From Lachnospiraceae bacterium (lineage in GTDB: Bacteria; Bacillota; Clostridia; Lachnospirales; Lachnospiraceae): a stretch of 53,018 nucleotides of DNA. Both the position numbers and the translations under genes were made by a program. The notes under the pieces are model-generated. The model was not told where the DNA came from. It searched no databases and was given only the letters and a program-made list of their open reading frames with translations. Numbering within the stretch: position 1 is the stretch's first letter; every line of letters starts with the position of its first letter. Location of the stretch: the NCBI GenBank assembly GCA_021199235.1, contig JAJQIL010000142.1, positions 1-53,018 on the forward strand. Reading direction: 5' to 3'. Shown here piece after piece: positions 1 to 53,018 of this stretch.

Positions 1-159
1 TTGGGACATTTTCTCTTGTGGTATATAAGGACATTATCATAAATGGCCCATAAAGAATATTGACAATGAAAAAATAGATTGACAAAACCGAACAAGTGTT
101 TTAATCTTAATTCAGTTTTTCTTTTTGACGTTTTCTTTCATGCATGAGTTCCCCCGCAC

Positions 160-195
160 AAAAAGCCTTTCTGTGTAAAAACAGGAAGGCTTTTT
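160..195. terminator. Bidirectional intrinsic terminator after the Uma2 gene
   Basis: The arms AAAAAGCCTT (160-169) and AAGGCTTTTT (186-195) are exact inverted complements, and the inner CTGT/ACAG continues the stem across one T-G wobble. A-runs and T-runs flank both sides, so it can act on either strand. It lies 40 bp past the stop of the leftward Uma2 gene and most likely ends that operon. Bases 1-159 are AT-rich and I see no gene in them. Confidence 0.85.
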
Positions 196-235
196 GAATG
201 TGGTTGGGGTATGGTTTGATTCTGGATCCAGATGT

Positions 236-802
236 TTATTCATCTGCTGGGATATCTGCAATCAGTTCCGCAAAGTCGATTGTAAAGTCATCAAATACGT
301 TCACCGGAATCTTATCCTGGAATGAGTACGCAGTGAAGTCAAAATGTTCTTCCTTGCGGACGTATACCATCACACTTTCTTCCGCCGGATCAATGATCCA
401 GTATTCACGGACACCAGCGTCAGCATACAGGTTCAGCTTCCGCACGTAATCATGGCCGGGATTGGATGGAGATACTATCTCAATGATCCAGTCGGGCGCA
501 CCAGTACATCCCTTGTCAGTAAGCTTGGAGCGGTCGCAGATGATGGAAATATCAGGTTCAACAGTGTTCTCTCTGTCCTTCCGTAATTTGACAGCGAATG
601 GAGCAGGATAGACACGGCAAATACCTTTTTTCGAGCGAATGTGGTTATAAATCAGCGCATACAGACCGCCGATAAGTTCCTGGTGGATCCGGCTGGGGGC
701 GGACATATAGTAAATCTTTCCGTCAATCAGTTCGGCACGAATATTTTCCGGAAGATTCCAGTAATCATCTTCGGTGTAAATTTGTTCTTTGGGTAACGGC
801 AT
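236..802 (-). CDS. Uma2 family (DUF820) restriction-endonuclease-like protein
   Basis: This 188-residue protein has the usual Uma2 length and pattern. The N-terminal YWNLPENIRAELIDGKI segment is followed by VEPDISIICD and then IEIVSPSNPGHDYVRKLNLY, ending in the YWIIDP motif near residue 133. Those D, E and K residues form the PD-(D/E)XK-like core of the family. The biological role of Uma2 proteins is largely unknown; they are abundant in cyanobacteria and mobile DNA of Firmicutes. The ATG at 802 follows a GGAAGGTG ribosome binding site. It is the last gene of a leftward group of three, 54 bp after the preceding small gene, and is followed by a strong terminator at 160-195. The family call is firm; activity is inference. 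Confidence 0.88.
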   Translation of the reverse strand: MPLPKEQIYTEDDYWNLPENIRAELIDGKIYYMSAPSRIHQELIGGLYALIYNHIRSKKGICRVYPAPFAVKLRKDRENTVEPDISIICDRSKLTDKGCTGAPDWIIEIVSPSNPGHDYVRKLNLYADAGVREYWIIDPAEESVMVYVRKEEHFDFTAYSFQDKIPVNVFDDFTIDFAELIADIPADE

Positions 803-856
803 AATAGCACCTTCCTTTCTATGGTTTTGCAGTCTGTTTCAACAGATCAATATGTT

Positions 857-1099
857 TTAATCCTCTAAGAGCGAAGCAAGGAAATCCTCTGTACTGCCTG
901 AAAAATTTTCACTGGCTCCCGTCTCAAACATTCGGTCAATTTCTGTGATAGCTTCCTGAGTTTCCTCATTTGGAGTGAATTCAGGGTATACATCTACGCC
1001 GGATAGTTTACCGATATTTGCAAGAATGTTGATAACAAAAATCATTTTATCTTCTGGGATACGGTCGATCATTGATTTTGCTATTTCCCGATAACTCAT
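857..1099 (-). CDS. Small acidic antitoxin-like protein
   Basis: An 80-residue acidic protein beginning MSYREIAKSMIDRIPEDK. The N-terminal half predicts two helices (YREIAKSMIDRIPEDKMIFV and INILANI); the C-terminal half is rich in E, D and S with a helical tail ending FLASLLED. This resembles small antitoxin-like proteins of Firmicutes, in which a short helical region is followed by a flexible acidic tail, but I cannot name the family. It has a good start context (GAGAGGAAAG before the ATG) and lies 29 bp after the ribbon-helix-helix-like gene, so the two are probably co-transcribed. No toxin of a known family is adjacent unless the Uma2 protein plays that part, which is speculation. Confidence 0.6.
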   Translation of the reverse strand: MSYREIAKSMIDRIPEDKMIFVINILANIGKLSGVDVYPEFTPNEETQEAITEIDRMFETGASENFSGSTEDFLASLLED

Positions 1100-1128
1100 A
1101 ATTACACTTTCCTCTCAGAGAATCATAG

Positions 1129-1701
1129 TTACTCCATTGCTTGTTTTACATTGCCGAAAATGAATTCATCTTTCATTTCTGCAATACTATTATCGTAATC
1201 TTCAACATAAGGGTCGAAAAAATTATGAAGATCATCAATGCAATTATCATACTCTCCTTCAATATCGCCCCATAGTCTTTCACGCTGGAGAAGATTACTA
1301 GTTAAAAGCTGAACAATAAAATTTTGGTTGACATAATAGAGGGCATTAATAAAATCTTTGCTTACATTATCAGTGTTTTCTTCCAGCTTGTCAATCTGGT
1401 TTACAATTAATTTTTCAGAGTAGCTTTCTGCAAGGGCTATCTGCTGAGAATCATCGTTTCCCCATTGATCGGTGAAATAATCAGTCAATTCACCTTTACG
1501 ACGGATCCGATCATTGATAGCCCGAACAATGAAATTGTTAACACTTTCGCCAATTTGCTCAGCGTGTAATCTTATTCCTTTCTTTTGCCCTTTTGGCAAA
1601 ACTAATGAAATACGTTCAACTGTTTCAGCTTCATATTTTGCATTAGCTGCTTTTCGTGCCTCAGTGTAGCCGGAATATGAACTTACTTTTTTTATATCCA
1701 T
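1129..1701 (-). CDS. Ribbon-helix-helix-like regulator with an unknown C-terminal domain
   Basis: This 190-residue protein opens with a stretch typical of Arc/MetJ-type DNA-binding proteins: KYEAETVERISLVLPKGQ (a beta strand contacting DNA) followed by two helices (RLHAEQIGESVNNFIVRAIN). Residues 75-190 are acidic, helical and unlike any family I recognise. The ATG at 1701 is preceded by AAGGAGATC. Its predicted promoter (TTGTTC-17-TACAAT on the minus strand, 1763 to 1735) overlaps one TGTACA operator, and two further operators lie upstream, so autoregulation is a reasonable inference. It could be the antitoxin and repressor of the leftward group, or a regulator of the divergent ICE genes. 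Confidence 0.65.
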   Translation of the reverse strand: MDIKKVSSYSGYTEARKAANAKYEAETVERISLVLPKGQKKGIRLHAEQIGESVNNFIVRAINDRIRRKGELTDYFTDQWGNDDSQQIALAESYSEKLIVNQIDKLEENTDNVSKDFINALYYVNQNFIVQLLTSNLLQRERLWGDIEGEYDNCIDDLHNFFDPYVEDYDNSIAEMKDEFIFGNVKQAME

Positions 1702-1734
1702 AACCTGATCTCCTTAAATAAATATGTGTAAAAT

Positions 1735-1840
1735 ATTGTAACATGAGCGAAAACATTGAACAATGTACAATTTCAACAAAATACATTGTACAAGATTGTG
1801 ACTATTGCCAATTGATATTATACATTGTACAATGTATAAT
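1735..1840. promoter_or_regulatory. Divergent promoters with three TGTACA operators, one a 24-bp perfect palindrome
   Basis: The rightward promoter is TTGATA (1812-1817), 17 bp, TATAAT (1835-1840). Bases 1817-1840 form a perfect palindrome centred on TTGTACAA, so the operator covers the whole spacer and -10 box. The leftward promoter is TTGTTC (1763-1758), 17 bp, TACAAT (1740-1735). Two more copies of the core occur at 1760-1771 (ACAATGTACAAT, on the leftward -35) and 1782-1793 (TACATTGTACAA). This looks like a repressor-controlled switch between the leftward RHH-like gene and the rightward genes starting at 1986. The binding protein is inferred. Confidence 0.75.
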
Positions 1841-1985
1841 GAGAACCATCAAGAAACAGAGCAGCCGGGAACCGAAAGAACCCGAAACCACGTGGCAATA
1901 TACCTGTGAACCAACGAACACGGCGGCAATAGTCAGGAAGATTCCAGCGGGGCGGCTCTAAATTCAAAAGAGGAGGAGCAGGAAC

Positions 1986-2321
1986 ATGAAATACAATCTT
2001 TCGAGAATCATGACAAGGGCATGGAAGAACTTTCGCAAAGCGGAAAGCGAGATCACATTCGGCGAAGCACTTCACAGGGCCTGGCTGAGTGCGAAAGCGG
2101 AGACGGTCAACGAGCAGCGCATTGAAGCGGCGAAGCTTGGAGCAGGCGTCACGGAAGAAGTAAATACCTGGTCAGCATGGAAACAACTGGGTTATGAGGT
2201 AATCCACGGAAGCAAGGCGCTTTTCCAGGCGGTGCTGATCTGGGGGAGTAAAGGCGATAACGCCACCTATAAAGCTTCATTCTTTGGAGCTTCGCAGGTA
2301 CAGGCGATTGCAGCAGTATAA
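1986..2321 (+). CDS. Conserved small ICE/phage-associated protein of unknown function
   Basis: The 111-residue product starts MKYNLSRIMTRAWKNFRK and contains a helical region (FGEALHRAWLSAKAE), then an aromatic and glycine-rich half (TWSAWKQLGYEVIHGSKALFQAVLIWGSKGD). I recognise this as a conserved type of small protein found near integrases in Firmicutes mobile elements, but no function is known to me. The start is supported by an AGAGGAGGAGCAGGAAC leader. It is the first gene downstream of the operator-controlled rightward promoter at 1812-1840, and the integrase remnant follows 64 bp later. Confidence 0.6.
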   Translation: MKYNLSRIMTRAWKNFRKAESEITFGEALHRAWLSAKAETVNEQRIEAAKLGAGVTEEVNTWSAWKQLGYEVIHGSKALFQAVLIWGSKGDNATYKASFFGASQVQAIAAV

Positions 2322-2385
2322 AGAGAGAACCCGCCACGGAGGAACGACGGCAGAGAGGAGAAAGAAATGAGATATAAAGGATTTT

Positions 2386-2706
2386 ATGTTTACGAACACG
2401 AAAGGAACACCTTACGCCGCGAACGCTTTCAACTTTGTCCTGAAGAATATCGTTGCTGCCTACAATAAGCGCGAAAATGCCAAAGCTGAGCGCGAGAGCC
2501 GGGAAGCTGATATTCTCCCGCACATTTCGGCCCACACCTTACGACATACAGCTTGCACAAGATTCGCAGAATCAGGGCTTGAGCCGAAGGTATTGCAGAT
2601 TATAATGGGGCATAGTTCTATTTCAATTACGATGGACGTTTACACACATCTGGACTTTGAACAGATTCAGGAAAAAGTTGATGCTATACAGTACAAGATC
2701 GGATAA
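2386..2706 (+). pseudogene. Tyrosine recombinase (integrase), C-terminal fragment
   Basis: The fragment encodes about 106 residues of the catalytic half of a phage-type integrase. It contains HTLRHTACTRFAESGL (the HxxR motif), GHSSISITMDVYTH (second His and the nucleophile Tyr) and the conserved LQIIMGHSS between them. The reading frame opens after a TGA at 2368 and begins in mid-domain at KDFMFTNTKGTPYA; normal family members are about 350-400 residues. The N-terminal DNA-binding domains and the first catalytic Arg are therefore missing. Sequence upstream encodes an unrelated protein in a different frame, so the gene was truncated by recombination rather than by a point frameshift. It is unlikely to be active alone. 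Confidence 0.85.
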
Positions 2707-2711
2707 TCAGG

Positions 2712-2756
2712 AGCCGCCAGCCGGGACAAAACCGGGAGGCGGCTTACGTTTTTTTT
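2712..2756 (+). terminator. Intrinsic terminator after the integrase fragment
   Basis: AGCCGCC (2712-2718) pairs with GGCGGCT (2738-2744), with an inner CCGG/CCGG stem, followed by an eight-T run at 2749-2756. The distance of 6 bp from the integrase stop fits rho-independent termination of that transcript. Confidence 0.9.
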
Positions 2757-2759
2757 CGA

Positions 2760-3013
2760 AAATATGACACAAATATGACAAAATAGGGCTTTTTACAAAA
2801 TACGCATCTCAGAGAACCCTTGATTTTACAGGCAAAAAAGATATTTTTCAAAAAATATTAGCACTCACCTCTTGTTAGAGGATAGTAAGCTTTATGATGT
2901 TTTATCAGGCTTCATAAATGCGATAAAATGGGCATTCTTGGGAAAATGGGATTTCGTCAGGAGACGTCAGATTTCGTCAAAAGTCATTCAAATGGCGTAA
3001 AAATTGGCGTAAA
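2760..3013. repeat. Three sets of short direct repeats in the int-parA intergenic region
   Basis: The 2707-3201 gap holds no gene that I can support. It contains AAATATGACA twice (2760-2769 and 2771-2780, 11-bp step), GATTTCGTCA twice (2950-2959 and 2970-2979, 20-bp step) and TGGCGTAAA twice (2993-3001 and 3005-3013, 12-bp step). Direct repeats beside an integrase gene often serve as arm-type sites for integrase or excisionase, and repeats ahead of par genes can be partition or copy-control sites. Either reading is inference. Confidence 0.55.
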
Positions 3014-3103
3014 GAAAGCTGGCATACTGGGTTCGTATCAAATTGCGTATATGTAACATTATCGCCAGATCAGGACAAAAAATTGAATAGGAACTGTAGG
3101 AAG

Positions 3104-3177
3104 AAGACGTTCAGAAATGGGCGTCTTTTTTGTTTTCAGAACAGGTAGAAGGCGTTCAAAATTGAGCGCCTTTTTTG
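3104..3177 (+). terminator. Two tandem hairpin-T-run elements, near copies of each other
   Basis: Hairpin 1 is AAGACG (3104-3109) with CGTCTT (3122-3127) and a T-run. Hairpin 2 is AAGGCG (3149-3154) with CGCCTT (3167-3172) and a T-run. Loops and flanks are also alike, so the pair looks duplicated. The one stem difference (A to G) is matched by T to C on the other arm, keeping pairing. They sit just before the DUF3789-parA-parB operon and may insulate it or attenuate read-through. Confidence 0.7.
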
Positions 3178-3201
3178 AACTCGGATTCGAGGAGGAATTT
3201 T

Positions 3202-3333
3202 ATGATTACTCATTTTATTGCTTTTTGTTTGGGCGGCTTTTTCGGAGTCGTGACGATGTGTATGTGTTTCGCAGCAAGTGAAGAGGACCGCAGAAATGGA
3301 AGCTATGACGAAAAGGAGGATGTAAAGGAATGA
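3202..3333 (+). CDS. DUF3789-type small membrane protein
   Basis: A 43-residue protein, MITHFIAFCLGGFFGVVTMC followed by a charged tail ending YDEKEDVKE. One hydrophobic segment (residues 3-25) with a GG pair and Cys residues, then a short acidic cytoplasmic tail, is the signature of the DUF3789 family common in Firmicutes ICEs upstream of par genes. The ATG at 3202 follows GGAGGAATTTT. Its stop overlaps the parA start (ATGA at 3330-3333), so translation is probably coupled. The function is unknown. Confidence 0.8.
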   Translation: MITHFIAFCLGGFFGVVTMCMCFAASEEDRRNGSYDEKEDVKE

Positions 3334-4148
3334 ATACACAGATTATCTGCCTCGGAAACCAGAAAGGCGGAGTCGGAAAAACCCAGACCTGTGTGAATCT
3401 TGGTGTTGATCTGGCACGGCAGGGAAAGAAAGTTCTGATTGTGGATCTCGATCCCCAAGCCAGCGCGACAATCAGTCTGGGTTTTCCACGTCCAGATCAG
3501 ATTCCGGTTACGGTATCAACGGTCTTAGGAAAAATTTTGACGGATCAGCCAATTAATCTGGGAGAGGGAATACTGCATCAGGCAGAAGGGGTTGACCTGA
3601 TGCCAGCGGATATTCAGCTATCCGGTATGGAAGTTTCTTTGGTGAATATGATCAGCCGGGAGACGGTACTGCGCCAGTATCTGGATACAGTGAAAAGTCA
3701 GTATACGCATATTCTGATCGATTGCCAGCCATCGTTGGGAATGCTTACTGTCAATGCTCTGGCAGCGGCCACGCGCATTATTGTGCCAGTTCAGGCTGAA
3801 TATCTTCCGGCTAAAGGATTGGAACAGCTTTTACAAACAGTCGGTAAGGTCAGGCGGCAGATTAACCCGACATTACAAATTGATGGGATTCTTCTGACTA
3901 TGGTAGATAAACGGACTAACTTTGCGAGAGAAACGGCGTCACTGATCAGGGACACTTATGGAAGAAAAATCAATGTGTTTAAAACAGAAATTCCGTTTTC
4001 AGTAAAGGCAAAAGAAGCAACTGCTGCAGGTATGAGTATTTATGCTTATGACCCTAAAGGGAAAGTGGCGGGAGCGTACATGGAATTGACGAAAGAGGTG
4101 TTGAATCTTGAAAAGCAGCGCGAAAAACATAAAACTTGCGTCCGTTGA
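3330..4148 (+). CDS. parA: ParA-family partition ATPase
   Basis: The 272-residue protein carries the deviant Walker A motif KGGVGKTQT at residues 12-20, the A' motif VDLDPQAS near residue 39, and the Walker B-like ILIDCQPS near residue 127, followed by QAEYLPAKGLEQLL. This is a Soj/ParA-type ATPase without an N-terminal HTH. With ParB it would segregate the circular form of the element by ATP-dependent binding to the nucleoid. Its 3' end overlaps the parB start by 41 bp, and its start overlaps the DUF3789 gene, so these three form one translationally coupled operon. The family call is firm. Confidence 0.96.
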   Translation: MNTQIICLGNQKGGVGKTQTCVNLGVDLARQGKKVLIVDLDPQASATISLGFPRPDQIPVTVSTVLGKILTDQPINLGEGILHQAEGVDLMPADIQLSGMEVSLVNMISRETVLRQYLDTVKSQYTHILIDCQPSLGMLTVNALAAATRIIVPVQAEYLPAKGLEQLLQTVGKVRRQINPTLQIDGILLTMVDKRTNFARETASLIRDTYGRKINVFKTEIPFSVKAKEATAAGMSIYAYDPKGKVAGAYMELTKEVLNLEKQREKHKTCVR

Positions 4149-5067
4149 TGATCTATTTAAGACGGACGAAGGACGGGCGGATGATGAGAGGGAACGTGTG
4201 CAGGAGATTGCGATTTCTGAACTGCATCCCTTTAAAGATCATCCCTTTAAGGTTTTGGATGATGAAAAAATGATGGAGACAGTTGAGAGTGTACAGCAAT
4301 ACGGCGTTCTGGTTCCGATTATAGCACGACCGTCGTCAGAGGGAGGATATGAGATTGTTTCCGGTCATCGTCGGCATAGAGCCTGTGAACTGGCAGGGAA
4401 AGAGACAATGCCGGTGATTGTGCGTGAATTGGATGATGATGAAGCCGTTTTGCTGATGGTGGACAGTAATCTGCAAAGGGAGAGCATTCTTCCGAGCGAG
4501 AGGGCATTTGCTTTGAAGATGAAGTTGGATGCAATGAAAAGACAGGCAGGACGACCTACCAAAGAAAATTGTTCCCAAGTTGGGAACAATTTATCGAAAC
4601 GTTCAAGCGAACTTCTTGCTGAAGAGATGGGACAAAGCAAGAATCAAATCTTTAGATATATTCGCCTTACGGAACTGATTCCTCCATTACTGGATATGGT
4701 GGATGAAAAGAAGATCGCCTTTAATCCAGCATATGAGTTGTCATTTCTGAAACCAAAAGAACAGGAAATGTTGATTGAAACAATGGATTATGAGCAGGCA
4801 ACGCCGTCACTCTCCCAGGCTCAGCGATTGAAGCAGTTCAGCCAGGATGGACGATTAACGGAGGATTCTATGCTTGCGATTATGTCTGAGGAAAAGAAGC
4901 CAGTACAGGACCGGGTAATGTTTACATCGGACGTCCTGAGAAAGTATTTTCCGAAGGACTACACGCCGAGAAAGATGGAGGAAACGATTATCCAGCTTTT
5001 GGAACAGTGGAAACAAAGGCGGCAGATGCAACAGGAACAGCAGCGGAAAAAACGTAATTCCCGGTGA
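4108..5067 (+). CDS. parB: ParB/Spo0J-family centromere-binding protein
   Basis: A 319-residue ParB. The N-terminal nucleotide-binding domain contains IVSGHRRHRACELAG (residues 84-98) and DSNLQRESILPSERAF (about 119-134). An HTH follows at SSELLAEEMGQSKNQIFRY (about 166-184). The C-terminal region is charged and Q-rich, probably for dimerisation. The start is TTG at 4108, chosen because AGAGGTG lies at the right distance and no better start is available. Between the two domains the peptide NCSQVGNNL is encoded by a 27-bp DNA palindrome (4566-4592), which may be the parS site itself. The protein would load on parS and stimulate ParA. Confidence 0.94.
   Translation: MKSSAKNIKLASVDDLFKTDEGRADDERERVQEIAISELHPFKDHPFKVLDDEKMMETVESVQQYGVLVPIIARPSSEGGYEIVSGHRRHRACELAGKETMPVIVRELDDDEAVLLMVDSNLQRESILPSERAFALKMKLDAMKRQAGRPTKENCSQVGNNLSKRSSELLAEEMGQSKNQIFRYIRLTELIPPLLDMVDEKKIAFNPAYELSFLKPKEQEMLIETMDYEQATPSLSQAQRLKQFSQDGRLTEDSMLAIMSEEKKPVQDRVMFTSDVLRKYFPKDYTPRKMEETIIQLLEQWKQRRQMQQEQQRKKRNSR
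4566..4592. promoter_or_regulatory. 27-bp perfect palindrome inside parB, candidate parS site
   Basis: The arms AAATTGTTCCCAA (4566-4578) and TTGGGAACAATTT (4580-4592) are exact inverted complements around a single G. A 13-bp perfect arm inside a coding region is not expected by chance. It encodes the inter-domain peptide NCSQVGNNL, so it can be accommodated without disturbing a folded domain. A parS embedded in or beside parB is a known arrangement for ParABS systems; its assignment here is inference. Confidence 0.6.
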
Positions 5068-5219
5068 ATTATTTACACAACTATTTTTAAAGCTGCCGTG
5101 ATGAATTTCTTTGAGCAGAAGCCGGATACCGTTTGCTTTCGACACTGGCTACAGCTTTATGAAACAGAAAACTATGAATATTCAGAGCAAACCACAGAAG
5201 AATGGAAGGAGATTTTGCT

Positions 5220-5657
5220 ATGCGCTATACAACGTACATTACTGCGAATGACAGGGAAAACAATGAAATTTTATTCAGGGATGCGGAGCATGAACGGTTC
5301 TGCCTGCAATCGTTGGAAAAATGCAGATGGTGTGATGTTTACCATGAGGCATTGGTGTACTGCCTGGGTATTGACAGAGATACGCGGGAACACATAGATC
5401 GCATTTACGATTTCAAGAGCGGCGATGTGAAACCGGAATGCCTTCATGAGGGGTGGCAGACAAGTGGCAGTATGCGAACGGTCCGGATGGCTTTTAACCT
5501 CTATTGTAACGGGACACCGAGTGTGTATGGCATCAAGAACTCGAAAGATAAGCTGCGTGAGTGTGCTGAGTATTCCGTGAGCGATTTGTTCAGCTGTGGC
5601 TATGCGAAATACTTTTGGGAAGCAGTGAAAATCCGCTATCCGGAATATTGTGGCTGA
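5220..5657 (+). CDS. DUF6075 family protein
   Basis: About 145 residues, starting MRYTTYITANDRENNEILFR. The sequence has conserved-looking blocks: CDVYHEALVYCLGIDRDTREHID (Cys/His-containing helical part), IYDFKSGDVKPECL, and W and Y-rich segments near the end. I recognise it as the DUF6075 type found in Lachnospiraceae ICEs near the replication module; the function is unknown. I chose the ATG at 5220 over 5202 because AAGGAG at 5206-5211 lies 8 bp before it, and that ribosome binding site would be inside the longer version. It lies 152 bp after parB and 105 bp before repA. Confidence 0.72.
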   Translation: MRYTTYITANDRENNEILFRDAEHERFCLQSLEKCRWCDVYHEALVYCLGIDRDTREHIDRIYDFKSGDVKPECLHEGWQTSGSMRTVRMAFNLYCNGTPSVYGIKNSKDKLRECAEYSVSDLFSCGYAKYFWEAVKIRYPEYCG

Positions 5658-5762
5658 GCGGAGGGAGAACAAATTGACTGGGTGTGGCCTGTATTTCAGA
5701 TGTAGGCCGCGCTCACTCCAAAGATAACAAGACAAGACTCCTGAAAGAAATGGAGGTGTGAT

Positions 5763-7124
5763 ATGGAGAATAAATTCGAGTTTGATTATTTCCATGAGTA
5801 TGAGTCGGAACAGTTCTCCTTTTACCGTATCCCAAAGCTGTTGTTTACGGATGAATATTTCAGGAAGCTGTCCTGCGACGCGAAGGTGCTGTATGGGCTG
5901 ATGCTGGACCGGATGTGCCTATCTCTGAAAAATCACTGGGTGGACAACGAAAAGCGGGTTTACATCATTTTCACGATTGAACAAGTGACAGAATACCTGA
6001 ATTGCGGCCGGGATAAGGCAATGAAGATTCTTGCGGAACTGGATATGAAAAAGGGGATTGGTCTGATTGATCGTGTGAAACAGGGATTTGGGAAACCGGA
6101 TGCGATCTATGTGAAGAACTTTATCGCAAAACCAAAGCAGCAGCCGGAAGATTCTGAAATGGAGAGAGGAGAAGACTCAGATTCGAATTTGAAGAATGAT
6201 GGAAAGCAGCCAGAGCAGAGAGAAGGTGAGATAGCGGGATGCACTGAAAATAAAAAGGCACAGGCAGAGAGGAATGAGTGCAAGACGGCTGAATCCGGCG
6301 GCAAGGATTATGGGAATGTGCCAAAGGAACCGGAATCTATTGCAGAGCGAAAGAAAGATTTCTGGAACAAAGCAGAAGTGAGTCTTGTGGATGCGGTTTT
6401 GCACGAATATGAGTCCGCCGAAGATTCACAGGGAGGAGTAATGGGTGGCTCTGGAAGCGGTTTTACAAGAGTCAGTGGATACCCAATTCTCGGAGCCGGC
6501 GAAGCGGATTTGCCGCAGTCGGAATCTCCGATTTATCGAAGTCGGGAAAAGCGACTTGTCGAGGTCGGAAAAAACGACTTCATGCAGTCGGATCATCCGA
6601 CTTCCAGGGGTCGGGAAAGCCCACCTGTAACCGTCGGAAAAACCGACCCTAATTATACTGATATTAATAATACTGATATGAGTGATACTGATCTGATCAA
6701 TCAATCAACGCATGCGTGCGTGCGCGCGGAGCCGATGCCGGATGTGATTGATGGGATGGATGCGATAACAACCTACACAAACATCATCAAAAAGAACATT
6801 GAGTATGACACCCTGATTTTTGATGCCAAATCAGATTCAGACAAGATGCAGATCGACATGATTGTATCACTGATGGCGGAGACAATTGCGGTGAAACGTG
6901 AGACGGTGACGATTGCGAAAGCAGAATACCCATATCCGTATGTGGTGAACAAGCTGCTGCGTGTAGGGCAGAATCATGTCCAGTACATACTGTGGTGCCT
7001 GAGTAAGCAGACGGGCAAGATCTGGAATATCAAGGCGTATGTGCTTGCCTGCATCTTTAACGCGCCAACGATGATAGATGCGTATTATCAGGCGGAGGTA
7101 AGTCATGACTTGTACGGACAGTAA
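5763..7124 (+). CDS. RepA_N-type replication initiator with DUF6017 C-terminus
   Basis: A 453-residue initiator. The N-terminal winged-helix domain (residues about 8-115) has FYRIPKLLFTDEYFRKLSCDAKVLYGLMLDRM, the RepA_N signature. A long polar linker (about 120-310) follows. The C-terminal domain (about 330-453), containing YPYPYVVNKLLRVGQNHVQY, fits DUF6017. Start at 5763 follows GGAGGTG. The linker DNA carries six 15-bp palindromes at exact 23-bp steps (6518-6647), probably the origin itself. Since 23 is not a multiple of 3, the peptide encoded by successive repeats differs, which indicates selection on DNA. In RepA_N plasmids of staphylococci and enterococci the origin is known to lie within rep. 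It would replicate the excised circle. Confidence 0.9.
   Translation: MENKFEFDYFHEYESEQFSFYRIPKLLFTDEYFRKLSCDAKVLYGLMLDRMCLSLKNHWVDNEKRVYIIFTIEQVTEYLNCGRDKAMKILAELDMKKGIGLIDRVKQGFGKPDAIYVKNFIAKPKQQPEDSEMERGEDSDSNLKNDGKQPEQREGEIAGCTENKKAQAERNECKTAESGGKDYGNVPKEPESIAERKKDFWNKAEVSLVDAVLHEYESAEDSQGGVMGGSGSGFTRVSGYPILGAGEADLPQSESPIYRSREKRLVEVGKNDFMQSDHPTSRGRESPPVTVGKTDPNYTDINNTDMSDTDLINQSTHACVRAEPMPDVIDGMDAITTYTNIIKKNIEYDTLIFDAKSDSDKMQIDMIVSLMAETIAVKRETVTIAKAEYPYPYVVNKLLRVGQNHVQYILWCLSKQTGKIWNIKAYVLACIFNAPTMIDAYYQAEVSHDLYGQ
6518..6647. repeat. Six palindromic repeats at 23-bp intervals, candidate origin iterons
   Basis: Units of the form GTCGG-N5-CCGAC lie at 6518-6532, 6541-6555, 6564-6578, 6587-6601, 6610-6624 and 6633-6647, with centres 6525, 6548, 6571, 6594, 6617 and 6640. 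The fourth and sixth are perfect; the others have one or two changed bases in the right arm. A degenerate seventh unit fits the same register at 6495-6509. The spacing is exact and frame-breaking, inside the initiator's linker. Confidence 0.9.
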
Positions 7125-7210
7125 CGTGCAACGGATAGAAAGCCGAAGGAAAAATTGCAATGCCTGGGCGGTGCTGCACGAAAGAATGTGGATACGAACG
7201 GAGGAAGAAG

Positions 7211-7384
7211 ATGAAGAACGGGAAGAAACCGACAAGGGAACACAGGGGAATTATGAAAAAGCATGGGTTGAATCCGGACAGCTGGCTGGTGGTAAAAAAT
7301 TTGCCGGACAGTATCCTGGTTGTGAGCCGGATCTCGCTCCATTCCGGGAAAAAGCCGGATTATAAGATATTGCCGAGGATGTAA
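7211..7384 (+). CDS. DUF6906 family small protein
   Basis: A 57-residue basic protein, MKNGKKPTREHRGIMKKHGL then NPDSWLVVKNLPDSILVVSR. The pattern of an N-terminal KKPTRE helix and NP-x-x-WLVVK-x-LPDS-L is typical of the DUF6906 family found on Firmicutes phages and ICEs. I chose ATG 7211 because ACGGAGGAAG lies just upstream. It is 86 bp after repA and 42 bp before the next gene, in the same orientation. No function is known. Confidence 0.75.
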   Translation: MKNGKKPTREHRGIMKKHGLNPDSWLVVKNLPDSILVVSRISLHSGKKPDYKILPRM

Positions 7385-7426
7385 TTTTGTGATTAGTCAG
7401 CACAGACAGTGGGATTGGTGGTTAAG

Positions 7427-7951
7427 ATGCTTTTTTTGGACTTTGAACCGATGGATGAGGGGGACATGGTGGAATATCTGGGGGAAATGGAAGGCCTGGA
7501 GACGAGAATGCAGGGGATGCTGAAAGAGGAATTTGCGAGGCTCGAATCGTTTGAAGAGTGCATTTGGCGCAAATCCCTGCGCGGGAGTAACCCGGAAGAA
7601 CACCCTGGGGGAGATCCGCCGGGAAGGAATGCGGACACAATTTACAACATCCTTGTTTCCGTGGAGCGTGACCTGGAACAGCAGGGAAATGAGATCGCAC
7701 AGCAGATAATCAGGATCTCAAAAGGGCAGGAGAAGCTGAACTATGTGAGATTCTGTATCCGCTCCCTGCCGGCAGAGCAGGCTGAGTTGATTTCGCATGT
7801 GTATGTGAAACGGGAAGGGCAGACAGTCTACGCAGCGGAGAAACACTACAGCAAGTCGATGGTATGCCGCAAAACGAAAGCAGCACTGGAGAGCCTGCTG
7901 GTTTTGTATAATCGCCGGTTTGCGCGGAAAAAGAAGACAGATAAAGAATGA
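7427..7951 (+). CDS. Sigma-70-region-4-like / phage-type transcription regulator
   Basis: About 174 residues. The first part is acidic; the middle (residues about 70-110) is a helical region, VERDLEQQGNEIAQQIIRI. The C-terminal part LPAEQAELISHVYVKREGQT followed by VYAAEKHYSKSMVCRKTKAA resembles the HTH of sigma region 4 and the ArpU/RinA/DUF1492 regulators of phages. The start is uncertain: GTG 7409 and ATG 7427 are in frame, and I prefer 7427. It overlaps the helicase start by ATGA, so the two are coupled. It may regulate element genes; that role is inferred from the fold only. Confidence 0.6.
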   Translation: MLFLDFEPMDEGDMVEYLGEMEGLETRMQGMLKEEFARLESFEECIWRKSLRGSNPEEHPGGDPPGRNADTIYNILVSVERDLEQQGNEIAQQIIRISKGQEKLNYVRFCIRSLPAEQAELISHVYVKREGQTVYAAEKHYSKSMVCRKTKAALESLLVLYNRRFARKKKTDKE

Positions 7952-9570
7952 TCCGTTTTGCGGGTCAGGAACCGGAAGGGGGAATCAAATTGTCGGAAGC
8001 AAGAGACTATCAGGAGGAATGCCTGGAAACACTGGATGGGCTTGAAACTGGAGCTTATCTGGTGGTCATGGCTACTGGACTTGGGAAAACCTGGGTATTT
8101 ACACATGTTAAACGGCGCGGGAGAGTGCTGATTCTTTCACACCGGGAAGAGCTTGTCCATCAGCCAGAGAAGTATTATGCAGAGCAGGGATGCAGCTTCG
8201 GTGTCGAACAGGCAAAAGAATTCTCGGATGGGGAGGAGGTGGTTTCTGCCAGTGTACAGACTCTGGTCAGGAGACTGGACAGGTTTCAGCCGGATGATTT
8301 TGATCTGCTCATCACGGACGAGGCACACCACAGTGTAGCTCCGATTTACCGGAAAATCTATGATTATTTTCAGCCTCGCCTCCACTTAGGCTTTACAGCT
8401 ACACCGAATCGGGCAGACAGTGTAAAGCTGGGGAATATTTACTCGAAGGTGGTGTTTCAGCGTGACATCAAATGGGGCATCCAAAATGGCTGGCTTAGCA
8501 ATATCCGCTGTGAACGGATAGATATCGGCTATAACATCTGTGACGCCCGGACGACCGCTGGGGATTTTAACCAGGGGGACATTGAAGTCGCTGTTGATAT
8601 TCGGGAATGTAATGAAGTGATCGCGGACATTTACCGGAAAAAAGCGGTCGGGCCGACCATTATTTTTGCGGCATCCGTAAACCATGCCCGCCGGCTGCAG
8701 GAGCTGATTCCGGAGGCGGAGGTGGTGACAGCGGAAACGGAAAACCGGCGGGACTGCCTGAAACGATTTGAAGAAGGTGAAACACCTGTGCTGATTAATT
8801 GCATGGTCCTGACGGAAGGGACTGACCTGCCTATGGTAAGGACGATCATTATCTGCAGGCCGACAAGAAGCGCGGCGGTCTATGTGCAGATGGTAGGCAG
8901 GGGACTCCGTCTGTATCCTGGCAAGGAAGAATTACTGCTGATCGACTGTGTGGGGGCAACAAGGCTGCCGATCTGCACGGCTCCCATACTTTTCGGGCTG
9001 GACCCGGAGAAAGTGGGGGACAATGACCGATTTAACGGCAGATTGATAACGGAACTGCAGGAAGAAGCAGAGCAGATGGAGGCGGCAGATTTTTCAAATC
9101 CGGATGCGTGGAGGGTAAATGCCGAGTTGGTTGACCTCTTTGAGAAAAATGGAAATTATGATACCCATGGCGTGGATTACACAGTCTGTGCGAATGGGAA
9201 TTTTATCTGTTCCATTGGAGACGGCCTTCGCGCGATTGTGACGCCGGAAGATATCACCGGCAATTCCAGCGTGTTTCTGAGAGGAAAACAGGGTGACCTG
9301 TATGCGAAAAGGGATATCCCTGTGCAGGATGCTTTTGATGATATGTATGAGATTCTGAGCAGCTCCTTTGCCGCAAAGAGGCACCTGTGGGATGCGGATC
9401 GATGCAGAAACTGGGGAAGGCAGCTTGCAACGGAAAAGCAGAAAACATTTATCCAGGGATTGTTTGACGAGAGTTTCCTGATTGAAATTGATTTTGCAAG
9501 TCTCACCAAAAACCAGGCTTCCCGCCTGATCGACCGTGGACTGGAAGAACAGAGGAGCAGAAGAGGATAA
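7948..9570 (+). CDS. Superfamily 2 DEAD/DEAH-box helicase
   Basis: A 540-residue SF2 ATPase. Motif I is MATGLGKT (about residue 47), motif Ia LILSHREEL, motif II TDEAHHS (about residue 125, DEAH class), motif III GFTATPNR, then the second RecA-like domain with IIFAASVNHARRL and motif VI QMVGRGLRLYPGKE (about residue 314). The C-terminal 200 residues are an accessory region ending in SLTKNQASRLID, which resembles short helical tails in ICE and phage helicases. It probably unwinds DNA during replication or transfer of the element. The start overlaps the preceding gene, and an alternative TTG 14 codons downstream is also possible. Confidence 0.93.
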   Translation: MIRFAGQEPEGGIKLSEARDYQEECLETLDGLETGAYLVVMATGLGKTWVFTHVKRRGRVLILSHREELVHQPEKYYAEQGCSFGVEQAKEFSDGEEVVSASVQTLVRRLDRFQPDDFDLLITDEAHHSVAPIYRKIYDYFQPRLHLGFTATPNRADSVKLGNIYSKVVFQRDIKWGIQNGWLSNIRCERIDIGYNICDARTTAGDFNQGDIEVAVDIRECNEVIADIYRKKAVGPTIIFAASVNHARRLQELIPEAEVVTAETENRRDCLKRFEEGETPVLINCMVLTEGTDLPMVRTIIICRPTRSAAVYVQMVGRGLRLYPGKEELLLIDCVGATRLPICTAPILFGLDPEKVGDNDRFNGRLITELQEEAEQMEAADFSNPDAWRVNAELVDLFEKNGNYDTHGVDYTVCANGNFICSIGDGLRAIVTPEDITGNSSVFLRGKQGDLYAKRDIPVQDAFDDMYEILSSSFAAKRHLWDADRCRNWGRQLATEKQKTFIQGLFDESFLIEIDFASLTKNQASRLIDRGLEEQRSRRG

Positions 9571-9651
9571 AAGGGCAATAGGGGAAGCGTATATGGGATA
9601 TAGAATGGCGGTTTCCCCGGTAAATAAGCAAGTACGAAAGGACAGAACTAT

Positions 9652-10500
9652 ATGAGAAAAACAGAATTAATTTGTGGGATCGCTGCGGTTGCGCTTGTAG
9701 TTGTGGGAATTGTAATGGCTGTGCGCGTATATTTGGGTTACCAGAAAGGCAGGGATGGCTATGATGATATTGAGTCTGTGTTTACCAGTGTCTCTGATGG
9801 GCAGCTGGATGAATCTGACAAACCAGAGGACAATGATTTGAAATCGGGTACGGGGAATATAACAGATGAAAATGAGTCAGATGCAGAGAGGGATGATTTG
9901 ACGGAAAGCCTTCCGGATGATGCGCCGGAGCGTATCACGGTCGATTGGGATTCGCTGGCGGATGCTTATGAAGACTGTATTGCCTGGATTCATATTCCTG
10001 CTGTGGAGATATCTTATCCGGTGATGCAGTCAGAAGATAATGATTATTACCTCCATCGGGCACCGGACGGCAGCTATCTGTATGCCGGAAGTATTTTCAT
10101 GGATTACCAGAATCACGCAGACCTGGAGGATTACAATACAGTCATCTATGGTCATAACATGAGGGATGGAAGTATGTTTGCGAAGCTGAAAAGGTTCCGT
10201 GATTCAGAGACGATGGTTCTGTGTCCATATATTTGGATTTATACGCTGGATGGAGATTTCCTTTACCGTATTTTTTCTGTCCATAGTGTGGATGCGGTTG
10301 GCAATGCCTACACAATTTCATTTGAAGACTATGGGAGTTATGCGGAATGGTTTGATAAAATGACAGGTGAATCGGAAATTGATACTGAAGTGACAAGTTC
10401 TGACATCGACCGTGTTGTGACATTATCTACCTGTAATGGGAACAGTGCCACCCGCCTTGTAGTGCAGGGCGTTCTTGTGTGGGCAGAGTATGGCAGATGA
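9652..10500 (+). CDS. Class B sortase
   Basis: A 282-residue membrane-anchored transpeptidase. Residues 8-28 (CGIAAVALVVVGIVMAV) form an N-terminal signal anchor; residues 35-100 are an acidic linker. The catalytic domain starts at CIAWIHIPAVEISYPVMQ. The catalytic His is in VIYGHNMRDGSMF (about residue 167), the Cys in TLSTCNGN (about residue 262), and a C-terminal Arg is in ATRLVVQG. The YGHNM and TLSTC context and the long helix before the Cys fit class B. The likely substrate is the giant adhesin 6.4 kb downstream, whose C-terminus has SVKTG, a membrane helix and a basic tail; C. difficile SrtB recognises the related (S/P)PxTG. The pairing is inference. Confidence 0.92.
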   Translation: MRKTELICGIAAVALVVVGIVMAVRVYLGYQKGRDGYDDIESVFTSVSDGQLDESDKPEDNDLKSGTGNITDENESDAERDDLTESLPDDAPERITVDWDSLADAYEDCIAWIHIPAVEISYPVMQSEDNDYYLHRAPDGSYLYAGSIFMDYQNHADLEDYNTVIYGHNMRDGSMFAKLKRFRDSETMVLCPYIWIYTLDGDFLYRIFSVHSVDAVGNAYTISFEDYGSYAEWFDKMTGESEIDTEVTSSDIDRVVTLSTCNGNSATRLVVQGVLVWAEYGR

Positions 10501-10677
10501 ATTGTGACTGAAAAAGATACAGGTGCAATTGCCGGAAAAATATATTATACTCTGGCTATGATTTGAAGCATTTCCAGGCTGTGCGAGGGATGATTTTATC
10601 CAGGATGGATGGCTGTGTGAGGATAATTCAGAATGTTGGAATGACAGGAAGCTTACATAGAATGTTGAGGTGATCGG

Positions 10678-11028
10678 ATGATAGAATATTACGCTTTTAC
10701 AGTGATGAACAAAGACCGAAAAACTGCGGATGTGGAGATCAGGAATAATGAGGTCAGCGTGAAAAAATACACCACAAGGATGGACGAGCAGCCGTTTTAC
10801 TCCGGGCCGGCTGATATGGAGAGGATTTACGGATTCCTGGAAGGACGCTGTATGAACCGGAACAGGAACTGCCTGGGAGAATATCTTGACTGGCTCGGGC
10901 TTGATGAATATGACCCATATGAGATCGTAAAAAAGACTCATGGCGTGATGTGGGAAGATTTTCTCTGGCTGAAATTTCCGGGAGAGGATATTTCGTGGAA
11001 GGATGTGAGAATCCGTGGAACTGACTGA
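10678..11028 (+). CDS. Conserved partner gene of a HipA/CtkA-like kinase
   Basis: A 116-residue protein, MIEYYAFTVMNKDRKTADVEI at the N-terminus, then a helical middle (YGFLEGRCMNRNRNCLGEYLDWLGL) and a conserved-looking end YDPYEIVKKTHGVMWEDFLWLKF. It overlaps the kinase gene by 14 bp, so expression is coupled. It lacks an HTH and so is not HipB; it also lacks the motifs I would expect of the HipS/HipA N-subdomain. Proteins ending in YDPYxIVKKT-like motifs next to HipA-fold kinases occur in clostridia, and I take it as a regulatory or targeting partner by context. The start at 10678 follows GAGGTGATCGG. Function unknown. Confidence 0.7.
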   Translation: MIEYYAFTVMNKDRKTADVEIRNNEVSVKKYTTRMDEQPFYSGPADMERIYGFLEGRCMNRNRNCLGEYLDWLGLDEYDPYEIVKKTHGVMWEDFLWLKFPGEDISWKDVRIRGTD

Positions 11029-11869
11029 GTATACGATTAGTAAAGAGTTTGCAATTCCAGCCGGGTTTTCAAGCAGTGGGATTCAGGCGAAATATTATAA
11101 GGATGGTTTCTGGTATAAAAAGAACAGGGATGGTTATGAGGGACTGGCAGAACAGATCTGCAGCGATGTCCTTGGTTTTACAAACATTCAGGATTATGTT
11201 CCTTATGAAGCCTGCCGGATCAATGGTGTACCTGGTTGCCGCAGCAGAAACTTCCTGAATCCGGACACGGAAACTTTTACATCTTTTGAAACGGCTTACC
11301 GGTATGCATATGGCAGGGAACTGTCGGATCGGCTCTATACGCTCCAGAACCCGGAAGACCGCATCAAGTTTACGATTGATTTCATAAAAGATTATTCGGG
11401 GCTGGACTGCACGGAGTATCTACGCACGTTACTGAGTTTTGATATGCTTGTGCTGAATATAGACCGCCACTTTCATAACATGGGGCTGATTAAATCTGAT
11501 GACGGTTACCGCTTCGCCCCAATCTTTGATAATGGCGCGGCACTTCTCAGCAACATGGGAATTTTTCATCCAGATGAAACAATAGAGAATAATATTGAGC
11601 TGGCAGTAGGCAAGCCATTCTGCGGAAGTTTCGAGAGGCAGGCAATGGTGCTTGGAACAAATATTGAAATTGATTATGTCGGGCTGGATGCTTATGTAGA
11701 GCAAATTCCCCATGTCAGAGCGCGGGAAACCTTGCGGCTGCAGGTTGAGCGATACAGGAAATTTTTCCCGGAGCGAAAGCTGACACTGGATCGTCCTGAG
11801 AATCTGAAAAATACGGGTAAGGAACCGGTGGAAAAGAAGCGGCATAAAAAGAAAACGCATTGCAGATAA
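11015..11869 (+). CDS. HipA/CtkA-like protein kinase
   Basis: A 284-residue kinase of the HipA fold. The N-terminal glycine/serine-rich loop is FSSSGIQAKYYKDGFWYKKN, with a likely ATP-binding Lys in WYKK. The catalytic loop LVLNIDRHFHNMGLI (about residue 148, HipA-type N-x-DRHxxN) and the metal-binding APIFDNGAAL motif (about residue 169, DxG-like) are intact. The C-terminus is basic (EKKRHKKKTH). Length is shorter than E. coli HipA (about 440) and close to CtkA or HipT. The GTG start at 11015 overlaps the partner gene. Such kinases phosphorylate translation factors or tRNA synthetases in characterised members; the target here is unknown. Confidence 0.85.
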   Translation: MELTEYTISKEFAIPAGFSSSGIQAKYYKDGFWYKKNRDGYEGLAEQICSDVLGFTNIQDYVPYEACRINGVPGCRSRNFLNPDTETFTSFETAYRYAYGRELSDRLYTLQNPEDRIKFTIDFIKDYSGLDCTEYLRTLLSFDMLVLNIDRHFHNMGLIKSDDGYRFAPIFDNGAALLSNMGIFHPDETIENNIELAVGKPFCGSFERQAMVLGTNIEIDYVGLDAYVEQIPHVRARETLRLQVERYRKFFPERKLTLDRPENLKNTGKEPVEKKRHKKKTHCR

Positions 11870-11876
11870 GATTCAA

Positions 11877-11909
11877 AAGGGCAGGAACGAAAAAGAGTTC
11901 CTGCCTTTC
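11877..11909. terminator. Terminator between convergent genes
   Basis: GGCAGGAAC (11880-11888) pairs with GTTCCTGCC (11897-11905), followed by TTTCT on the plus strand and preceded by A-rich sequence. It lies between the kinase stop and the stop of the leftward AAA-ATPase gene, so it can serve both. Confidence 0.85.
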
Positions 11910-11932
11910 TCATACAATCGCGTAACGGGTGC

Positions 11933-13660
11933 TTAAAATGATTCACGCTCTAATACGACCTTGCACTGCTTCTTGTAGCAGGCAATACCGTATTTGAGGA
12001 TTTTGTGCATATCATCTTCTATCAATTCGGCGGTGTAATTGTTCTTATTGATCTGATCCAGGGCTTCTGCACATGCCGCATCAAGATCCCCGCCTTCTGC
12101 ATATTTTACTTCGATGACAATGCCGATTTCTTCCTCTTCAATTTCAATCTGGATATCGTAATATCCATCTCCGGATTCCCGGTTTGAGGTTACGCCCCAA
12201 TCGCTCTTAAAAAACATGATTCCGAGGATCAGGCCATGATAGAAGTTTTCCTTAAATTCTTTTCTTACTGCTGTGTCGCGGATGCTGATGGTCTTTCCCA
12301 TCCCCTTCGTAAAGACACGTTCGACATCGGCAGTATCGCCATTTTTCAGTGCACTGCAGAATTCTGTCACCAGAGTGCCATCTTCTGCAACTTTTTCTTC
12401 AAACAATTCCAGAATAAACTCGCTGAAAATATCGCGAACTTCGTTATTCGGGATTTTCAGGCGGGCCAGATTGCCATCCGGCATTTCGCTTGGAGTCAGA
12501 TAACCGGTTGCAAACAGCAGGCTCCACATATTTTCAACGTTGTCGTACATGGTATTGTAGGTCAGCTGTTCTTCGATTTTTTTCTGCACGGTTTCACCCG
12601 ATATCAGCCGTTCAATCTGTGCTTTGGTCACACCGTTGCCCATCCTCCGGATGAACTTTTTCACTTCTTCATTTCCGCTGGAATTTTTCCAATAGCTTTT
12701 CGGTCGCTTGTCGGTGCCTGTGAGCAGCTGGTCACACCAATTGATAACGTCCCAAGGGTTATAAACATAGGTATTGGCAACCCTGGATCCGTCATACCAT
12801 TCTTTCGTTATATCATAATAGGAAGAAAGGCCATAATATTCCAGCATCTGCTGTACTTCTGTGTCTGTAAAACCGAATTGTTCCTCACATCTCGTATCTA
12901 AAAGAGAATATATTTTTGGATTGTTCAAACCAGTAAAAATGCTTTCTTTTGAAACTCTCAGACATCCGGTCATGACTGCAAAATAAAGGTTCTGGTTTGA
13001 TTTTAATGCAGCATCCAACATATTCCGGATCAGGACAATCATATCATCATAATAGTTGCGCTCATTTGCTTTTGCCAGGGGCACATCATACTCATCAATC
13101 AGGATAATCACTTTACGCCCATAATACTTTTCCAAAAGCATAGACAGGGTGTTCAGGCTGCTTGTAATGGTCGATTTTGACATAGCAAAAGTGCCATTTA
13201 ATGAGTCGTCAACTTTGATCAGCTGGTTATATAACTTTTTTTCATGATCTGTCAGCTTTTCACTTGTCAATAAAAATTGAAATCTTAGCGCTTCTTTTGC
13301 AATAACGGTACAGAGTTCACTTTTTGCAAATTCATAATTGCTTCCATGGACAGTTTTTAAGCTAATGGAAATTACGGGAAACTGTCCCATGTATTTTTCA
13401 CAAAGCTGTGTATCTTTGGAAATTTCCAATCCTTCAAATAATGACTTATCGCATCCAATCTCCAGAAAAGTTTTCAGCATACTCATATTCAGGGTTTTTC
13501 CAAAACGCCGTGGACGCGTGAAAAGATTCACTTTGCCCCACGTATTCAACAAATCTCTGATCATCGCCGTCTTGTCTACATAATAGAAATCTTCTGTGCG
13601 AATTTCTGCAAAATCATCAATCCCAATCGGAAGCTTCTTTTTCATACCATTATCAACCAT
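11933..13660 (-). CDS. AAA-ATPase-like protein with C-terminal PD-(D/E)XK nuclease domain (DUF1703 type)
   Basis: A 575-residue two-domain protein. The N-terminal half has KKLPIGIDDFAEIRTEDFYYVDKT, the Walker A RPRRFGKTLNMSML, and the Walker B VIILIDEYDVPLAKA. The C-terminal 100 residues carry GDGYYDIQIEIEEEEIGIVIEVKYAEGG, which supplies the D and ExK of a PD-(D/E)XK nuclease (DUF1703). The family is abundant in Bacteroidetes and gut clostridia; its role is unknown, with defence or mobility suggested. I chose the start at 13660 because AAAGGAA at 13671-13677 is 10 bp upstream; a longer in-frame version starts at 13693. It overlaps the upstream gene by 8 bp and is transcribed opposite to the ICE genes, consistent with independent cargo. 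Confidence 0.88.
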   Translation of the reverse strand: MVDNGMKKKLPIGIDDFAEIRTEDFYYVDKTAMIRDLLNTWGKVNLFTRPRRFGKTLNMSMLKTFLEIGCDKSLFEGLEISKDTQLCEKYMGQFPVISISLKTVHGSNYEFAKSELCTVIAKEALRFQFLLTSEKLTDHEKKLYNQLIKVDDSLNGTFAMSKSTITSSLNTLSMLLEKYYGRKVIILIDEYDVPLAKANERNYYDDMIVLIRNMLDAALKSNQNLYFAVMTGCLRVSKESIFTGLNNPKIYSLLDTRCEEQFGFTDTEVQQMLEYYGLSSYYDITKEWYDGSRVANTYVYNPWDVINWCDQLLTGTDKRPKSYWKNSSGNEEVKKFIRRMGNGVTKAQIERLISGETVQKKIEEQLTYNTMYDNVENMWSLLFATGYLTPSEMPDGNLARLKIPNNEVRDIFSEFILELFEEKVAEDGTLVTEFCSALKNGDTADVERVFTKGMGKTISIRDTAVRKEFKENFYHGLILGIMFFKSDWGVTSNRESGDGYYDIQIEIEEEEIGIVIEVKYAEGGDLDAACAEALDQINKNNYTAELIEDDMHKILKYGIACYKKQCKVVLERESF

Positions 13661-14162
13661 GATTAAAGTGTTCCTTTCCAATGATGACATCAAATTTTCC
13701 TGAATCTGTATCCGTACCTGTATCCAGTTCCATCTGCTCAGCTTTTCTCCGTTCTGCCTCCGCTTTCAGTTCTGCAATTCTTTTACCATCAACATAGTGA
13801 GTAGCATAAGCTCGTTCGATCTTCGGATTGCCGCTCTTGCTGAACCGGAGCGGCTGCACATTTCGCCGGCTGCGGTCTTTTTTCTTCTTCATGCCCCATC
13901 TGCCATAAAAACAGTAAGATGGACGATATCCTGCTTCCTGTGCACATCTACGGATCTGCTTCATAATAAGCGAAAGCTGCCGGAGGTTACACGTGCAGAC
14001 AGATTCCAGATAAGGAATCTTGCCGGTTCTCCAGTCCTCATATTTTCTTTTATCCAAAACTCCAGCGTCCATCAAAACATCCACCGGTGCTACATATCCA
14101 TGAGTATAGCACTGACGGCCAATGGATGACTGAACTTTTACAATCAATTCATTGTCCGGCAT
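13653..14162 (-). CDS. Conserved hypothetical protein, partner of the AAA-ATPase gene
   Basis: A 169-residue basic protein. It contains HGYVAPVDVLMDAGVLDKRK, YEDWRTGKIPYLESVCTCNL, a helix (RQLSLIMKQIRRCAQEAG), RWGMKKKKDRSR and SKSGNPKIERAYATHYVDGK. I recognise the pattern (HGYxAPVDVLMDxGVL, then KxYExWRxGxVPYLExVC) as a conserved clostridial hypothetical protein, often alone on the chromosome. The basic RWGxKKKK segment suggests nucleic-acid binding; that is inference. Its promoter is predicted at 14250-14223. It is translated ahead of the AAA-ATPase with an 8-bp overlap, so the two are an operon. Confidence 0.72.
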   Translation of the reverse strand: MPDNELIVKVQSSIGRQCYTHGYVAPVDVLMDAGVLDKRKYEDWRTGKIPYLESVCTCNLRQLSLIMKQIRRCAQEAGYRPSYCFYGRWGMKKKKDRSRRNVQPLRFSKSGNPKIERAYATHYVDGKRIAELKAEAERRKAEQMELDTGTDTDSGKFDVIIGKEHFNHG

Positions 14163-14222
14163 AAATTCCCCTTCAAAAATTTATCCATTCCGAAGCGGCT
14201 GCTTCGTTTCTCCCCTATGACC

Positions 14223-14250
14223 ATTATACATAAATTTGCAGGTAAATCAA
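14223..14250 (-). promoter_or_regulatory. Promoter of the leftward two-gene operon
   Basis: Read on the minus strand: TTGATT (14250-14245), 16 bp, TATAAT (14228-14223). The start of transcription would be near 14216, about 55 bp before the ATG at 14162. AAGGGGAA precedes that ATG. Confidence 0.7.
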
Positions 14251-14425
14251 CACTTCAGGGCGACAAAAAAGGGCGCAGCCGGCCAGTTGTTATATGTCAA
14301 ATTCGTACCATACATTTCTCCATGGGGTGATGCGGCGGCCCAGTAGACATCCGCTTAGAGCGAACCGAAACGAAGTGCAGATGCGCATTGCTCTGAGAAG
14401 AATCCCCCTGATTTGGAAATGGACA

Positions 14426-14521
14426 TGAAACTGAGTGAAATTTTTGTAAACAACGTGAAACTTTTTGCAACCGGATGAAACCTGGTGCAACCGAATGAAA
14501 CTTCATGCAACCCGCTGCAAC
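14426..14521. repeat. Ten-unit array with a 10-bp period, core TG(A/C)AAC
   Basis: From 14421 each successive 10-bp block ends in TGAAA or TGCAA: ggacaTGAAA, ctgagTGAAA, tttttGTAAA (shifted by one), caacgTGAAA, cttttTGCAA, ccggaTGAAA, cctggTGCAA, ccgaaTGAAA, cttcaTGCAA, cccgcTGCAA. Nine of the ten cores fall in the same register, and most are followed by C. The second half alternates TGAAAC and TGCAAC, giving a weak 20-bp higher period. The period matches one helical turn, so all cores face the same side of the DNA. The array lies in a gene-free 700 bp (14163-14865). A protein-binding or partition-like array is the best reading. Confidence 0.85.
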
Positions 14522-14539
14522 TGATTCTGTGGTAATATG

Positions 14540-14735
14540 TATGATGCCGACAGTGGGGAGGGTGTATAGCCGAATCAAAAATTCGGCAGCTAAACTGGGA
14601 TACCGGGACAAATCCTGGCAGGAGAAAAAGTAGGACTGTAGGGGCAGTCCTTATTTTTATGTACACGAGCTGGAGAAGGCATATCCCATGTAAAGCGTGG
14701 GATGCCCGCGTCCACAATCAGAAATTGCGGACATA
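14540..14735 (+). other. Cluster of hairpins, candidate structured non-coding RNA or leader
   Basis: Four inverted repeats follow in under 200 bp. Hairpin A is GCCGAAT (14569-14575) with ATTCGGC (14581-14587) and loop CAAAA. Hairpin B is a terminator-like AGGACTG/CAGTCCT (14632-14651) followed by TTATTTTT. Hairpin C is ATCCCA/TGGGAT (14683-14703), extended by GGC/GCC across a 2-nt bulge. Hairpin D is GTCC-A-CAAT with ATTG-C-GGAC (14710-14732). No gene reads through. A leader with terminator B resembles attenuation or riboswitch architecture, but I could not match it to a known riboswitch class. Confidence 0.5.
14632..14658 (+). terminator. Intrinsic terminator within the hairpin cluster
   Basis: AGGACTG (14632-14638) pairs perfectly with CAGTCCT (14645-14651) and is followed by TATTTTTA. 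It would end a short RNA starting near the repeat array, or attenuate transcription into the downstream genes. Confidence 0.75.
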
Positions 14736-14768
14736 ACCTGGCGAGGGAGTTTTAACCATTCCGTAAAG

Positions 14769-14797
14769 TTGCAAAGCCTGAACTGATGTATGATAAT
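14769..14797 (+). promoter_or_regulatory. Promoter of the DUF6809 gene
   Basis: TTGCAA (14769-14774), 17 bp, GATAAT (14792-14797). Two GTGAAACA boxes (14803-14810 and 14825-14832) follow just downstream of the -10 box in the predicted leader, where a bound protein could repress. The boxes resemble the core of the array at 14426-14521. Confidence 0.6.
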
Positions 14798-14865
14798 TGT
14801 ATGTGAAACAAAGATGTAGCTACCGTGAAACAGAATATATGGCGATATGAAGGAGGAACGCTATC

Positions 14866-15189
14866 ATGACAATGACAAGAGCAATATTTGACGGAAAGGT
14901 TTACCCGGCTGAACAGATTGTATCTGATGATCTGGAGTATAAGGAAGCATTAAAGGATACTGACCAGATGATGAGGAAACTGGAGAAATTACTGGACAAG
15001 AGTGAATATGGCATGGTGGAAGCAATACTGGACGATCAGGCCATCATGTCAGACTGCCAGAACAGAGAATATTTTAAGTGCGGGCTTGCCATTGGGATGG
15101 CGTTACGAGAGGAAGCTGAGGAGATGCTGCAGCGGCTTTATGGTATAGGAAGTAATTGTGGTAAAACTGCGGAAGAGAATCCGGTTTAG
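14866..15189 (+). CDS. DUF6809 family protein
   Basis: A 107-residue protein starting MTMTRAIFDGKVYPAEQIVS. It has helical segments with charged residues (DQMMRKLEKLLDKSEYGMVE, then FKCGLAIGMALREEAEEMLQ). I recognise the start with GxxYPAEQ, followed by FxxGLxxGxxLxxE, as DUF6809, a small family of clostridial mobile DNA with unknown function. The ATG at 14866 follows AAGGAGGAACGCTATC; 14872 is an in-frame alternative. The next gene, for a secreted protein, starts 44 bp later and may be co-transcribed. Confidence 0.7.
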   Translation: MTMTRAIFDGKVYPAEQIVSDDLEYKEALKDTDQMMRKLEKLLDKSEYGMVEAILDDQAIMSDCQNREYFKCGLAIGMALREEAEEMLQRLYGIGSNCGKTAEENPV

Positions 15190-15233
15190 TAGAAAACAGA
15201 TTCCAAATACGACAGAAACGGAGGGAATGGAGC

Positions 15234-16670
15234 ATGAAGACACATAAGCTGCAAATGGTTTCCCGTATCAGAAAAATCCTGTTTGTCCTGATGTTTGTTG
15301 TTTTGTTCACTGCGGGTTTGAGTACATCTGCCTCTGCCGCATTGTCTTCTGTAAAGGCGGTCACTTCCGGGAAGTCATTTAAGGTCACCGGCTATACAAA
15401 GGTGAAATCCTCAAAGACAGGAGTTGCGAAGGTATCTAAATCTGCGACAAGCCAGTATAAGGTGACCGCCAGAAAAAAGGGGACGGCTACACTGACTTGC
15501 TATAAGAATGGGAAAGCGGTCAAAAAAATATATGTTATCGTGACGACTTCCGGGTCTTTCCAGTATAACACAAGCCAAATTTCCCTGACCGAAGGCAAAT
15601 CAAAGACAGTGAAAGCAACGGTGCAGAGCAAATGCACCGTGAAATACAGCTCGTCAAATAAAAAGGTTGCGAAGGTCAGCAGCAAAGGGAAGATTACCGC
15701 TGTAAAGGCCGGAACCGCAGTGATCCGGGCGAAGGTCTATTATAAAGGAAAAGCAATCAAGACCTTTAAGAAAACGGTAGTAGTGAAAAAGAAATCGACT
15801 GCTGCGACTGTCTCGTCCGGGAATATGTCTTCTGCTGATGGAAATACTTCAGAAAAATCTTCACAGACGGGGACGATGAGCAGTGAGATTCCATCACAGA
15901 GTGAAAGCACGGCAAGTGAAAACGCTTCACAGAACTCCTCGGCATTGCAAGGTGAAACAACACAGACGGGATCGGACTCAGCAACATCAGGAACGACTAC
16001 CACTGGCTTCGTTTATCATTATGATACGGACAGCGTTACTATCAGCGGAGGCAGGACGTATTCCGTTGCCGGATACACCGATTCGGCTGCTGATACCTAT
16101 GATTTTACCATAACCGGTGGGAATAACGCAGAGATTACAAATATTACTGAAGGGAGCTGCTATGATGACCTGAACAGAACCACGGCGAGATATGTAAGAG
16201 TATCCTTTGCAGGAAGGATTGCCGGAAGCTGTAAACTCAATATCTATCGTAATGGAACGATGGAAGAGGTTGTTACGATAACCGTGACATCGACAGATAC
16301 GAATTATTATACCTACCAGACATGGAAGAAAAACCTGCAGGCGGAGCTCTGGACTTCGGACATGACTGCGCTGGAAAAGCTGGTAGCATTTGGAGATTAC
16401 GTATTTTCAAGGTACGATTACACGAGCGGTTCGTCAAACAAATACTGTTATGCGCTCGGATATGGCGGGGACTGCTGGGCATCCTCATATCTGCTTCTTG
16501 ATCTTGCAGCGGATCTGGGGCTGGAATGTGAACCGTATTTTGTGAACGGTTCCACCTATGGACATATGCGGGCCAGAATATGGATCAATGGCGTACAGTA
16601 TGACCTGGAAGCGAGCAACAATACAGCGGAGCCAAGAGGCTGTACAGTAGTTTATCAGTCAGGTTCATAA
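15234..16670 (+). CDS. Secreted BIG2-repeat protein with C-terminal transglutaminase-like domain
   Basis: A 478-residue secreted protein. Residues 1-35 form a signal peptide (basic start, IRKILFVLMFVVLF, then STSASA-A). Two bacterial Ig-like (BIG2) units follow; the second ends in the typical KVAKVSSKGKITAVKAGTAV (about residues 143-162). A Ser/Thr/Gln-rich linker covers about 185-255. The C-terminal region has GYGGDCWASSYLLLDLA (catalytic Cys, about 414), YGHMRARIWI (His) and YDLEAS (acidic residue), which is a transglutaminase-like Cys-His-Asp/Glu triad with a missing or short tail. No sorting signal is seen. It may modify or crosslink surface proteins such as the adjacent adhesin; that is inference. 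Confidence 0.82.
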   Translation: MKTHKLQMVSRIRKILFVLMFVVLFTAGLSTSASAALSSVKAVTSGKSFKVTGYTKVKSSKTGVAKVSKSATSQYKVTARKKGTATLTCYKNGKAVKKIYVIVTTSGSFQYNTSQISLTEGKSKTVKATVQSKCTVKYSSSNKKVAKVSSKGKITAVKAGTAVIRAKVYYKGKAIKTFKKTVVVKKKSTAATVSSGNMSSADGNTSEKSSQTGTMSSEIPSQSESTASENASQNSSALQGETTQTGSDSATSGTTTTGFVYHYDTDSVTISGGRTYSVAGYTDSAADTYDFTITGGNNAEITNITEGSCYDDLNRTTARYVRVSFAGRIAGSCKLNIYRNGTMEEVVTITVTSTDTNYYTYQTWKKNLQAELWTSDMTALEKLVAFGDYVFSRYDYTSGSSNKYCYALGYGGDCWASSYLLLDLAADLGLECEPYFVNGSTYGHMRARIWINGVQYDLEASNNTAEPRGCTVVYQSGS

Positions 16671-16711
16671 AAACAATCATAAAAATTACAAAGATGTATC
16701 GTAACGGATGA

Positions 16712-16741
16712 AAGGATTGTCTCAGGGCAGTCCTTTTTCTT
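16712..16741 (+). terminator. Terminator after the transglutaminase-like gene
   Basis: AGGATTG (16712-16718) pairs with CAGTCCT (16727-16733) with one T-G wobble, followed by TTTTTCTTTT. It separates this gene from the giant adhesin, which therefore probably has its own promoter in 16745-16860. Confidence 0.8.
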
Positions 16742-16870
16742 TTACGCAAATAAAGTATCACATGGAAGAAATCTTTTGGGGAGCGAGGTGATGTTGGTGA
16801 ATATGAGGGGGCCGCCGTTTATAGCGGCGAGGCATGAGTAGAACTTATTTATTTTTCAGGAGGAAAGCGA

Positions 16871-19800
16871 ATGCGAATTAAAAAAATAAAAAAGGCCATC
16901 TCTATGATGATGGCGGTCACGATGACGGCATCCGGAGTGATGTCGTTTTTTCCGTCTTATAGTTATGCGGAAAGTGAAACGGTTGCTGAAACAGAAATGA
17001 CAACAGAAGCTACAACTGAGGCGGGAACGGAAACAGCGGCGACAGAATCAGAAGCTGCTGAAACGGTAACCACAGATACTGAAGCAGCGGAAACGGAAAA
17101 GGAAGCAGTGAAATCCTCTTCGGAAGCAGAGACAGAGGCAACGGATTCAAATAAGGAGGAGACAGAAAACTCTTCTGAAGATCCGGTGGAGTATGAACTG
17201 CTGCTGCCTTATTACGAAGACTGCACTTACACCTATGATACGGGAAAACTGAAAGAAGCGAAAGCAGACGGCAGCCTGGTCCTGTCATATGAAGCTGGAG
17301 AACAGGTAGCGTTTTCGCTGGCTTATCCGGAAGGGGTATCCCTAGACGAGATCCACGTATATGACAGCAGCAACGCCGGATATGACTTTTCCTGGGATGA
17401 TGCAGATCAGAACGTAGCCATATCTTTTACAATGACGGCGGCAGATACACGGTTGGAGCTGGCATTTTCGGAGATAACGGAAGAGAGCGATCTGGAAACC
17501 GAAACTGAGGAAGCTTATAACTTCATTGCTTTTGAGGTGTCTGAAGGCGGACAGATGGTGATCGGCTTTTCGGATGGTACCTCAGAGACGGTAACTTCTG
17601 ATATGCTGAGCGATGACTGGGATTACGAGATTAATTTCCCGGTATCAGAGGAAGTTACAATCTCAGGCACAGCGAACGATGGCTATGTCTTAGACAGCGT
17701 GGTTGTGACAAACGAGAATGGAGAAACAATTGCTACATCGGATGTACTCCCGATTACCGTGGTCGCAAATGCAGATTATAAGATTACCGTCCGCTTGAAT
17801 TTTGTAGCTGCTGATACGGAAGCGGAAGCAACAGAAGAATCGGGAACAGAAGATGAAGCTGAAAATGCGCAGGATGCTTCTGAAACTGAATCCGGCACAG
17901 ACGGTGAAAATTCTGCTGAATCCGAGACAGATACCGAAGCAGATAGCGATTCTAATATCGAGGCGGAAACAGAGACGACAGATACGGATTCCAATATTGA
18001 AGCAGAAACAGATGCGGATACAGAAAGCACTGATGAAGCAGAAGCTGAATCCGGAATCGAGACGGAGCTGGAATCTGAATCTGTTGCAGAAGCGGAGTCA
18101 GAGGCAGATTCTGAAAATGAAAACGAAGAAACGAATAATGATTCAGACGAGGATGACGAATTCACTACAGACAGTATTTATTACCTGTCGGATGATGAAA
18201 TGCTCTCTTATATCCGCCCGGAGATCGGTGAAACGGTTGTCCTGAGCGCACAGTACGTGTATTACGAGGATACGGATTTTGATTATAAATCCTACATCCC
18301 GGAATCGGATACCCTGACGGGTGCAACGGTCACTTGGGAGAGTGGCGAGATCACCTGGACGCCGAGCAGCAATGTCTGCTATTCGATCACCTACAAGGCT
18401 GTCCTGGATGACGATGATTCGTATTACTGGTACATCGAAGTGCCGTTCTATGTGATCAGCTCTGCATCTGTGGCAACAGTGTGGTCGGACAGTTTTGAAG
18501 GCACGATCTATCTGAAAAATGAGCAGTCATCTGACTACAGCGGGATAATCCCGGAAAAGGTCGGTACGGTGCTGGAAGGAGAAGCCCTTACGATAGTTGC
18601 CGGGGAAGGATTTGTCCTGAATGATGTAAACCTTGGCTACGACGCGGACCTGTTCCTGCAGACGGTCTATGACGATGGCGGGTTCGATGCGGATACAGCA
18701 GGCATATACACGGTAGTTTATGAAGTGGTTTCCTATGAGAATCCGGAATACTACTGGTATGTATCCTGCACGGTGACGGTTACGGAAGCTCTTTCCACTG
18801 AGAACGCGGTCACGGTGCATATCGCAAGCGGTGAGCTGGCAGCAACCGTGACAGACCGTGAAGGAATCAACTATTCCGCCACCTATGGAAGCGACTATCT
18901 GGCGGACGGAAACATTGCGAGCATCATGGTATATCCGGCATGGCCGGGGTATGATGATATCGAGCCGGAACTCTCCGTTTATAAGAATGGTGAGATGATC
19001 AACGCAGATGAAGTGATCGTTTCGGCAACGGTGGATGGCAGCAATACCGTTTATACACTTGCGGATGATTTTGAAGCCGGGGAAGACACCTGGGTTTTCT
19101 ATATTGACTTCCCAACCTATACATCTGACGCGATCAAGTCGGATGAACGCCGTACAGAAGACTACGCTGGATACGAAGAACTGGCGGGGGTCTATACGGA
19201 TGTAGACTCAGAGAATGGCAGTACGGATTCCGGGATCATGACGGTAGCAACTACCACAACAAGCAAAACCTGGACTGGCTACAGTTATACGCTTTCAAAC
19301 GCGAGCAGCCGGGTAACGAATTATGGCTGGGTAAGCAACTTCACCGGCTATCGTTACTGGCGTTTTAATTTCTCCAGTGACTTCCTGTCTGACCTGGATG
19401 ATTATCTGGCGGATTATGGGGTGGAGCTTGCCGAGAGCCTTTCCTATGTCACGATCGGGTGCAACCAGCAGGACGGTTCCCATATGGCGTACAGCAGCGC
19501 AAGCTGTATTTCGTCTGTGACTGTGACGACTACGCTGTATAAAAACAGCAGCGGTGATTATTATAAGGTGAAGATTGCGGTATCTACGACTGGTAAATCC
19601 GGCACATCGCAGGGCAATTACCAGAATTATTATGGCAGTACAGAAAAGACCCTCGATACTTCAACAGGCAACCTGAAAATCATTAAAAAGTCAACCTCCA
19701 GTAATTTTGTCAAGGAATTTGTAAATGTGACACTGGATACAAATTTCCAGATTTATACGGACAGCTCCCTGGATTCGGAGTACCTGATCGATACGGTAAA

Positions 19801-22800
19801 AATCCGGGATGATGCAGACGAGGATGAAGAATCTTCCACGAAGCTGACGGAGACGGTGGCCCTGGAAGAAGGAACCTACTGGGTTGTGGAGAGTAAACGT
19901 GCCGCAGGCCATGCATGGGATTCCGATGGAACAAGTACGAATGTATATAAGGTAACGGTCACTGCTGGTGAAACGACTTCGCTGACTGTGACAAACACGG
20001 CCTTCTATTTCAACGGGAACTTCGTTTATAAGACGGATGAAGCAACCGGGGAGCCTCTGGCAGATGCTGTATTCAGAGTAGTAGGCACTTATGACAACGA
20101 AGAGGTAGCGACCTGGTATTTTAAGACAGATGAAAACGGCTATATCTCGTATGATGAAAACCATTACCTGAGTTCCTGGAATGGGAATGACAGTGATGCG
20201 CTTTATAAATACAGCAGCAGCGTGGGCTATGCTCTGCCAAACGCCATGACACTTACTGTTACGGAAGTGGAAGCGCCGGATGGATATCTTTTGTCGGAAA
20301 ATTCCCAATCTATGAAGATAAAAGCGTCCAGTGACAGCGACAGCACTTATCTGAAAGCGGATCTGTCCGATTTTAATACGCCACTGAACTTTACGAACGA
20401 ACGGGACAGCGGATACCTGTATCTTGTAAAAGTATCCGATAATACTTCCGTGACGGAAGGAAATGCCCTGTATTCCGTGAGTAACGCAGTATATGCGGTG
20501 AAGGATACTTCCGGGACAGTTGTTGCGACGCTGACAACCGATGATTCCGGGACATCGAATATGGTGGAACTGGAATCGGGACTCTATACGGTAACGGAGA
20601 CAACCGCTTCGCCGGGCTTTGAAAAAGACACCACGATCTATACGGTGAATATCGAAGCAGGACAGACGACCGTAGTAAACGCTTCCGGAGGCGGAACCGT
20701 GCCGGAGACACCGGTTACGTATACTCTGGACTTACTGGTGGTCAAGGCGAAAGAATACGCTACAGACATGTCGCTTTCGGGCGCACAGTTTGAAGTGAAG
20801 TTTTATGCCGGGGCTTCTGACGCGAGCGGCTCTGTGACAAGGACCTGGGTGCTGCAGAGCGACAGTGACGGCAATGTCATGCTGGATGCGTCGCATCTGG
20901 TATCCGGAGACAGTTTCTATTATGACAGCAGCAATCATGTTGCGCTCCCGCTTGGTTATCTGACCATTGAGGAAATCAAAGCTCCGGAAGGATACCAGGT
21001 TTCTGATGAAATCATCACCTATACAATGACTGCGGATGGCATTTCTCATACTGGAAATACGACGGTAGAAAATGTGCCAAAGGTTGTTGACGAACCGGTC
21101 TGGGGCGGCATTGCGATCACCAAAGCAGACAGTGAGACCACAGATGGAAAGCAGCAGGGCGATGTGGAATCCCTGGAAGGTGCTGTCTATGCCATTATTA
21201 ATAAGAATTCTTATGCAGTATCAGTAAAAGGGGATACGGAGAAAACTTACGCGAGCGGCGAGGAAGTCATACGGATCACGACGAACGCGGACGGATATGC
21301 GGAAACCGGCGCAGTTCTGCAGTATGGCACCTATGAAGTCGTAGAAGTGACAGCACCGACCGGCTACACGGCGGACGGTACGAATACAGATTTTGAGTTT
21401 ACGATTCCAGACGATGGCGGAATTCTGACTTATACGGTATCGAACGAGGTGATCCGGGGCGGCTTTAAAATCCAGAAGTCTGACTCGGAACTGAACGGCA
21501 CTTATGGCACCTCTGGCCTGGATGTTTCAGACGGCGATACGCTTTATATTGGAACACAGGGGGATGCAACCCTGGCAGGTACAACCTTTGTTTTGACAAA
21601 TATGTCTGAAAATGCAGTGGTTGTAGATGGTGTGACCTATCAGCCGGGCGAGACAATCGCAACGTTTGTGACAGATGAAAGCGGCTATATTGAGACAGCG
21701 AGCGATTACCTTCCGTATGGCACGTACAACATCAAGGAGACAGAACCGCCGACAGGCTATACTTCGGAAGGCGTGTACCTGAATACCACCTTCACTATCC
21801 GTGAGGACGGACAGATGGTAGATCTTACGACTAAAGATTCTGCTACACAGAATCGTGTCATCCGGTTTGATATCCAGATCATCAAATTCCGTGACACGTT
21901 ATCTTCAGAGGACGCGACGGATGATGTGGAGCCAATCGAAGGTGTTGTGTTTGGTATTTACCTGGAATCCACCGGAGAACTGGTGATGACGATCACGACA
22001 GACGAGGACGGCGTGGCTACAACTGCTGACCCGGAGAATTATCCATATGGGCGGCTGCCTTACGGAACGTATGTTATTAAGGAGCTGGAGTATCCGGATG
22101 ATGTGACGCCTGTAGAGGATTTTGTAGTGACCGGCATGATTGATGGAAAGACTTATTCCGGCATTTACAAAAACGACAAGCCGATTGAATCCGGCATTAC
22201 CGTGGTAAAAGTAGATGCGGAGACCGGGAACACGATCCCGGTAGCGGGAACAGAGTTCCAGATCCTGGATGCAGATAAGAACGTGATCACGTTCAGCAAC
22301 TATTATCCACACTACGAAGAGATCACGAACTTCGTGACAGACGAGAGCGGTTCTGTTACGCTGCCGTCAAAGCTGGCAAAAGGAACCTATTACATCCGCG
22401 AAATCAATGCCCCGGAGGGTTATGTCCTTTCGGAAGACATCGAGTTTGAAGTAACGGAGTACAATGCATGGCCGGATACGATCACGGTCGAGCTGACGGA
22501 CACACCGGAAAAAGGACAGATTGTCGTGAGCAAATACGATGCGGACACTGGAGAAGCGCTTGCCGGCGCGGTGTTTGCGGTATTTGCGAATGAAGATGTT
22601 GTCACGCCGGATGGTACTACCCGCTACGTGAAGAACCAGTATATTGAGACTTTCACGATTGGTGAGGACGGAATCGGCATGACCAGTGAGCTGTATCTCG
22701 GCAGTTATTATGTGCAGGAAATTCAGGCTCCGGAAGGATATTGCCTGGACGATACACGTATGGAAGTGACGCTGGAATATGCAGACCAGAATACATCGAT

Positions 22801-25432
22801 TGTATATGTGTATCTGGACAGCTACAACAAGCTGACGACCATGAAGATTTATAAGACAGATATTGATGAACTGGCGCTTGAAGGAGTGACGTTCACGGTC
22901 ACGAGAACCGGGGATGTGGAAAGTACCGGAATTGAGAGCGAGAGCGCAGTAGACGGCGGCACGTTTGTTACCGATGCAGATGGCCTGATCACTGCGAAAT
23001 ATCTGGTTTCCGGAATCTATGAGATCAGGGAGACTGAAACACTGACCGGCTACGTGCTGGATGAAACGCCGCGCTACGTGACCGTAGACACGAACGGATT
23101 TATTTATGAATCTGACGAATCAGGGAACAACCTGAATGAAGACGGCGCGAAGTCTGACACAGTAAGCCTTTCCTGGGTGAACGATTACACGAAGTGGGAC
23201 TTCTCGAAGGTGGATGTGACTGGAGAAAATGAAGTTCCTGGCGCAACGCTGCAGGTGGTTGATTCAGAAGGGACTGTTGTGGAGGAATGGGTATCCACGG
23301 AAGAAGTACACCGGATCAATAAGCTTCCTGCAGGGGAGTATACGCTTGTAGAGACACTTGTTCCGGAAGGCTATGTCACAGCTTCTACAGTATCGTTTAC
23401 CGTGACGGAGACAGGGGAAGTGCAGACTGCCCAGATGATAGATAAGCAGGTATTTGCCCATAAGGTTGACGTGACCGGCGAGAACGAGATACCGGGAGCG
23501 AGCATGGCGGTGACGGACTCCGAAGGCAGCATCGTTGATGAATGGATTTCCACAGAGGAGGCACACGCGATCAGCGGGCTCAAAGTCGGCGAGACTTATA
23601 CCCTGACGGAAGTTGCCGCACCGGATGGCTATGTGAAAGCGTCCAGTATTGAGTTTACAGTGACTGACGACGGAGCCAACCAGGATGTGACCATGGTGGA
23701 TAAGCAGGTCTTTGTGAGCAAAACGACGATCACCGGCGAAGAGGAACTGCCGGGCGCAACCCTGACAGTAACCGGTTCAGAAGGAAATGTTGTGGACACC
23801 TGGGTATCAACGAATGAGCAGCACGCAGTGAGCGGACTGGAAGTTGGTCAGACCTACACACTGACTGAGGAGACCGCGCCAGATGGATATGTGGTAGCAA
23901 CGGATATCGTGTTTACGGTGGAAGATGACGGCACAATCCAGACGGTTACAATGGTGGATAAGCAGCTCTTTGTTGTAAAAGTAGACAGCTATGTGACCGA
24001 GCTTGCAGGAGCCGAGCTGGAAGTGCGTGACACAGATGGAAATGTGGTAGATGCATGGACATCCGATGGCACCGCCCATGCAGTGAGCGGCCTTGTGACA
24101 GGGCAGACCTATGCGCTGGTCGAGACAAAAGCTCCGGAAGGCTACGCGATCGCATCCGAAACAACGTTTACCGTATCAGAAGATGCTGAGAGTGACACCA
24201 TCAGCCTGATCAATAAGCAGGTACTCGTCCATAAAGTGGATGTGACCGGAGAAAACGAGGTTCCAGGAGCGAGCATGACGGTAACTGACTCCGAGGGCAA
24301 CATTGTGGACGAATGGACTTCCACGGAGGAAGCACACGCGATCAACAACATCCGGGTAGGCGAAACATACACGCTGACAGAGATTGCCGCGCCGGATGGT
24401 TATGTGAAAGCTTCGAGCATCACCTTTACAGTAACCGATGATGGGACAGACCAGGAGCTTTCTATGGTTGATAAGCAGGTGTATGTGAGCAAAAAGTCCG
24501 TCACCGGCGAGGAAGAACTGGAAGGAGCAACCCTGACGGTAACCGATTCGGAAGGAAATGTTGTGGATACTTGGGTATCAACAAGCGAAGCACATCCGGT
24601 GAGCGGCCTGACTGTGGGCGAAACTTATACCCTTACGGAGGAAATCGCCCCTGCCGGATATGCGAAAGCATCCAGCATCGAGTTTACGGTAGAGGATGAT
24701 TATTCTATCCAGACTATAACCATGTATGACGAACTGATTGAGTTTACGATCAGCAAAAAAGACATCACGGACGAGGAAGAACTGCCGGGAGCACAGCTTG
24801 TTATCACGGATTCCGAGGGGAATGTTGTAGATGAATGGACATCGACGGATGAACCACACATGATCAATATCGCGGCAGGAACTTATACCCTGACAGAGAC
24901 GACCGCCCCGGATGGCTATGCGACAGCCGAGAGCATTGAGTTTACGATTGATGATACACAGGTACAGCAGACCCTGACCATGTATGATGCCCCGATTACG
25001 GTGGAAATCAGCAAGAAGGACATCACCAATGATGAAGAACTGCCAGGCGCGCATCTGATCGTAAAAGATGAAGACGGCAATACGGTTGACGAGTGGACTT
25101 CTACAGATGAGGTCCATATAATCACCAATCTTACGGTTGGAACCTATACCCTGACAGAGATCACTGCGCCGGATGGATATGAAGTCGCAGAGACGATCAC
25201 GTTTGAGGTGACGGATACGGCGGAGGTTCAGCATGTCACGATGTATGATTCCCCGAAAGAAGAAACCGTAGATCTGACCGGAAAGAATACGACGAGCAGC
25301 AGCTCGGGAACAGTGACAGCTTCTTCAGTGAAGACCGGTGATATGTTCCGTTATCTGCCGGCACTTCTGGCGATGGCTGCAGGAGCGGCACTGCTTGTGG
25401 TGCTTGCGATGAAAAGAAGGAAGAGAGCCTGA
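16871..25432 (+). CDS. Giant SpaA/Cna-B repeat surface adhesin with sorting signal
   Basis: A 2853-residue cell-wall protein. Residues 1-34 are a signal peptide. Residues 35-100 and about 315-430 are Glu/Thr/Ser-rich linkers. Two beta-rich regions lie between and after them (to about 830). From about 930 to 2110 come about eight variable SpaA/Cna-B-like domains with the E-x-x-APxGY signature (IKAPEGY, TAPTGY, INAPEGY, IQAPEGY), and from 2110 to 2793 eight near-tandem 84-87-residue repeats. The end is SSVKTGD, a hydrophobic segment (YLPALLAMAAGAALLVVLAM) and KRRKRA. SVKTG resembles the (S/P)PxTG signal of clostridial class B sortases. Domains of this type form Lys-Asn isopeptide bonds. Attachment to host or other bacteria is inferred. 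Confidence 0.93.
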   Translation: MRIKKIKKAISMMMAVTMTASGVMSFFPSYSYAESETVAETEMTTEATTEAGTETAATESEAAETVTTDTEAAETEKEAVKSSSEAETEATDSNKEETENSSEDPVEYELLLPYYEDCTYTYDTGKLKEAKADGSLVLSYEAGEQVAFSLAYPEGVSLDEIHVYDSSNAGYDFSWDDADQNVAISFTMTAADTRLELAFSEITEESDLETETEEAYNFIAFEVSEGGQMVIGFSDGTSETVTSDMLSDDWDYEINFPVSEEVTISGTANDGYVLDSVVVTNENGETIATSDVLPITVVANADYKITVRLNFVAADTEAEATEESGTEDEAENAQDASETESGTDGENSAESETDTEADSDSNIEAETETTDTDSNIEAETDADTESTDEAEAESGIETELESESVAEAESEADSENENEETNNDSDEDDEFTTDSIYYLSDDEMLSYIRPEIGETVVLSAQYVYYEDTDFDYKSYIPESDTLTGATVTWESGEITWTPSSNVCYSITYKAVLDDDDSYYWYIEVPFYVISSASVATVWSDSFEGTIYLKNEQSSDYSGIIPEKVGTVLEGEALTIVAGEGFVLNDVNLGYDADLFLQTVYDDGGFDADTAGIYTVVYEVVSYENPEYYWYVSCTVTVTEALSTENAVTVHIASGELAATVTDREGINYSATYGSDYLADGNIASIMVYPAWPGYDDIEPELSVYKNGEMINADEVIVSATVDGSNTVYTLADDFEAGEDTWVFYIDFPTYTSDAIKSDERRTEDYAGYEELAGVYTDVDSENGSTDSGIMTVATTTTSKTWTGYSYTLSNASSRVTNYGWVSNFTGYRYWRFNFSSDFLSDLDDYLADYGVELAESLSYVTIGCNQQDGSHMAYSSASCISSVTVTTTLYKNSSGDYYKVKIAVSTTGKSGTSQGNYQNYYGSTEKTLDTSTGNLKIIKKSTSSNFVKEFVNVTLDTNFQIYTDSSLDSEYLIDTVKIRDDADEDEESSTKLTETVALEEGTYWVVESKRAAGHAWDSDGTSTNVYKVTVTAGETTSLTVTNTAFYFNGNFVYKTDEATGEPLADAVFRVVGTYDNEEVATWYFKTDENGYISYDENHYLSSWNGNDSDALYKYSSSVGYALPNAMTLTVTEVEAPDGYLLSENSQSMKIKASSDSDSTYLKADLSDFNTPLNFTNERDSGYLYLVKVSDNTSVTEGNALYSVSNAVYAVKDTSGTVVATLTTDDSGTSNMVELESGLYTVTETTASPGFEKDTTIYTVNIEAGQTTVVNASGGGTVPETPVTYTLDLLVVKAKEYATDMSLSGAQFEVKFYAGASDASGSVTRTWVLQSDSDGNVMLDASHLVSGDSFYYDSSNHVALPLGYLTIEEIKAPEGYQVSDEIITYTMTADGISHTGNTTVENVPKVVDEPVWGGIAITKADSETTDGKQQGDVESLEGAVYAIINKNSYAVSVKGDTEKTYASGEEVIRITTNADGYAETGAVLQYGTYEVVEVTAPTGYTADGTNTDFEFTIPDDGGILTYTVSNEVIRGGFKIQKSDSELNGTYGTSGLDVSDGDTLYIGTQGDATLAGTTFVLTNMSENAVVVDGVTYQPGETIATFVTDESGYIETASDYLPYGTYNIKETEPPTGYTSEGVYLNTTFTIREDGQMVDLTTKDSATQNRVIRFDIQIIKFRDTLSSEDATDDVEPIEGVVFGIYLESTGELVMTITTDEDGVATTADPENYPYGRLPYGTYVIKELEYPDDVTPVEDFVVTGMIDGKTYSGIYKNDKPIESGITVVKVDAETGNTIPVAGTEFQILDADKNVITFSNYYPHYEEITNFVTDESGSVTLPSKLAKGTYYIREINAPEGYVLSEDIEFEVTEYNAWPDTITVELTDTPEKGQIVVSKYDADTGEALAGAVFAVFANEDVVTPDGTTRYVKNQYIETFTIGEDGIGMTSELYLGSYYVQEIQAPEGYCLDDTRMEVTLEYADQNTSIVYVYLDSYNKLTTMKIYKTDIDELALEGVTFTVTRTGDVESTGIESESAVDGGTFVTDADGLITAKYLVSGIYEIRETETLTGYVLDETPRYVTVDTNGFIYESDESGNNLNEDGAKSDTVSLSWVNDYTKWDFSKVDVTGENEVPGATLQVVDSEGTVVEEWVSTEEVHRINKLPAGEYTLVETLVPEGYVTASTVSFTVTETGEVQTAQMIDKQVFAHKVDVTGENEIPGASMAVTDSEGSIVDEWISTEEAHAISGLKVGETYTLTEVAAPDGYVKASSIEFTVTDDGANQDVTMVDKQVFVSKTTITGEEELPGATLTVTGSEGNVVDTWVSTNEQHAVSGLEVGQTYTLTEETAPDGYVVATDIVFTVEDDGTIQTVTMVDKQLFVVKVDSYVTELAGAELEVRDTDGNVVDAWTSDGTAHAVSGLVTGQTYALVETKAPEGYAIASETTFTVSEDAESDTISLINKQVLVHKVDVTGENEVPGASMTVTDSEGNIVDEWTSTEEAHAINNIRVGETYTLTEIAAPDGYVKASSITFTVTDDGTDQELSMVDKQVYVSKKSVTGEEELEGATLTVTDSEGNVVDTWVSTSEAHPVSGLTVGETYTLTEEIAPAGYAKASSIEFTVEDDYSIQTITMYDELIEFTISKKDITDEEELPGAQLVITDSEGNVVDEWTSTDEPHMINIAAGTYTLTETTAPDGYATAESIEFTIDDTQVQQTLTMYDAPITVEISKKDITNDEELPGAHLIVKDEDGNTVDEWTSTDEVHIITNLTVGTYTLTEITAPDGYEVAETITFEVTDTAEVQHVTMYDSPKEETVDLTGKNTTSSSSGTVTASSVKTGDMFRYLPALLAMAAGAALLVVLAMKRRKRA
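23207..25260 (+). repeat. Eight tandem SpaA-like repeats in the adhesin gene
   Basis: Units begin near 23207, 23460, 23716, 23980, 24232, 24490, 24755 and 25015, a step of 252-265 bp. Each starts K-x-(T/V)-TGE-x-E-x-PGA and ends YTLTE-x-(T/A)APDGY followed by FTV-x-D. The fourth unit is the most divergent (KVDSYVTELAGAEL). Units 1, 2 and 5 share VDVTGENE. Such arrays commonly vary in number between strains by recombination. Confidence 0.88.
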
Positions 25433-25480
25433 GAAAGGTTTGAAAAACAGACAGTTATTGTAATACGTGAATGAAACAAC

Positions 25481-25509
25481 GGGCAGGGAGAGAATGACCC
25501 TCCCTGCCC
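25481..25509 (+). terminator. Strong GC-rich hairpin between adhesin and the transfer operon
   Basis: GGGCAGGGAG (25481-25490) and CTCCCTGCCC (25500-25509) are perfect 10-bp complements around a 9-nt loop. There is no T-run directly after it, and a T-run (ATTTTTATT) occurs only 16 bp later, so termination is less certain than a structural or RNA-processing role ahead of the Maff2 gene. Confidence 0.6.
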
Positions 25510-25533
25510 GCCTGGAATGAGGGGATTTTTATT

Positions 25534-25863
25534 ATGAACTTTGGAAAAGGAATACAGAAGATTCAAGAGGCAGTAAAAAAGAACCGAGCGAGGGCTCCGG
25601 TTGCGACTCTGATGGCTGTGCTGACGATCCGGACAACGGCCTGTGCGAGTGATGTGGTGACGCAGATCAACAGCCTGAGTTCCTTTGTGCTTTCGATTAT
25701 CCAAGCGGCAGGCGTGATTGTCACGGCGTGGGGCGTGTTTGAGTTTGCCAACGGCTACCAGTCCCACGATGGTACGCAGCAAACCTCCGCACTGAAAAGG
25801 ATCATCGCCGGACTGATCATGGTCGGAGCTGGCACTCTGATGTCCATGCTGGGAGTTTCCTGA
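25534..25863 (+). CDS. Maff2 family mobile-element membrane protein
   Basis: A 109-residue protein. Residues 15-35 are hydrophobic with a signal-like start (APVATLMAVLTIRTTACAS); helices SFVLSIIQAAGVIVTAWGVF and RIIAGLIMVGAGTLMSML follow. The two-helix arrangement with a GVF-x-FANGYQ-like hinge is typical of Maff2, found at the head of the T4SS block of Tn1549-like ICEs, and is similar in shape to VirB2-type pilins. It probably contributes a pilin-like or channel subunit. It is followed 40 bp later by the TrbL-like gene. Confidence 0.85.
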   Translation: MNFGKGIQKIQEAVKKNRARAPVATLMAVLTIRTTACASDVVTQINSLSSFVLSIIQAAGVIVTAWGVFEFANGYQSHDGTQQTSALKRIIAGLIMVGAGTLMSMLGVS

Positions 25864-25903
25864 TGCCCATTCGATATTCCGGTAAGAGGGGAGGTTGGAG
25901 AAT

Positions 25904-26803
25904 ATGGGATTGATAAGCAACGCTATTGACTCTGCTTTTGAGAGTTTCGGAAGCTCCATGATGAATGTCGGGGAATGGATGTTAAGTGCCGGGTACAATG
26001 TCTGGAAAGGCAGCGGGAGCATTGCCGTCCAGTACGCACAGAAAGACCCCATGAGTGTTTCGAATGCATGGAGTACCGTGACCGGGAGCATCTACAGTAT
26101 TATGCTTTCGGTTGCTGCGGCTCTGGCAGTACTGTTTTTCGTGCTGGGCTGGCTGAACGAGAGTATTGATATCCGGACGAATTTTACGTTGGAAAGTATG
26201 TTCCGGTTTTTTGTCCGGTATGTGATCACTGCGTCGTTGATTGTCAATTCCCTGACGCTCGCGTCAGGGATTACACGGTGTGCGACTGCTTTGGCGACCT
26301 CGATCACAGCGGAAGTAGAGGCGAATGAGGCAGATGGGCTTTTCAATGAAATGAAAGAAGAACTGGACGATGACGATGCGGACGGCGGCACATGGTTAGC
26401 CTATGGGCTTGTGGCGATGTTCGGCGGTGTGATTGGCGGCCTGGTGATTATTGTATGCGCGATTCAGCTTGTTCTGGCGGTTATGTCGCGGCTTTTTAGA
26501 ATGCTGCTGTGTATTCCCTTCGCTCCGGTTGCGTTTGCCGGATTTGCGGGGGGACGGGAGTTCTCACAATCAGGCATCGCGTGGCTGAAAACTTATACTG
26601 GTTATTGTCTGGAGGCTCTGGTGATTATTCTTGCAATCGACATCAGTTATGGGCTGTTTCAGGACACCTCCGCGTTTGGAAGCGTTGACGGCGTGGTTGG
26701 GGTAGTGCTTGGAATCTGCGAATACTGCCTGCCGATGATAACCGCATGTGCCTGTGTGAGAGGAGCGGATACAGTAGTGCGGCGATGCCTGGGGCTGGGG
26801 TGA
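25904..26803 (+). CDS. VirB6/TrbL-like conjugal transfer membrane protein
   Basis: A 299-residue polytopic protein. I count six to seven hydrophobic segments, including SIMLSVAAALAVLFFVLGWL, a segment at ITASLIVNSLTL, LVAMFGGVIGGLVIIVCAIQ, and YCLEALVIILAI, with a small acidic loop (EELDDDDAD) in the middle. This fits the VirB6/TrbL inner-membrane channel protein of Firmicutes T4SS. The TTG at 25895 is in frame but has no ribosome binding site at the right distance; ATG 25904 has GGGGAGG 9 bp upstream, so I start there. Confidence 0.86.
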   Translation: MGLISNAIDSAFESFGSSMMNVGEWMLSAGYNVWKGSGSIAVQYAQKDPMSVSNAWSTVTGSIYSIMLSVAAALAVLFFVLGWLNESIDIRTNFTLESMFRFFVRYVITASLIVNSLTLASGITRCATALATSITAEVEANEADGLFNEMKEELDDDDADGGTWLAYGLVAMFGGVIGGLVIIVCAIQLVLAVMSRLFRMLLCIPFAPVAFAGFAGGREFSQSGIAWLKTYTGYCLEALVIILAIDISYGLFQDTSAFGSVDGVVGVVLGICEYCLPMITACACVRGADTVVRRCLGLG

Positions 26804-26882
26804 TGATTAGCAGAATGATTGATACCGGCCATTTGGAACAATGAACGAACAGAATATTTTTCAGCAACCGGAAAGATAGCGG

Positions 26883-26911
26883 TTGCAGACTGAAATAAAA
26901 AATGATATGAT
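26883..26911 (+). promoter_or_regulatory. Promoter of the small toxin mRNA
   Basis: TTGCAG (26883-26888), 17 bp, TATGAT (26906-26911). Transcription would start near 26918, giving a 100-nt leader before the toxin ATG at 27018. Confidence 0.75.
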
Positions 26912-27017
26912 TCTTGATACGTGGCGACAGCTGCGTGGAAAGTACCCATGACAGGGGTGGTAGCCTCCCGGCCTTAAAACCGGCTTGCCGGAATACATAG
27001 GAAGGGAGGTGGCGTGT

Positions 27018-27137
27018 ATGACAGCTTATGAGATCGTAATGGTCGTACTTGGGATATTGGCTTTGCTCGTGTCCTTTGGAGGCTTGTTAATTGCGTTGCT
27101 TACCTTTCTCGATAAGAGAAATAAGCGAAAAAAATAA
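27018..27137 (+). CDS. Holin-like type I toxin peptide
   Basis: A 39-residue peptide, MTAYEIVMVVLGILALLVSF followed by GGLLIALLTFLDKRNKRKK. One hydrophobic helix with a basic tail (KRNKRKK) is the pattern of the putative holin-like toxins (TxpA/Hol-Tox type) of Firmicutes. The ATG is preceded by AGGGAGG at 27003-27009. A predicted antisense RNA (27126-27230, minus strand) overlaps its 3' end. The 5' leader has CTCCCGG at 26965-26971, exactly complementary to CCGGGAG at 27195-27201 in the downstream region, so a long-range fold is possible. It lies between the TrbL-like and PrgI genes, an unusual place for a toxin. Confidence 0.82.
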   Translation: MTAYEIVMVVLGILALLVSFGGLLIALLTFLDKRNKRKK

Positions 27138-27230
27138 TGCCCATCCCGTCGGCCAACGAGATGGGCGCCTCTCATTGAGAGGTTATTAATCCCACCGGGA
27201 GCTTCCACTTTTGGAGTGGGTGCTTTCCTT
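27126..27230 (-). ncRNA. Predicted antisense RNA antitoxin for the holin-like toxin
   Basis: On the minus strand a promoter (27265-27237) is followed about 7 nt later by a transcript start near 27230. The terminator is the stem GCCCATC/GATGGGC (27166-27160 with 27145-27139) with a T-run corresponding to plus-strand 27126-27137, which codes the Lys-rich end of the toxin. The RNA is about 100 nt and overlaps the toxin 3' end, the architecture of TxpA/RatA-type systems. This is a prediction from sequence only. Confidence 0.7.
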
Positions 27231-27236
27231 ACACAT

Positions 27237-27265
27237 AATATATCATTTGACGGTGGATAATTCAA
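27237..27265 (-). promoter_or_regulatory. Promoter of the antisense RNA
   Basis: Minus strand: TTGAAT (27265-27260), 17 bp, TATATT (27242-27237). It matches the bacterial housekeeping consensus well at both boxes and is stronger than typical for this window. Confidence 0.75.
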
Positions 27266-27362
27266 TAGAAATTTTTGATTTGAGAGAAAATCAGGCAGAG
27301 AAAGCGATGAGAATCGTGATCCCTGCTTTTTTTATGCCCTGTAGCGAAGGGAGAGGAAGAAT

Positions 27363-27953
27363 ATGCAGATACCAGTAAACAAGGACATAGACGATTACAA
27401 AGACGATTTCTTTAAAGGAATGACACTAAGGCAGACAACGATGTGCGTGTTGACACTGGCGGTCGGTATCGGATGTTATTTCCTGTGTAACAGTGTGCTG
27501 GGATTGCCGCAGACAGTTTCGCTGTATCTGGTGTTCCCGGCTGCATTGCCTTTTGCGGCTGCCGGATTCCTGAAAATTGACGGAATGCCGCCGCTCGAGT
27601 ATCTGAAAAGACGACGGGAGGTAACGCAGACACCATTGTATCGTTACCGCCCTATGATTTTTGAGCGTGCAGAATCAGGGAAGGGCGACTGGATGGAGAA
27701 CTATATGACAGACGGAGAATGTCCGGGGCAGGAACAGCAGGATATTGATATAAAGGAAGCAACTGCGGAAGAACAGGGGGGTTTTTATAGAGAGCAGGCG
27801 CATCGTATAAAGCGCAAAGACAGAAAGAAACTGCTTGCACCTTATGAGGATGAAGGCTCTGGTCTGTTGCGGGAGCCGGACTCAGATAGTGAGGGGAGCA
27901 AAACGGAACTACAGACAGCAAATGATGAAACCGGGGTGATGGGAAAAATATGA
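27363..27953 (+). CDS. PrgI family (VirB3-like) conjugal transfer protein
   Basis: A 196-residue protein. The start MQIPVNKDIDDYKDDFFKGM leads to two hydrophobic helices (TTMCVLTLAVGIGCYFLCNS and VSLYLVFPAALPFAAAGFL) and the conserved IDGMPPLEYLKRR motif. This is PrgI, the Firmicutes counterpart of VirB3. Residues 100-196 are a charged extension. It overlaps the VirB4 gene by ATGA (27950-27953). It sits in the inner-membrane channel complex. Confidence 0.88.
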   Translation: MQIPVNKDIDDYKDDFFKGMTLRQTTMCVLTLAVGIGCYFLCNSVLGLPQTVSLYLVFPAALPFAAAGFLKIDGMPPLEYLKRRREVTQTPLYRYRPMIFERAESGKGDWMENYMTDGECPGQEQQDIDIKEATAEEQGGFYREQAHRIKRKDRKKLLAPYEDEGSGLLREPDSDSEGSKTELQTANDETGVMGKI

Positions 27954-30439
27954 AAATGGCAGATTGCAAGGTAAAGACGGAGAAGCTTTTTAAAATACCA
28001 AAATACGTGCAGGAGCTTATCCCGGTTTACCGAATCAGTGAGGATGGCATTTTTGAATTGGAAAAGAAGCCGGATGGGGTGAAGAAGCTGTATGACCGGG
28101 CATATCTGTTTGAAGATGCCAACTTTGCGACCATGGATGATTACGAGAAGGAGGATTTTCTGAAGCTCTACTGTGGGATGCTGAACAGCCTGAATGTGTC
28201 GTTTAAGATCAGTATCATGAACAACAACCGCGATATGGGACAGGTCCGGCGGGAGGTTTTCCTCCGCTGCAAGGACAAACAATTCAAAGAACTGGTAGAT
28301 TCTTTGAACAACCATATCGAGGATTCATTGGTGAAAGGCCGTGCCGGGATTGACCAGGCGCGGATTTTTATTATCAGCTGCAGGCGGGAAAATGTGGGGC
28401 AGGCAAGGGATTACTTCCACTCTATGGAAGCGAATCTGATGCTCTGTTTTGGACGGATGAAGTCAGCTCTGATCCCATTGAATGCTGAGGAACGGCTCCG
28501 CTATCTCTATGCTTTCTACAATCTGGGAAGCGAAGCGGAATACCACTTTGATTTTAAGCGGGCGCTGAAAAGAAACCGGGATTGGAAAAGCTACATTTCC
28601 CCGATGTCTATCCGCCAGTGCCAGGATGAATATGGGAAATTTGATGGGATGTCGCTGCAGATTGACGGGCGGTATGTCCGGGCACTGTATCTGCCGAAGT
28701 GGCCGAATACAGTGGACACCTCGGTGGTGCAAAAGCTGATGGGAGGCTCACAGCATGTGATTCTGACGATTGATGCTGCAGCAATCCCGCAAGAGGTTAC
28801 ACGAAAAACACTCGATGATCTGTACCTGCAGAACAGCCGGGCGATTGAGAAGCAGCAGGAGGCGAGGAATAATGCGCGGGCGTGGTCATCAGATATCACC
28901 TATGAACGGCGCAGAGAGAAAGAAGAACTGGAATCCTACATGGATATCCTGAATGAGAATGACGAGAAGATGTTTTATGTGGGGGTTTACGCGATCCTTA
29001 CTGCTGACAGTTTAACTGAGCTGGATAATGATGCAGTGGCGTTCTGTCAGACTGCGGAGAGTGAAGGGTTTGCCTTCCAGCCGGCAAGATGGAATCAGAT
29101 TGACGCTGTGAACACAGCGCTGCCGACCGGGGCGCGGTATTGTACGGACAGCATGAGGCCGTTGTTTACACAGCCGCTTGCCGCAGTGACACCGTTTGTT
29201 GTGCATGAACTGTACCATCCGGGCGGGCAGTTTTACGGCGTGAATCAGGTATCGAAAAATGTGCTGATCGGAGACCGGAAACGGCTGAAAAACGGGAACG
29301 GGTTTATTTTGGGAACGACTGGGTCTGGCAAAAGTTTGTATGCGAAAATCGAGATTACCGAAGTATTTCTGAGGTTGGAGGATGACATTATTATTATCGA
29401 TCCTCAGAACGAGTACAAAGGGGTTACGGAATATCTCGGTGGCCAGTACGTGGAGTTTGGCTCCGGAGCCGGAAATTATATCAATCCTTTGGACACGGAC
29501 ACACTGGAATTTATGGAGACAGACAAGTTTTTGGTAGATAAAACCCAGCTGATGTGCAGCCTTTTCACGCAGATCAAAGGAGAAATTACCGGGCAGGAGC
29601 GTTCCCTGATCGGGCGGTGTGTAAAACGGGTTTATGAACCGATTTTGAAAAAACGGGGAAGACGAGCCGCAGCACCGACTTTACTTGATTTCTATAACGA
29701 ATTGGGGGAACAGGATGAATTAGTAGCGCATGAACTGAGACTTGATCTGGAAATCTTTGTCAACGGTGCACTGGATATGTTCTCAAAGCCGACGAATGTG
29801 AATGTCAGGAACCGTCTGACGGTTTATGGAATTGCGGACCTGGGAGAGGAACAGAGCGGCATTGGGATGCTGATCATGCTGGAAGGTATCCGCGCCCGGA
29901 TTGCCCGTAACGCCGTAAAAGGAAGGGCAACCTGGCTTTATGTAGACGAATTCCATAACATGACGGCGCACCAGTACACCGCGAACTTTTTTGAAAAGAT
30001 CTGGAAAGAAGTCCGAAAATTGGGCGGCATCTGTACGGCAATCACGCAGAATATCGCGGATTGTCTGGCATTAAAGACGATTGAGACGATGCTTTGCAAT
30101 TCCGAGTACATCGCCTTTTTTAACCAGTCGGAGATTGAGATGGAAATTTTGCGCAATACACTGCGGATATCCGATAATCTTCTGGAGTACGTGCAGAACA
30201 CGCCGCCCGGCTGCGGCCTGCTGAAATTTGGCGGTGGAACGTTTATTCCGGGAGATATGAGAATCAAGCCTTCAAATATACTCTATAGCATTGCAAACAC
30301 AAATTTCCACGAAATTCAGCGAGAGAAGCGTGGAAAGCAAAAAGAATTGAAAAATGCGGTTCAGAATTTGCCGGAAAGTGTAAGGGAGAGTATTCGGGAC
30401 GCCCCTACAGAAAAGGAGGCGGTTTATCTGGGAGAATGA
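27950..30439 (+). CDS. VirB4-like conjugation ATPase
   Basis: An 829-residue ATPase. Walker A is FILGTTGSGKSLYAK (about residue 450), Walker B is TWLYVDEFHNM (about residue 660), and the intervening IIIIDPQNEYKGVTEYLGG and IARNAVKGRATWLYVDE match VirB4/TraC-like enzymes of Firmicutes ICEs. The first 400 residues hold the CagE/TrbE-like N-terminal domain. Length is normal for this family (about 800). It powers the T4SS assembly and DNA transfer. The next gene follows 36 bp later. Confidence 0.95.
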   Translation: MKMADCKVKTEKLFKIPKYVQELIPVYRISEDGIFELEKKPDGVKKLYDRAYLFEDANFATMDDYEKEDFLKLYCGMLNSLNVSFKISIMNNNRDMGQVRREVFLRCKDKQFKELVDSLNNHIEDSLVKGRAGIDQARIFIISCRRENVGQARDYFHSMEANLMLCFGRMKSALIPLNAEERLRYLYAFYNLGSEAEYHFDFKRALKRNRDWKSYISPMSIRQCQDEYGKFDGMSLQIDGRYVRALYLPKWPNTVDTSVVQKLMGGSQHVILTIDAAAIPQEVTRKTLDDLYLQNSRAIEKQQEARNNARAWSSDITYERRREKEELESYMDILNENDEKMFYVGVYAILTADSLTELDNDAVAFCQTAESEGFAFQPARWNQIDAVNTALPTGARYCTDSMRPLFTQPLAAVTPFVVHELYHPGGQFYGVNQVSKNVLIGDRKRLKNGNGFILGTTGSGKSLYAKIEITEVFLRLEDDIIIIDPQNEYKGVTEYLGGQYVEFGSGAGNYINPLDTDTLEFMETDKFLVDKTQLMCSLFTQIKGEITGQERSLIGRCVKRVYEPILKKRGRRAAAPTLLDFYNELGEQDELVAHELRLDLEIFVNGALDMFSKPTNVNVRNRLTVYGIADLGEEQSGIGMLIMLEGIRARIARNAVKGRATWLYVDEFHNMTAHQYTANFFEKIWKEVRKLGGICTAITQNIADCLALKTIETMLCNSEYIAFFNQSEIEMEILRNTLRISDNLLEYVQNTPPGCGLLKFGGGTFIPGDMRIKPSNILYSIANTNFHEIQREKRGKQKELKNAVQNLPESVRESIRDAPTEKEAVYLGE

Positions 30440-30475
30440 ATTGCCCGCGGGATGCTTCGCGGAAGGTGGTGAGAG

Positions 30476-32788
30476 ATGGATATCAGGCAAAAGGAAGAAA
30501 CGAGAGACATTGATACCAGGGATGTCAGCCTACGTGCTGCAGGTGAGAATGTGGCAAGGATTCAGCGGGGTGCTTCTGCGTCGATGCGGATTGGTGATTC
30601 TGGAACGAAGACAGCCAGAAAAGCGGTCGGATATGTAAGAAACAGTGCCAGAAACAGATCCCTTTCACGGGAAAGCCGGGCGGCATTATCTTACCTTTCG
30701 CGGGAGCAAAGAAAGCAGTGGAACAGCTACAGCAGCCGGGAACAGGCACAGATACTGGATGCGGTAGAGAAAAAAGTCGAGCGTCGGATGCGGTATCAGT
30801 CGAATGGGACAGCAGCAAGGCCAGTATCTCAGGAGCGCAGGGATATAAGCAGCGCGTACCGTATGCCAGAAGACGAATATGGGAGACGGAGTAATCCAGA
30901 AGGAAGCCAACAGGGAAAGCAGACATATGACAGCCGGATGAAGAAAGCGGATTTGAAAGATCGGAACAGACGGTTGAATGATGTTGCTTCGGAGTCTCAA
31001 GATAGCAGGAGGAACAGTGTCAGACTGTCAGGGCAAGCAGAGCGGCGGGGGAATGTTGACCTGGCAGGTCAAAAAACTCAAGAGAAATTAATAACTGTGG
31101 TTGTGCGGAATGATTCCAAGATTAGAAATCCCATGCCAGGACAGGGATCTCTTCATGCAACAGGGGAGCGGCAGAGAAAAATCCGGATTTTGACTGAAGC
31201 AGGGCGAATCCGAAAAGCCGATGATAACCGGAGATATATTTACGTGAATCCGCGCATTTCCAAAGAGACCCTCGAAACAGTACGCAGGAATCGGACGCAG
31301 ATGGCCTTTCGGGAAGAAAAGAGAGCGGAACCTGTTATCGTAAAAGCATATCAGAAGACACCATCGGTTTCAGGAAAGGGTTCAGGCAAAACGGATGAGC
31401 AGGGAATCCGATTAAAAAAGATGTACCTTGCCAGGCAGGATGATATAGCTTCAAGCAACAGAGGACTGGTTCTCAGGAAAGAGTTGGACAGGCTTGCAGG
31501 TGGTACGCAGGGACATCGCTATGCCGTCTCCGGCAGTGTACGTAAAAAGGGCATAGAAAAGGAGTATCACGAAGTTTTTTACACACCGGACCCGGAGAAG
31601 GCAAACCGAAGGATAAAGACTCTGGAACGAAAAGCCAGGAAGGGGGCCAGAAAGGAATCCACCGCGAAGAAAAAGATGTTTGTGCGGGAGCTTGGCAGCC
31701 TGCTTGATAAGGATGCCCGGAAGCGGGAATCTGTGAAGAAGATGCAGCGGACAGAAATGATCGAGCAGACAGAATTGGAGAGGGAGACTGCAGCAAATGC
31801 CGTCCGGGTGGTGATGCTCCCAATCCGGGTGAAAGCAGCACAGATAAAAATACAGATTCAGAAGAAGCTGACAGAGATGGTTTCAGGAATCGGGAAATAT
31901 GCCGCTATGCTCGGGGGAGTGCTTTTGCTGCTCCTTTTTTTAGTCTCTTTTTTTGCTGCCCTGTTCGGGAGCCTCGCCGGTGAAGAAGAAAACAGTACCA
32001 TGTATTCCGCGTCTGGCAGCGAGATCGTTGAGTATGCGCAATCATGGATTGGAATTACCCAGTATGCTTATGGTGCCGGGCGGGATTCCGCTACTGACTG
32101 GCAGGACTACTCGGATTGTAGTTCGTTTGTTCATGGGGTGTTCAGCCATTTTGGAATTGAGATCGGATGGACAACGACAGCGATGGAAGATATCGGAATG
32201 GAAGTTGAAGGCGGCCTGACCGATGCCATTCCGGGGGATATCGTCCTCTTTTTCGACGGATGGGTGCAGTCCGGGAACAGTGGCCATGTTGGTATTTATG
32301 CCGGGGATGGAATGATGGTGCATAATTCGGTGAGCCGGGGAGTGTGTATGTCCAGCGTAGAATCGGACGGCAGGCAGTATGTGGTGCGCCGGGTGATAAC
32401 CGGAACATCTTCAGGAAACAGTACCGACAATACCGATTATACCGAAGAGCAGATGGAGATTATTTGGGCAATTGTCTGTCAGGAGGATGGAGGAAGTTAC
32501 GCTGGCGCGCTTGCGGTGATCAGCACGGCGATGAACCGGGTGGACAGCGCACAGTGGTCGTACTTGGGGAGCAACGCCTACGAGCAGCTGACCGCATCCG
32601 GGCAGTTCTGTTACAGCATTGATACTTACTGGCAGCGATATCTGGGAGGGAATGTGCCTGATTATGTTAAACAGGCGGTCAGCGATTGCCTGGAAAATGG
32701 AATCCGGAACCATTCACACACGAGCTTCCGCAGTTACTATACGGAAGGCTCCGAGCAGATCGGCGGCGGAAACTATTACTTTGGCTAA
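30476..32788 (+). CDS. CD1108-type conjugation hydrolase with NlpC/P60 and SleB-like domains
   Basis: A 770-residue protein. Residues 1-465 are long, basic and mostly disordered or helical. One transmembrane segment lies at about 470-495 (KYAAMLGGVLLLLLFLVSFF). The NlpC/P60 domain has catalytic Cys in YSDCSSFVHG (about 547), His in SGHVGIYAGDG (about 602) and a third polar residue in VHNSVSRG. The C-terminal 115 residues (EEQMEIIWAIVCQEDG to GGGNYYFG) fit a SleB-type cell-wall hydrolase (Hydrolase_2), with CQEDGG and the FRSYY motif. Two different peptidoglycan cutters on one transmembrane anchor suit local wall opening by the T4SS. Confidence 0.88.
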   Translation: MDIRQKEETRDIDTRDVSLRAAGENVARIQRGASASMRIGDSGTKTARKAVGYVRNSARNRSLSRESRAALSYLSREQRKQWNSYSSREQAQILDAVEKKVERRMRYQSNGTAARPVSQERRDISSAYRMPEDEYGRRSNPEGSQQGKQTYDSRMKKADLKDRNRRLNDVASESQDSRRNSVRLSGQAERRGNVDLAGQKTQEKLITVVVRNDSKIRNPMPGQGSLHATGERQRKIRILTEAGRIRKADDNRRYIYVNPRISKETLETVRRNRTQMAFREEKRAEPVIVKAYQKTPSVSGKGSGKTDEQGIRLKKMYLARQDDIASSNRGLVLRKELDRLAGGTQGHRYAVSGSVRKKGIEKEYHEVFYTPDPEKANRRIKTLERKARKGARKESTAKKKMFVRELGSLLDKDARKRESVKKMQRTEMIEQTELERETAANAVRVVMLPIRVKAAQIKIQIQKKLTEMVSGIGKYAAMLGGVLLLLLFLVSFFAALFGSLAGEEENSTMYSASGSEIVEYAQSWIGITQYAYGAGRDSATDWQDYSDCSSFVHGVFSHFGIEIGWTTTAMEDIGMEVEGGLTDAIPGDIVLFFDGWVQSGNSGHVGIYAGDGMMVHNSVSRGVCMSSVESDGRQYVVRRVITGTSSGNSTDNTDYTEEQMEIIWAIVCQEDGGSYAGALAVISTAMNRVDSAQWSYLGSNAYEQLTASGQFCYSIDTYWQRYLGGNVPDYVKQAVSDCLENGIRNHSHTSFRSYYTEGSEQIGGGNYYFG

Positions 32789-32829
32789 CAGTCCAGAACA
32801 GCAGCAAATATAGCCTGCTTTCTGGACTG
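32789..32829. other. Perfect 10-bp inverted repeat after the CD1108-type gene
   Basis: CAGTCCAGAA (32789-32798) and TTCTGGACTG (32820-32829) are perfect complements, and the inner AGCAG/CTGCT continues the stem with bulges. There is no T-run after it. It may be a stability or processing element between the T4SS block and the next gene, or a terminator of a non-canonical kind. Confidence 0.55.
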
Positions 32830-32855
32830 ATGAAATTATGATGGGGAGATTTACG

Positions 32856-33581
32856 ATGGATAAAAAGAAAATAAAGCTGTACATTATCCTGCTTGTGCTG
32901 CTGATCGGCGCATCAGTACTGCTGCCATATGCGGTAAATACTGTTTCGGATGCGATTGTGGGGAGAATTATCAATCACTCTGAGACAGAGACGGATTATG
33001 AAACAGAAGAAGAACTACTGACTGAAACAGAAGATATTTCTGATAGTAGTGCTGAAACGGGAACAAAAAAAGTATCAGAAACAGAGTTGGGCGCAGGAGA
33101 GACAGTCGTGCTGGGGGTGGAATCAGATTCGGAATCTGCATCTGCTACTGATAGTTTATCAGAAACGACAGCAACAGGTTCTGACTCTGGAAGCCAAGAA
33201 GCAACACAGGCGTCAAGTGAAGGAAAGACAGAGGAAGCTGATACAGCCCAATCGGAAAGGTTGAATGAAATGGAAACTTACGTATCTTCGTTTCAGCCTG
33301 AGATAGTTGTATCAGCTGGAGTTGAGGACAGCTACTCTGATTTTCTGGACGGAAGGGAGACGCAGTTTCTGGAAGCAGTCGGGGAATACGTATATTCTAT
33401 CTATGACGATCTGGTGGACATCGCAGAAATAGAGATTGTGGAGACTGTCCGGAACAATGACGACGAATGTTCCTGCCAGATTGAACTGTTTACGGATGAT
33501 GGCAATTCAGAACTATTCATCTGCAGCTATAACAAGAAATGGGACTATTACGGGGTATATTCCCTGTACAGCGTTGACTGA
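32856..33581 (+). CDS. Membrane-anchored Glu/Thr-rich protein, paralogue 1
   Basis: A 241-residue protein. An N-terminal membrane anchor (KLYIILLVLLIGASVLLPYA) is followed by an acidic, Thr/Ser/Glu-rich stalk (about residues 45-140) and a C-terminal globular domain of about 90 residues starting VVSAGVEDSYSDFLDGRETQ and ending DYYGVYSLYSVD. The domain resembles those of the next two genes. I chose ATG 32856 because GGGGAG lies 8 bp upstream; 32838 is in frame but has no such site. No known family recognised. It lies downstream of the CD1108-type gene in the same direction. Confidence 0.68.
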   Translation: MDKKKIKLYIILLVLLIGASVLLPYAVNTVSDAIVGRIINHSETETDYETEEELLTETEDISDSSAETGTKKVSETELGAGETVVLGVESDSESASATDSLSETTATGSDSGSQEATQASSEGKTEEADTAQSERLNEMETYVSSFQPEIVVSAGVEDSYSDFLDGRETQFLEAVGEYVYSIYDDLVDIAEIEIVETVRNNDDECSCQIELFTDDGNSELFICSYNKKWDYYGVYSLYSVD

Positions 33582-33592
33582 GGAGGAAAAAC

Positions 33593-34834
33593 ATGTATAA
33601 GAAAAAAAGCAACAAACCACTTTATATCGCAGTCGCTGCGGCAGTCATTTTGATTGTGGTACTTGCGATCTTACAATCGACCATGTCAAAACAGACAGGA
33701 CAAAAAACAACAATGGAGACCGAAACAGAAAGCGAGTTGAACGTTGAGACAGAGACGGAGACACCAACACACAATATCCTTTTGTACAAGAGCAGTTCCG
33801 GGACAATTGAGTTTGACGCGTCATGGCTGCTCTCCGACAGTGACACGGATTCCGTCCTGGAAGTGGAAGAAAATACGCTGGTGACAATGCTGATCACGCC
33901 GGCGGAAGGAAAGGCACTGGAGAGTGTGGATGTCCTAGATTATGACATGCAGACGGTCAGCAGTGTTGTACGGTCCGTTTCCGGGACAGAGGACGCAACA
34001 GGGGAAATGCGGCTGAGTTTTGTCATGCCAGACCGGGATGTTTTCATCAGTTTCAATTTTACAGATGTTTCTGTGGAATCAGAGGCACAGACAGAAATTG
34101 AAACAGAGAGCGAAACGGAAGCAACCTCTCCCTATGGACTTACTCTGCATGGCCTCACGGACGAAGTGCAGAGCAGTTATAACGGAATGTTTGATGAACA
34201 GAAATTCCTGCAGGCGCTCGGTGATGCCCTTCAGATCGACTCGGAAGAAAGTGAGTACCGGAATGTGACGAATGTCTATTTCGGTGAAGCCGTTGAGACG
34301 GAAGATTCAGATACGCCGAAAGTCTGCTATGAAATATATTTTAATGGGTATGAGACCTGGTCGCTGCTTTCCACTTACTATGTAACAGAGGATTCCTATG
34401 TTTTCTCAGAGAAGACGAGTGAAACAGAAACAGAGACGGAAGTCGGAGACGATAATATTATTATTACTGATTCGACTGGGACAGATACAACGGCTTCAAC
34501 CGGAACGTCCGGAAGTACGAGCGCGAGTGGAAGTTCAAGCAATACCAGCAGCGTCAGCACAGGAGAAACGACTACAACAACGACAAGCATGGATATCCTT
34601 TCCGTCTCGACTGTGTTCCTGAGTTTTGTCGGAGACGAGAATGCGTTTTATCAGGCTGCGTTTGATTATGTCCTGAGTAAAGGCTATACCGGCAGCATCA
34701 TAGGAACGATGTCGTCTTACGAGATTGACCCGGAGAATCAGACAGCCACAATCCGGATCATGCTCAGCACTGGCGGGACAATCACAGGGACTTATAACAA
34801 GTCCGCGAATACGTACAGCTTTTCCGGGCTATGA
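33593..34834 (+). CDS. Membrane-anchored Glu/Thr-rich protein, paralogue 2 (two copies of the repeat domain)
   Basis: A 413-residue protein with an N-terminal anchor (LYIAVAAAVILIVVLAILQS), an acidic linker, a beta-rich region with VLEVEENTLVTMLITPAEGK at about 85-165, a domain at about 185-275 starting LHGLTDEVQSSYNGMFDEQK, a Thr/Ser-rich linker (TTTTTTS), and a C-terminal domain of about 80 residues (SVSTVFLSFVGDENAFYQAA to ANTYSFSGL). The last two look like members of the same domain family. The start follows GAGGAGG. Function unknown; a surface or channel-associated role at the T4SS is inferred from its place 8-12 bp from its neighbours. Confidence 0.7.
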   Translation: MYKKKSNKPLYIAVAAAVILIVVLAILQSTMSKQTGQKTTMETETESELNVETETETPTHNILLYKSSSGTIEFDASWLLSDSDTDSVLEVEENTLVTMLITPAEGKALESVDVLDYDMQTVSSVVRSVSGTEDATGEMRLSFVMPDRDVFISFNFTDVSVESEAQTEIETESETEATSPYGLTLHGLTDEVQSSYNGMFDEQKFLQALGDALQIDSEESEYRNVTNVYFGEAVETEDSDTPKVCYEIYFNGYETWSLLSTYYVTEDSYVFSEKTSETETETEVGDDNIIITDSTGTDTTASTGTSGSTSASGSSSNTSSVSTGETTTTTTSMDILSVSTVFLSFVGDENAFYQAAFDYVLSKGYTGSIIGTMSSYEIDPENQTATIRIMLSTGGTITGTYNKSANTYSFSGL

Positions 34835-34846
34835 TGGGAGGATTAT

Positions 34847-36271
34847 ATGAGTAAAAGAAAAAAAGCGGGCGGCAGAAAACGGCTGCCCGAAAAAAATCAG
34901 AGTGTGCCTGTGGAAACATCAAAGAACGAATCATCATGTGTAAATCATGAGGACAACATGAATGATTTTCTGGAATATAAGAGCCGGGACAGCAATAATA
35001 CGGAAAGTGAAAATCAGGAGAAAGCAGAACCGAATAAGGGATTGCCTGAAAATGAGCTTGAAGTAAATGCACCCTGTGAAGATGAAACCATGGGCCGAGA
35101 GACTTGCAAGGATGATCTATTGGAAGATGAAGGAACACGGGAATCGGATGAATTCATTCAGAACGGGAATGCGGCTGACGAAGAGCAGTCTGTTGAATCG
35201 GAGACAGAGACCGCTGCCGTTGCAGAAAGCGAGAACGAAGAAAATGGTAGTGAGCAGAACGGTAAACATTTTTTATACCAGTGGAGACAATGGCTGATAG
35301 GGGTGATTCTGATTTTCCTTGCAGCATTGTATCTGCTCAACAATAGTTCCAGAAATACGGAGACGAATTTGCCCCAGGGGACGGAAACGGCAATCACTGA
35401 ATCAGAATCCGAAGCAGCTGCGGCAACCCAAACCATCCGGGTGACCGGAACGAGTGATACGGATGAATCGGATATTTCTGCAGCAGGAGAGAATGCCACA
35501 ACCATCGAAGAAAATCAGAGTGAAGCGGAAAATATGAATGCTACATTTTCTGACGCAGAAAACGAAACTGAGACTGAGGACTGGCAGCAGACTATTTTCG
35601 GAGATTCAGAAAATTCGGTTCTGCCGTCCATAAAGGTATCCGGCCTGACAGAGGAACAAAAGAAAAAATCCGGCTACCGGGAATCGGATTTCCTTATGGC
35701 TCTGTCCGCGTTTTTATCGAATAACGATCTGGCCGGAGTGACGGAGGTAACATTTGAAAATGAGATTCCGTGTTCTTCGGACGGAGCGTTTGCATTCTGC
35801 GCAAGCATGGACAATTCGGAAGACAGACTTACCGTTATCATGTACCCGGATTATCCTGGCCAGTATATTTTGCTGCTTGAGGAGACACAGGAAACTGCGG
35901 AAGAATTTGATAGAGTGGAAGAAGCGGAAACGCAGAATGAAAGCGAAGCGGATGAAGAGACACAGGAAGCGATTGAAATTCAGAGCGGACAAGGTTCCTC
36001 AGAAACAGAGCGGAGTTATGATGCTACGACACTTTCCGTGATGGGAATTCCGACGACGCTGCTGAACTATCTTGCAAATCGCTATGAACTGCAGTACACG
36101 CTCTATGATTATTTGTATCGGAACGGCTACAGTGATGTCACTGCTGCTGCAGTTAACTCGTATGAGATTGATGCAGATACGCGGACAGCGACGATCACTT
36201 TCACTCTCTCTGATGGAAGCAGCCTGATTGGAATTTACAACCGGGACGAAAATTCCTATTCGTACCAGTAG
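34847..36271 (+). CDS. Membrane-anchored Glu/Thr-rich protein, paralogue 3 (two copies of the repeat domain)
   Basis: A 474-residue protein. Residues 1-140 are polar and acidic, and the membrane segment is internal (WLIGVILIFLAALYLLNNSS, about residues 147-166), so the first part faces the cytoplasm. After an acidic linker come two domains: PSIKVSGLTEEQKKKSGYRE to PGQYILLLEE (about 262-350), and SVMGIPTTLLNYLANRYELQ to DENSYSYQ (about 400-474). The second aligns with the C-terminal domain of paralogue 2 (SSYEIDPENQTATI versus NSYEIDADTRTATI). The start follows GGGAGG. It ends the T4SS-linked gene run. Confidence 0.7.
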   Translation: MSKRKKAGGRKRLPEKNQSVPVETSKNESSCVNHEDNMNDFLEYKSRDSNNTESENQEKAEPNKGLPENELEVNAPCEDETMGRETCKDDLLEDEGTRESDEFIQNGNAADEEQSVESETETAAVAESENEENGSEQNGKHFLYQWRQWLIGVILIFLAALYLLNNSSRNTETNLPQGTETAITESESEAAAATQTIRVTGTSDTDESDISAAGENATTIEENQSEAENMNATFSDAENETETEDWQQTIFGDSENSVLPSIKVSGLTEEQKKKSGYRESDFLMALSAFLSNNDLAGVTEVTFENEIPCSSDGAFAFCASMDNSEDRLTVIMYPDYPGQYILLLEETQETAEEFDRVEEAETQNESEADEETQEAIEIQSGQGSSETERSYDATTLSVMGIPTTLLNYLANRYELQYTLYDYLYRNGYSDVTAAAVNSYEIDADTRTATITFTLSDGSSLIGIYNRDENSYSYQ

Positions 36272-36289
36272 AAAATGGGAATCTTCTGA

Positions 36290-36317
36290 TTGCAGTCCGA
36301 TGAAAATCTGCTATAAT
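36290..36317 (+). promoter_or_regulatory. Promoter of the Rpn-type nuclease gene
   Basis: TTGCAG (36290-36295), 16 bp, TATAAT (36312-36317). The perfect -10 overlaps the ATG at 36316, so that codon cannot be the start; transcription would begin near 36324, and the start at 36352 follows AGGAG at the right distance. Confidence 0.78.
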
Positions 36318-36351
36318 GAAGGTGTCACAGGAAATCAGGAGAAAATGCTTT

Positions 36352-37329
36352 ATGAGAAGAGACAACACGAAGGCAGATGTAAGGCTGAAGGACTTCTGGC
36401 GCGATAATGACCGTTTTGCAGACCTTTTTAATGCAGTCCTGTTTGAAGGGCAGGAGGTTCTGAAACCGGATGCATTGGAAGAGGCTGACACGGACATGTC
36501 CGGAGTCATTCAGCTAAAACAGTATGAGGAATCCCTTGTGCGTGCAAGGGATGTGGTTAAGAAGACAGCATATGGTGCGGATTTTGTGATCTGGGGGATT
36601 GAGAACCAGCAGCGTATTCATTATGCATCCCCACTTCGGACTCTCCTGTATGATGGCATGGGATATCTGAAAGAATACAATGAGATTACCAGACATCGCA
36701 AGGAAGATCCGGAACCGAAAACAAAAGATGAGTTTCTTTCGAGAATGCGTAAGGAAGACAGGCTTCACCCGATTTTTTCAATTACTGTATACTACGGAGA
36801 AAAGGAATGGGACGGACCGCTTTGTCTCAGAGATATGATTGTCGATATGCCGGAACCAATGGCGAGACTCTTTTCGGATTATAAGATGAATCTTGTTCAG
36901 GTTCGCGACAGCGGCAAATATACTTTCAATAATGAAGATGTAAAAACTGTATTCGATGTTTCCAGAGAATTTTTTGAAGGGAATATTGAAGAAGTAAAGA
37001 AGAAGTATAAGGATAAAGAACTCCAGCCTGAATTGGTTGCGGTTATTGGGAAAATCACAGAATCAATGTTTCTTATGCAGAAGGGTAAGCGCGGAAGGAG
37101 GCCGATAAATTTGTGTACAGCTCTGGAATCTTGGGAATTAAAGGAATTTAAAAAAGGCGAGAAGCAGGGGATTGAAAAAGGCGAAAAGCAGGGGATTGAC
37201 TTGGGAATCATGCAACGTGATCGCGAGCTGATTCATAAGTGGACAGCCCTTGGCTATAAAACGCCTGAGATTGCTGACCTGTTGGGCTTCACGGAAGAAG
37301 AAGTACGCAGAGTGCAGGCTGAGAAATAG
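36352..37329 (+). CDS. Rpn-family PD-(D/E)XK nuclease / transposase-like protein
   Basis: A 325-residue protein. The start MRRDNTKADVRLKDFWRDND and FADLFNAVLFEGQEVLKPDA match the Rpn/transposase_31-like family. A PD-(D/E)XK core appears as DFVIWGIENQQRIHY (about residue 76) and FSITVYYGEKEWDGPLCL (about residue 143). The C-terminus is a charged helical tail with the tandem KKGEKQGIEKGEKQGI, a repeat typical of this family, then an HTH-like end (YKTPEIADLLGFTEEEVRRV). Rpn proteins promote recombination-like events in E. coli and have been linked to defence. This gene has its own promoter, so it looks like an independent passenger. Confidence 0.82.
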   Translation: MRRDNTKADVRLKDFWRDNDRFADLFNAVLFEGQEVLKPDALEEADTDMSGVIQLKQYEESLVRARDVVKKTAYGADFVIWGIENQQRIHYASPLRTLLYDGMGYLKEYNEITRHRKEDPEPKTKDEFLSRMRKEDRLHPIFSITVYYGEKEWDGPLCLRDMIVDMPEPMARLFSDYKMNLVQVRDSGKYTFNNEDVKTVFDVSREFFEGNIEEVKKKYKDKELQPELVAVIGKITESMFLMQKGKRGRRPINLCTALESWELKEFKKGEKQGIEKGEKQGIDLGIMQRDRELIHKWTALGYKTPEIADLLGFTEEEVRRVQAEK

Positions 37330-37366
37330 CTTGGCAATCCTTTTGATGAAATCAATCAATAGCTTC

Positions 37367-37402
37367 ACAAAAACTGTCTTGTTTACACAGGGCGGTTTTT
37401 GT
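37367..37402. terminator. Terminator after the Rpn gene
   Basis: ACAAAAAC (37367-37374) and GTTTTTGT (37395-37402) are perfect complements with an inner CTGT/ACAG stem. A-rich and T-rich ends let it work on either strand. Confidence 0.78.
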
Positions 37403-37454
37403 TTGTCCATTTATCGAGAGAGGATCGAATTCAAAACCAGGAAGGGTTATGCTG

Positions 37455-37799
37455 ATGGAGCAGATTATTGAGGCAGGGGGAAAAGGTATTCAGGTAAAGG
37501 ACAGCGATGCAGCAGAAACAATTCGCTGCCTGCAGGCAGTGGTGCTGTTGGAAAAACTGCTCGGAGAAAAAATTCCAGGCTGCCGGTTTGAAGCAGGAAG
37601 GCTCGCGGGTGGGAAGAAAAAGCGGAAGCAGATTGAAAAGAGGATAGCAGAACTTCATAGCTGGGTGCGGTTTTTGCAGATTACAGAAGAAGAACTGCTT
37701 ATCATCACACCGTCACTGAAAGCTATGGAGGAGGAAGTCAAACCGCTTACGCCGGATGAAATTATTTCGGTTTGCCAGGGGACATCGTTGTGTAAATAA
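37455..37799 (+). CDS. Small conserved-looking protein of unknown function
   Basis: A 114-residue basic helical protein: MEQIIEAGGKGIQVKDSDAA, then LEKLLGEKIPGCRFEAGRLA and KKKRKQIEKRIAELHSWVRF, ending with an acidic segment. The helical and charged pattern suggests a small nucleic-acid or protein-binding role, but I cannot name a family. I place the start at 37455, since GAAGGG lies 8 bp before; an in-frame ATG at 37449 is too close. It lies 54 bp before the next small gene. Confidence 0.5.
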   Translation: MEQIIEAGGKGIQVKDSDAAETIRCLQAVVLLEKLLGEKIPGCRFEAGRLAGGKKKRKQIEKRIAELHSWVRFLQITEEELLIITPSLKAMEEEVKPLTPDEIISVCQGTSLCK

Positions 37800-37852
37800 G
37801 ATGGTTATGATAGGATTGTGAAAAATGAATTCGGCGAAAGGAGAAGACTGTT

Positions 37853-38134
37853 GTGAGCAATTCTGATATTTACCAGCTTGTACCAGACGATACCATAAGA
37901 GCAGAATATGGAAAATTTGATTTTACGCGTCTGCCAGAAATTAAGAAGGAATTAGAAGAATTTCTGGCGGCGCGGAAGAAATACATGACGGATCATAATA
38001 ATGATAACTTGTACGAGATGCAGAGAACTTTTCTGTATCTCGATGGAGATACAAAGCTTGCGTCGCATATGGAAATCATGACTGAGGCTGATTTTTTTCG
38101 ATTACGGGAATTGCTTCGCCAGGGAGTAAGATAA
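37853..38134 (+). CDS. Small conserved-looking protein upstream of the mobilisation region
   Basis: A 93-residue protein, start GTG at 37853 after AAAGGAGAAGACTGTT. It has IYQLVPDDTIRAEYGKFDF, LEEFLAARKKYMTDHNN and a C-terminal ADFFRLRELLRQGVR. Mostly helical; no family recognised. It is the last gene before the terminator at 38176 and the candidate oriT, and runs in the same direction as the mobilisation genes. Confidence 0.55.
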   Translation: MSNSDIYQLVPDDTIRAEYGKFDFTRLPEIKKELEEFLAARKKYMTDHNNDNLYEMQRTFLYLDGDTKLASHMEIMTEADFFRLRELLRQGVR

Positions 38135-38175
38135 AGGAAACAGAGTAAAACGCAGCATACAGAATGATTTTTTAC

Positions 38176-38201
38176 AGAGTCGAGAAATCGGCTCTTTTTT
38201 T
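38176..38201 (+). terminator. Intrinsic terminator ahead of the oriT region
   Basis: AGAG-T-CGA (38176-38183) pairs with TCG-G-CTCT (38188-38195) around a GAAA tetraloop, with one T-G wobble, and is followed by a T-run to 38201. Confidence 0.85.
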
Positions 38202-38267
38202 GACCCTGTAACATGTTTTTTCATCGTAATATTTGCATACATCTGCCATGTAATAATTTCGGATTTT

Positions 38268-38404
38268 GCCGCCATTTTAAGGCGGCGTGAAACAACGGTT
38301 TTGGGGGTATCAGGGGGCGTCAGCCTCTTGACAAGAGGCCGTTGTGAAACAAAAGGCGTATCTTGCCATTACCTGTGAATAACATCGGAGAAAAGTGTGA
38401 AACG
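38268..38404. other. Candidate origin of transfer (oriT) with nested inverted repeats
   Basis: The 460 bp between 38135 and 38598 have no gene I can support. They hold GCCGCC/GGCGGC (38268-38286); ACAACGG (38291-38297) with CCGTTGT (38339-38345); and inside it the perfect GCCTCTT/AAGAGGC (38323-38339). Three GTGAAAC boxes stand at 38287, 38344 and 38397, spaced 57 and 53 bp. A G-rich stretch (TTTTGGGGGTATCAGGGGGC) lies in the loop of the long repeat. Location immediately upstream of MobC and relaxase and the nested repeats are typical of oriT. No nic site could be assigned. Confidence 0.6.
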
Positions 38405-38597
38405 AGAACGATGTTTCTGGTGATCTGGATCTGAAATTGTTACAAAACGCCTGTTGAAATGGCTGTACACAGAAATTGTTACGAAAATGTTATGACCGGG
38501 TTGGAACCGCTGGGAGAGGCATTTATTAAGGTGGATTTAACAACTGTGGAAAGGGAAAATAACCGGCAAAATAATCAAGGAAAGGAGGCGGTATCTG

Positions 38598-39035
38598 ATG
38601 GCAAACAGAACAGTCTGGAAAGCATTCCGCTGTACGGAGGAAGAGGCTGCGAAGATTGCGGAACAGGCAGAACGCAACGGTTTATCCGAATCGGATTACA
38701 TGAGAAGAAAGATTTTTCAACTTCCGCAGGAGACGGATCAGCTGCTGAGGGAATTGAAAAATTCTATTTTGAAGATTGGGACAAATATCAATCAGGTGGT
38801 GCGTTCGTGTAATTCCAGACGTTTTATTACGAACATGGATTACCGGGATCTTACGGAATATCTCGAAAAAATCGACAGGAAGTATTATGAGACGGTACAG
38901 CTGCTGCAGGTCCAAAATGAAAATTATTTTTATGCTTCTGAACATGATGATGAAATAGAAAATGAAAATAATCGTGAGGCCGATGCAGCAGACGCTGGTA
39001 AAGCAAAATCGAAAAAAGCGAGAAGAGGTGGTTAG
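38598..39035 (+). CDS. MobC-like relaxosome accessory protein
   Basis: A 145-residue protein. The N-terminal ribbon-helix-helix part (NRTVWKAFRCTEEEAAKIAE, then NGLSESDYMRRKIF) is followed by the MobC signature NINQVVRSCNSRRFI (about residues 62-76). The C-terminus is acidic then basic. It would bind oriT and help the relaxase nick. The start follows AAAGGAGGCGGTATCTG. Its stop at 39035 is 4 bp before the relaxase start, so the genes are coupled. Confidence 0.88.
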   Translation: MANRTVWKAFRCTEEEAAKIAEQAERNGLSESDYMRRKIFQLPQETDQLLRELKNSILKIGTNINQVVRSCNSRRFITNMDYRDLTEYLEKIDRKYYETVQLLQVQNENYFYASEHDDEIENENNREADAADAGKAKSKKARRGG

Positions 39036-39039
39036 AGAT

Positions 39040-40602
39040 ATGGCGGTAACTCGTCTGCTTAGAATCAAAGAGACGAAAGGAAGCAACAAAGCTTCGCACT
39101 TGAAGAAAAATTTATTTTATATCTGCCGGGACGAGAAGTGCGGGAATGGCCTCTGGATCGGTGGGAACGCTGGCAGGACTCCGGAGATGATTTACCGGAC
39201 GATGGTTGAGAATAAAAAATTCTGGGGCAAGGAGGACGGAAGCCAGGCTTTCCACTATATGCTTTCCTTCCCGCCGGACTGCGGTATCGATGAAGCAACG
39301 GCATTCCAGATTGCAGAAGAATTCTGCCGGGAATTGCTGGGGGACGATTATTATTATGCGTTTGCTGTCCACAATGACAAGGCGCATATGCACGTACACA
39401 TCACGTTCGATTCAGTATCAAAAACGGACGGATTAAAATTTCACTCACCCAAAGGTGACTGGGAAAAGCGCATCCAGCCGATTACGGACCGCATCTGCGA
39501 AAAATACCATCTGCCGACTTTGGAGTATGACGAGGATCGGCGCGGACGAAATTACGGCGAGTGGAAACGGCCAAAGCAGATGGAAAAGGGAGAGTATTAC
39601 AGCTGGACGGATATTATCCGGGATGATATTGACGAAGCGATTGAGCACTCGGAAAGCTATGAGGCCTTTCTCGACTACCTGCGCAGTGATGGATATACGG
39701 TGACGAGAAACGGAAAGTTTCTTTCATTGCTTCCGGAAGGTGCCGGGCGGGCTTTTCGTACCGGAAGGCTCGGAGACGGTTATGCGAAAGAAGAAATTAT
39801 TCAGAGAATCGCGGACAAGGGCACCAAACCGCAAATCGAAAATCGTTACAAGACATACGGTGACCGTCAGGAAATGCGCGAGGTAATCTACGCGAAAATC
39901 GTCCGCTGCCCCGGTTGGAAGATGACACCGTTTCAGAGGAGCTTCTGGAAAAGATGGAATAACACTTATTTCATCCGGAAACCGGATCGGATGACAAAAG
40001 AGCAGAGGGTTCGGAACAAGCAGGATATTCTGGAGATTCGCAAATTATCCGATGCCATCCGGTATATGGTAGATTGTGATATCGGTGATGAATCCGATCT
40101 GGAGAAAAGGAAGGATGAACTGACAAAAGAACGGGAGGCCATGGAACATGAACTTTCGGCAACCCGGACAAAGTATTATAAGAAGCAGCCGTTTTACTAT
40201 GTATCCAGGTATGAGAAACTGAAAGAGCAATACCAGTCTGATCCTCAGCCTGAGACGAAGCAGGAAATGAAAGAATTGATGAAACTGATTGAAGCCGTCT
40301 GCCCATACGGGGAGGCGGTTTTTCAACGGAATGAAGTAAAAGAAAAAATGGATAAGTGCCGCGGTGCCTTGAAAGATAACAAAAAAGAGCTGAGGATTGT
40401 CGAAGATACGTTCAAACTTTTTTGTCAGATGGAGCCGTCGGCAAGAAAAAGAGATATTTCGAGAGAGGATCATAGAGACAAAACCAAAGAAAAAAGAGAG
40501 GACGCAAAATATGGGACAGAGACAGGCAAGAGCAAAAAAATCCGAAGCGGCGCGGCGGGCCGAAAAACGACAGGCACGGGCATCGGGAAAGACACAGAGT
40601 AG
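39040..40602 (+). CDS. MobP-type relaxase
   Basis: A 520-residue relaxase. The catalytic Tyr candidate is Y27 in KNLFYICRDEK. The HUH motif is HNDKAHMHVHITF (about residues 129-141), with FHYMLSFPPD before it. This matches the relaxase/VirD2-like family (PF03432) of Firmicutes ICEs. The C-terminal 300 residues are charged and helical. ATG 39040 is chosen over an in-frame 38962, which lies within mobC. Its end overlaps the next gene by 92 bp. It cleaves oriT and leads the strand into the recipient. Confidence 0.93.
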   Translation: MAVTRLLRIKETKGSNKASHLKKNLFYICRDEKCGNGLWIGGNAGRTPEMIYRTMVENKKFWGKEDGSQAFHYMLSFPPDCGIDEATAFQIAEEFCRELLGDDYYYAFAVHNDKAHMHVHITFDSVSKTDGLKFHSPKGDWEKRIQPITDRICEKYHLPTLEYDEDRRGRNYGEWKRPKQMEKGEYYSWTDIIRDDIDEAIEHSESYEAFLDYLRSDGYTVTRNGKFLSLLPEGAGRAFRTGRLGDGYAKEEIIQRIADKGTKPQIENRYKTYGDRQEMREVIYAKIVRCPGWKMTPFQRSFWKRWNNTYFIRKPDRMTKEQRVRNKQDILEIRKLSDAIRYMVDCDIGDESDLEKRKDELTKEREAMEHELSATRTKYYKKQPFYYVSRYEKLKEQYQSDPQPETKQEMKELMKLIEAVCPYGEAVFQRNEVKEKMDKCRGALKDNKKELRIVEDTFKLFCQMEPSARKRDISREDHRDKTKEKREDAKYGTETGKSKKIRSGAAGRKTTGTGIGKDTE

Positions 40603-42172
40603 GCGTGGAAATCAAATGGGCAGTCAGGCACAGAATACGAAAGCGTTAAAGGACAGTGGGCAAGAATGGTCAGAGGCGGGGAAAAATAAAACGAGTGAAC
40701 AAAGCGCGTATCCAATACAGATGTCAGCAACAGAGAAGAATGGCCAGAAAGCTCATGATGAAGAACGGCTGTCGCAATCCGATGCAAATCAGAATTTACA
40801 AGCAGACCCTGCAAATGTTATGGAAGATGCCGATCAACAGGATCATATGTTGGAGACGGTTGCCCCCAGAGCCACTGTTGAAATGAATGAAAAAGCGGTT
40901 GGCTTTCAGATTGATCTGGAAGGACGGGAGAATTCGGATGAAAAAGCAGAGCGGAAGGTAAAGGATTATCTGAGTTATGCGCCTTACCTGGAGGCGGATG
41001 ATTCCTACAGGCACCACGTCGAACAGCTTTACCTGATGTGCAGGGAAGGGTTCAGCAAAGAATTTATCGAGGAGGCTTTCTGCTATGGGAAAGAGGTGGG
41101 GCTTGTCAGCCTCGATCTGATGCGCAGCATTGCGCTGATCGGCGGCGAAGAATTTGCCATGGGATTCTATGACGGGGAGTATTCCCTGAGTGAGGTGCGA
41201 GATGAATACGCGGATTTTGCCGCTATGGAAAAATTTAGCCAGTTTGATGAGATTGAAAAATTGCGGCATGAGGCGGAACATGCACGGGATCGATTTGATT
41301 TGCAAATGGAGTTTTTAAAGAAAGAGCAGGAGAACAGCAAAGCTTACGCGGATGACCGGATCAGGAGCGAACGCGAGGCTGCGGAGGAACGGCTGAAACA
41401 GCAGCAGGAATATTCAGAGGAAAAAATCCGTTCGCTGAAAACTACGTTTGAGACAGAAAAATCGCTCTTGCAGTCAGAAGCGGACAGGAAACGGGATGCA
41501 CTGGAGACGGAGCTTGGAACCTGTACGGTGAAGCTGGATTCGGTTCAGAAAGAACTGGATGCTCTAAGGACACAGCTGGAAACGGCACAGGAGGAGAAAC
41601 ATAAACTGGCGGAGGAACGAAACGGCCTGATACAAGAAAATGAAAAGATGAAAGCTCAGTTAGCGGAAAGGACATTGCAGCCGGGTAATACTGTGGTTGG
41701 AGATAATCAGCCGGAAGCGGTGAATCCGGCGGCACCAGAGGAACAGGCTGTAAAGAAAAACTCGCTTGGTACAGGAGCCTCAGGCAATGAAAAAAACCTG
41801 AACGGTGTGCGAGAAGCAGATGTGTTAGCAGCTAATTATGTATCCAAACCGGGAAAGAAGGGACTTCTTCCATTCCATCAAAAACATAAGAGAAATGAGA
41901 CCAGGAAGAGGGACGATTTTATTATCGACCTGATTAAAAATCCGGGTTATACGGATGAACAGTTCGAGATTATTTATGCTGCGGTGAAAGCGGGAATGCC
42001 GCTGAAAGAACTTGAGCAGATCCGCAATCCGGAACTTCCCGCTCGAAATATGCAGATGTTAGCGAATTATTTTATGAGGAAGGATGCCGGGATTCCGGCA
42101 GGAAAGGAGGCGAATGAAAATGGGAGCACCGATGAAAATCATCCGGCAGGCGGATCTGGAGAAAGAGCTTGA
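40511..42172 (+). CDS. Coiled-coil accessory protein next to the relaxase
   Basis: About 553 residues. The start MGQRQARAKKSEAARRAEKR is very basic, the middle (about 260-420) is a long charged coiled coil (REAAEERLKQQQEYSEEKIR), and the C-terminus carries a conserved-looking helical module DDFIIDLIKNPGYTDEQFEI followed by EQIRNPELPARNMQMLANYF. I recognise this ending from other clostridial ICEs beside relaxases; no function is assigned. I chose ATG 40511 because AGAGAGGA precedes it; the longer frame to 40397 has no good site and lies within relaxase. It overlaps the relaxase by 92 bp and the next gene by 53 bp. Confidence 0.7.
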   Translation: MGQRQARAKKSEAARRAEKRQARASGKTQSRRGNQMGSQAQNTKALKDSGQEWSEAGKNKTSEQSAYPIQMSATEKNGQKAHDEERLSQSDANQNLQADPANVMEDADQQDHMLETVAPRATVEMNEKAVGFQIDLEGRENSDEKAERKVKDYLSYAPYLEADDSYRHHVEQLYLMCREGFSKEFIEEAFCYGKEVGLVSLDLMRSIALIGGEEFAMGFYDGEYSLSEVRDEYADFAAMEKFSQFDEIEKLRHEAEHARDRFDLQMEFLKKEQENSKAYADDRIRSEREAAEERLKQQQEYSEEKIRSLKTTFETEKSLLQSEADRKRDALETELGTCTVKLDSVQKELDALRTQLETAQEEKHKLAEERNGLIQENEKMKAQLAERTLQPGNTVVGDNQPEAVNPAAPEEQAVKKNSLGTGASGNEKNLNGVREADVLAANYVSKPGKKGLLPFHQKHKRNETRKRDDFIIDLIKNPGYTDEQFEIIYAAVKAGMPLKELEQIRNPELPARNMQMLANYFMRKDAGIPAGKEANENGSTDENHPAGGSGERA

Positions 42173-42920
42173 ACATCTGAAAGAGTCTTTGTATGCGCTG
42201 ATGCGCAGTTATGAGTCAGTGAACCAGGCATTTCATCAGTATCTGAAAAGCGACAAGGCGATAGAAGACCGTTATGGAGATTTTCTGCTGGCGAGAAATT
42301 ATAAGGAGATGCAGACGCTGACAGAAATGGGAGAAAAGAATCAGGCTGAAAGACACGAAATCAGCAGCGATCTGTCACAGGAAGAGGCGGCACGTAAGGT
42401 GCTTGATTTTTACCTTCACCTTCCGGATGGATTTTCCCATCCGTTTGAGAAATATCGCGGAGCAGGGAACTTTTTAAGCCTTGCGAAAAACGATATCTAT
42501 TCCACTTTTGAAGACCGGGAAGCATCCCGCAGTCTGCTGAAAGATATGGCGATGGTGGTGGAGGCACTCCCGGAATATTATGATAATGGGAGACGCAGTA
42601 CTAAGGAAAACCTCTTTAACGAGGTATGGGGCTATATCAGATGCCGGTTTGAGAAGGAAAAGCAGGAAAGGATTTCAGAGGATGCAAAGCAGATTCCAAA
42701 AGCAGTAGATGCCTCCCAGAAAGAGTCAAAACAGATTTCAAAGATGTCAGAAGAATTTTCCGAAAAACCAGAGCAGATTCCGGGCATAACGCAGACAATT
42801 ATAAATAAGACAGAGCAGCCTCCAGAAGAACAGGAACAGCAGCAACAGGAGGAGTTAGAACCTCAGAAATCTGAACAGAAGGAAGAAACCCGCAAGCGGA
42901 AAGCAGGACGGACCCCGTAA
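42120..42920 (+). CDS. Conserved ICE protein of unknown function, Q/E-rich C-terminus
   Basis: About 266 residues. The N-terminus MGAPMKIIRQADLEKELEHL is helical, residues 80-180 form a likely globular part (ARKVLDFYLHLPDGFSHPFE, SLAKNDIYSTFEDREASRSL), and the end is Gln/Glu-rich (EEQEQQQQEELEPQ) and probably disordered. No family recognised. The start is ambiguous between 42114 and 42120; GGAGG at 42106-42110 fits 42120 better. It is 15 bp upstream of the giant methylase/helicase and probably co-expressed. Confidence 0.65.
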   Translation: MGAPMKIIRQADLEKELEHLKESLYALMRSYESVNQAFHQYLKSDKAIEDRYGDFLLARNYKEMQTLTEMGEKNQAERHEISSDLSQEEAARKVLDFYLHLPDGFSHPFEKYRGAGNFLSLAKNDIYSTFEDREASRSLLKDMAMVVEALPEYYDNGRRSTKENLFNEVWGYIRCRFEKEKQERISEDAKQIPKAVDASQKESKQISKMSEEFSEKPEQIPGITQTIINKTEQPPEEQEQQQQEELEPQKSEQKEETRKRKAGRTP

Positions 42921-42935
42921 GGAGGTGGATGACGC

Positions 42936-45900
42936 ATGGCAAAAATTAATGAGGTAATAAAACTGGCAGAGGATCATGCTGCTGAGATAACGGCGTCGCC
43001 GGAGAAGTGGATGGATTATCTGGATACATCTTCACGCTTGTACCGCTATTCATTCGAGGACACCCTGCTGATCCACGCGCAGCGTCCGGATGCGACTGCC
43101 TGTGCGGAATTTGATGTCTGGAGCAAGAAAATGAACTGCTGGATTAGGCGGGGGTCAAAGGGAATCGCGTTGATTGATAAACAGACAGGTGCCCGCCCCA
43201 GGCTGCGCTATGTCTTTGATGTGTCGGATACGGTTCCGTCAAGGAACGGCAGGCAGCCCATCCTGTGGCAGCTGAGTCCCGATCACCGCGACGCAGTCAG
43301 GGATCATCTTCTGGAAGCATATGATATTGATGACAATTATTCTGAGGATCTGCGTTCAGCGCTGATGGGAGTGGCTATTGTCCAGACAAAAAATTATCTG
43401 GATGATGCGGTGGAGGGTCTGTTTACGGAACCCGGAAGTTCTTCACTTGGTGCAGATACGGAAACAGTCCGGAAAGAATTCCGTTATCTGATGGCGATGA
43501 GTATTTTATATACGCTTTTCAGACGGTGCGGGCTTGAAACGGCAGATTATGTGGGAGCAATTGACTACAGGGATATTGTAAAATACCGGGATATCGGAGT
43601 CCTGACGCAACTGGGTAATGCGGTATGGCAGGCCAGTGAGCCGGTGCTGATCGATATCGGACGAACGGTGCGGAAAATAATTTTGGAAGAGAGCCGCGAC
43701 AAAGTTGCAAATCAGAATCGGGGAGGCTACAATACTTCCAACAGGACAAATCAGGGACCTGAGAAAACGGAAGCCGCTCATCCGGCGGTTCGGAAAGCAG
43801 AAGAATCCGAAACGAAGCAGCAGGCAGTGCAGGAATCTGATAAGTCAGAAACAGACCATAAAGCGGAACACACAGCAGAACAAAAAGGAGGAACTGATCA
43901 TGAAACTGAATTATTACCGCAGCGGGGATTATCTTTATCCGAATCTGACCATCACAGACGAGACACCGGAAGAGAGCATCGGGAAGTACGGGATGCTCCG
44001 GGAGACGTACCTGAAGGAGAACAAGCGGGGGATGTACTCATCACTCCTGCTGCAGGGGCAACTGAACAGTTATCTGGCGGACATCGAGAAGACCGCGCAG
44101 GAACGGCTGGAAGTCCTGATGGAAGGCCTGCAGAAAGCATATCCGGGACCGGACAAGAGCGACCAGATGGCGTGGGTAGCCCACCAGAACAGCCTGAAGG
44201 AGATGGCGGAAGAGACCATTTATCAGGAACTGATTTACACCTGATTGAAGATCTGCCTGAAGAAAGCAATGGAACAGTAACTGATGAAGCAGAGATGGAA
44301 ATCGTCTCTGCTTTATCTTTGCCCGTAATTCCGACAATGGAGGAGCAAATACGTGACATCGAGGAGCGTCAGGCTGCGCTCTATGCCGGGGAGATTTCGA
44401 TATCGTCGGAAGTGGTGGATGAAATCCTGCGGACCGGAGGTAATAAAGAGCATAGCGTACTGCGTCTGATTTATAATTTTATGTCAGATCAGACAGATGA
44501 GGAATACACGGAGTTTGTCCGCACGGAATATGGCACAGGTGGCAAAGGTTTTGAGATTGATGGGAAAGAGTATTCGGTGTGGTTTGACCCGTCTGGAATG
44601 CAGATCGTGCTCGGACATACGGTGCATGACCAGATTCTGGGTAAAGCATTTTTATCATGGGAGAACGTGAGCAACCGTATTCATCAGCTACTGAAGCAGG
44701 GCGAATATGCATTGCAGCCGGTGCTGGATGCAGCGCGTAGCACTGTGATAAGGGAGCACGCGCAGTCTCTGGCTTTTTTTGAAAGGGAAATGGCGGACGG
44801 TGTTGCGGAACACGTTTTTGCGGACTTAGAGCCATTTTCCGGTGGCTTTCCGGATATTGAGGAAAAGCTGTCGAACCTTCTTGCACAGCATGACTTCCTG
44901 GTTGATCTGAATGCGCGCCTGGAAGGGTTTGTGAATGTTTATGAAAACAATCATGATCTGATACGCTCCCGCCTTTATAACCCGGAGAAAGTCCTGCGGC
45001 AGTTTCGACGCTTGGCGTTAAAAACGGTGCCGTATCAGGTTCGGCCAGGTTTTCAGTGGCAGGAACACAGGATGTTTATCACACAGGATGAAATCGATGC
45101 GTATCTGGCAAGGGGAGGTGCGTATTCAGATGGCAGGCTCTCTACGTATTCGTACTATCTGCAGAATGATTCCATGGCAGATCGAACAAACTTTATTAAA
45201 GAAAAATATGGTACCGGCGGCCAGAGCAACGCCCTCTCAGGTGCGGATGATTCCTGGGCTGATTATGATGGTAAGGGGCTGCGGCTCAGTAGAAATGGAA
45301 TCCGTAATCCGGAAACGGAGATTTTGCTGCCGTGGAGAAGGGTGGCGCAGAGGATTGATTCGCTGATTGAAAATGGACGGTTTTTATCTGCCGCAGACTA
45401 TGACCATATGGCCTCGTATGAACGCAGAACGATGGCTGCGAGAATCCTGAGTTTTTATGGAGGAATGCCGCCGAAGATTCCACGTCCGTTTGCCTATCAG
45501 CAGGATCAGGTACTTGCTTATGGGGGCAGTCTGGAAGATTTGACAGAAGCGCTGGAAGACCGCGAAAGAATGGAAACCGTTCTGAAGGCCATGGATGAAG
45601 CTTTGGTTGCGCTCCCACTTGATGATTCAAGGTATAAAGAGCGTTCCGGGATTCTTGCAAATATGCGTGGGTACGTGGATGGCAGCTATACCCTGTTTCC
45701 CAATAAGAATGAACGGAAGGAACCGTTGCTTGAAAACCAGCAGATGTCATTGTTTGACTATTTGGATGCTGGTGCTTTAGGGCCAGTAGTTGATGATCAG
45801 GAAGTGACTGAATCAGCCCCTGAAAATACCGTGGCAGAGCATACTGATACCGATGTGTTAGATGCTGGTGTTACAGAAGAAAAGCAACAGGAGACAGAGT

Positions 45901-48900
45901 TCCCAGAGACAGAACCGCCTGAAACGCTTCCCCAGGCTCCTACAATCCGCGAACTGTATGAACATTACTTCCCGATTGTCGAGACGGCGGTTCTGAAAGA
46001 TACGGCATATCAAAACGCCTGCAGAAATTCAGACCGGGAAAATGCGGAGATAGAAGGAAATGTGGCCATTAAGCGTGCAGTGGACTCTTCGGGAAATATG
46101 GAATTATACCGACTGTATTATGACGAGACAGGATTCCACAATCGGCTGCACAGCGAAGTGTTTGAAGCAACTTATCCGATGCTTTCGGCACCTGCGCCGG
46201 CGGAGTCTTTTACCATATGGCTGCTGAGTGAGACAGCAGCTAAAGAGTATGACACAATCAAGGAACGCTACCAAAGTACCCTGGTAGGCTTTGAACAGCA
46301 TGGGTATTTTGAGTTTTATGGAGATGACGCGAGACTTGTATCGCAGATTATCCGAAGCCGGATTTTTGAAAAACCGGCAGGAGAGGATACGCGTTTATTC
46401 ACTGCCTTTCCGGTAAGTCAGTGGGCTGCATTTTCTGAAATGATCCGGAAAAAGGGCGAGAGCCTTGCCTTAATGAGTGAGAAACCAAACGGCACGCACC
46501 GGCTGATGAAATATTTCAACTGGAAAGATTATCTGCCGCTGGATGCGGTGATTCATGTGGATGGCCGGGAATTCCGGATTGATACTGTGGATTACCAGAC
46601 GGGTGTTGTCAGCCTGCAGGATATGACGATGGCCAAAGAAGCCCGCTACCCGATCTTTCGAAATGAATCTGTCGAATTTGTCCGCTCGTATTACGAAGAG
46701 GAAGAACCAGTTTACGATTTTTCAACGGAAATGCGGGTTGCGGATGCCCTGGAGCAAAGCAATGTGAGCCACGATGATTTCAGCGGTGAGCAAATGGATG
46801 TGATCTATGATGCGGCTCAAAAGGAACTGGATATCGTACCATTGGCAGATCCGGACTTTTCATCTGAGCAGATGCAGCTGATTGCTGATGCGGAAGAACG
46901 CATGCAGGATGACAGTAGCGGGATTTCGACTGATCTGATTGAGTTACTGTCTGAAGATGTCATGACGCAGGAAGAAGTCGAAACTGCCAGAGCAAAATAT
47001 CAGCTGCCATTGAAGGAAGAAGATGCAGAACGGGTACGACCACGCGAGAAGAAAAATAATGCAGAAGATGTAGAAGAATCTGCGGACGGTCCGGAGAATG
47101 TAAGACTTAAAAGTATCGTATTGGAATTGAATCCGGCGGAAAGAGATGTAGAACCGGTATCCTCTGAAGGTTTAGAACAGTCGGCAGCAGAGCAGCCTGA
47201 AAAAGAAACAGAGATAAGAACGGAAATTGAGACAGACACCGAGATAGAGACCGAGACAGAAACCGAAACAGAAAAAGAAGTAGAATCTGACTCAGAGCCA
47301 CAGCCTCAGGAACGCATAAACTTCCGGATCACGGATGATGACCTGGGAGCAGGCGGCGCGAAAACAAAGTTCCGGGCAAATATGGATGCGATCTATCTGT
47401 TGAAGAAGCTGGAGACGGAAAAGCGCCTGGCGACCACAGAAGAACAGGAGGTGTTGTCGCGCTATGTCAGCTGGGGAGGTATTCCACTGGCTTTTGATGA
47501 AAAAGCGGAAGGATGGGGGAGTGAGCGCCAGGAGCTTCGTTCCACGCTTACAGAAGATGAATATAAGGAAGCACGGGCTTCTACGCTGAATGCATTTTAT
47601 ACCCCTCCGATTATTATCAAGGCCATGTATGAGGCTCTTGAGCGCATGGGCCTCCGCTCCGGGAATATCCTGGAGCCGTCCTGCGGTGTCGGGAATTTTA
47701 TGGGTTTGATCCCGGAAAGCATGGAAGCGGCCAGAATGTATGGTGTTGAGCTGGACAGTGTTTCTGGCCGGATTGCACAGCAGCTGTATCAGAAGAATAC
47801 GGTTTCTGTGCAGGGCTTTGAGACAACTCAGTACCCGGATAACTTTTTTGACTGTGTGATCGGGAATGTCCCATTTGGCTCTTATAAAGTAGCGGATAAA
47901 CGGTATGACCGTCAGAAATTTTTGATTCATGATTATTTTATAGCGAAGTCGATTGACCTGGTGCGCCCGGGTGGAGTGATTGCGGTCATCACATCGAGTG
48001 ATACGATGGACAAGGCGAATTCATCCGTAAGGAAATATATCGGCAACCGGGCGGATCTGCTCGGGGCGGTTCGGCTGCCGAGGAATACGTTCCTGCGGAA
48101 CGCAAACACCGGGGTAGTCGCGGATATCCTGTTTTTACAGAAGCGCGACCGCGTCAGTATTGAACATCCATACTGGGTGGAGCCTGGAACCACGCCGGAA
48201 GGATATACTGTTAATTCCTATTTTGCACGGCATCCGGAGATGGTGCTGGGGGAGTTTATGACAAGAAGTACGCAGTATGGCAGGCAGGAGGTGACGGTAA
48301 AAGCAATCGAAAGCACGGAGTTGTCTGTGCAGCTGCGCGAAGCATTAAGCCACATCAATGGGCAGATTACGGAATATGAACCTGTGGATGATGAACTGGT
48401 TGAAGATACAACCATGATCCCGGCAGAACCGGCGGTGAAAAATTTCAGCTTTACAGAGAAGGAGGGGGAAGTTTACTATCGCGAGAATTCACAGATGCGG
48501 AAGATGAGTTTCTCGAAGGATATGAAGACCCGCGTACTGGGGATGATCAGGCTGCGCGATACTGTACGCGAACTGATTAACTGCCAGCTCAATGACGGCA
48601 GCGACGAGGATGTAGAAAAACTGCAGCGGCGACTGGAGAGCCAGTATGATACCTTTACTGCCCAGTATGGGCTGATTAATAACAGGACAAACAAACGGGC
48701 ATTTTCCAATGACAACAGCTACAGTCTGCTGGCATCCCTGGAGATGCTGGATGAAGAGGGGAATCTGGAGCGCAAAGCAGACATTTTTACAAGGAGAACG
48801 ATCCGAAAGGCGGAGCCGGTGACGCATGTGAACACGGCCAGTGACGCGCTTACCCTCTCTATCGGGGAAAAGGCAAGGGTGGATCTTCCTTATATGGCAG

Positions 48901-51900
48901 AATTGCTTGGCACGCCAGGGGAGTATGGGAAGATCATCCGGGATTTGCAGGGGGTGATTTTCCGGAATCCTACAGAAGAATTGCAGGAAGATGAGACGGC
49001 AGGCTGGCATACGGCGGACGATTATCTGTCCGGCAATGTCAGGAAAAAACTGGAGGTGGCAAAAGCCGCTGCGGCTCATGATGAGAAATATGCAGTGAAT
49101 GTGGAATATCTTGAAAAGATGCAGCCGAAAGACCTGGACGCATCGGAGATAGAAGTGCGCCTGGGGGCTACTTGGGTGAAGCAGGAATATATCCAGAAAT
49201 TTATGGAGGAGACGTTCCGGCCGCCCTGGCGTATGCGGGAACACATCAGGGTCCTGTATTCAAAGCACACCGGACAGTGGCAGATTGCGGGAAAGTCGCT
49301 CGATAAATATAATGTAAAGACAAATTCCACGTATGGCACAAAACGTGCGAATGGATATCGACTACTGGAGGATGCCCTGAACCTGCGGGATACGAAAATT
49401 TATGACACCATTACCGATGACTACGGGAAAGAAAAACGTGTCCTGAACCAGAATGAAACTACCCTTGCCCAGCAGAAGCAGGAGCTGCTTAAGGATGAGT
49501 TTAAAGACTGGATTTTTCGCGATATGGGAAGGCGGGAGGATATCTGCAGGACTTACAACACCCTGTTCAACTCCATCCGCCCACGGGAGTATGACGGCAG
49601 CCACATCCGGTTCGTTGGAATGAATCCGGAGATCACAATGATGGAGCATCAGAGGAACGCCGTCGCCCATATTTTATACGGTAATAACACACTTCTGGCC
49701 CACTGCGTTGGGGCCGGGAAAACGTTCGAGATGACTGCGGCAGCAATGGAGAGCATCCGTCTGGGTCTGGCTCAGAAATGTATGTTTGTTGTACCAAATC
49801 ATTTGACCCAGCAATGGGGAAGTGATTTCCTGCGGCTTTACCCGGGAGCGAATGTCTTGGTGGCAACAAAAAAGGATTTTGAACCGGCGAACCGGAAAAA
49901 ATTCTGTTCGCGGATTGCGACCGGACAGTATGATGCCATTATCATCGGGCACAGTCAGTTTGAACGAATTCCCCTCTCTGTTGAGAGGCAGGCGGCATCC
50001 ATTGAACGTCAGATTGACGATATTATGCTTGCAATTTCGGATGCCGATGCATCCGGGCTGGGAAAGCGCAGCTTCACGGTAAAACAGCTGGAGAAGAGAA
50101 AGCGTTCCCTGGAGACAAAGCTGGCGAAACTGAATGACCAGAGCAGAAAGGATGATGTGGTCACATTTGAACAGCTTGGAGTTGACAGATTGTTTGTGGA
50201 TGAGAGCCATTTCTATAAAAATTTGTTCGTTTACACCAAAATGAACAATGTGGCTGGAATTGCGCAGGTAGATGCGCAGAAGAGCAGCGATATGTTCATG
50301 AAATGTCAGTACATGGACGAGATAACCGGTGGAAAAGGGGTGACATTTGCTACCGGTACGCCAATCTCGAACAGTATGGTCGAAATGTATTCAATCATGA
50401 GATATTTGCAGTATGACACACTACAAGAGATGGGTCTGGGAAATTTTGATGCCTGGGCAGCTTCTTTTGGTGAGACAGTGACCGCTATCGAATTGGCTCC
50501 CGAGGGAACGGGCTACCGTGCAAAAACGCGGTTCGCCCGTTTTTACAATCTGCCGGAATTGATCTCTGTTTTTCGTGAATGTGCGGATGTGCAGACATCT
50601 GATATGCTGAACCTTCCTGTTCCGGAGTCAGAATTTATAGACGAGAAGCTACAGCCGAGCGAGATTCAAAAAGAGATGGTGGAATCTTTTTCCAAACGCG
50701 CGGACATGGTCCGAAATGGCAGGGTGGATTCTTCCGAGGACAATTTTCTGAAAATAACGATGGATGGAAGAAAGCTGGCACTGGATCAGCGCCTGCTGAA
50801 CGATATGCTCCCGGATGATGAAAACAGCAAGGTGAACCGCTGCGTTGATAACATTTATAGAATCTGGAAAGAAACGGAAGAAAAGCGGCTGACCCAGCTG
50901 GTTTTTTCCGATCTTTCCACACCGAAGAAAGACGGCTCATTCAACGTTTATGATGATCTGCGTAATAAGCTGGTCGCAAAAGGAGTGCCGCCGGAGGAGA
51001 TTGCGTTTATCCATAACGCGGACACGGAAGTAAAAAAAGAAGAATTGTTTAAAAAAGTGCGGACCGGTCAGGTCCGTATTTTAGTTGGTTCAACCGCGAA
51101 GATGGGAGCCGGAACGAACGTGCAGGACCGGCTGATCGCGCTGCATCATCTGGACGTGCCGTGGAAACCGTCTGATCTGGAGCAACGTGAGGGTCGCATT
51201 CTCCGGCAGGGCAATCAGAATAAAAAAGTAAAGATCTTCCGCTATGTTACGGAAGGAACCTTTGATGCGTTTAGCTGGCAGACGCTGGAGACGAAGCAGA
51301 AATTCATTTCGCAGATCATGACTTCAAAGTCGCCGGTCCGCTCTGCTGAAGATGTGGATGACACGGCTTTGACTTATGCGGAGATCAAGGCTCTCGCGAC
51401 AAGCAACCCATATATAAAAGAAAAGATGTCGCTGGATGTGGATGTGAGCAAACTTAAACTTCTGAAAGCCAATTATAAGAGTCAGTTTTATCAGCTAGAG
51501 TCGGATGTGGCCAAAAAATATCCGGGTGAGATCAAGGCAACCGAACAGTATATTGTCGGCCTGAAAGCAGATGCCGAAGCGGTGGCGGCAATCCCTGCAC
51601 TGGATAAGGAGCATTTTTCGATGACAGTCAATGGGACGGTTTACACAGAATACAAAGAAGCGGGAGAGGCGATTATAAACGCTGCCACCGCTATGAGGGC
51701 AGCAGGGGTAGATGGAGAGATTGGGGAATACCATGGCTTTTCCATGAAGGCAGAGTTTGTCATGCTTACGCAGAAATATACTCTGATACTCCAAAATAAC
51801 GGAGGGTGGCATTACGTAGAGCTTGGAAAAGACCCGACCGGCAACATCACACGTATCAACCACGCATTGACTTCGATTGGAGAAAAACTGCTGCCGGAGG

Positions 51901-52316
51901 CGGAACAGAAGCTGGAGAACCTGCGTCAGCAGATGCAGAACGCACAGGAGGAGCTGAAAAAACCATTTCCGAAGGAACAGGAGCTGGCAGAGAAATCTGC
52001 GCGTCTTGCAGAGCTGAATGCTCTTTTGAATATGGACAAAAAAGACAGTATGGATGCGGTTGGTGTGGGTGAAAAGACCACGCCGGCAGAGCCAGTATCA
52101 TCGGGCGGAAGAAATCAGCCAGCTACTGTCGGGGACATTTCAGGAAGAGACGAAACAGGACAATCCTGTGTTTGGCAGTCGAATCAGGGAAGCCAACGCT
52201 GGCAAAGTAACCCAAACAGTCAAAGCAATCCAAACACTCAAAATAGCCCAAACAGGCAGAACGTGGCTCAGAGCCGCTTTCGGAACACAAAACCGAAAAT
52301 GTACCCTTACAGATAA
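42936..52316 (+). CDS. Giant ArdC-like / N6-adenine methylase / SNF2 helicase polyprotein
   Basis: A 3126-residue protein of the Tn1549-like ICE type. The N-terminal 110 residues (MAKINEVIKLAEDHAAEITA, then DTLLIHAQRPDATACAEFDV) are ArdC-like. A polar linker spans about 285-440. Middle regions contain DUF3849-like YFPIVETAVLKDTAYQNACR and an acidic TE repeat near 1425-1450. The methylase has motif I ILEPSCGVGNF (about 1577) and motif IV as NVPFG rather than NPPY/F (about 1642). The SNF2 helicase has CVGAGKTFEM (about 2255), VDESHFYKN (about 2420), FATGTPISNS (about 2470) and QREGRILRQGN (about 2748). It probably protects or processes DNA on entry. ATG follows AAGGAGGTG. Confidence 0.94.
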   Translation: MAKINEVIKLAEDHAAEITASPEKWMDYLDTSSRLYRYSFEDTLLIHAQRPDATACAEFDVWSKKMNCWIRRGSKGIALIDKQTGARPRLRYVFDVSDTVPSRNGRQPILWQLSPDHRDAVRDHLLEAYDIDDNYSEDLRSALMGVAIVQTKNYLDDAVEGLFTEPGSSSLGADTETVRKEFRYLMAMSILYTLFRRCGLETADYVGAIDYRDIVKYRDIGVLTQLGNAVWQASEPVLIDIGRTVRKIILEESRDKVANQNRGGYNTSNRTNQGPEKTEAAHPAVRKAEESETKQQAVQESDKSETDHKAEHTAEQKGGTDHETELLPQRGLSLSESDHHRRDTGREHREVRDAPGDVPEGEQAGDVLITPAAGATEQLSGGHREDRAGTAGSPDGRPAESISGTGQERPDGVGSPPEQPEGDGGRDHLSGTDLHLIEDLPEESNGTVTDEAEMEIVSALSLPVIPTMEEQIRDIEERQAALYAGEISISSEVVDEILRTGGNKEHSVLRLIYNFMSDQTDEEYTEFVRTEYGTGGKGFEIDGKEYSVWFDPSGMQIVLGHTVHDQILGKAFLSWENVSNRIHQLLKQGEYALQPVLDAARSTVIREHAQSLAFFEREMADGVAEHVFADLEPFSGGFPDIEEKLSNLLAQHDFLVDLNARLEGFVNVYENNHDLIRSRLYNPEKVLRQFRRLALKTVPYQVRPGFQWQEHRMFITQDEIDAYLARGGAYSDGRLSTYSYYLQNDSMADRTNFIKEKYGTGGQSNALSGADDSWADYDGKGLRLSRNGIRNPETEILLPWRRVAQRIDSLIENGRFLSAADYDHMASYERRTMAARILSFYGGMPPKIPRPFAYQQDQVLAYGGSLEDLTEALEDRERMETVLKAMDEALVALPLDDSRYKERSGILANMRGYVDGSYTLFPNKNERKEPLLENQQMSLFDYLDAGALGPVVDDQEVTESAPENTVAEHTDTDVLDAGVTEEKQQETEFPETEPPETLPQAPTIRELYEHYFPIVETAVLKDTAYQNACRNSDRENAEIEGNVAIKRAVDSSGNMELYRLYYDETGFHNRLHSEVFEATYPMLSAPAPAESFTIWLLSETAAKEYDTIKERYQSTLVGFEQHGYFEFYGDDARLVSQIIRSRIFEKPAGEDTRLFTAFPVSQWAAFSEMIRKKGESLALMSEKPNGTHRLMKYFNWKDYLPLDAVIHVDGREFRIDTVDYQTGVVSLQDMTMAKEARYPIFRNESVEFVRSYYEEEEPVYDFSTEMRVADALEQSNVSHDDFSGEQMDVIYDAAQKELDIVPLADPDFSSEQMQLIADAEERMQDDSSGISTDLIELLSEDVMTQEEVETARAKYQLPLKEEDAERVRPREKKNNAEDVEESADGPENVRLKSIVLELNPAERDVEPVSSEGLEQSAAEQPEKETEIRTEIETDTEIETETETETEKEVESDSEPQPQERINFRITDDDLGAGGAKTKFRANMDAIYLLKKLETEKRLATTEEQEVLSRYVSWGGIPLAFDEKAEGWGSERQELRSTLTEDEYKEARASTLNAFYTPPIIIKAMYEALERMGLRSGNILEPSCGVGNFMGLIPESMEAARMYGVELDSVSGRIAQQLYQKNTVSVQGFETTQYPDNFFDCVIGNVPFGSYKVADKRYDRQKFLIHDYFIAKSIDLVRPGGVIAVITSSDTMDKANSSVRKYIGNRADLLGAVRLPRNTFLRNANTGVVADILFLQKRDRVSIEHPYWVEPGTTPEGYTVNSYFARHPEMVLGEFMTRSTQYGRQEVTVKAIESTELSVQLREALSHINGQITEYEPVDDELVEDTTMIPAEPAVKNFSFTEKEGEVYYRENSQMRKMSFSKDMKTRVLGMIRLRDTVRELINCQLNDGSDEDVEKLQRRLESQYDTFTAQYGLINNRTNKRAFSNDNSYSLLASLEMLDEEGNLERKADIFTRRTIRKAEPVTHVNTASDALTLSIGEKARVDLPYMAELLGTPGEYGKIIRDLQGVIFRNPTEELQEDETAGWHTADDYLSGNVRKKLEVAKAAAAHDEKYAVNVEYLEKMQPKDLDASEIEVRLGATWVKQEYIQKFMEETFRPPWRMREHIRVLYSKHTGQWQIAGKSLDKYNVKTNSTYGTKRANGYRLLEDALNLRDTKIYDTITDDYGKEKRVLNQNETTLAQQKQELLKDEFKDWIFRDMGRREDICRTYNTLFNSIRPREYDGSHIRFVGMNPEITMMEHQRNAVAHILYGNNTLLAHCVGAGKTFEMTAAAMESIRLGLAQKCMFVVPNHLTQQWGSDFLRLYPGANVLVATKKDFEPANRKKFCSRIATGQYDAIIIGHSQFERIPLSVERQAASIERQIDDIMLAISDADASGLGKRSFTVKQLEKRKRSLETKLAKLNDQSRKDDVVTFEQLGVDRLFVDESHFYKNLFVYTKMNNVAGIAQVDAQKSSDMFMKCQYMDEITGGKGVTFATGTPISNSMVEMYSIMRYLQYDTLQEMGLGNFDAWAASFGETVTAIELAPEGTGYRAKTRFARFYNLPELISVFRECADVQTSDMLNLPVPESEFIDEKLQPSEIQKEMVESFSKRADMVRNGRVDSSEDNFLKITMDGRKLALDQRLLNDMLPDDENSKVNRCVDNIYRIWKETEEKRLTQLVFSDLSTPKKDGSFNVYDDLRNKLVAKGVPPEEIAFIHNADTEVKKEELFKKVRTGQVRILVGSTAKMGAGTNVQDRLIALHHLDVPWKPSDLEQREGRILRQGNQNKKVKIFRYVTEGTFDAFSWQTLETKQKFISQIMTSKSPVRSAEDVDDTALTYAEIKALATSNPYIKEKMSLDVDVSKLKLLKANYKSQFYQLESDVAKKYPGEIKATEQYIVGLKADAEAVAAIPALDKEHFSMTVNGTVYTEYKEAGEAIINAATAMRAAGVDGEIGEYHGFSMKAEFVMLTQKYTLILQNNGGWHYVELGKDPTGNITRINHALTSIGEKLLPEAEQKLENLRQQMQNAQEELKKPFPKEQELAEKSARLAELNALLNMDKKDSMDAVGVGEKTTPAEPVSSGGRNQPATVGDISGRDETGQSCVWQSNQGSQRWQSNPNSQSNPNTQNSPNRQNVAQSRFRNTKPKMYPYR
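43900..44244 (+). CDS. tnpV: TnpV-family protein nested in another frame of the giant gene
   Basis: A 114-residue protein, MKLNYYRSGDYLYPNLTITD, then ESIGKYGMLRETYLKENKRG, DKSDQMAWVAHQNSLKEMAE and ETIYQELIYT. Each block matches TnpV of conjugative elements (opening on YxxGDYLxPNL, middle IGKYGxLRxxYLxE, end EExIxxELIY). It is in the +1 frame relative to the giant ORF, and its ATG is preceded by a perfect AAGGAGG at 43885-43891 with 8-bp spacing. In the giant frame the same DNA encodes a Gly/Arg/His/Pro-rich, structure-less linker, so TnpV is the better candidate for the selected reading. The function of TnpV is unknown. Confidence 0.85.
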   Translation: MKLNYYRSGDYLYPNLTITDETPEESIGKYGMLRETYLKENKRGMYSSLLLQGQLNSYLADIEKTAQERLEVLMEGLQKAYPGPDKSDQMAWVAHQNSLKEMAEETIYQELIYT

Positions 52317-52357
52317 TGGCAATGTGGGGACTTGTTAAAGAAGAGGAGGAGATCAGG

Positions 52358-52546
52358 ATGGCGGATGGATATGAGCCGGTTATCCACTGGATCACAAGGC
52401 AGGAAAATTACGAAATGCAGGAAGTGCTTACGGTCAGGGAGAATCGGCCAACTCATGCTGACCCAACTGCAGCCGCAGCTATCGGCAGGGTTTCTCGGGA
52501 TTCAGACAGGATGTGTCAGAAGAGAAATAAAGGAAAGCTTCATTGA
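52358..52546 (+). CDS. Short protein downstream of the giant gene
   Basis: About 62 residues, MADGYEPVIHWITRQENYEM, then a Thr/Ala-rich middle and a basic end. The ATG at 52358 follows AGAGGAGGAGATCAGG. A longer in-frame version starts at 52316, overlapping the stop of the giant gene. No family recognised; low complexity and weak conservation signals keep confidence low. Confidence 0.45.
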   Translation: MADGYEPVIHWITRQENYEMQEVLTVRENRPTHADPTAAAAIGRVSRDSDRMCQKRNKGKLH

Positions 52547-52627
52547 CTGTCATAAACGGGTGTCTGGCAGCAGGGCAATGAGAGTTTGTTTGTTGGCTTT
52601 GTCAGACACCGTGAAGAAAGGAGGCCC

Positions 52628-52966
52628 ATGGAACTGCAGAGTTTTTATGAAATGCAATCGAAGTATGAGAAGGAACGCCTGGCCGAGCTTGAACGGGTGA
52701 AGGCTCGTGGGACGGAAAAGGGATACCAATATGCAGACCGTGTTGATTTTTCAAGTTCAGATTATTGGTTTTCCGTTGATATTTATTCAGCGAGTGGACG
52801 GATTTACAGTCACTATTTTTCGTGCCAGTCGCTGGATGTCCTGAAGGAGGCAATCACATGGATTATCAGCGAAACGAAGTTTTATGAGGTTACGGCTTTC
52901 GTGAAAGATAAAGCTCACGTGACATTCCGGGATCAAGGAGATATTGACACTTTTGATAATTACTAG
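52628..52966 (+). CDS. Small protein of unknown function near the right edge
   Basis: A 112-residue protein, MELQSFYEMQSKYEKERLAE, then YADRVDFSSSDYWFSVDIYS and SGRIYSHYFSCQSLDVLKEA, ending TFRDQGDIDTFDNY. The N-terminus is helical and the rest looks like a small alpha/beta fold. The start ATG at 52628 follows AAAGGAGGCCC; an upstream in-frame ATG at 52586 has no ribosome binding site. Conserved-looking but unnamed. The window ends 52 bp later without further features. Confidence 0.6.
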   Translation: MELQSFYEMQSKYEKERLAELERVKARGTEKGYQYADRVDFSSSDYWFSVDIYSASGRIYSHYFSCQSLDVLKEAITWIISETKFYEVTAFVKDKAHVTFRDQGDIDTFDNY

Positions 52967-53018
52967 TTACCATTCACAGCCGATTTTTAAAGCACGCCAA
53001 ATATCCAGAGTTTTTTCT

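Follow-up and report, generated by a model that had tools for sequence, protein, structure and literature searches.

We confirmed that the 23-bp array inside repA is a real feature of the DNA and, from the sequence comparisons described here, we regard it as very probably the platform that the element's own RepA_N initiator binds and, together with the AT-rich stretch that immediately follows, the replication origin. The window refers throughout to the whole stretch of DNA that was analysed (53,018 nucleotides). A joint reading, which we favor with somewhat less assurance, is that residues around 83-85 in the recognition helix of RepA set the half-site while the 23-bp two-dyad lattice (GA-half-AAA-half-TC) is fixed, so that origins, and probably incompatibility classes, would be predictable from the protein across chromosomal mobile elements, plasmids and phages under one RepA_N code. 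Were a few residues enough to read the half-site, origins could be located and specificity groups predicted straight from sequence, and origin choice by RepA_N initiators would become testable with natural protein-DNA pairs. Intragenic RepA_N origins as such are already known. The residue-level code and the family-wide lattice look new, and a search of open-licence papers, which is not proof of absence, found no residue-level code for RepA_N iterons.

The array in repA and the DNA that follows it

Six 15-bp units, with starts at exact 23-bp steps, were observed from 6518 to 6647 within the repA frame of 5763-7124 (Table 1). The original prediction described these as six GTCGG-N5-CCGAC units with a strict 23-bp step. 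The spacing was exact, while the motif proved to be a consensus, with the GTCGG left arm perfect in all six units and the full palindrome perfect in two (6587 and 6633). A possible degenerate seventh unit, also part of that prediction, was present at 6495 and in register. The pattern GTCGGN6CGAC with at most one mismatch was found 15 times in the window (7.55 expected), a count matched by 3 of 100 shuffles, and 12 of the 15 matches were the six units read on both strands. Such motif counts do not by themselves decide whether the array is real; the 23-bp spacing is decisive. The self-match of repA at the array period was 0.674, and none of 2000 synonymous-codon shuffles of the gene reached this value (mean 0.421, maximum 0.609). 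The exact pattern was observed 32 times in the 3.47-Mb genome (23 forward, 9 reverse), with the array in the window as its sole cluster.

Table 1. Coordinates of the features observed in the window.
Feature	Position	Strand	Basis or description
ParA-type partition ATPase	3330..4148	+	Pfam AAA_31/CbiA
ParB-type partition protein	4108..5067	+	Pfam ParB_N and HTH_ParB
repA, RepA_N initiator gene, 453 aa, DUF6017 C-terminal domain	5763..7124	+	PF06970 + PF19481
RepA_N winged-helix DNA-binding domain (NTD), residues 19-93	5817..6041	+	Pfam PF06970 E 6.1e-30
Recognition helix, residues 83-93	6009..6041	+	NTD model; R83, D84 and K85 covary with half-site
Degenerate unit, in register with array	6495..6509	+	GCCGG-CGAAG-CGGAT
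Unit 1	6518..6532	+	GTCGGAATCTCCGAT; left arm GTCGG, right arm CCGAT
Unit 2	6541..6555	+	GTCGGGAAAAGCGAC; left arm GTCGG, right arm GCGAC
Unit 3	6564..6578	+	GTCGGAAAAAACGAC; left arm GTCGG, right arm ACGAC
Unit 4	6587..6601	+	GTCGGATCATCCGAC; both arms perfect, GTCGG / CCGAC
Unit 5	6610..6624	+	GTCGGGAAAGCCCAC; left arm GTCGG, right arm CCCAC
Unit 6, last unit	6633..6647	+	GTCGGAAAAACCGAC; both arms perfect, GTCGG / CCGAC
Candidate DNA-unwinding element, AT-rich 15-bp in-frame repeat	6649..6693	+	TRF 6650-6692, period 15; stability
DUF6017 C-terminal domain, residues 333-450	6759..7112	+	Pfam PF19481 E 7.6e-30
Conjugation genes PrgI, VirB4 (CD1110 family)	27363..30439	+	Pfam PrgI; NCBIfam NF045971
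MobA/VirD2-type relaxase	38962..40602	+	Pfam PF03432 E 2e-31

The host gene had been called RepA_N-type from the letters alone, and both the Pfam match and the fold of its product agree. An AlphaFold2 model of the RepA NTD, built from 24 sequences, reached a pLDDT of 86.9 and was used in place of the full-protein model (7 sequences), which was poor (pLDDT 34.8). All eight PDB matches of the NTD model with E <= 0.001 were RepA_N structures, among them 4pql, 4pt7, 4pta and the Rep-DNA complex 5kbj. Residues 83-93 formed the second helix of the helix-turn-helix in this model. By likeness to the C-terminal domain (CTD) of pSK41 Rep, the DUF6017 domain is the probable replisome-recruiting part of the protein.

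By nearest-neighbour stability, the lowest-stability 45 bp of the entire 53-kb window started at 6649 (tied with 6650), adjoining the last unit. In 52 of 73 relatives, against 5.7 expected by length, the gene was least stable in a stretch beginning -10 to +60 bp from the end of the array. Codon choice in these 73 genes was biased at the same place: 87.6% of the codons in the 48 bp after the array ended in T, versus 54.0% for the NTD and 51.3% for the CTD, and threonine was encoded by ACT in 163 of 176 cases versus 39 of 212 and 60 of 380, respectively. Isoleucine ATT was without bias after the array (44 of 88). A single reading-frame phase was held by the last unit in 73 of 88 in-ORF arrays. 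This count replaces an earlier, looser one of 56 of 88; half-sites were scored alone in the recount because the first count ran some arrays into the AT-rich stretch. A search for DnaA boxes between 5000 and 8000 found none near the array and one match with a single mismatch at 7187.

Recurrence of the array and constraint on its DNA

We searched 60 relatives, 20 of them with RepA_N, and 392 genomes of the order to which the window belongs (the two sets overlap); at least 149 of the 392 genomes contained RepA_N. A further 120 stretches were fetched, mostly the strongest among the matches listed, so weak RepA_N relatives are under-sampled. Pooling with matches from a search of genome contigs gave 189 loci with 191 NTD reading frames, and 177 loci were left once 3 frames with fewer than 110 bp downstream of the NTD and 11 duplicate stretches had been removed. 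An array was considered significant when the periodicity behind the NTD was reached by none of 60 dinucleotide shuffles (z > 4). A significant array followed the RepA_N domain in 134 of the 177 loci, with a period of 23 bp in 117, 22 bp in 7, 24 bp in 5, 30 bp in 3 and 17 bp in 2. A self-match of at least 0.6 was observed in 126 of the 177 linkers versus none of 177 NTD-coding controls. The 43 loci with no significant array comprised 22 complete-looking genes with a CTD downstream, 8 NTD-only frames of 137 aa and 13 without a recognised CTD. A separate criterion (periods 20-26, self-match >=0.56) also returned 134 arrays, 122 of them at 23 bp, and the dyad symmetry of these was above all 100 column permutations in 73 and above all but at most 5 in 117. 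Removal of arrays with the same inner units left 123, including 111 at 23 bp.

The original prediction had tied the array to one class of ICE, and this did not hold, as RepA_N genes often carried an array in plasmids and phages as well as in chromosomal elements. In viral contigs a single-protein scan gave no relative and an NTD-alignment scan gave 27 loci. The intragenic 23-bp layout is not universal among RepA_N genes; it was not found in rep of four Lactobacillales RepA_N plasmids (L194, L226, L228, L230).

Several loci differed from the common arrangement. Eighteen frames of 137 aa held the RepA_N domain only, all with the helix (H/R)CGRQKA(V/M)N (L066, L067, L069, L092, L093, L094, L096, L098, L100, L107, L108, L111, L113, L117, L121, L123, L130 and L131). 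No strong array was observed behind the domain in these frames, several of which had a weak 22-23-bp periodicity (0.47-0.58), as if decayed; the frames could be repressors or remnants. In two loci (L036, L037) the 23-bp array was preceded in the linker, at about 110-150 bp, by a second tandem repeat with a 15-bp unit, and two others (L213, L221) had a 26-bp periodicity (0.62) about 450 bp after the NTD in place of the 23-bp array.

Alignment of the 111 arrays at 23 bp showed three shared blocks, GA (columns 1-2), AAA (columns 10-12) and TC (columns 20-21), separated by variable half-sites. The common skeleton is GA-half-site-AAA-half-site-TC, and the half-site alone is variable. The unit had been described as palindromic, and the expected dyad was present at the A-tract; the repeat has a second dyad as well, between neighbouring units at TCnnGA. 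In examples compared by eye, 24-bp arrays (L048, L140) carried one additional base at the A-tract and 22-bp arrays (L003, L028) lacked one base at TCnnGA. Because the alternating half-sites are almost evenly spaced, the NTDs may form one continuous filament and not occupy separate dimer sites.

The original prediction also held that the peptide changes with each unit and that selection acts on DNA, and it proposed an alignment of homologues. In this alignment, besides the recurrence of the array in 134 of 177 loci, adjacent units of the surveyed in-frame arrays were 68.7% identical in DNA and 9.3% in peptide (362 pairs), as claimed. Comparison of the window with seven relatives, with units matched backwards from the last and one degenerate unit of L033 added by hand, gave arm divergences of 9, 15 and 15% at codon positions 1, 2 and 3, versus 6, 4 and 29% in the NTD. 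Divergences at the same positions were 31, 13 and 23% in the A-tract and 15, 32 and 39% in the edge columns. The near-equal values in the arms, set against the third-position divergence of the NTD, indicate constraint on the DNA and not on the peptide in the arms, and the claim of selection on DNA is thereby upheld. The array clearly exemplifies a coding linker on which a DNA lattice has been imposed in each of the three reading frames.

With an out-of-frame pitch, the array must break a site wherever the motif puts a stop codon in frame. In arrays of the Q84 class (L050, L060, L061, L065 and others), TTGTGA puts TGA in frame in one unit phase of three, and the left half-site at that phase was replaced, often by TTTCC, leaving about every third site half-broken. 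Would-be in-frame stops were changed in 84 of 84 cases and out-of-frame ones in 64 of 174, a comparison that illustrates the conflict and is not evidence for it because the result follows from taking open frames. Gain or loss of units in threes to keep the frame was suggested by peaks in unit number at 3-4, 7 and 9, and was rejected as unproven, as it found no support among 200 close pairs (NTD identity >=0.7, both in frame, last-unit phase equal), although terminal units are hard to count; unit differences of 0, 1, 2, 3, 4, 5 and 6 were observed in 88, 47, 10, 19, 5, 28 and 3 pairs.

Covariation of the half-site with the recognition helix

Mutual information between NTD columns and half-site bases was calculated from 109 usable proteins (about 55 effective), and the top column was residue 84 (z 16.9), paired with the fifth base counted from the middle of the A-tract. 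The top six columns also included residues 85, 83 and 81, along with two residues beyond the helix, 65 and 51. Average-product correction brought K41, again outside the helix, to the top in a pair with the eighth base, with R83 next. With 51-55 effective sequences, kinship is only partly controlled in these analyses. When pairs were matched by divergence, residue 84 ranked first of 103, 98 and 103 NTD columns in three bands, the third of which overlaps the other two, with a difference of 0.11-0.13 versus an all-column average of 0.003-0.012 (sd 0.022-0.028); residues 85 and 83 were within the next four columns in every band. Among 136 sequences, using pairs with other NTD residues less than 50% identical, half-site similarity was 0.492 where residues 83 and 84 agreed (38 pairs), 0.370 where only 84 agreed (144 pairs) and 0.297 where 84 differed (2455 pairs).

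Residues 81-88 were the best of all blocks of eight adjacent NTD columns in a test with one sequence per 70% cluster (51 clusters), with a partial rho of 0.307 reached in 0 of 1000 permutations. The best block away from the helix gave 0.151, and the rest of the NTD with the helix held constant gave a partial rho of 0.170. The Mantel correlation between NTD and half-site was 0.50 (0 of 300 permutations). For the 85 proteins with both domains it was 0.243 with the CTD held constant, versus 0.147 for CTD and half-site with the NTD held constant. At the fifth base, the usual partner was C for D84 (0.89), G for K84 (0.87) and T for N84 (0.68), pairings that make chemical sense; Q, T and E at this residue were less sharp. 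In the R83 D84 class of the window, a locus with an NTD 59% identical to the window's (L176) had the same half-site, GAAGTCGG. Avoidance of shared half-sites by co-resident copies was not seen: 15 of 29 co-resident pairs were less alike than matched pairs from different genomes, and mean half-site likeness was 0.480 versus 0.490.

Half-sites were then predicted for other sequences by taking over that of whichever training protein had the most similar helix. For validation, 41 loci from phages, plasmids and IMG/VR supplied 45 NTD frames, of which 28 had 23-bp arrays and 27 were usable. Outside the helix, 4 of the 27 matched a training NTD at 99% identity or more; L191 was a duplicate of L197, and L209 entered with two frames and one array. 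The helix-nearest prediction exceeded the training mean in 26 of the 27, and against the nearest neighbour by the rest of the NTD it won in 18, tied in 2 and lost in 7. For the 17 loci below 0.8 identity the means were 0.534 for the helix and 0.429 for the rest of the NTD, with 11 wins and 2 ties for the helix (Wilcoxon p 0.013, from rounded values).

Half-site classes were also written down before four staphylococcal RepA_N plasmids were fetched, and these gave one clear fit, one within a base, one partial fit and one outside the noted classes. L231 (helix CKKEKLTK, NTD of the 4pt7/5kbj type) had AGTTCG in 4 and CGTTCG in 3 of 8 half-sites, and the core GTTCG, as noted for the KE class, in all 8. 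L232 (helix CGNKKITK, 4pta type, NK class) had AATGTC in 3, CGTGTC in 3 and the core TGTC in 8 of 8 half-sites, one base from the noted ATTGTC, and here the rest-of-NTD neighbour was slightly better (0.57 versus 0.53). The rep of an S. epidermidis plasmid (L233, EQ) mixed CTGTGA (3 of 8) with CTTCC (3 of 8), and L227, with an extra residue in its helix, fitted no noted class.

Origin interpretation and the element

RepA_N initiators serve many large Firmicutes plasmids, according to passages of PMC5703833. For pSK41 the same passages report binding of the Rep NTD at four Rep boxes midway along rep, in agreement with the earlier statement that RepA_N origins lie within rep; that a linker-less Rep still serves a functional ori; that replacement of an A+T-rich tract lowers binding tenfold; and that the Rep CTD binds DnaG. 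According to a section of PMC7145576, most characterised RepA_N iterons are semi-palindromic, with the repeats coming together at a poly-A tract. The array in the window looks like an intragenic origin of the pSK41 type: tandem semi-palindromic iterons meet on an A-tract inside rep, the linker peptide is without selection as peptide by both codon positions and adjacent units, and an easily melted stretch lies next to the iterons by stability and codon bias.

With the pSK41 and pTZ2162 origins, as far as these are described in PMC7145576, the window shares the RepA_N NTD, tandem sites in the middle of rep and inverted repeats that meet on an A-tract. It differs in having six clear units and one degenerate unit instead of four, a DUF6017 C-terminal domain, and ParA/ParB and conjugation genes on the element. 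In the staphylococcal rep genes L231 and L232, AT-rich repeats with TGATACTGA come after four 23-bp units, and the half-sites are (A/C)GTTCG and AATGTC/CGTGTC, respectively, versus AGTCGG in the window. Vibrio cholerae PLE satellites also combine a RepA_N domain with semi-palindromic iterons, bound in PLE, and the domain is described as covarying with its own origin as a module (PMC8263062). The PLE iterons are about 30 bp and intergenic, unlike the 23-bp units inside rep, and in the sections of PMC7145576 and PMC8263062 drawn on here the covariation is described for domains, not single residues. Within the dnaD (RepA_N) gene of Streptococcus phage EJ-1, perfect repeats lying where the NTD match ends are marked in the record as a putative rep_origin. 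This gene belongs to a phage and not a conjugative element, and its 23-bp periodicity is weak (0.53).

In the mechanism we propose, the winged-helix domain of RepA would read the half-site (here AGTCGG), mainly through residues 83-85. The half-sites alternate in orientation on the 23-bp lattice, with the A-tract at one dyad and GA..TC at the other, and the DNA directly downstream of the array is predicted to be the easiest to melt. RepA NTDs may fill the lattice cooperatively, straining or opening the 15-bp repeats of the AT-rich stretch, and host replication proteins could be recruited by the DUF6017 domain, leading to theta replication of the circular element. The 23-bp unit would break the reading frame because the geometry of the DNA matters at the array and the linker peptide does not. 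The earlier suggestion that the array is the origin of this ICE class stands as to the origin, since recurrence in the 134 loci, covariation with the helix and the pSK41 layout support that reading and we infer origin activity from them; the restriction to one class was lost.

The covariation supports binding by RepA and not initiation, and unit number varied widely, from 2 to 12 by half-site scoring. Both observations would suit a RepA that binds the array solely for control of its own dosage, through autoregulation, titration or handcuffing, with initiation elsewhere. We consider this unlikely given that the least stable DNA of the whole window adjoins the last unit, that this unit keeps one reading phase in most genes (73 of 88), and that the pSK41 ori maps to the same place in rep in the account of PMC5703833. 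The sites have the tracking of the recognition helix of RepA against their being a parS-like centromere for the adjacent ParA/ParB system, and an equal layout was found in phage genes. The ParA and ParB genes do lie just upstream of repA, and tandem repeats are common in centromeres, yet such a role seems very improbable.

Judged from sequence, GTCGG-N5-CCGAC could pair in RNA, but hairpins in the repA mRNA would leave unexplained why the half-site letters track a DNA-reading helix, as well as the fixed A-tract and the 22-24 bp pitch, and we give this possibility almost no weight. That the array is a decayed origin, inactive in this copy, might be read from its two perfect palindromes among six units and its degenerate seventh. 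It is scarcely credible with repA open over 453 aa and both domains present, left arms perfect in all six units, and arms conserved against the seven relatives at all codon positions. The reading of the array as a RepA-bound origin remains the one we prefer.

The element looks conjugative because PrgI, VirB4, an NlpC/P60 gene and a MobA-type relaxase are located downstream of repA; the relaxase and VirB4 represent conjugation machinery of the kind expected of an ICE. RepA_N replicons, including copies on ICEs, are reportedly covered in a 2009 review by Weaver and colleagues. A Pfam scan of 27 ORFs (the window has 137 ORFs of at least 80 aa) found no recombinase, so the element may be either an ICE or a conjugative plasmid, and the ends of the window share no overlap of 15-400 bp of the sort expected from a circle. 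A 2853-aa protein (16871-25432) had 17 matches to SpaA (prealbumin-like) domains, and with a sortase-domain gene upstream of it (9652-10500) is likely surface-protein cargo. A 3126-aa protein (42936-52316) had methylase and SNF2/helicase matches, and TRF reported a 20-bp (10-bp) tandem repeat, TGAAACTTCATGCAACCGAA, at 14456-14521.
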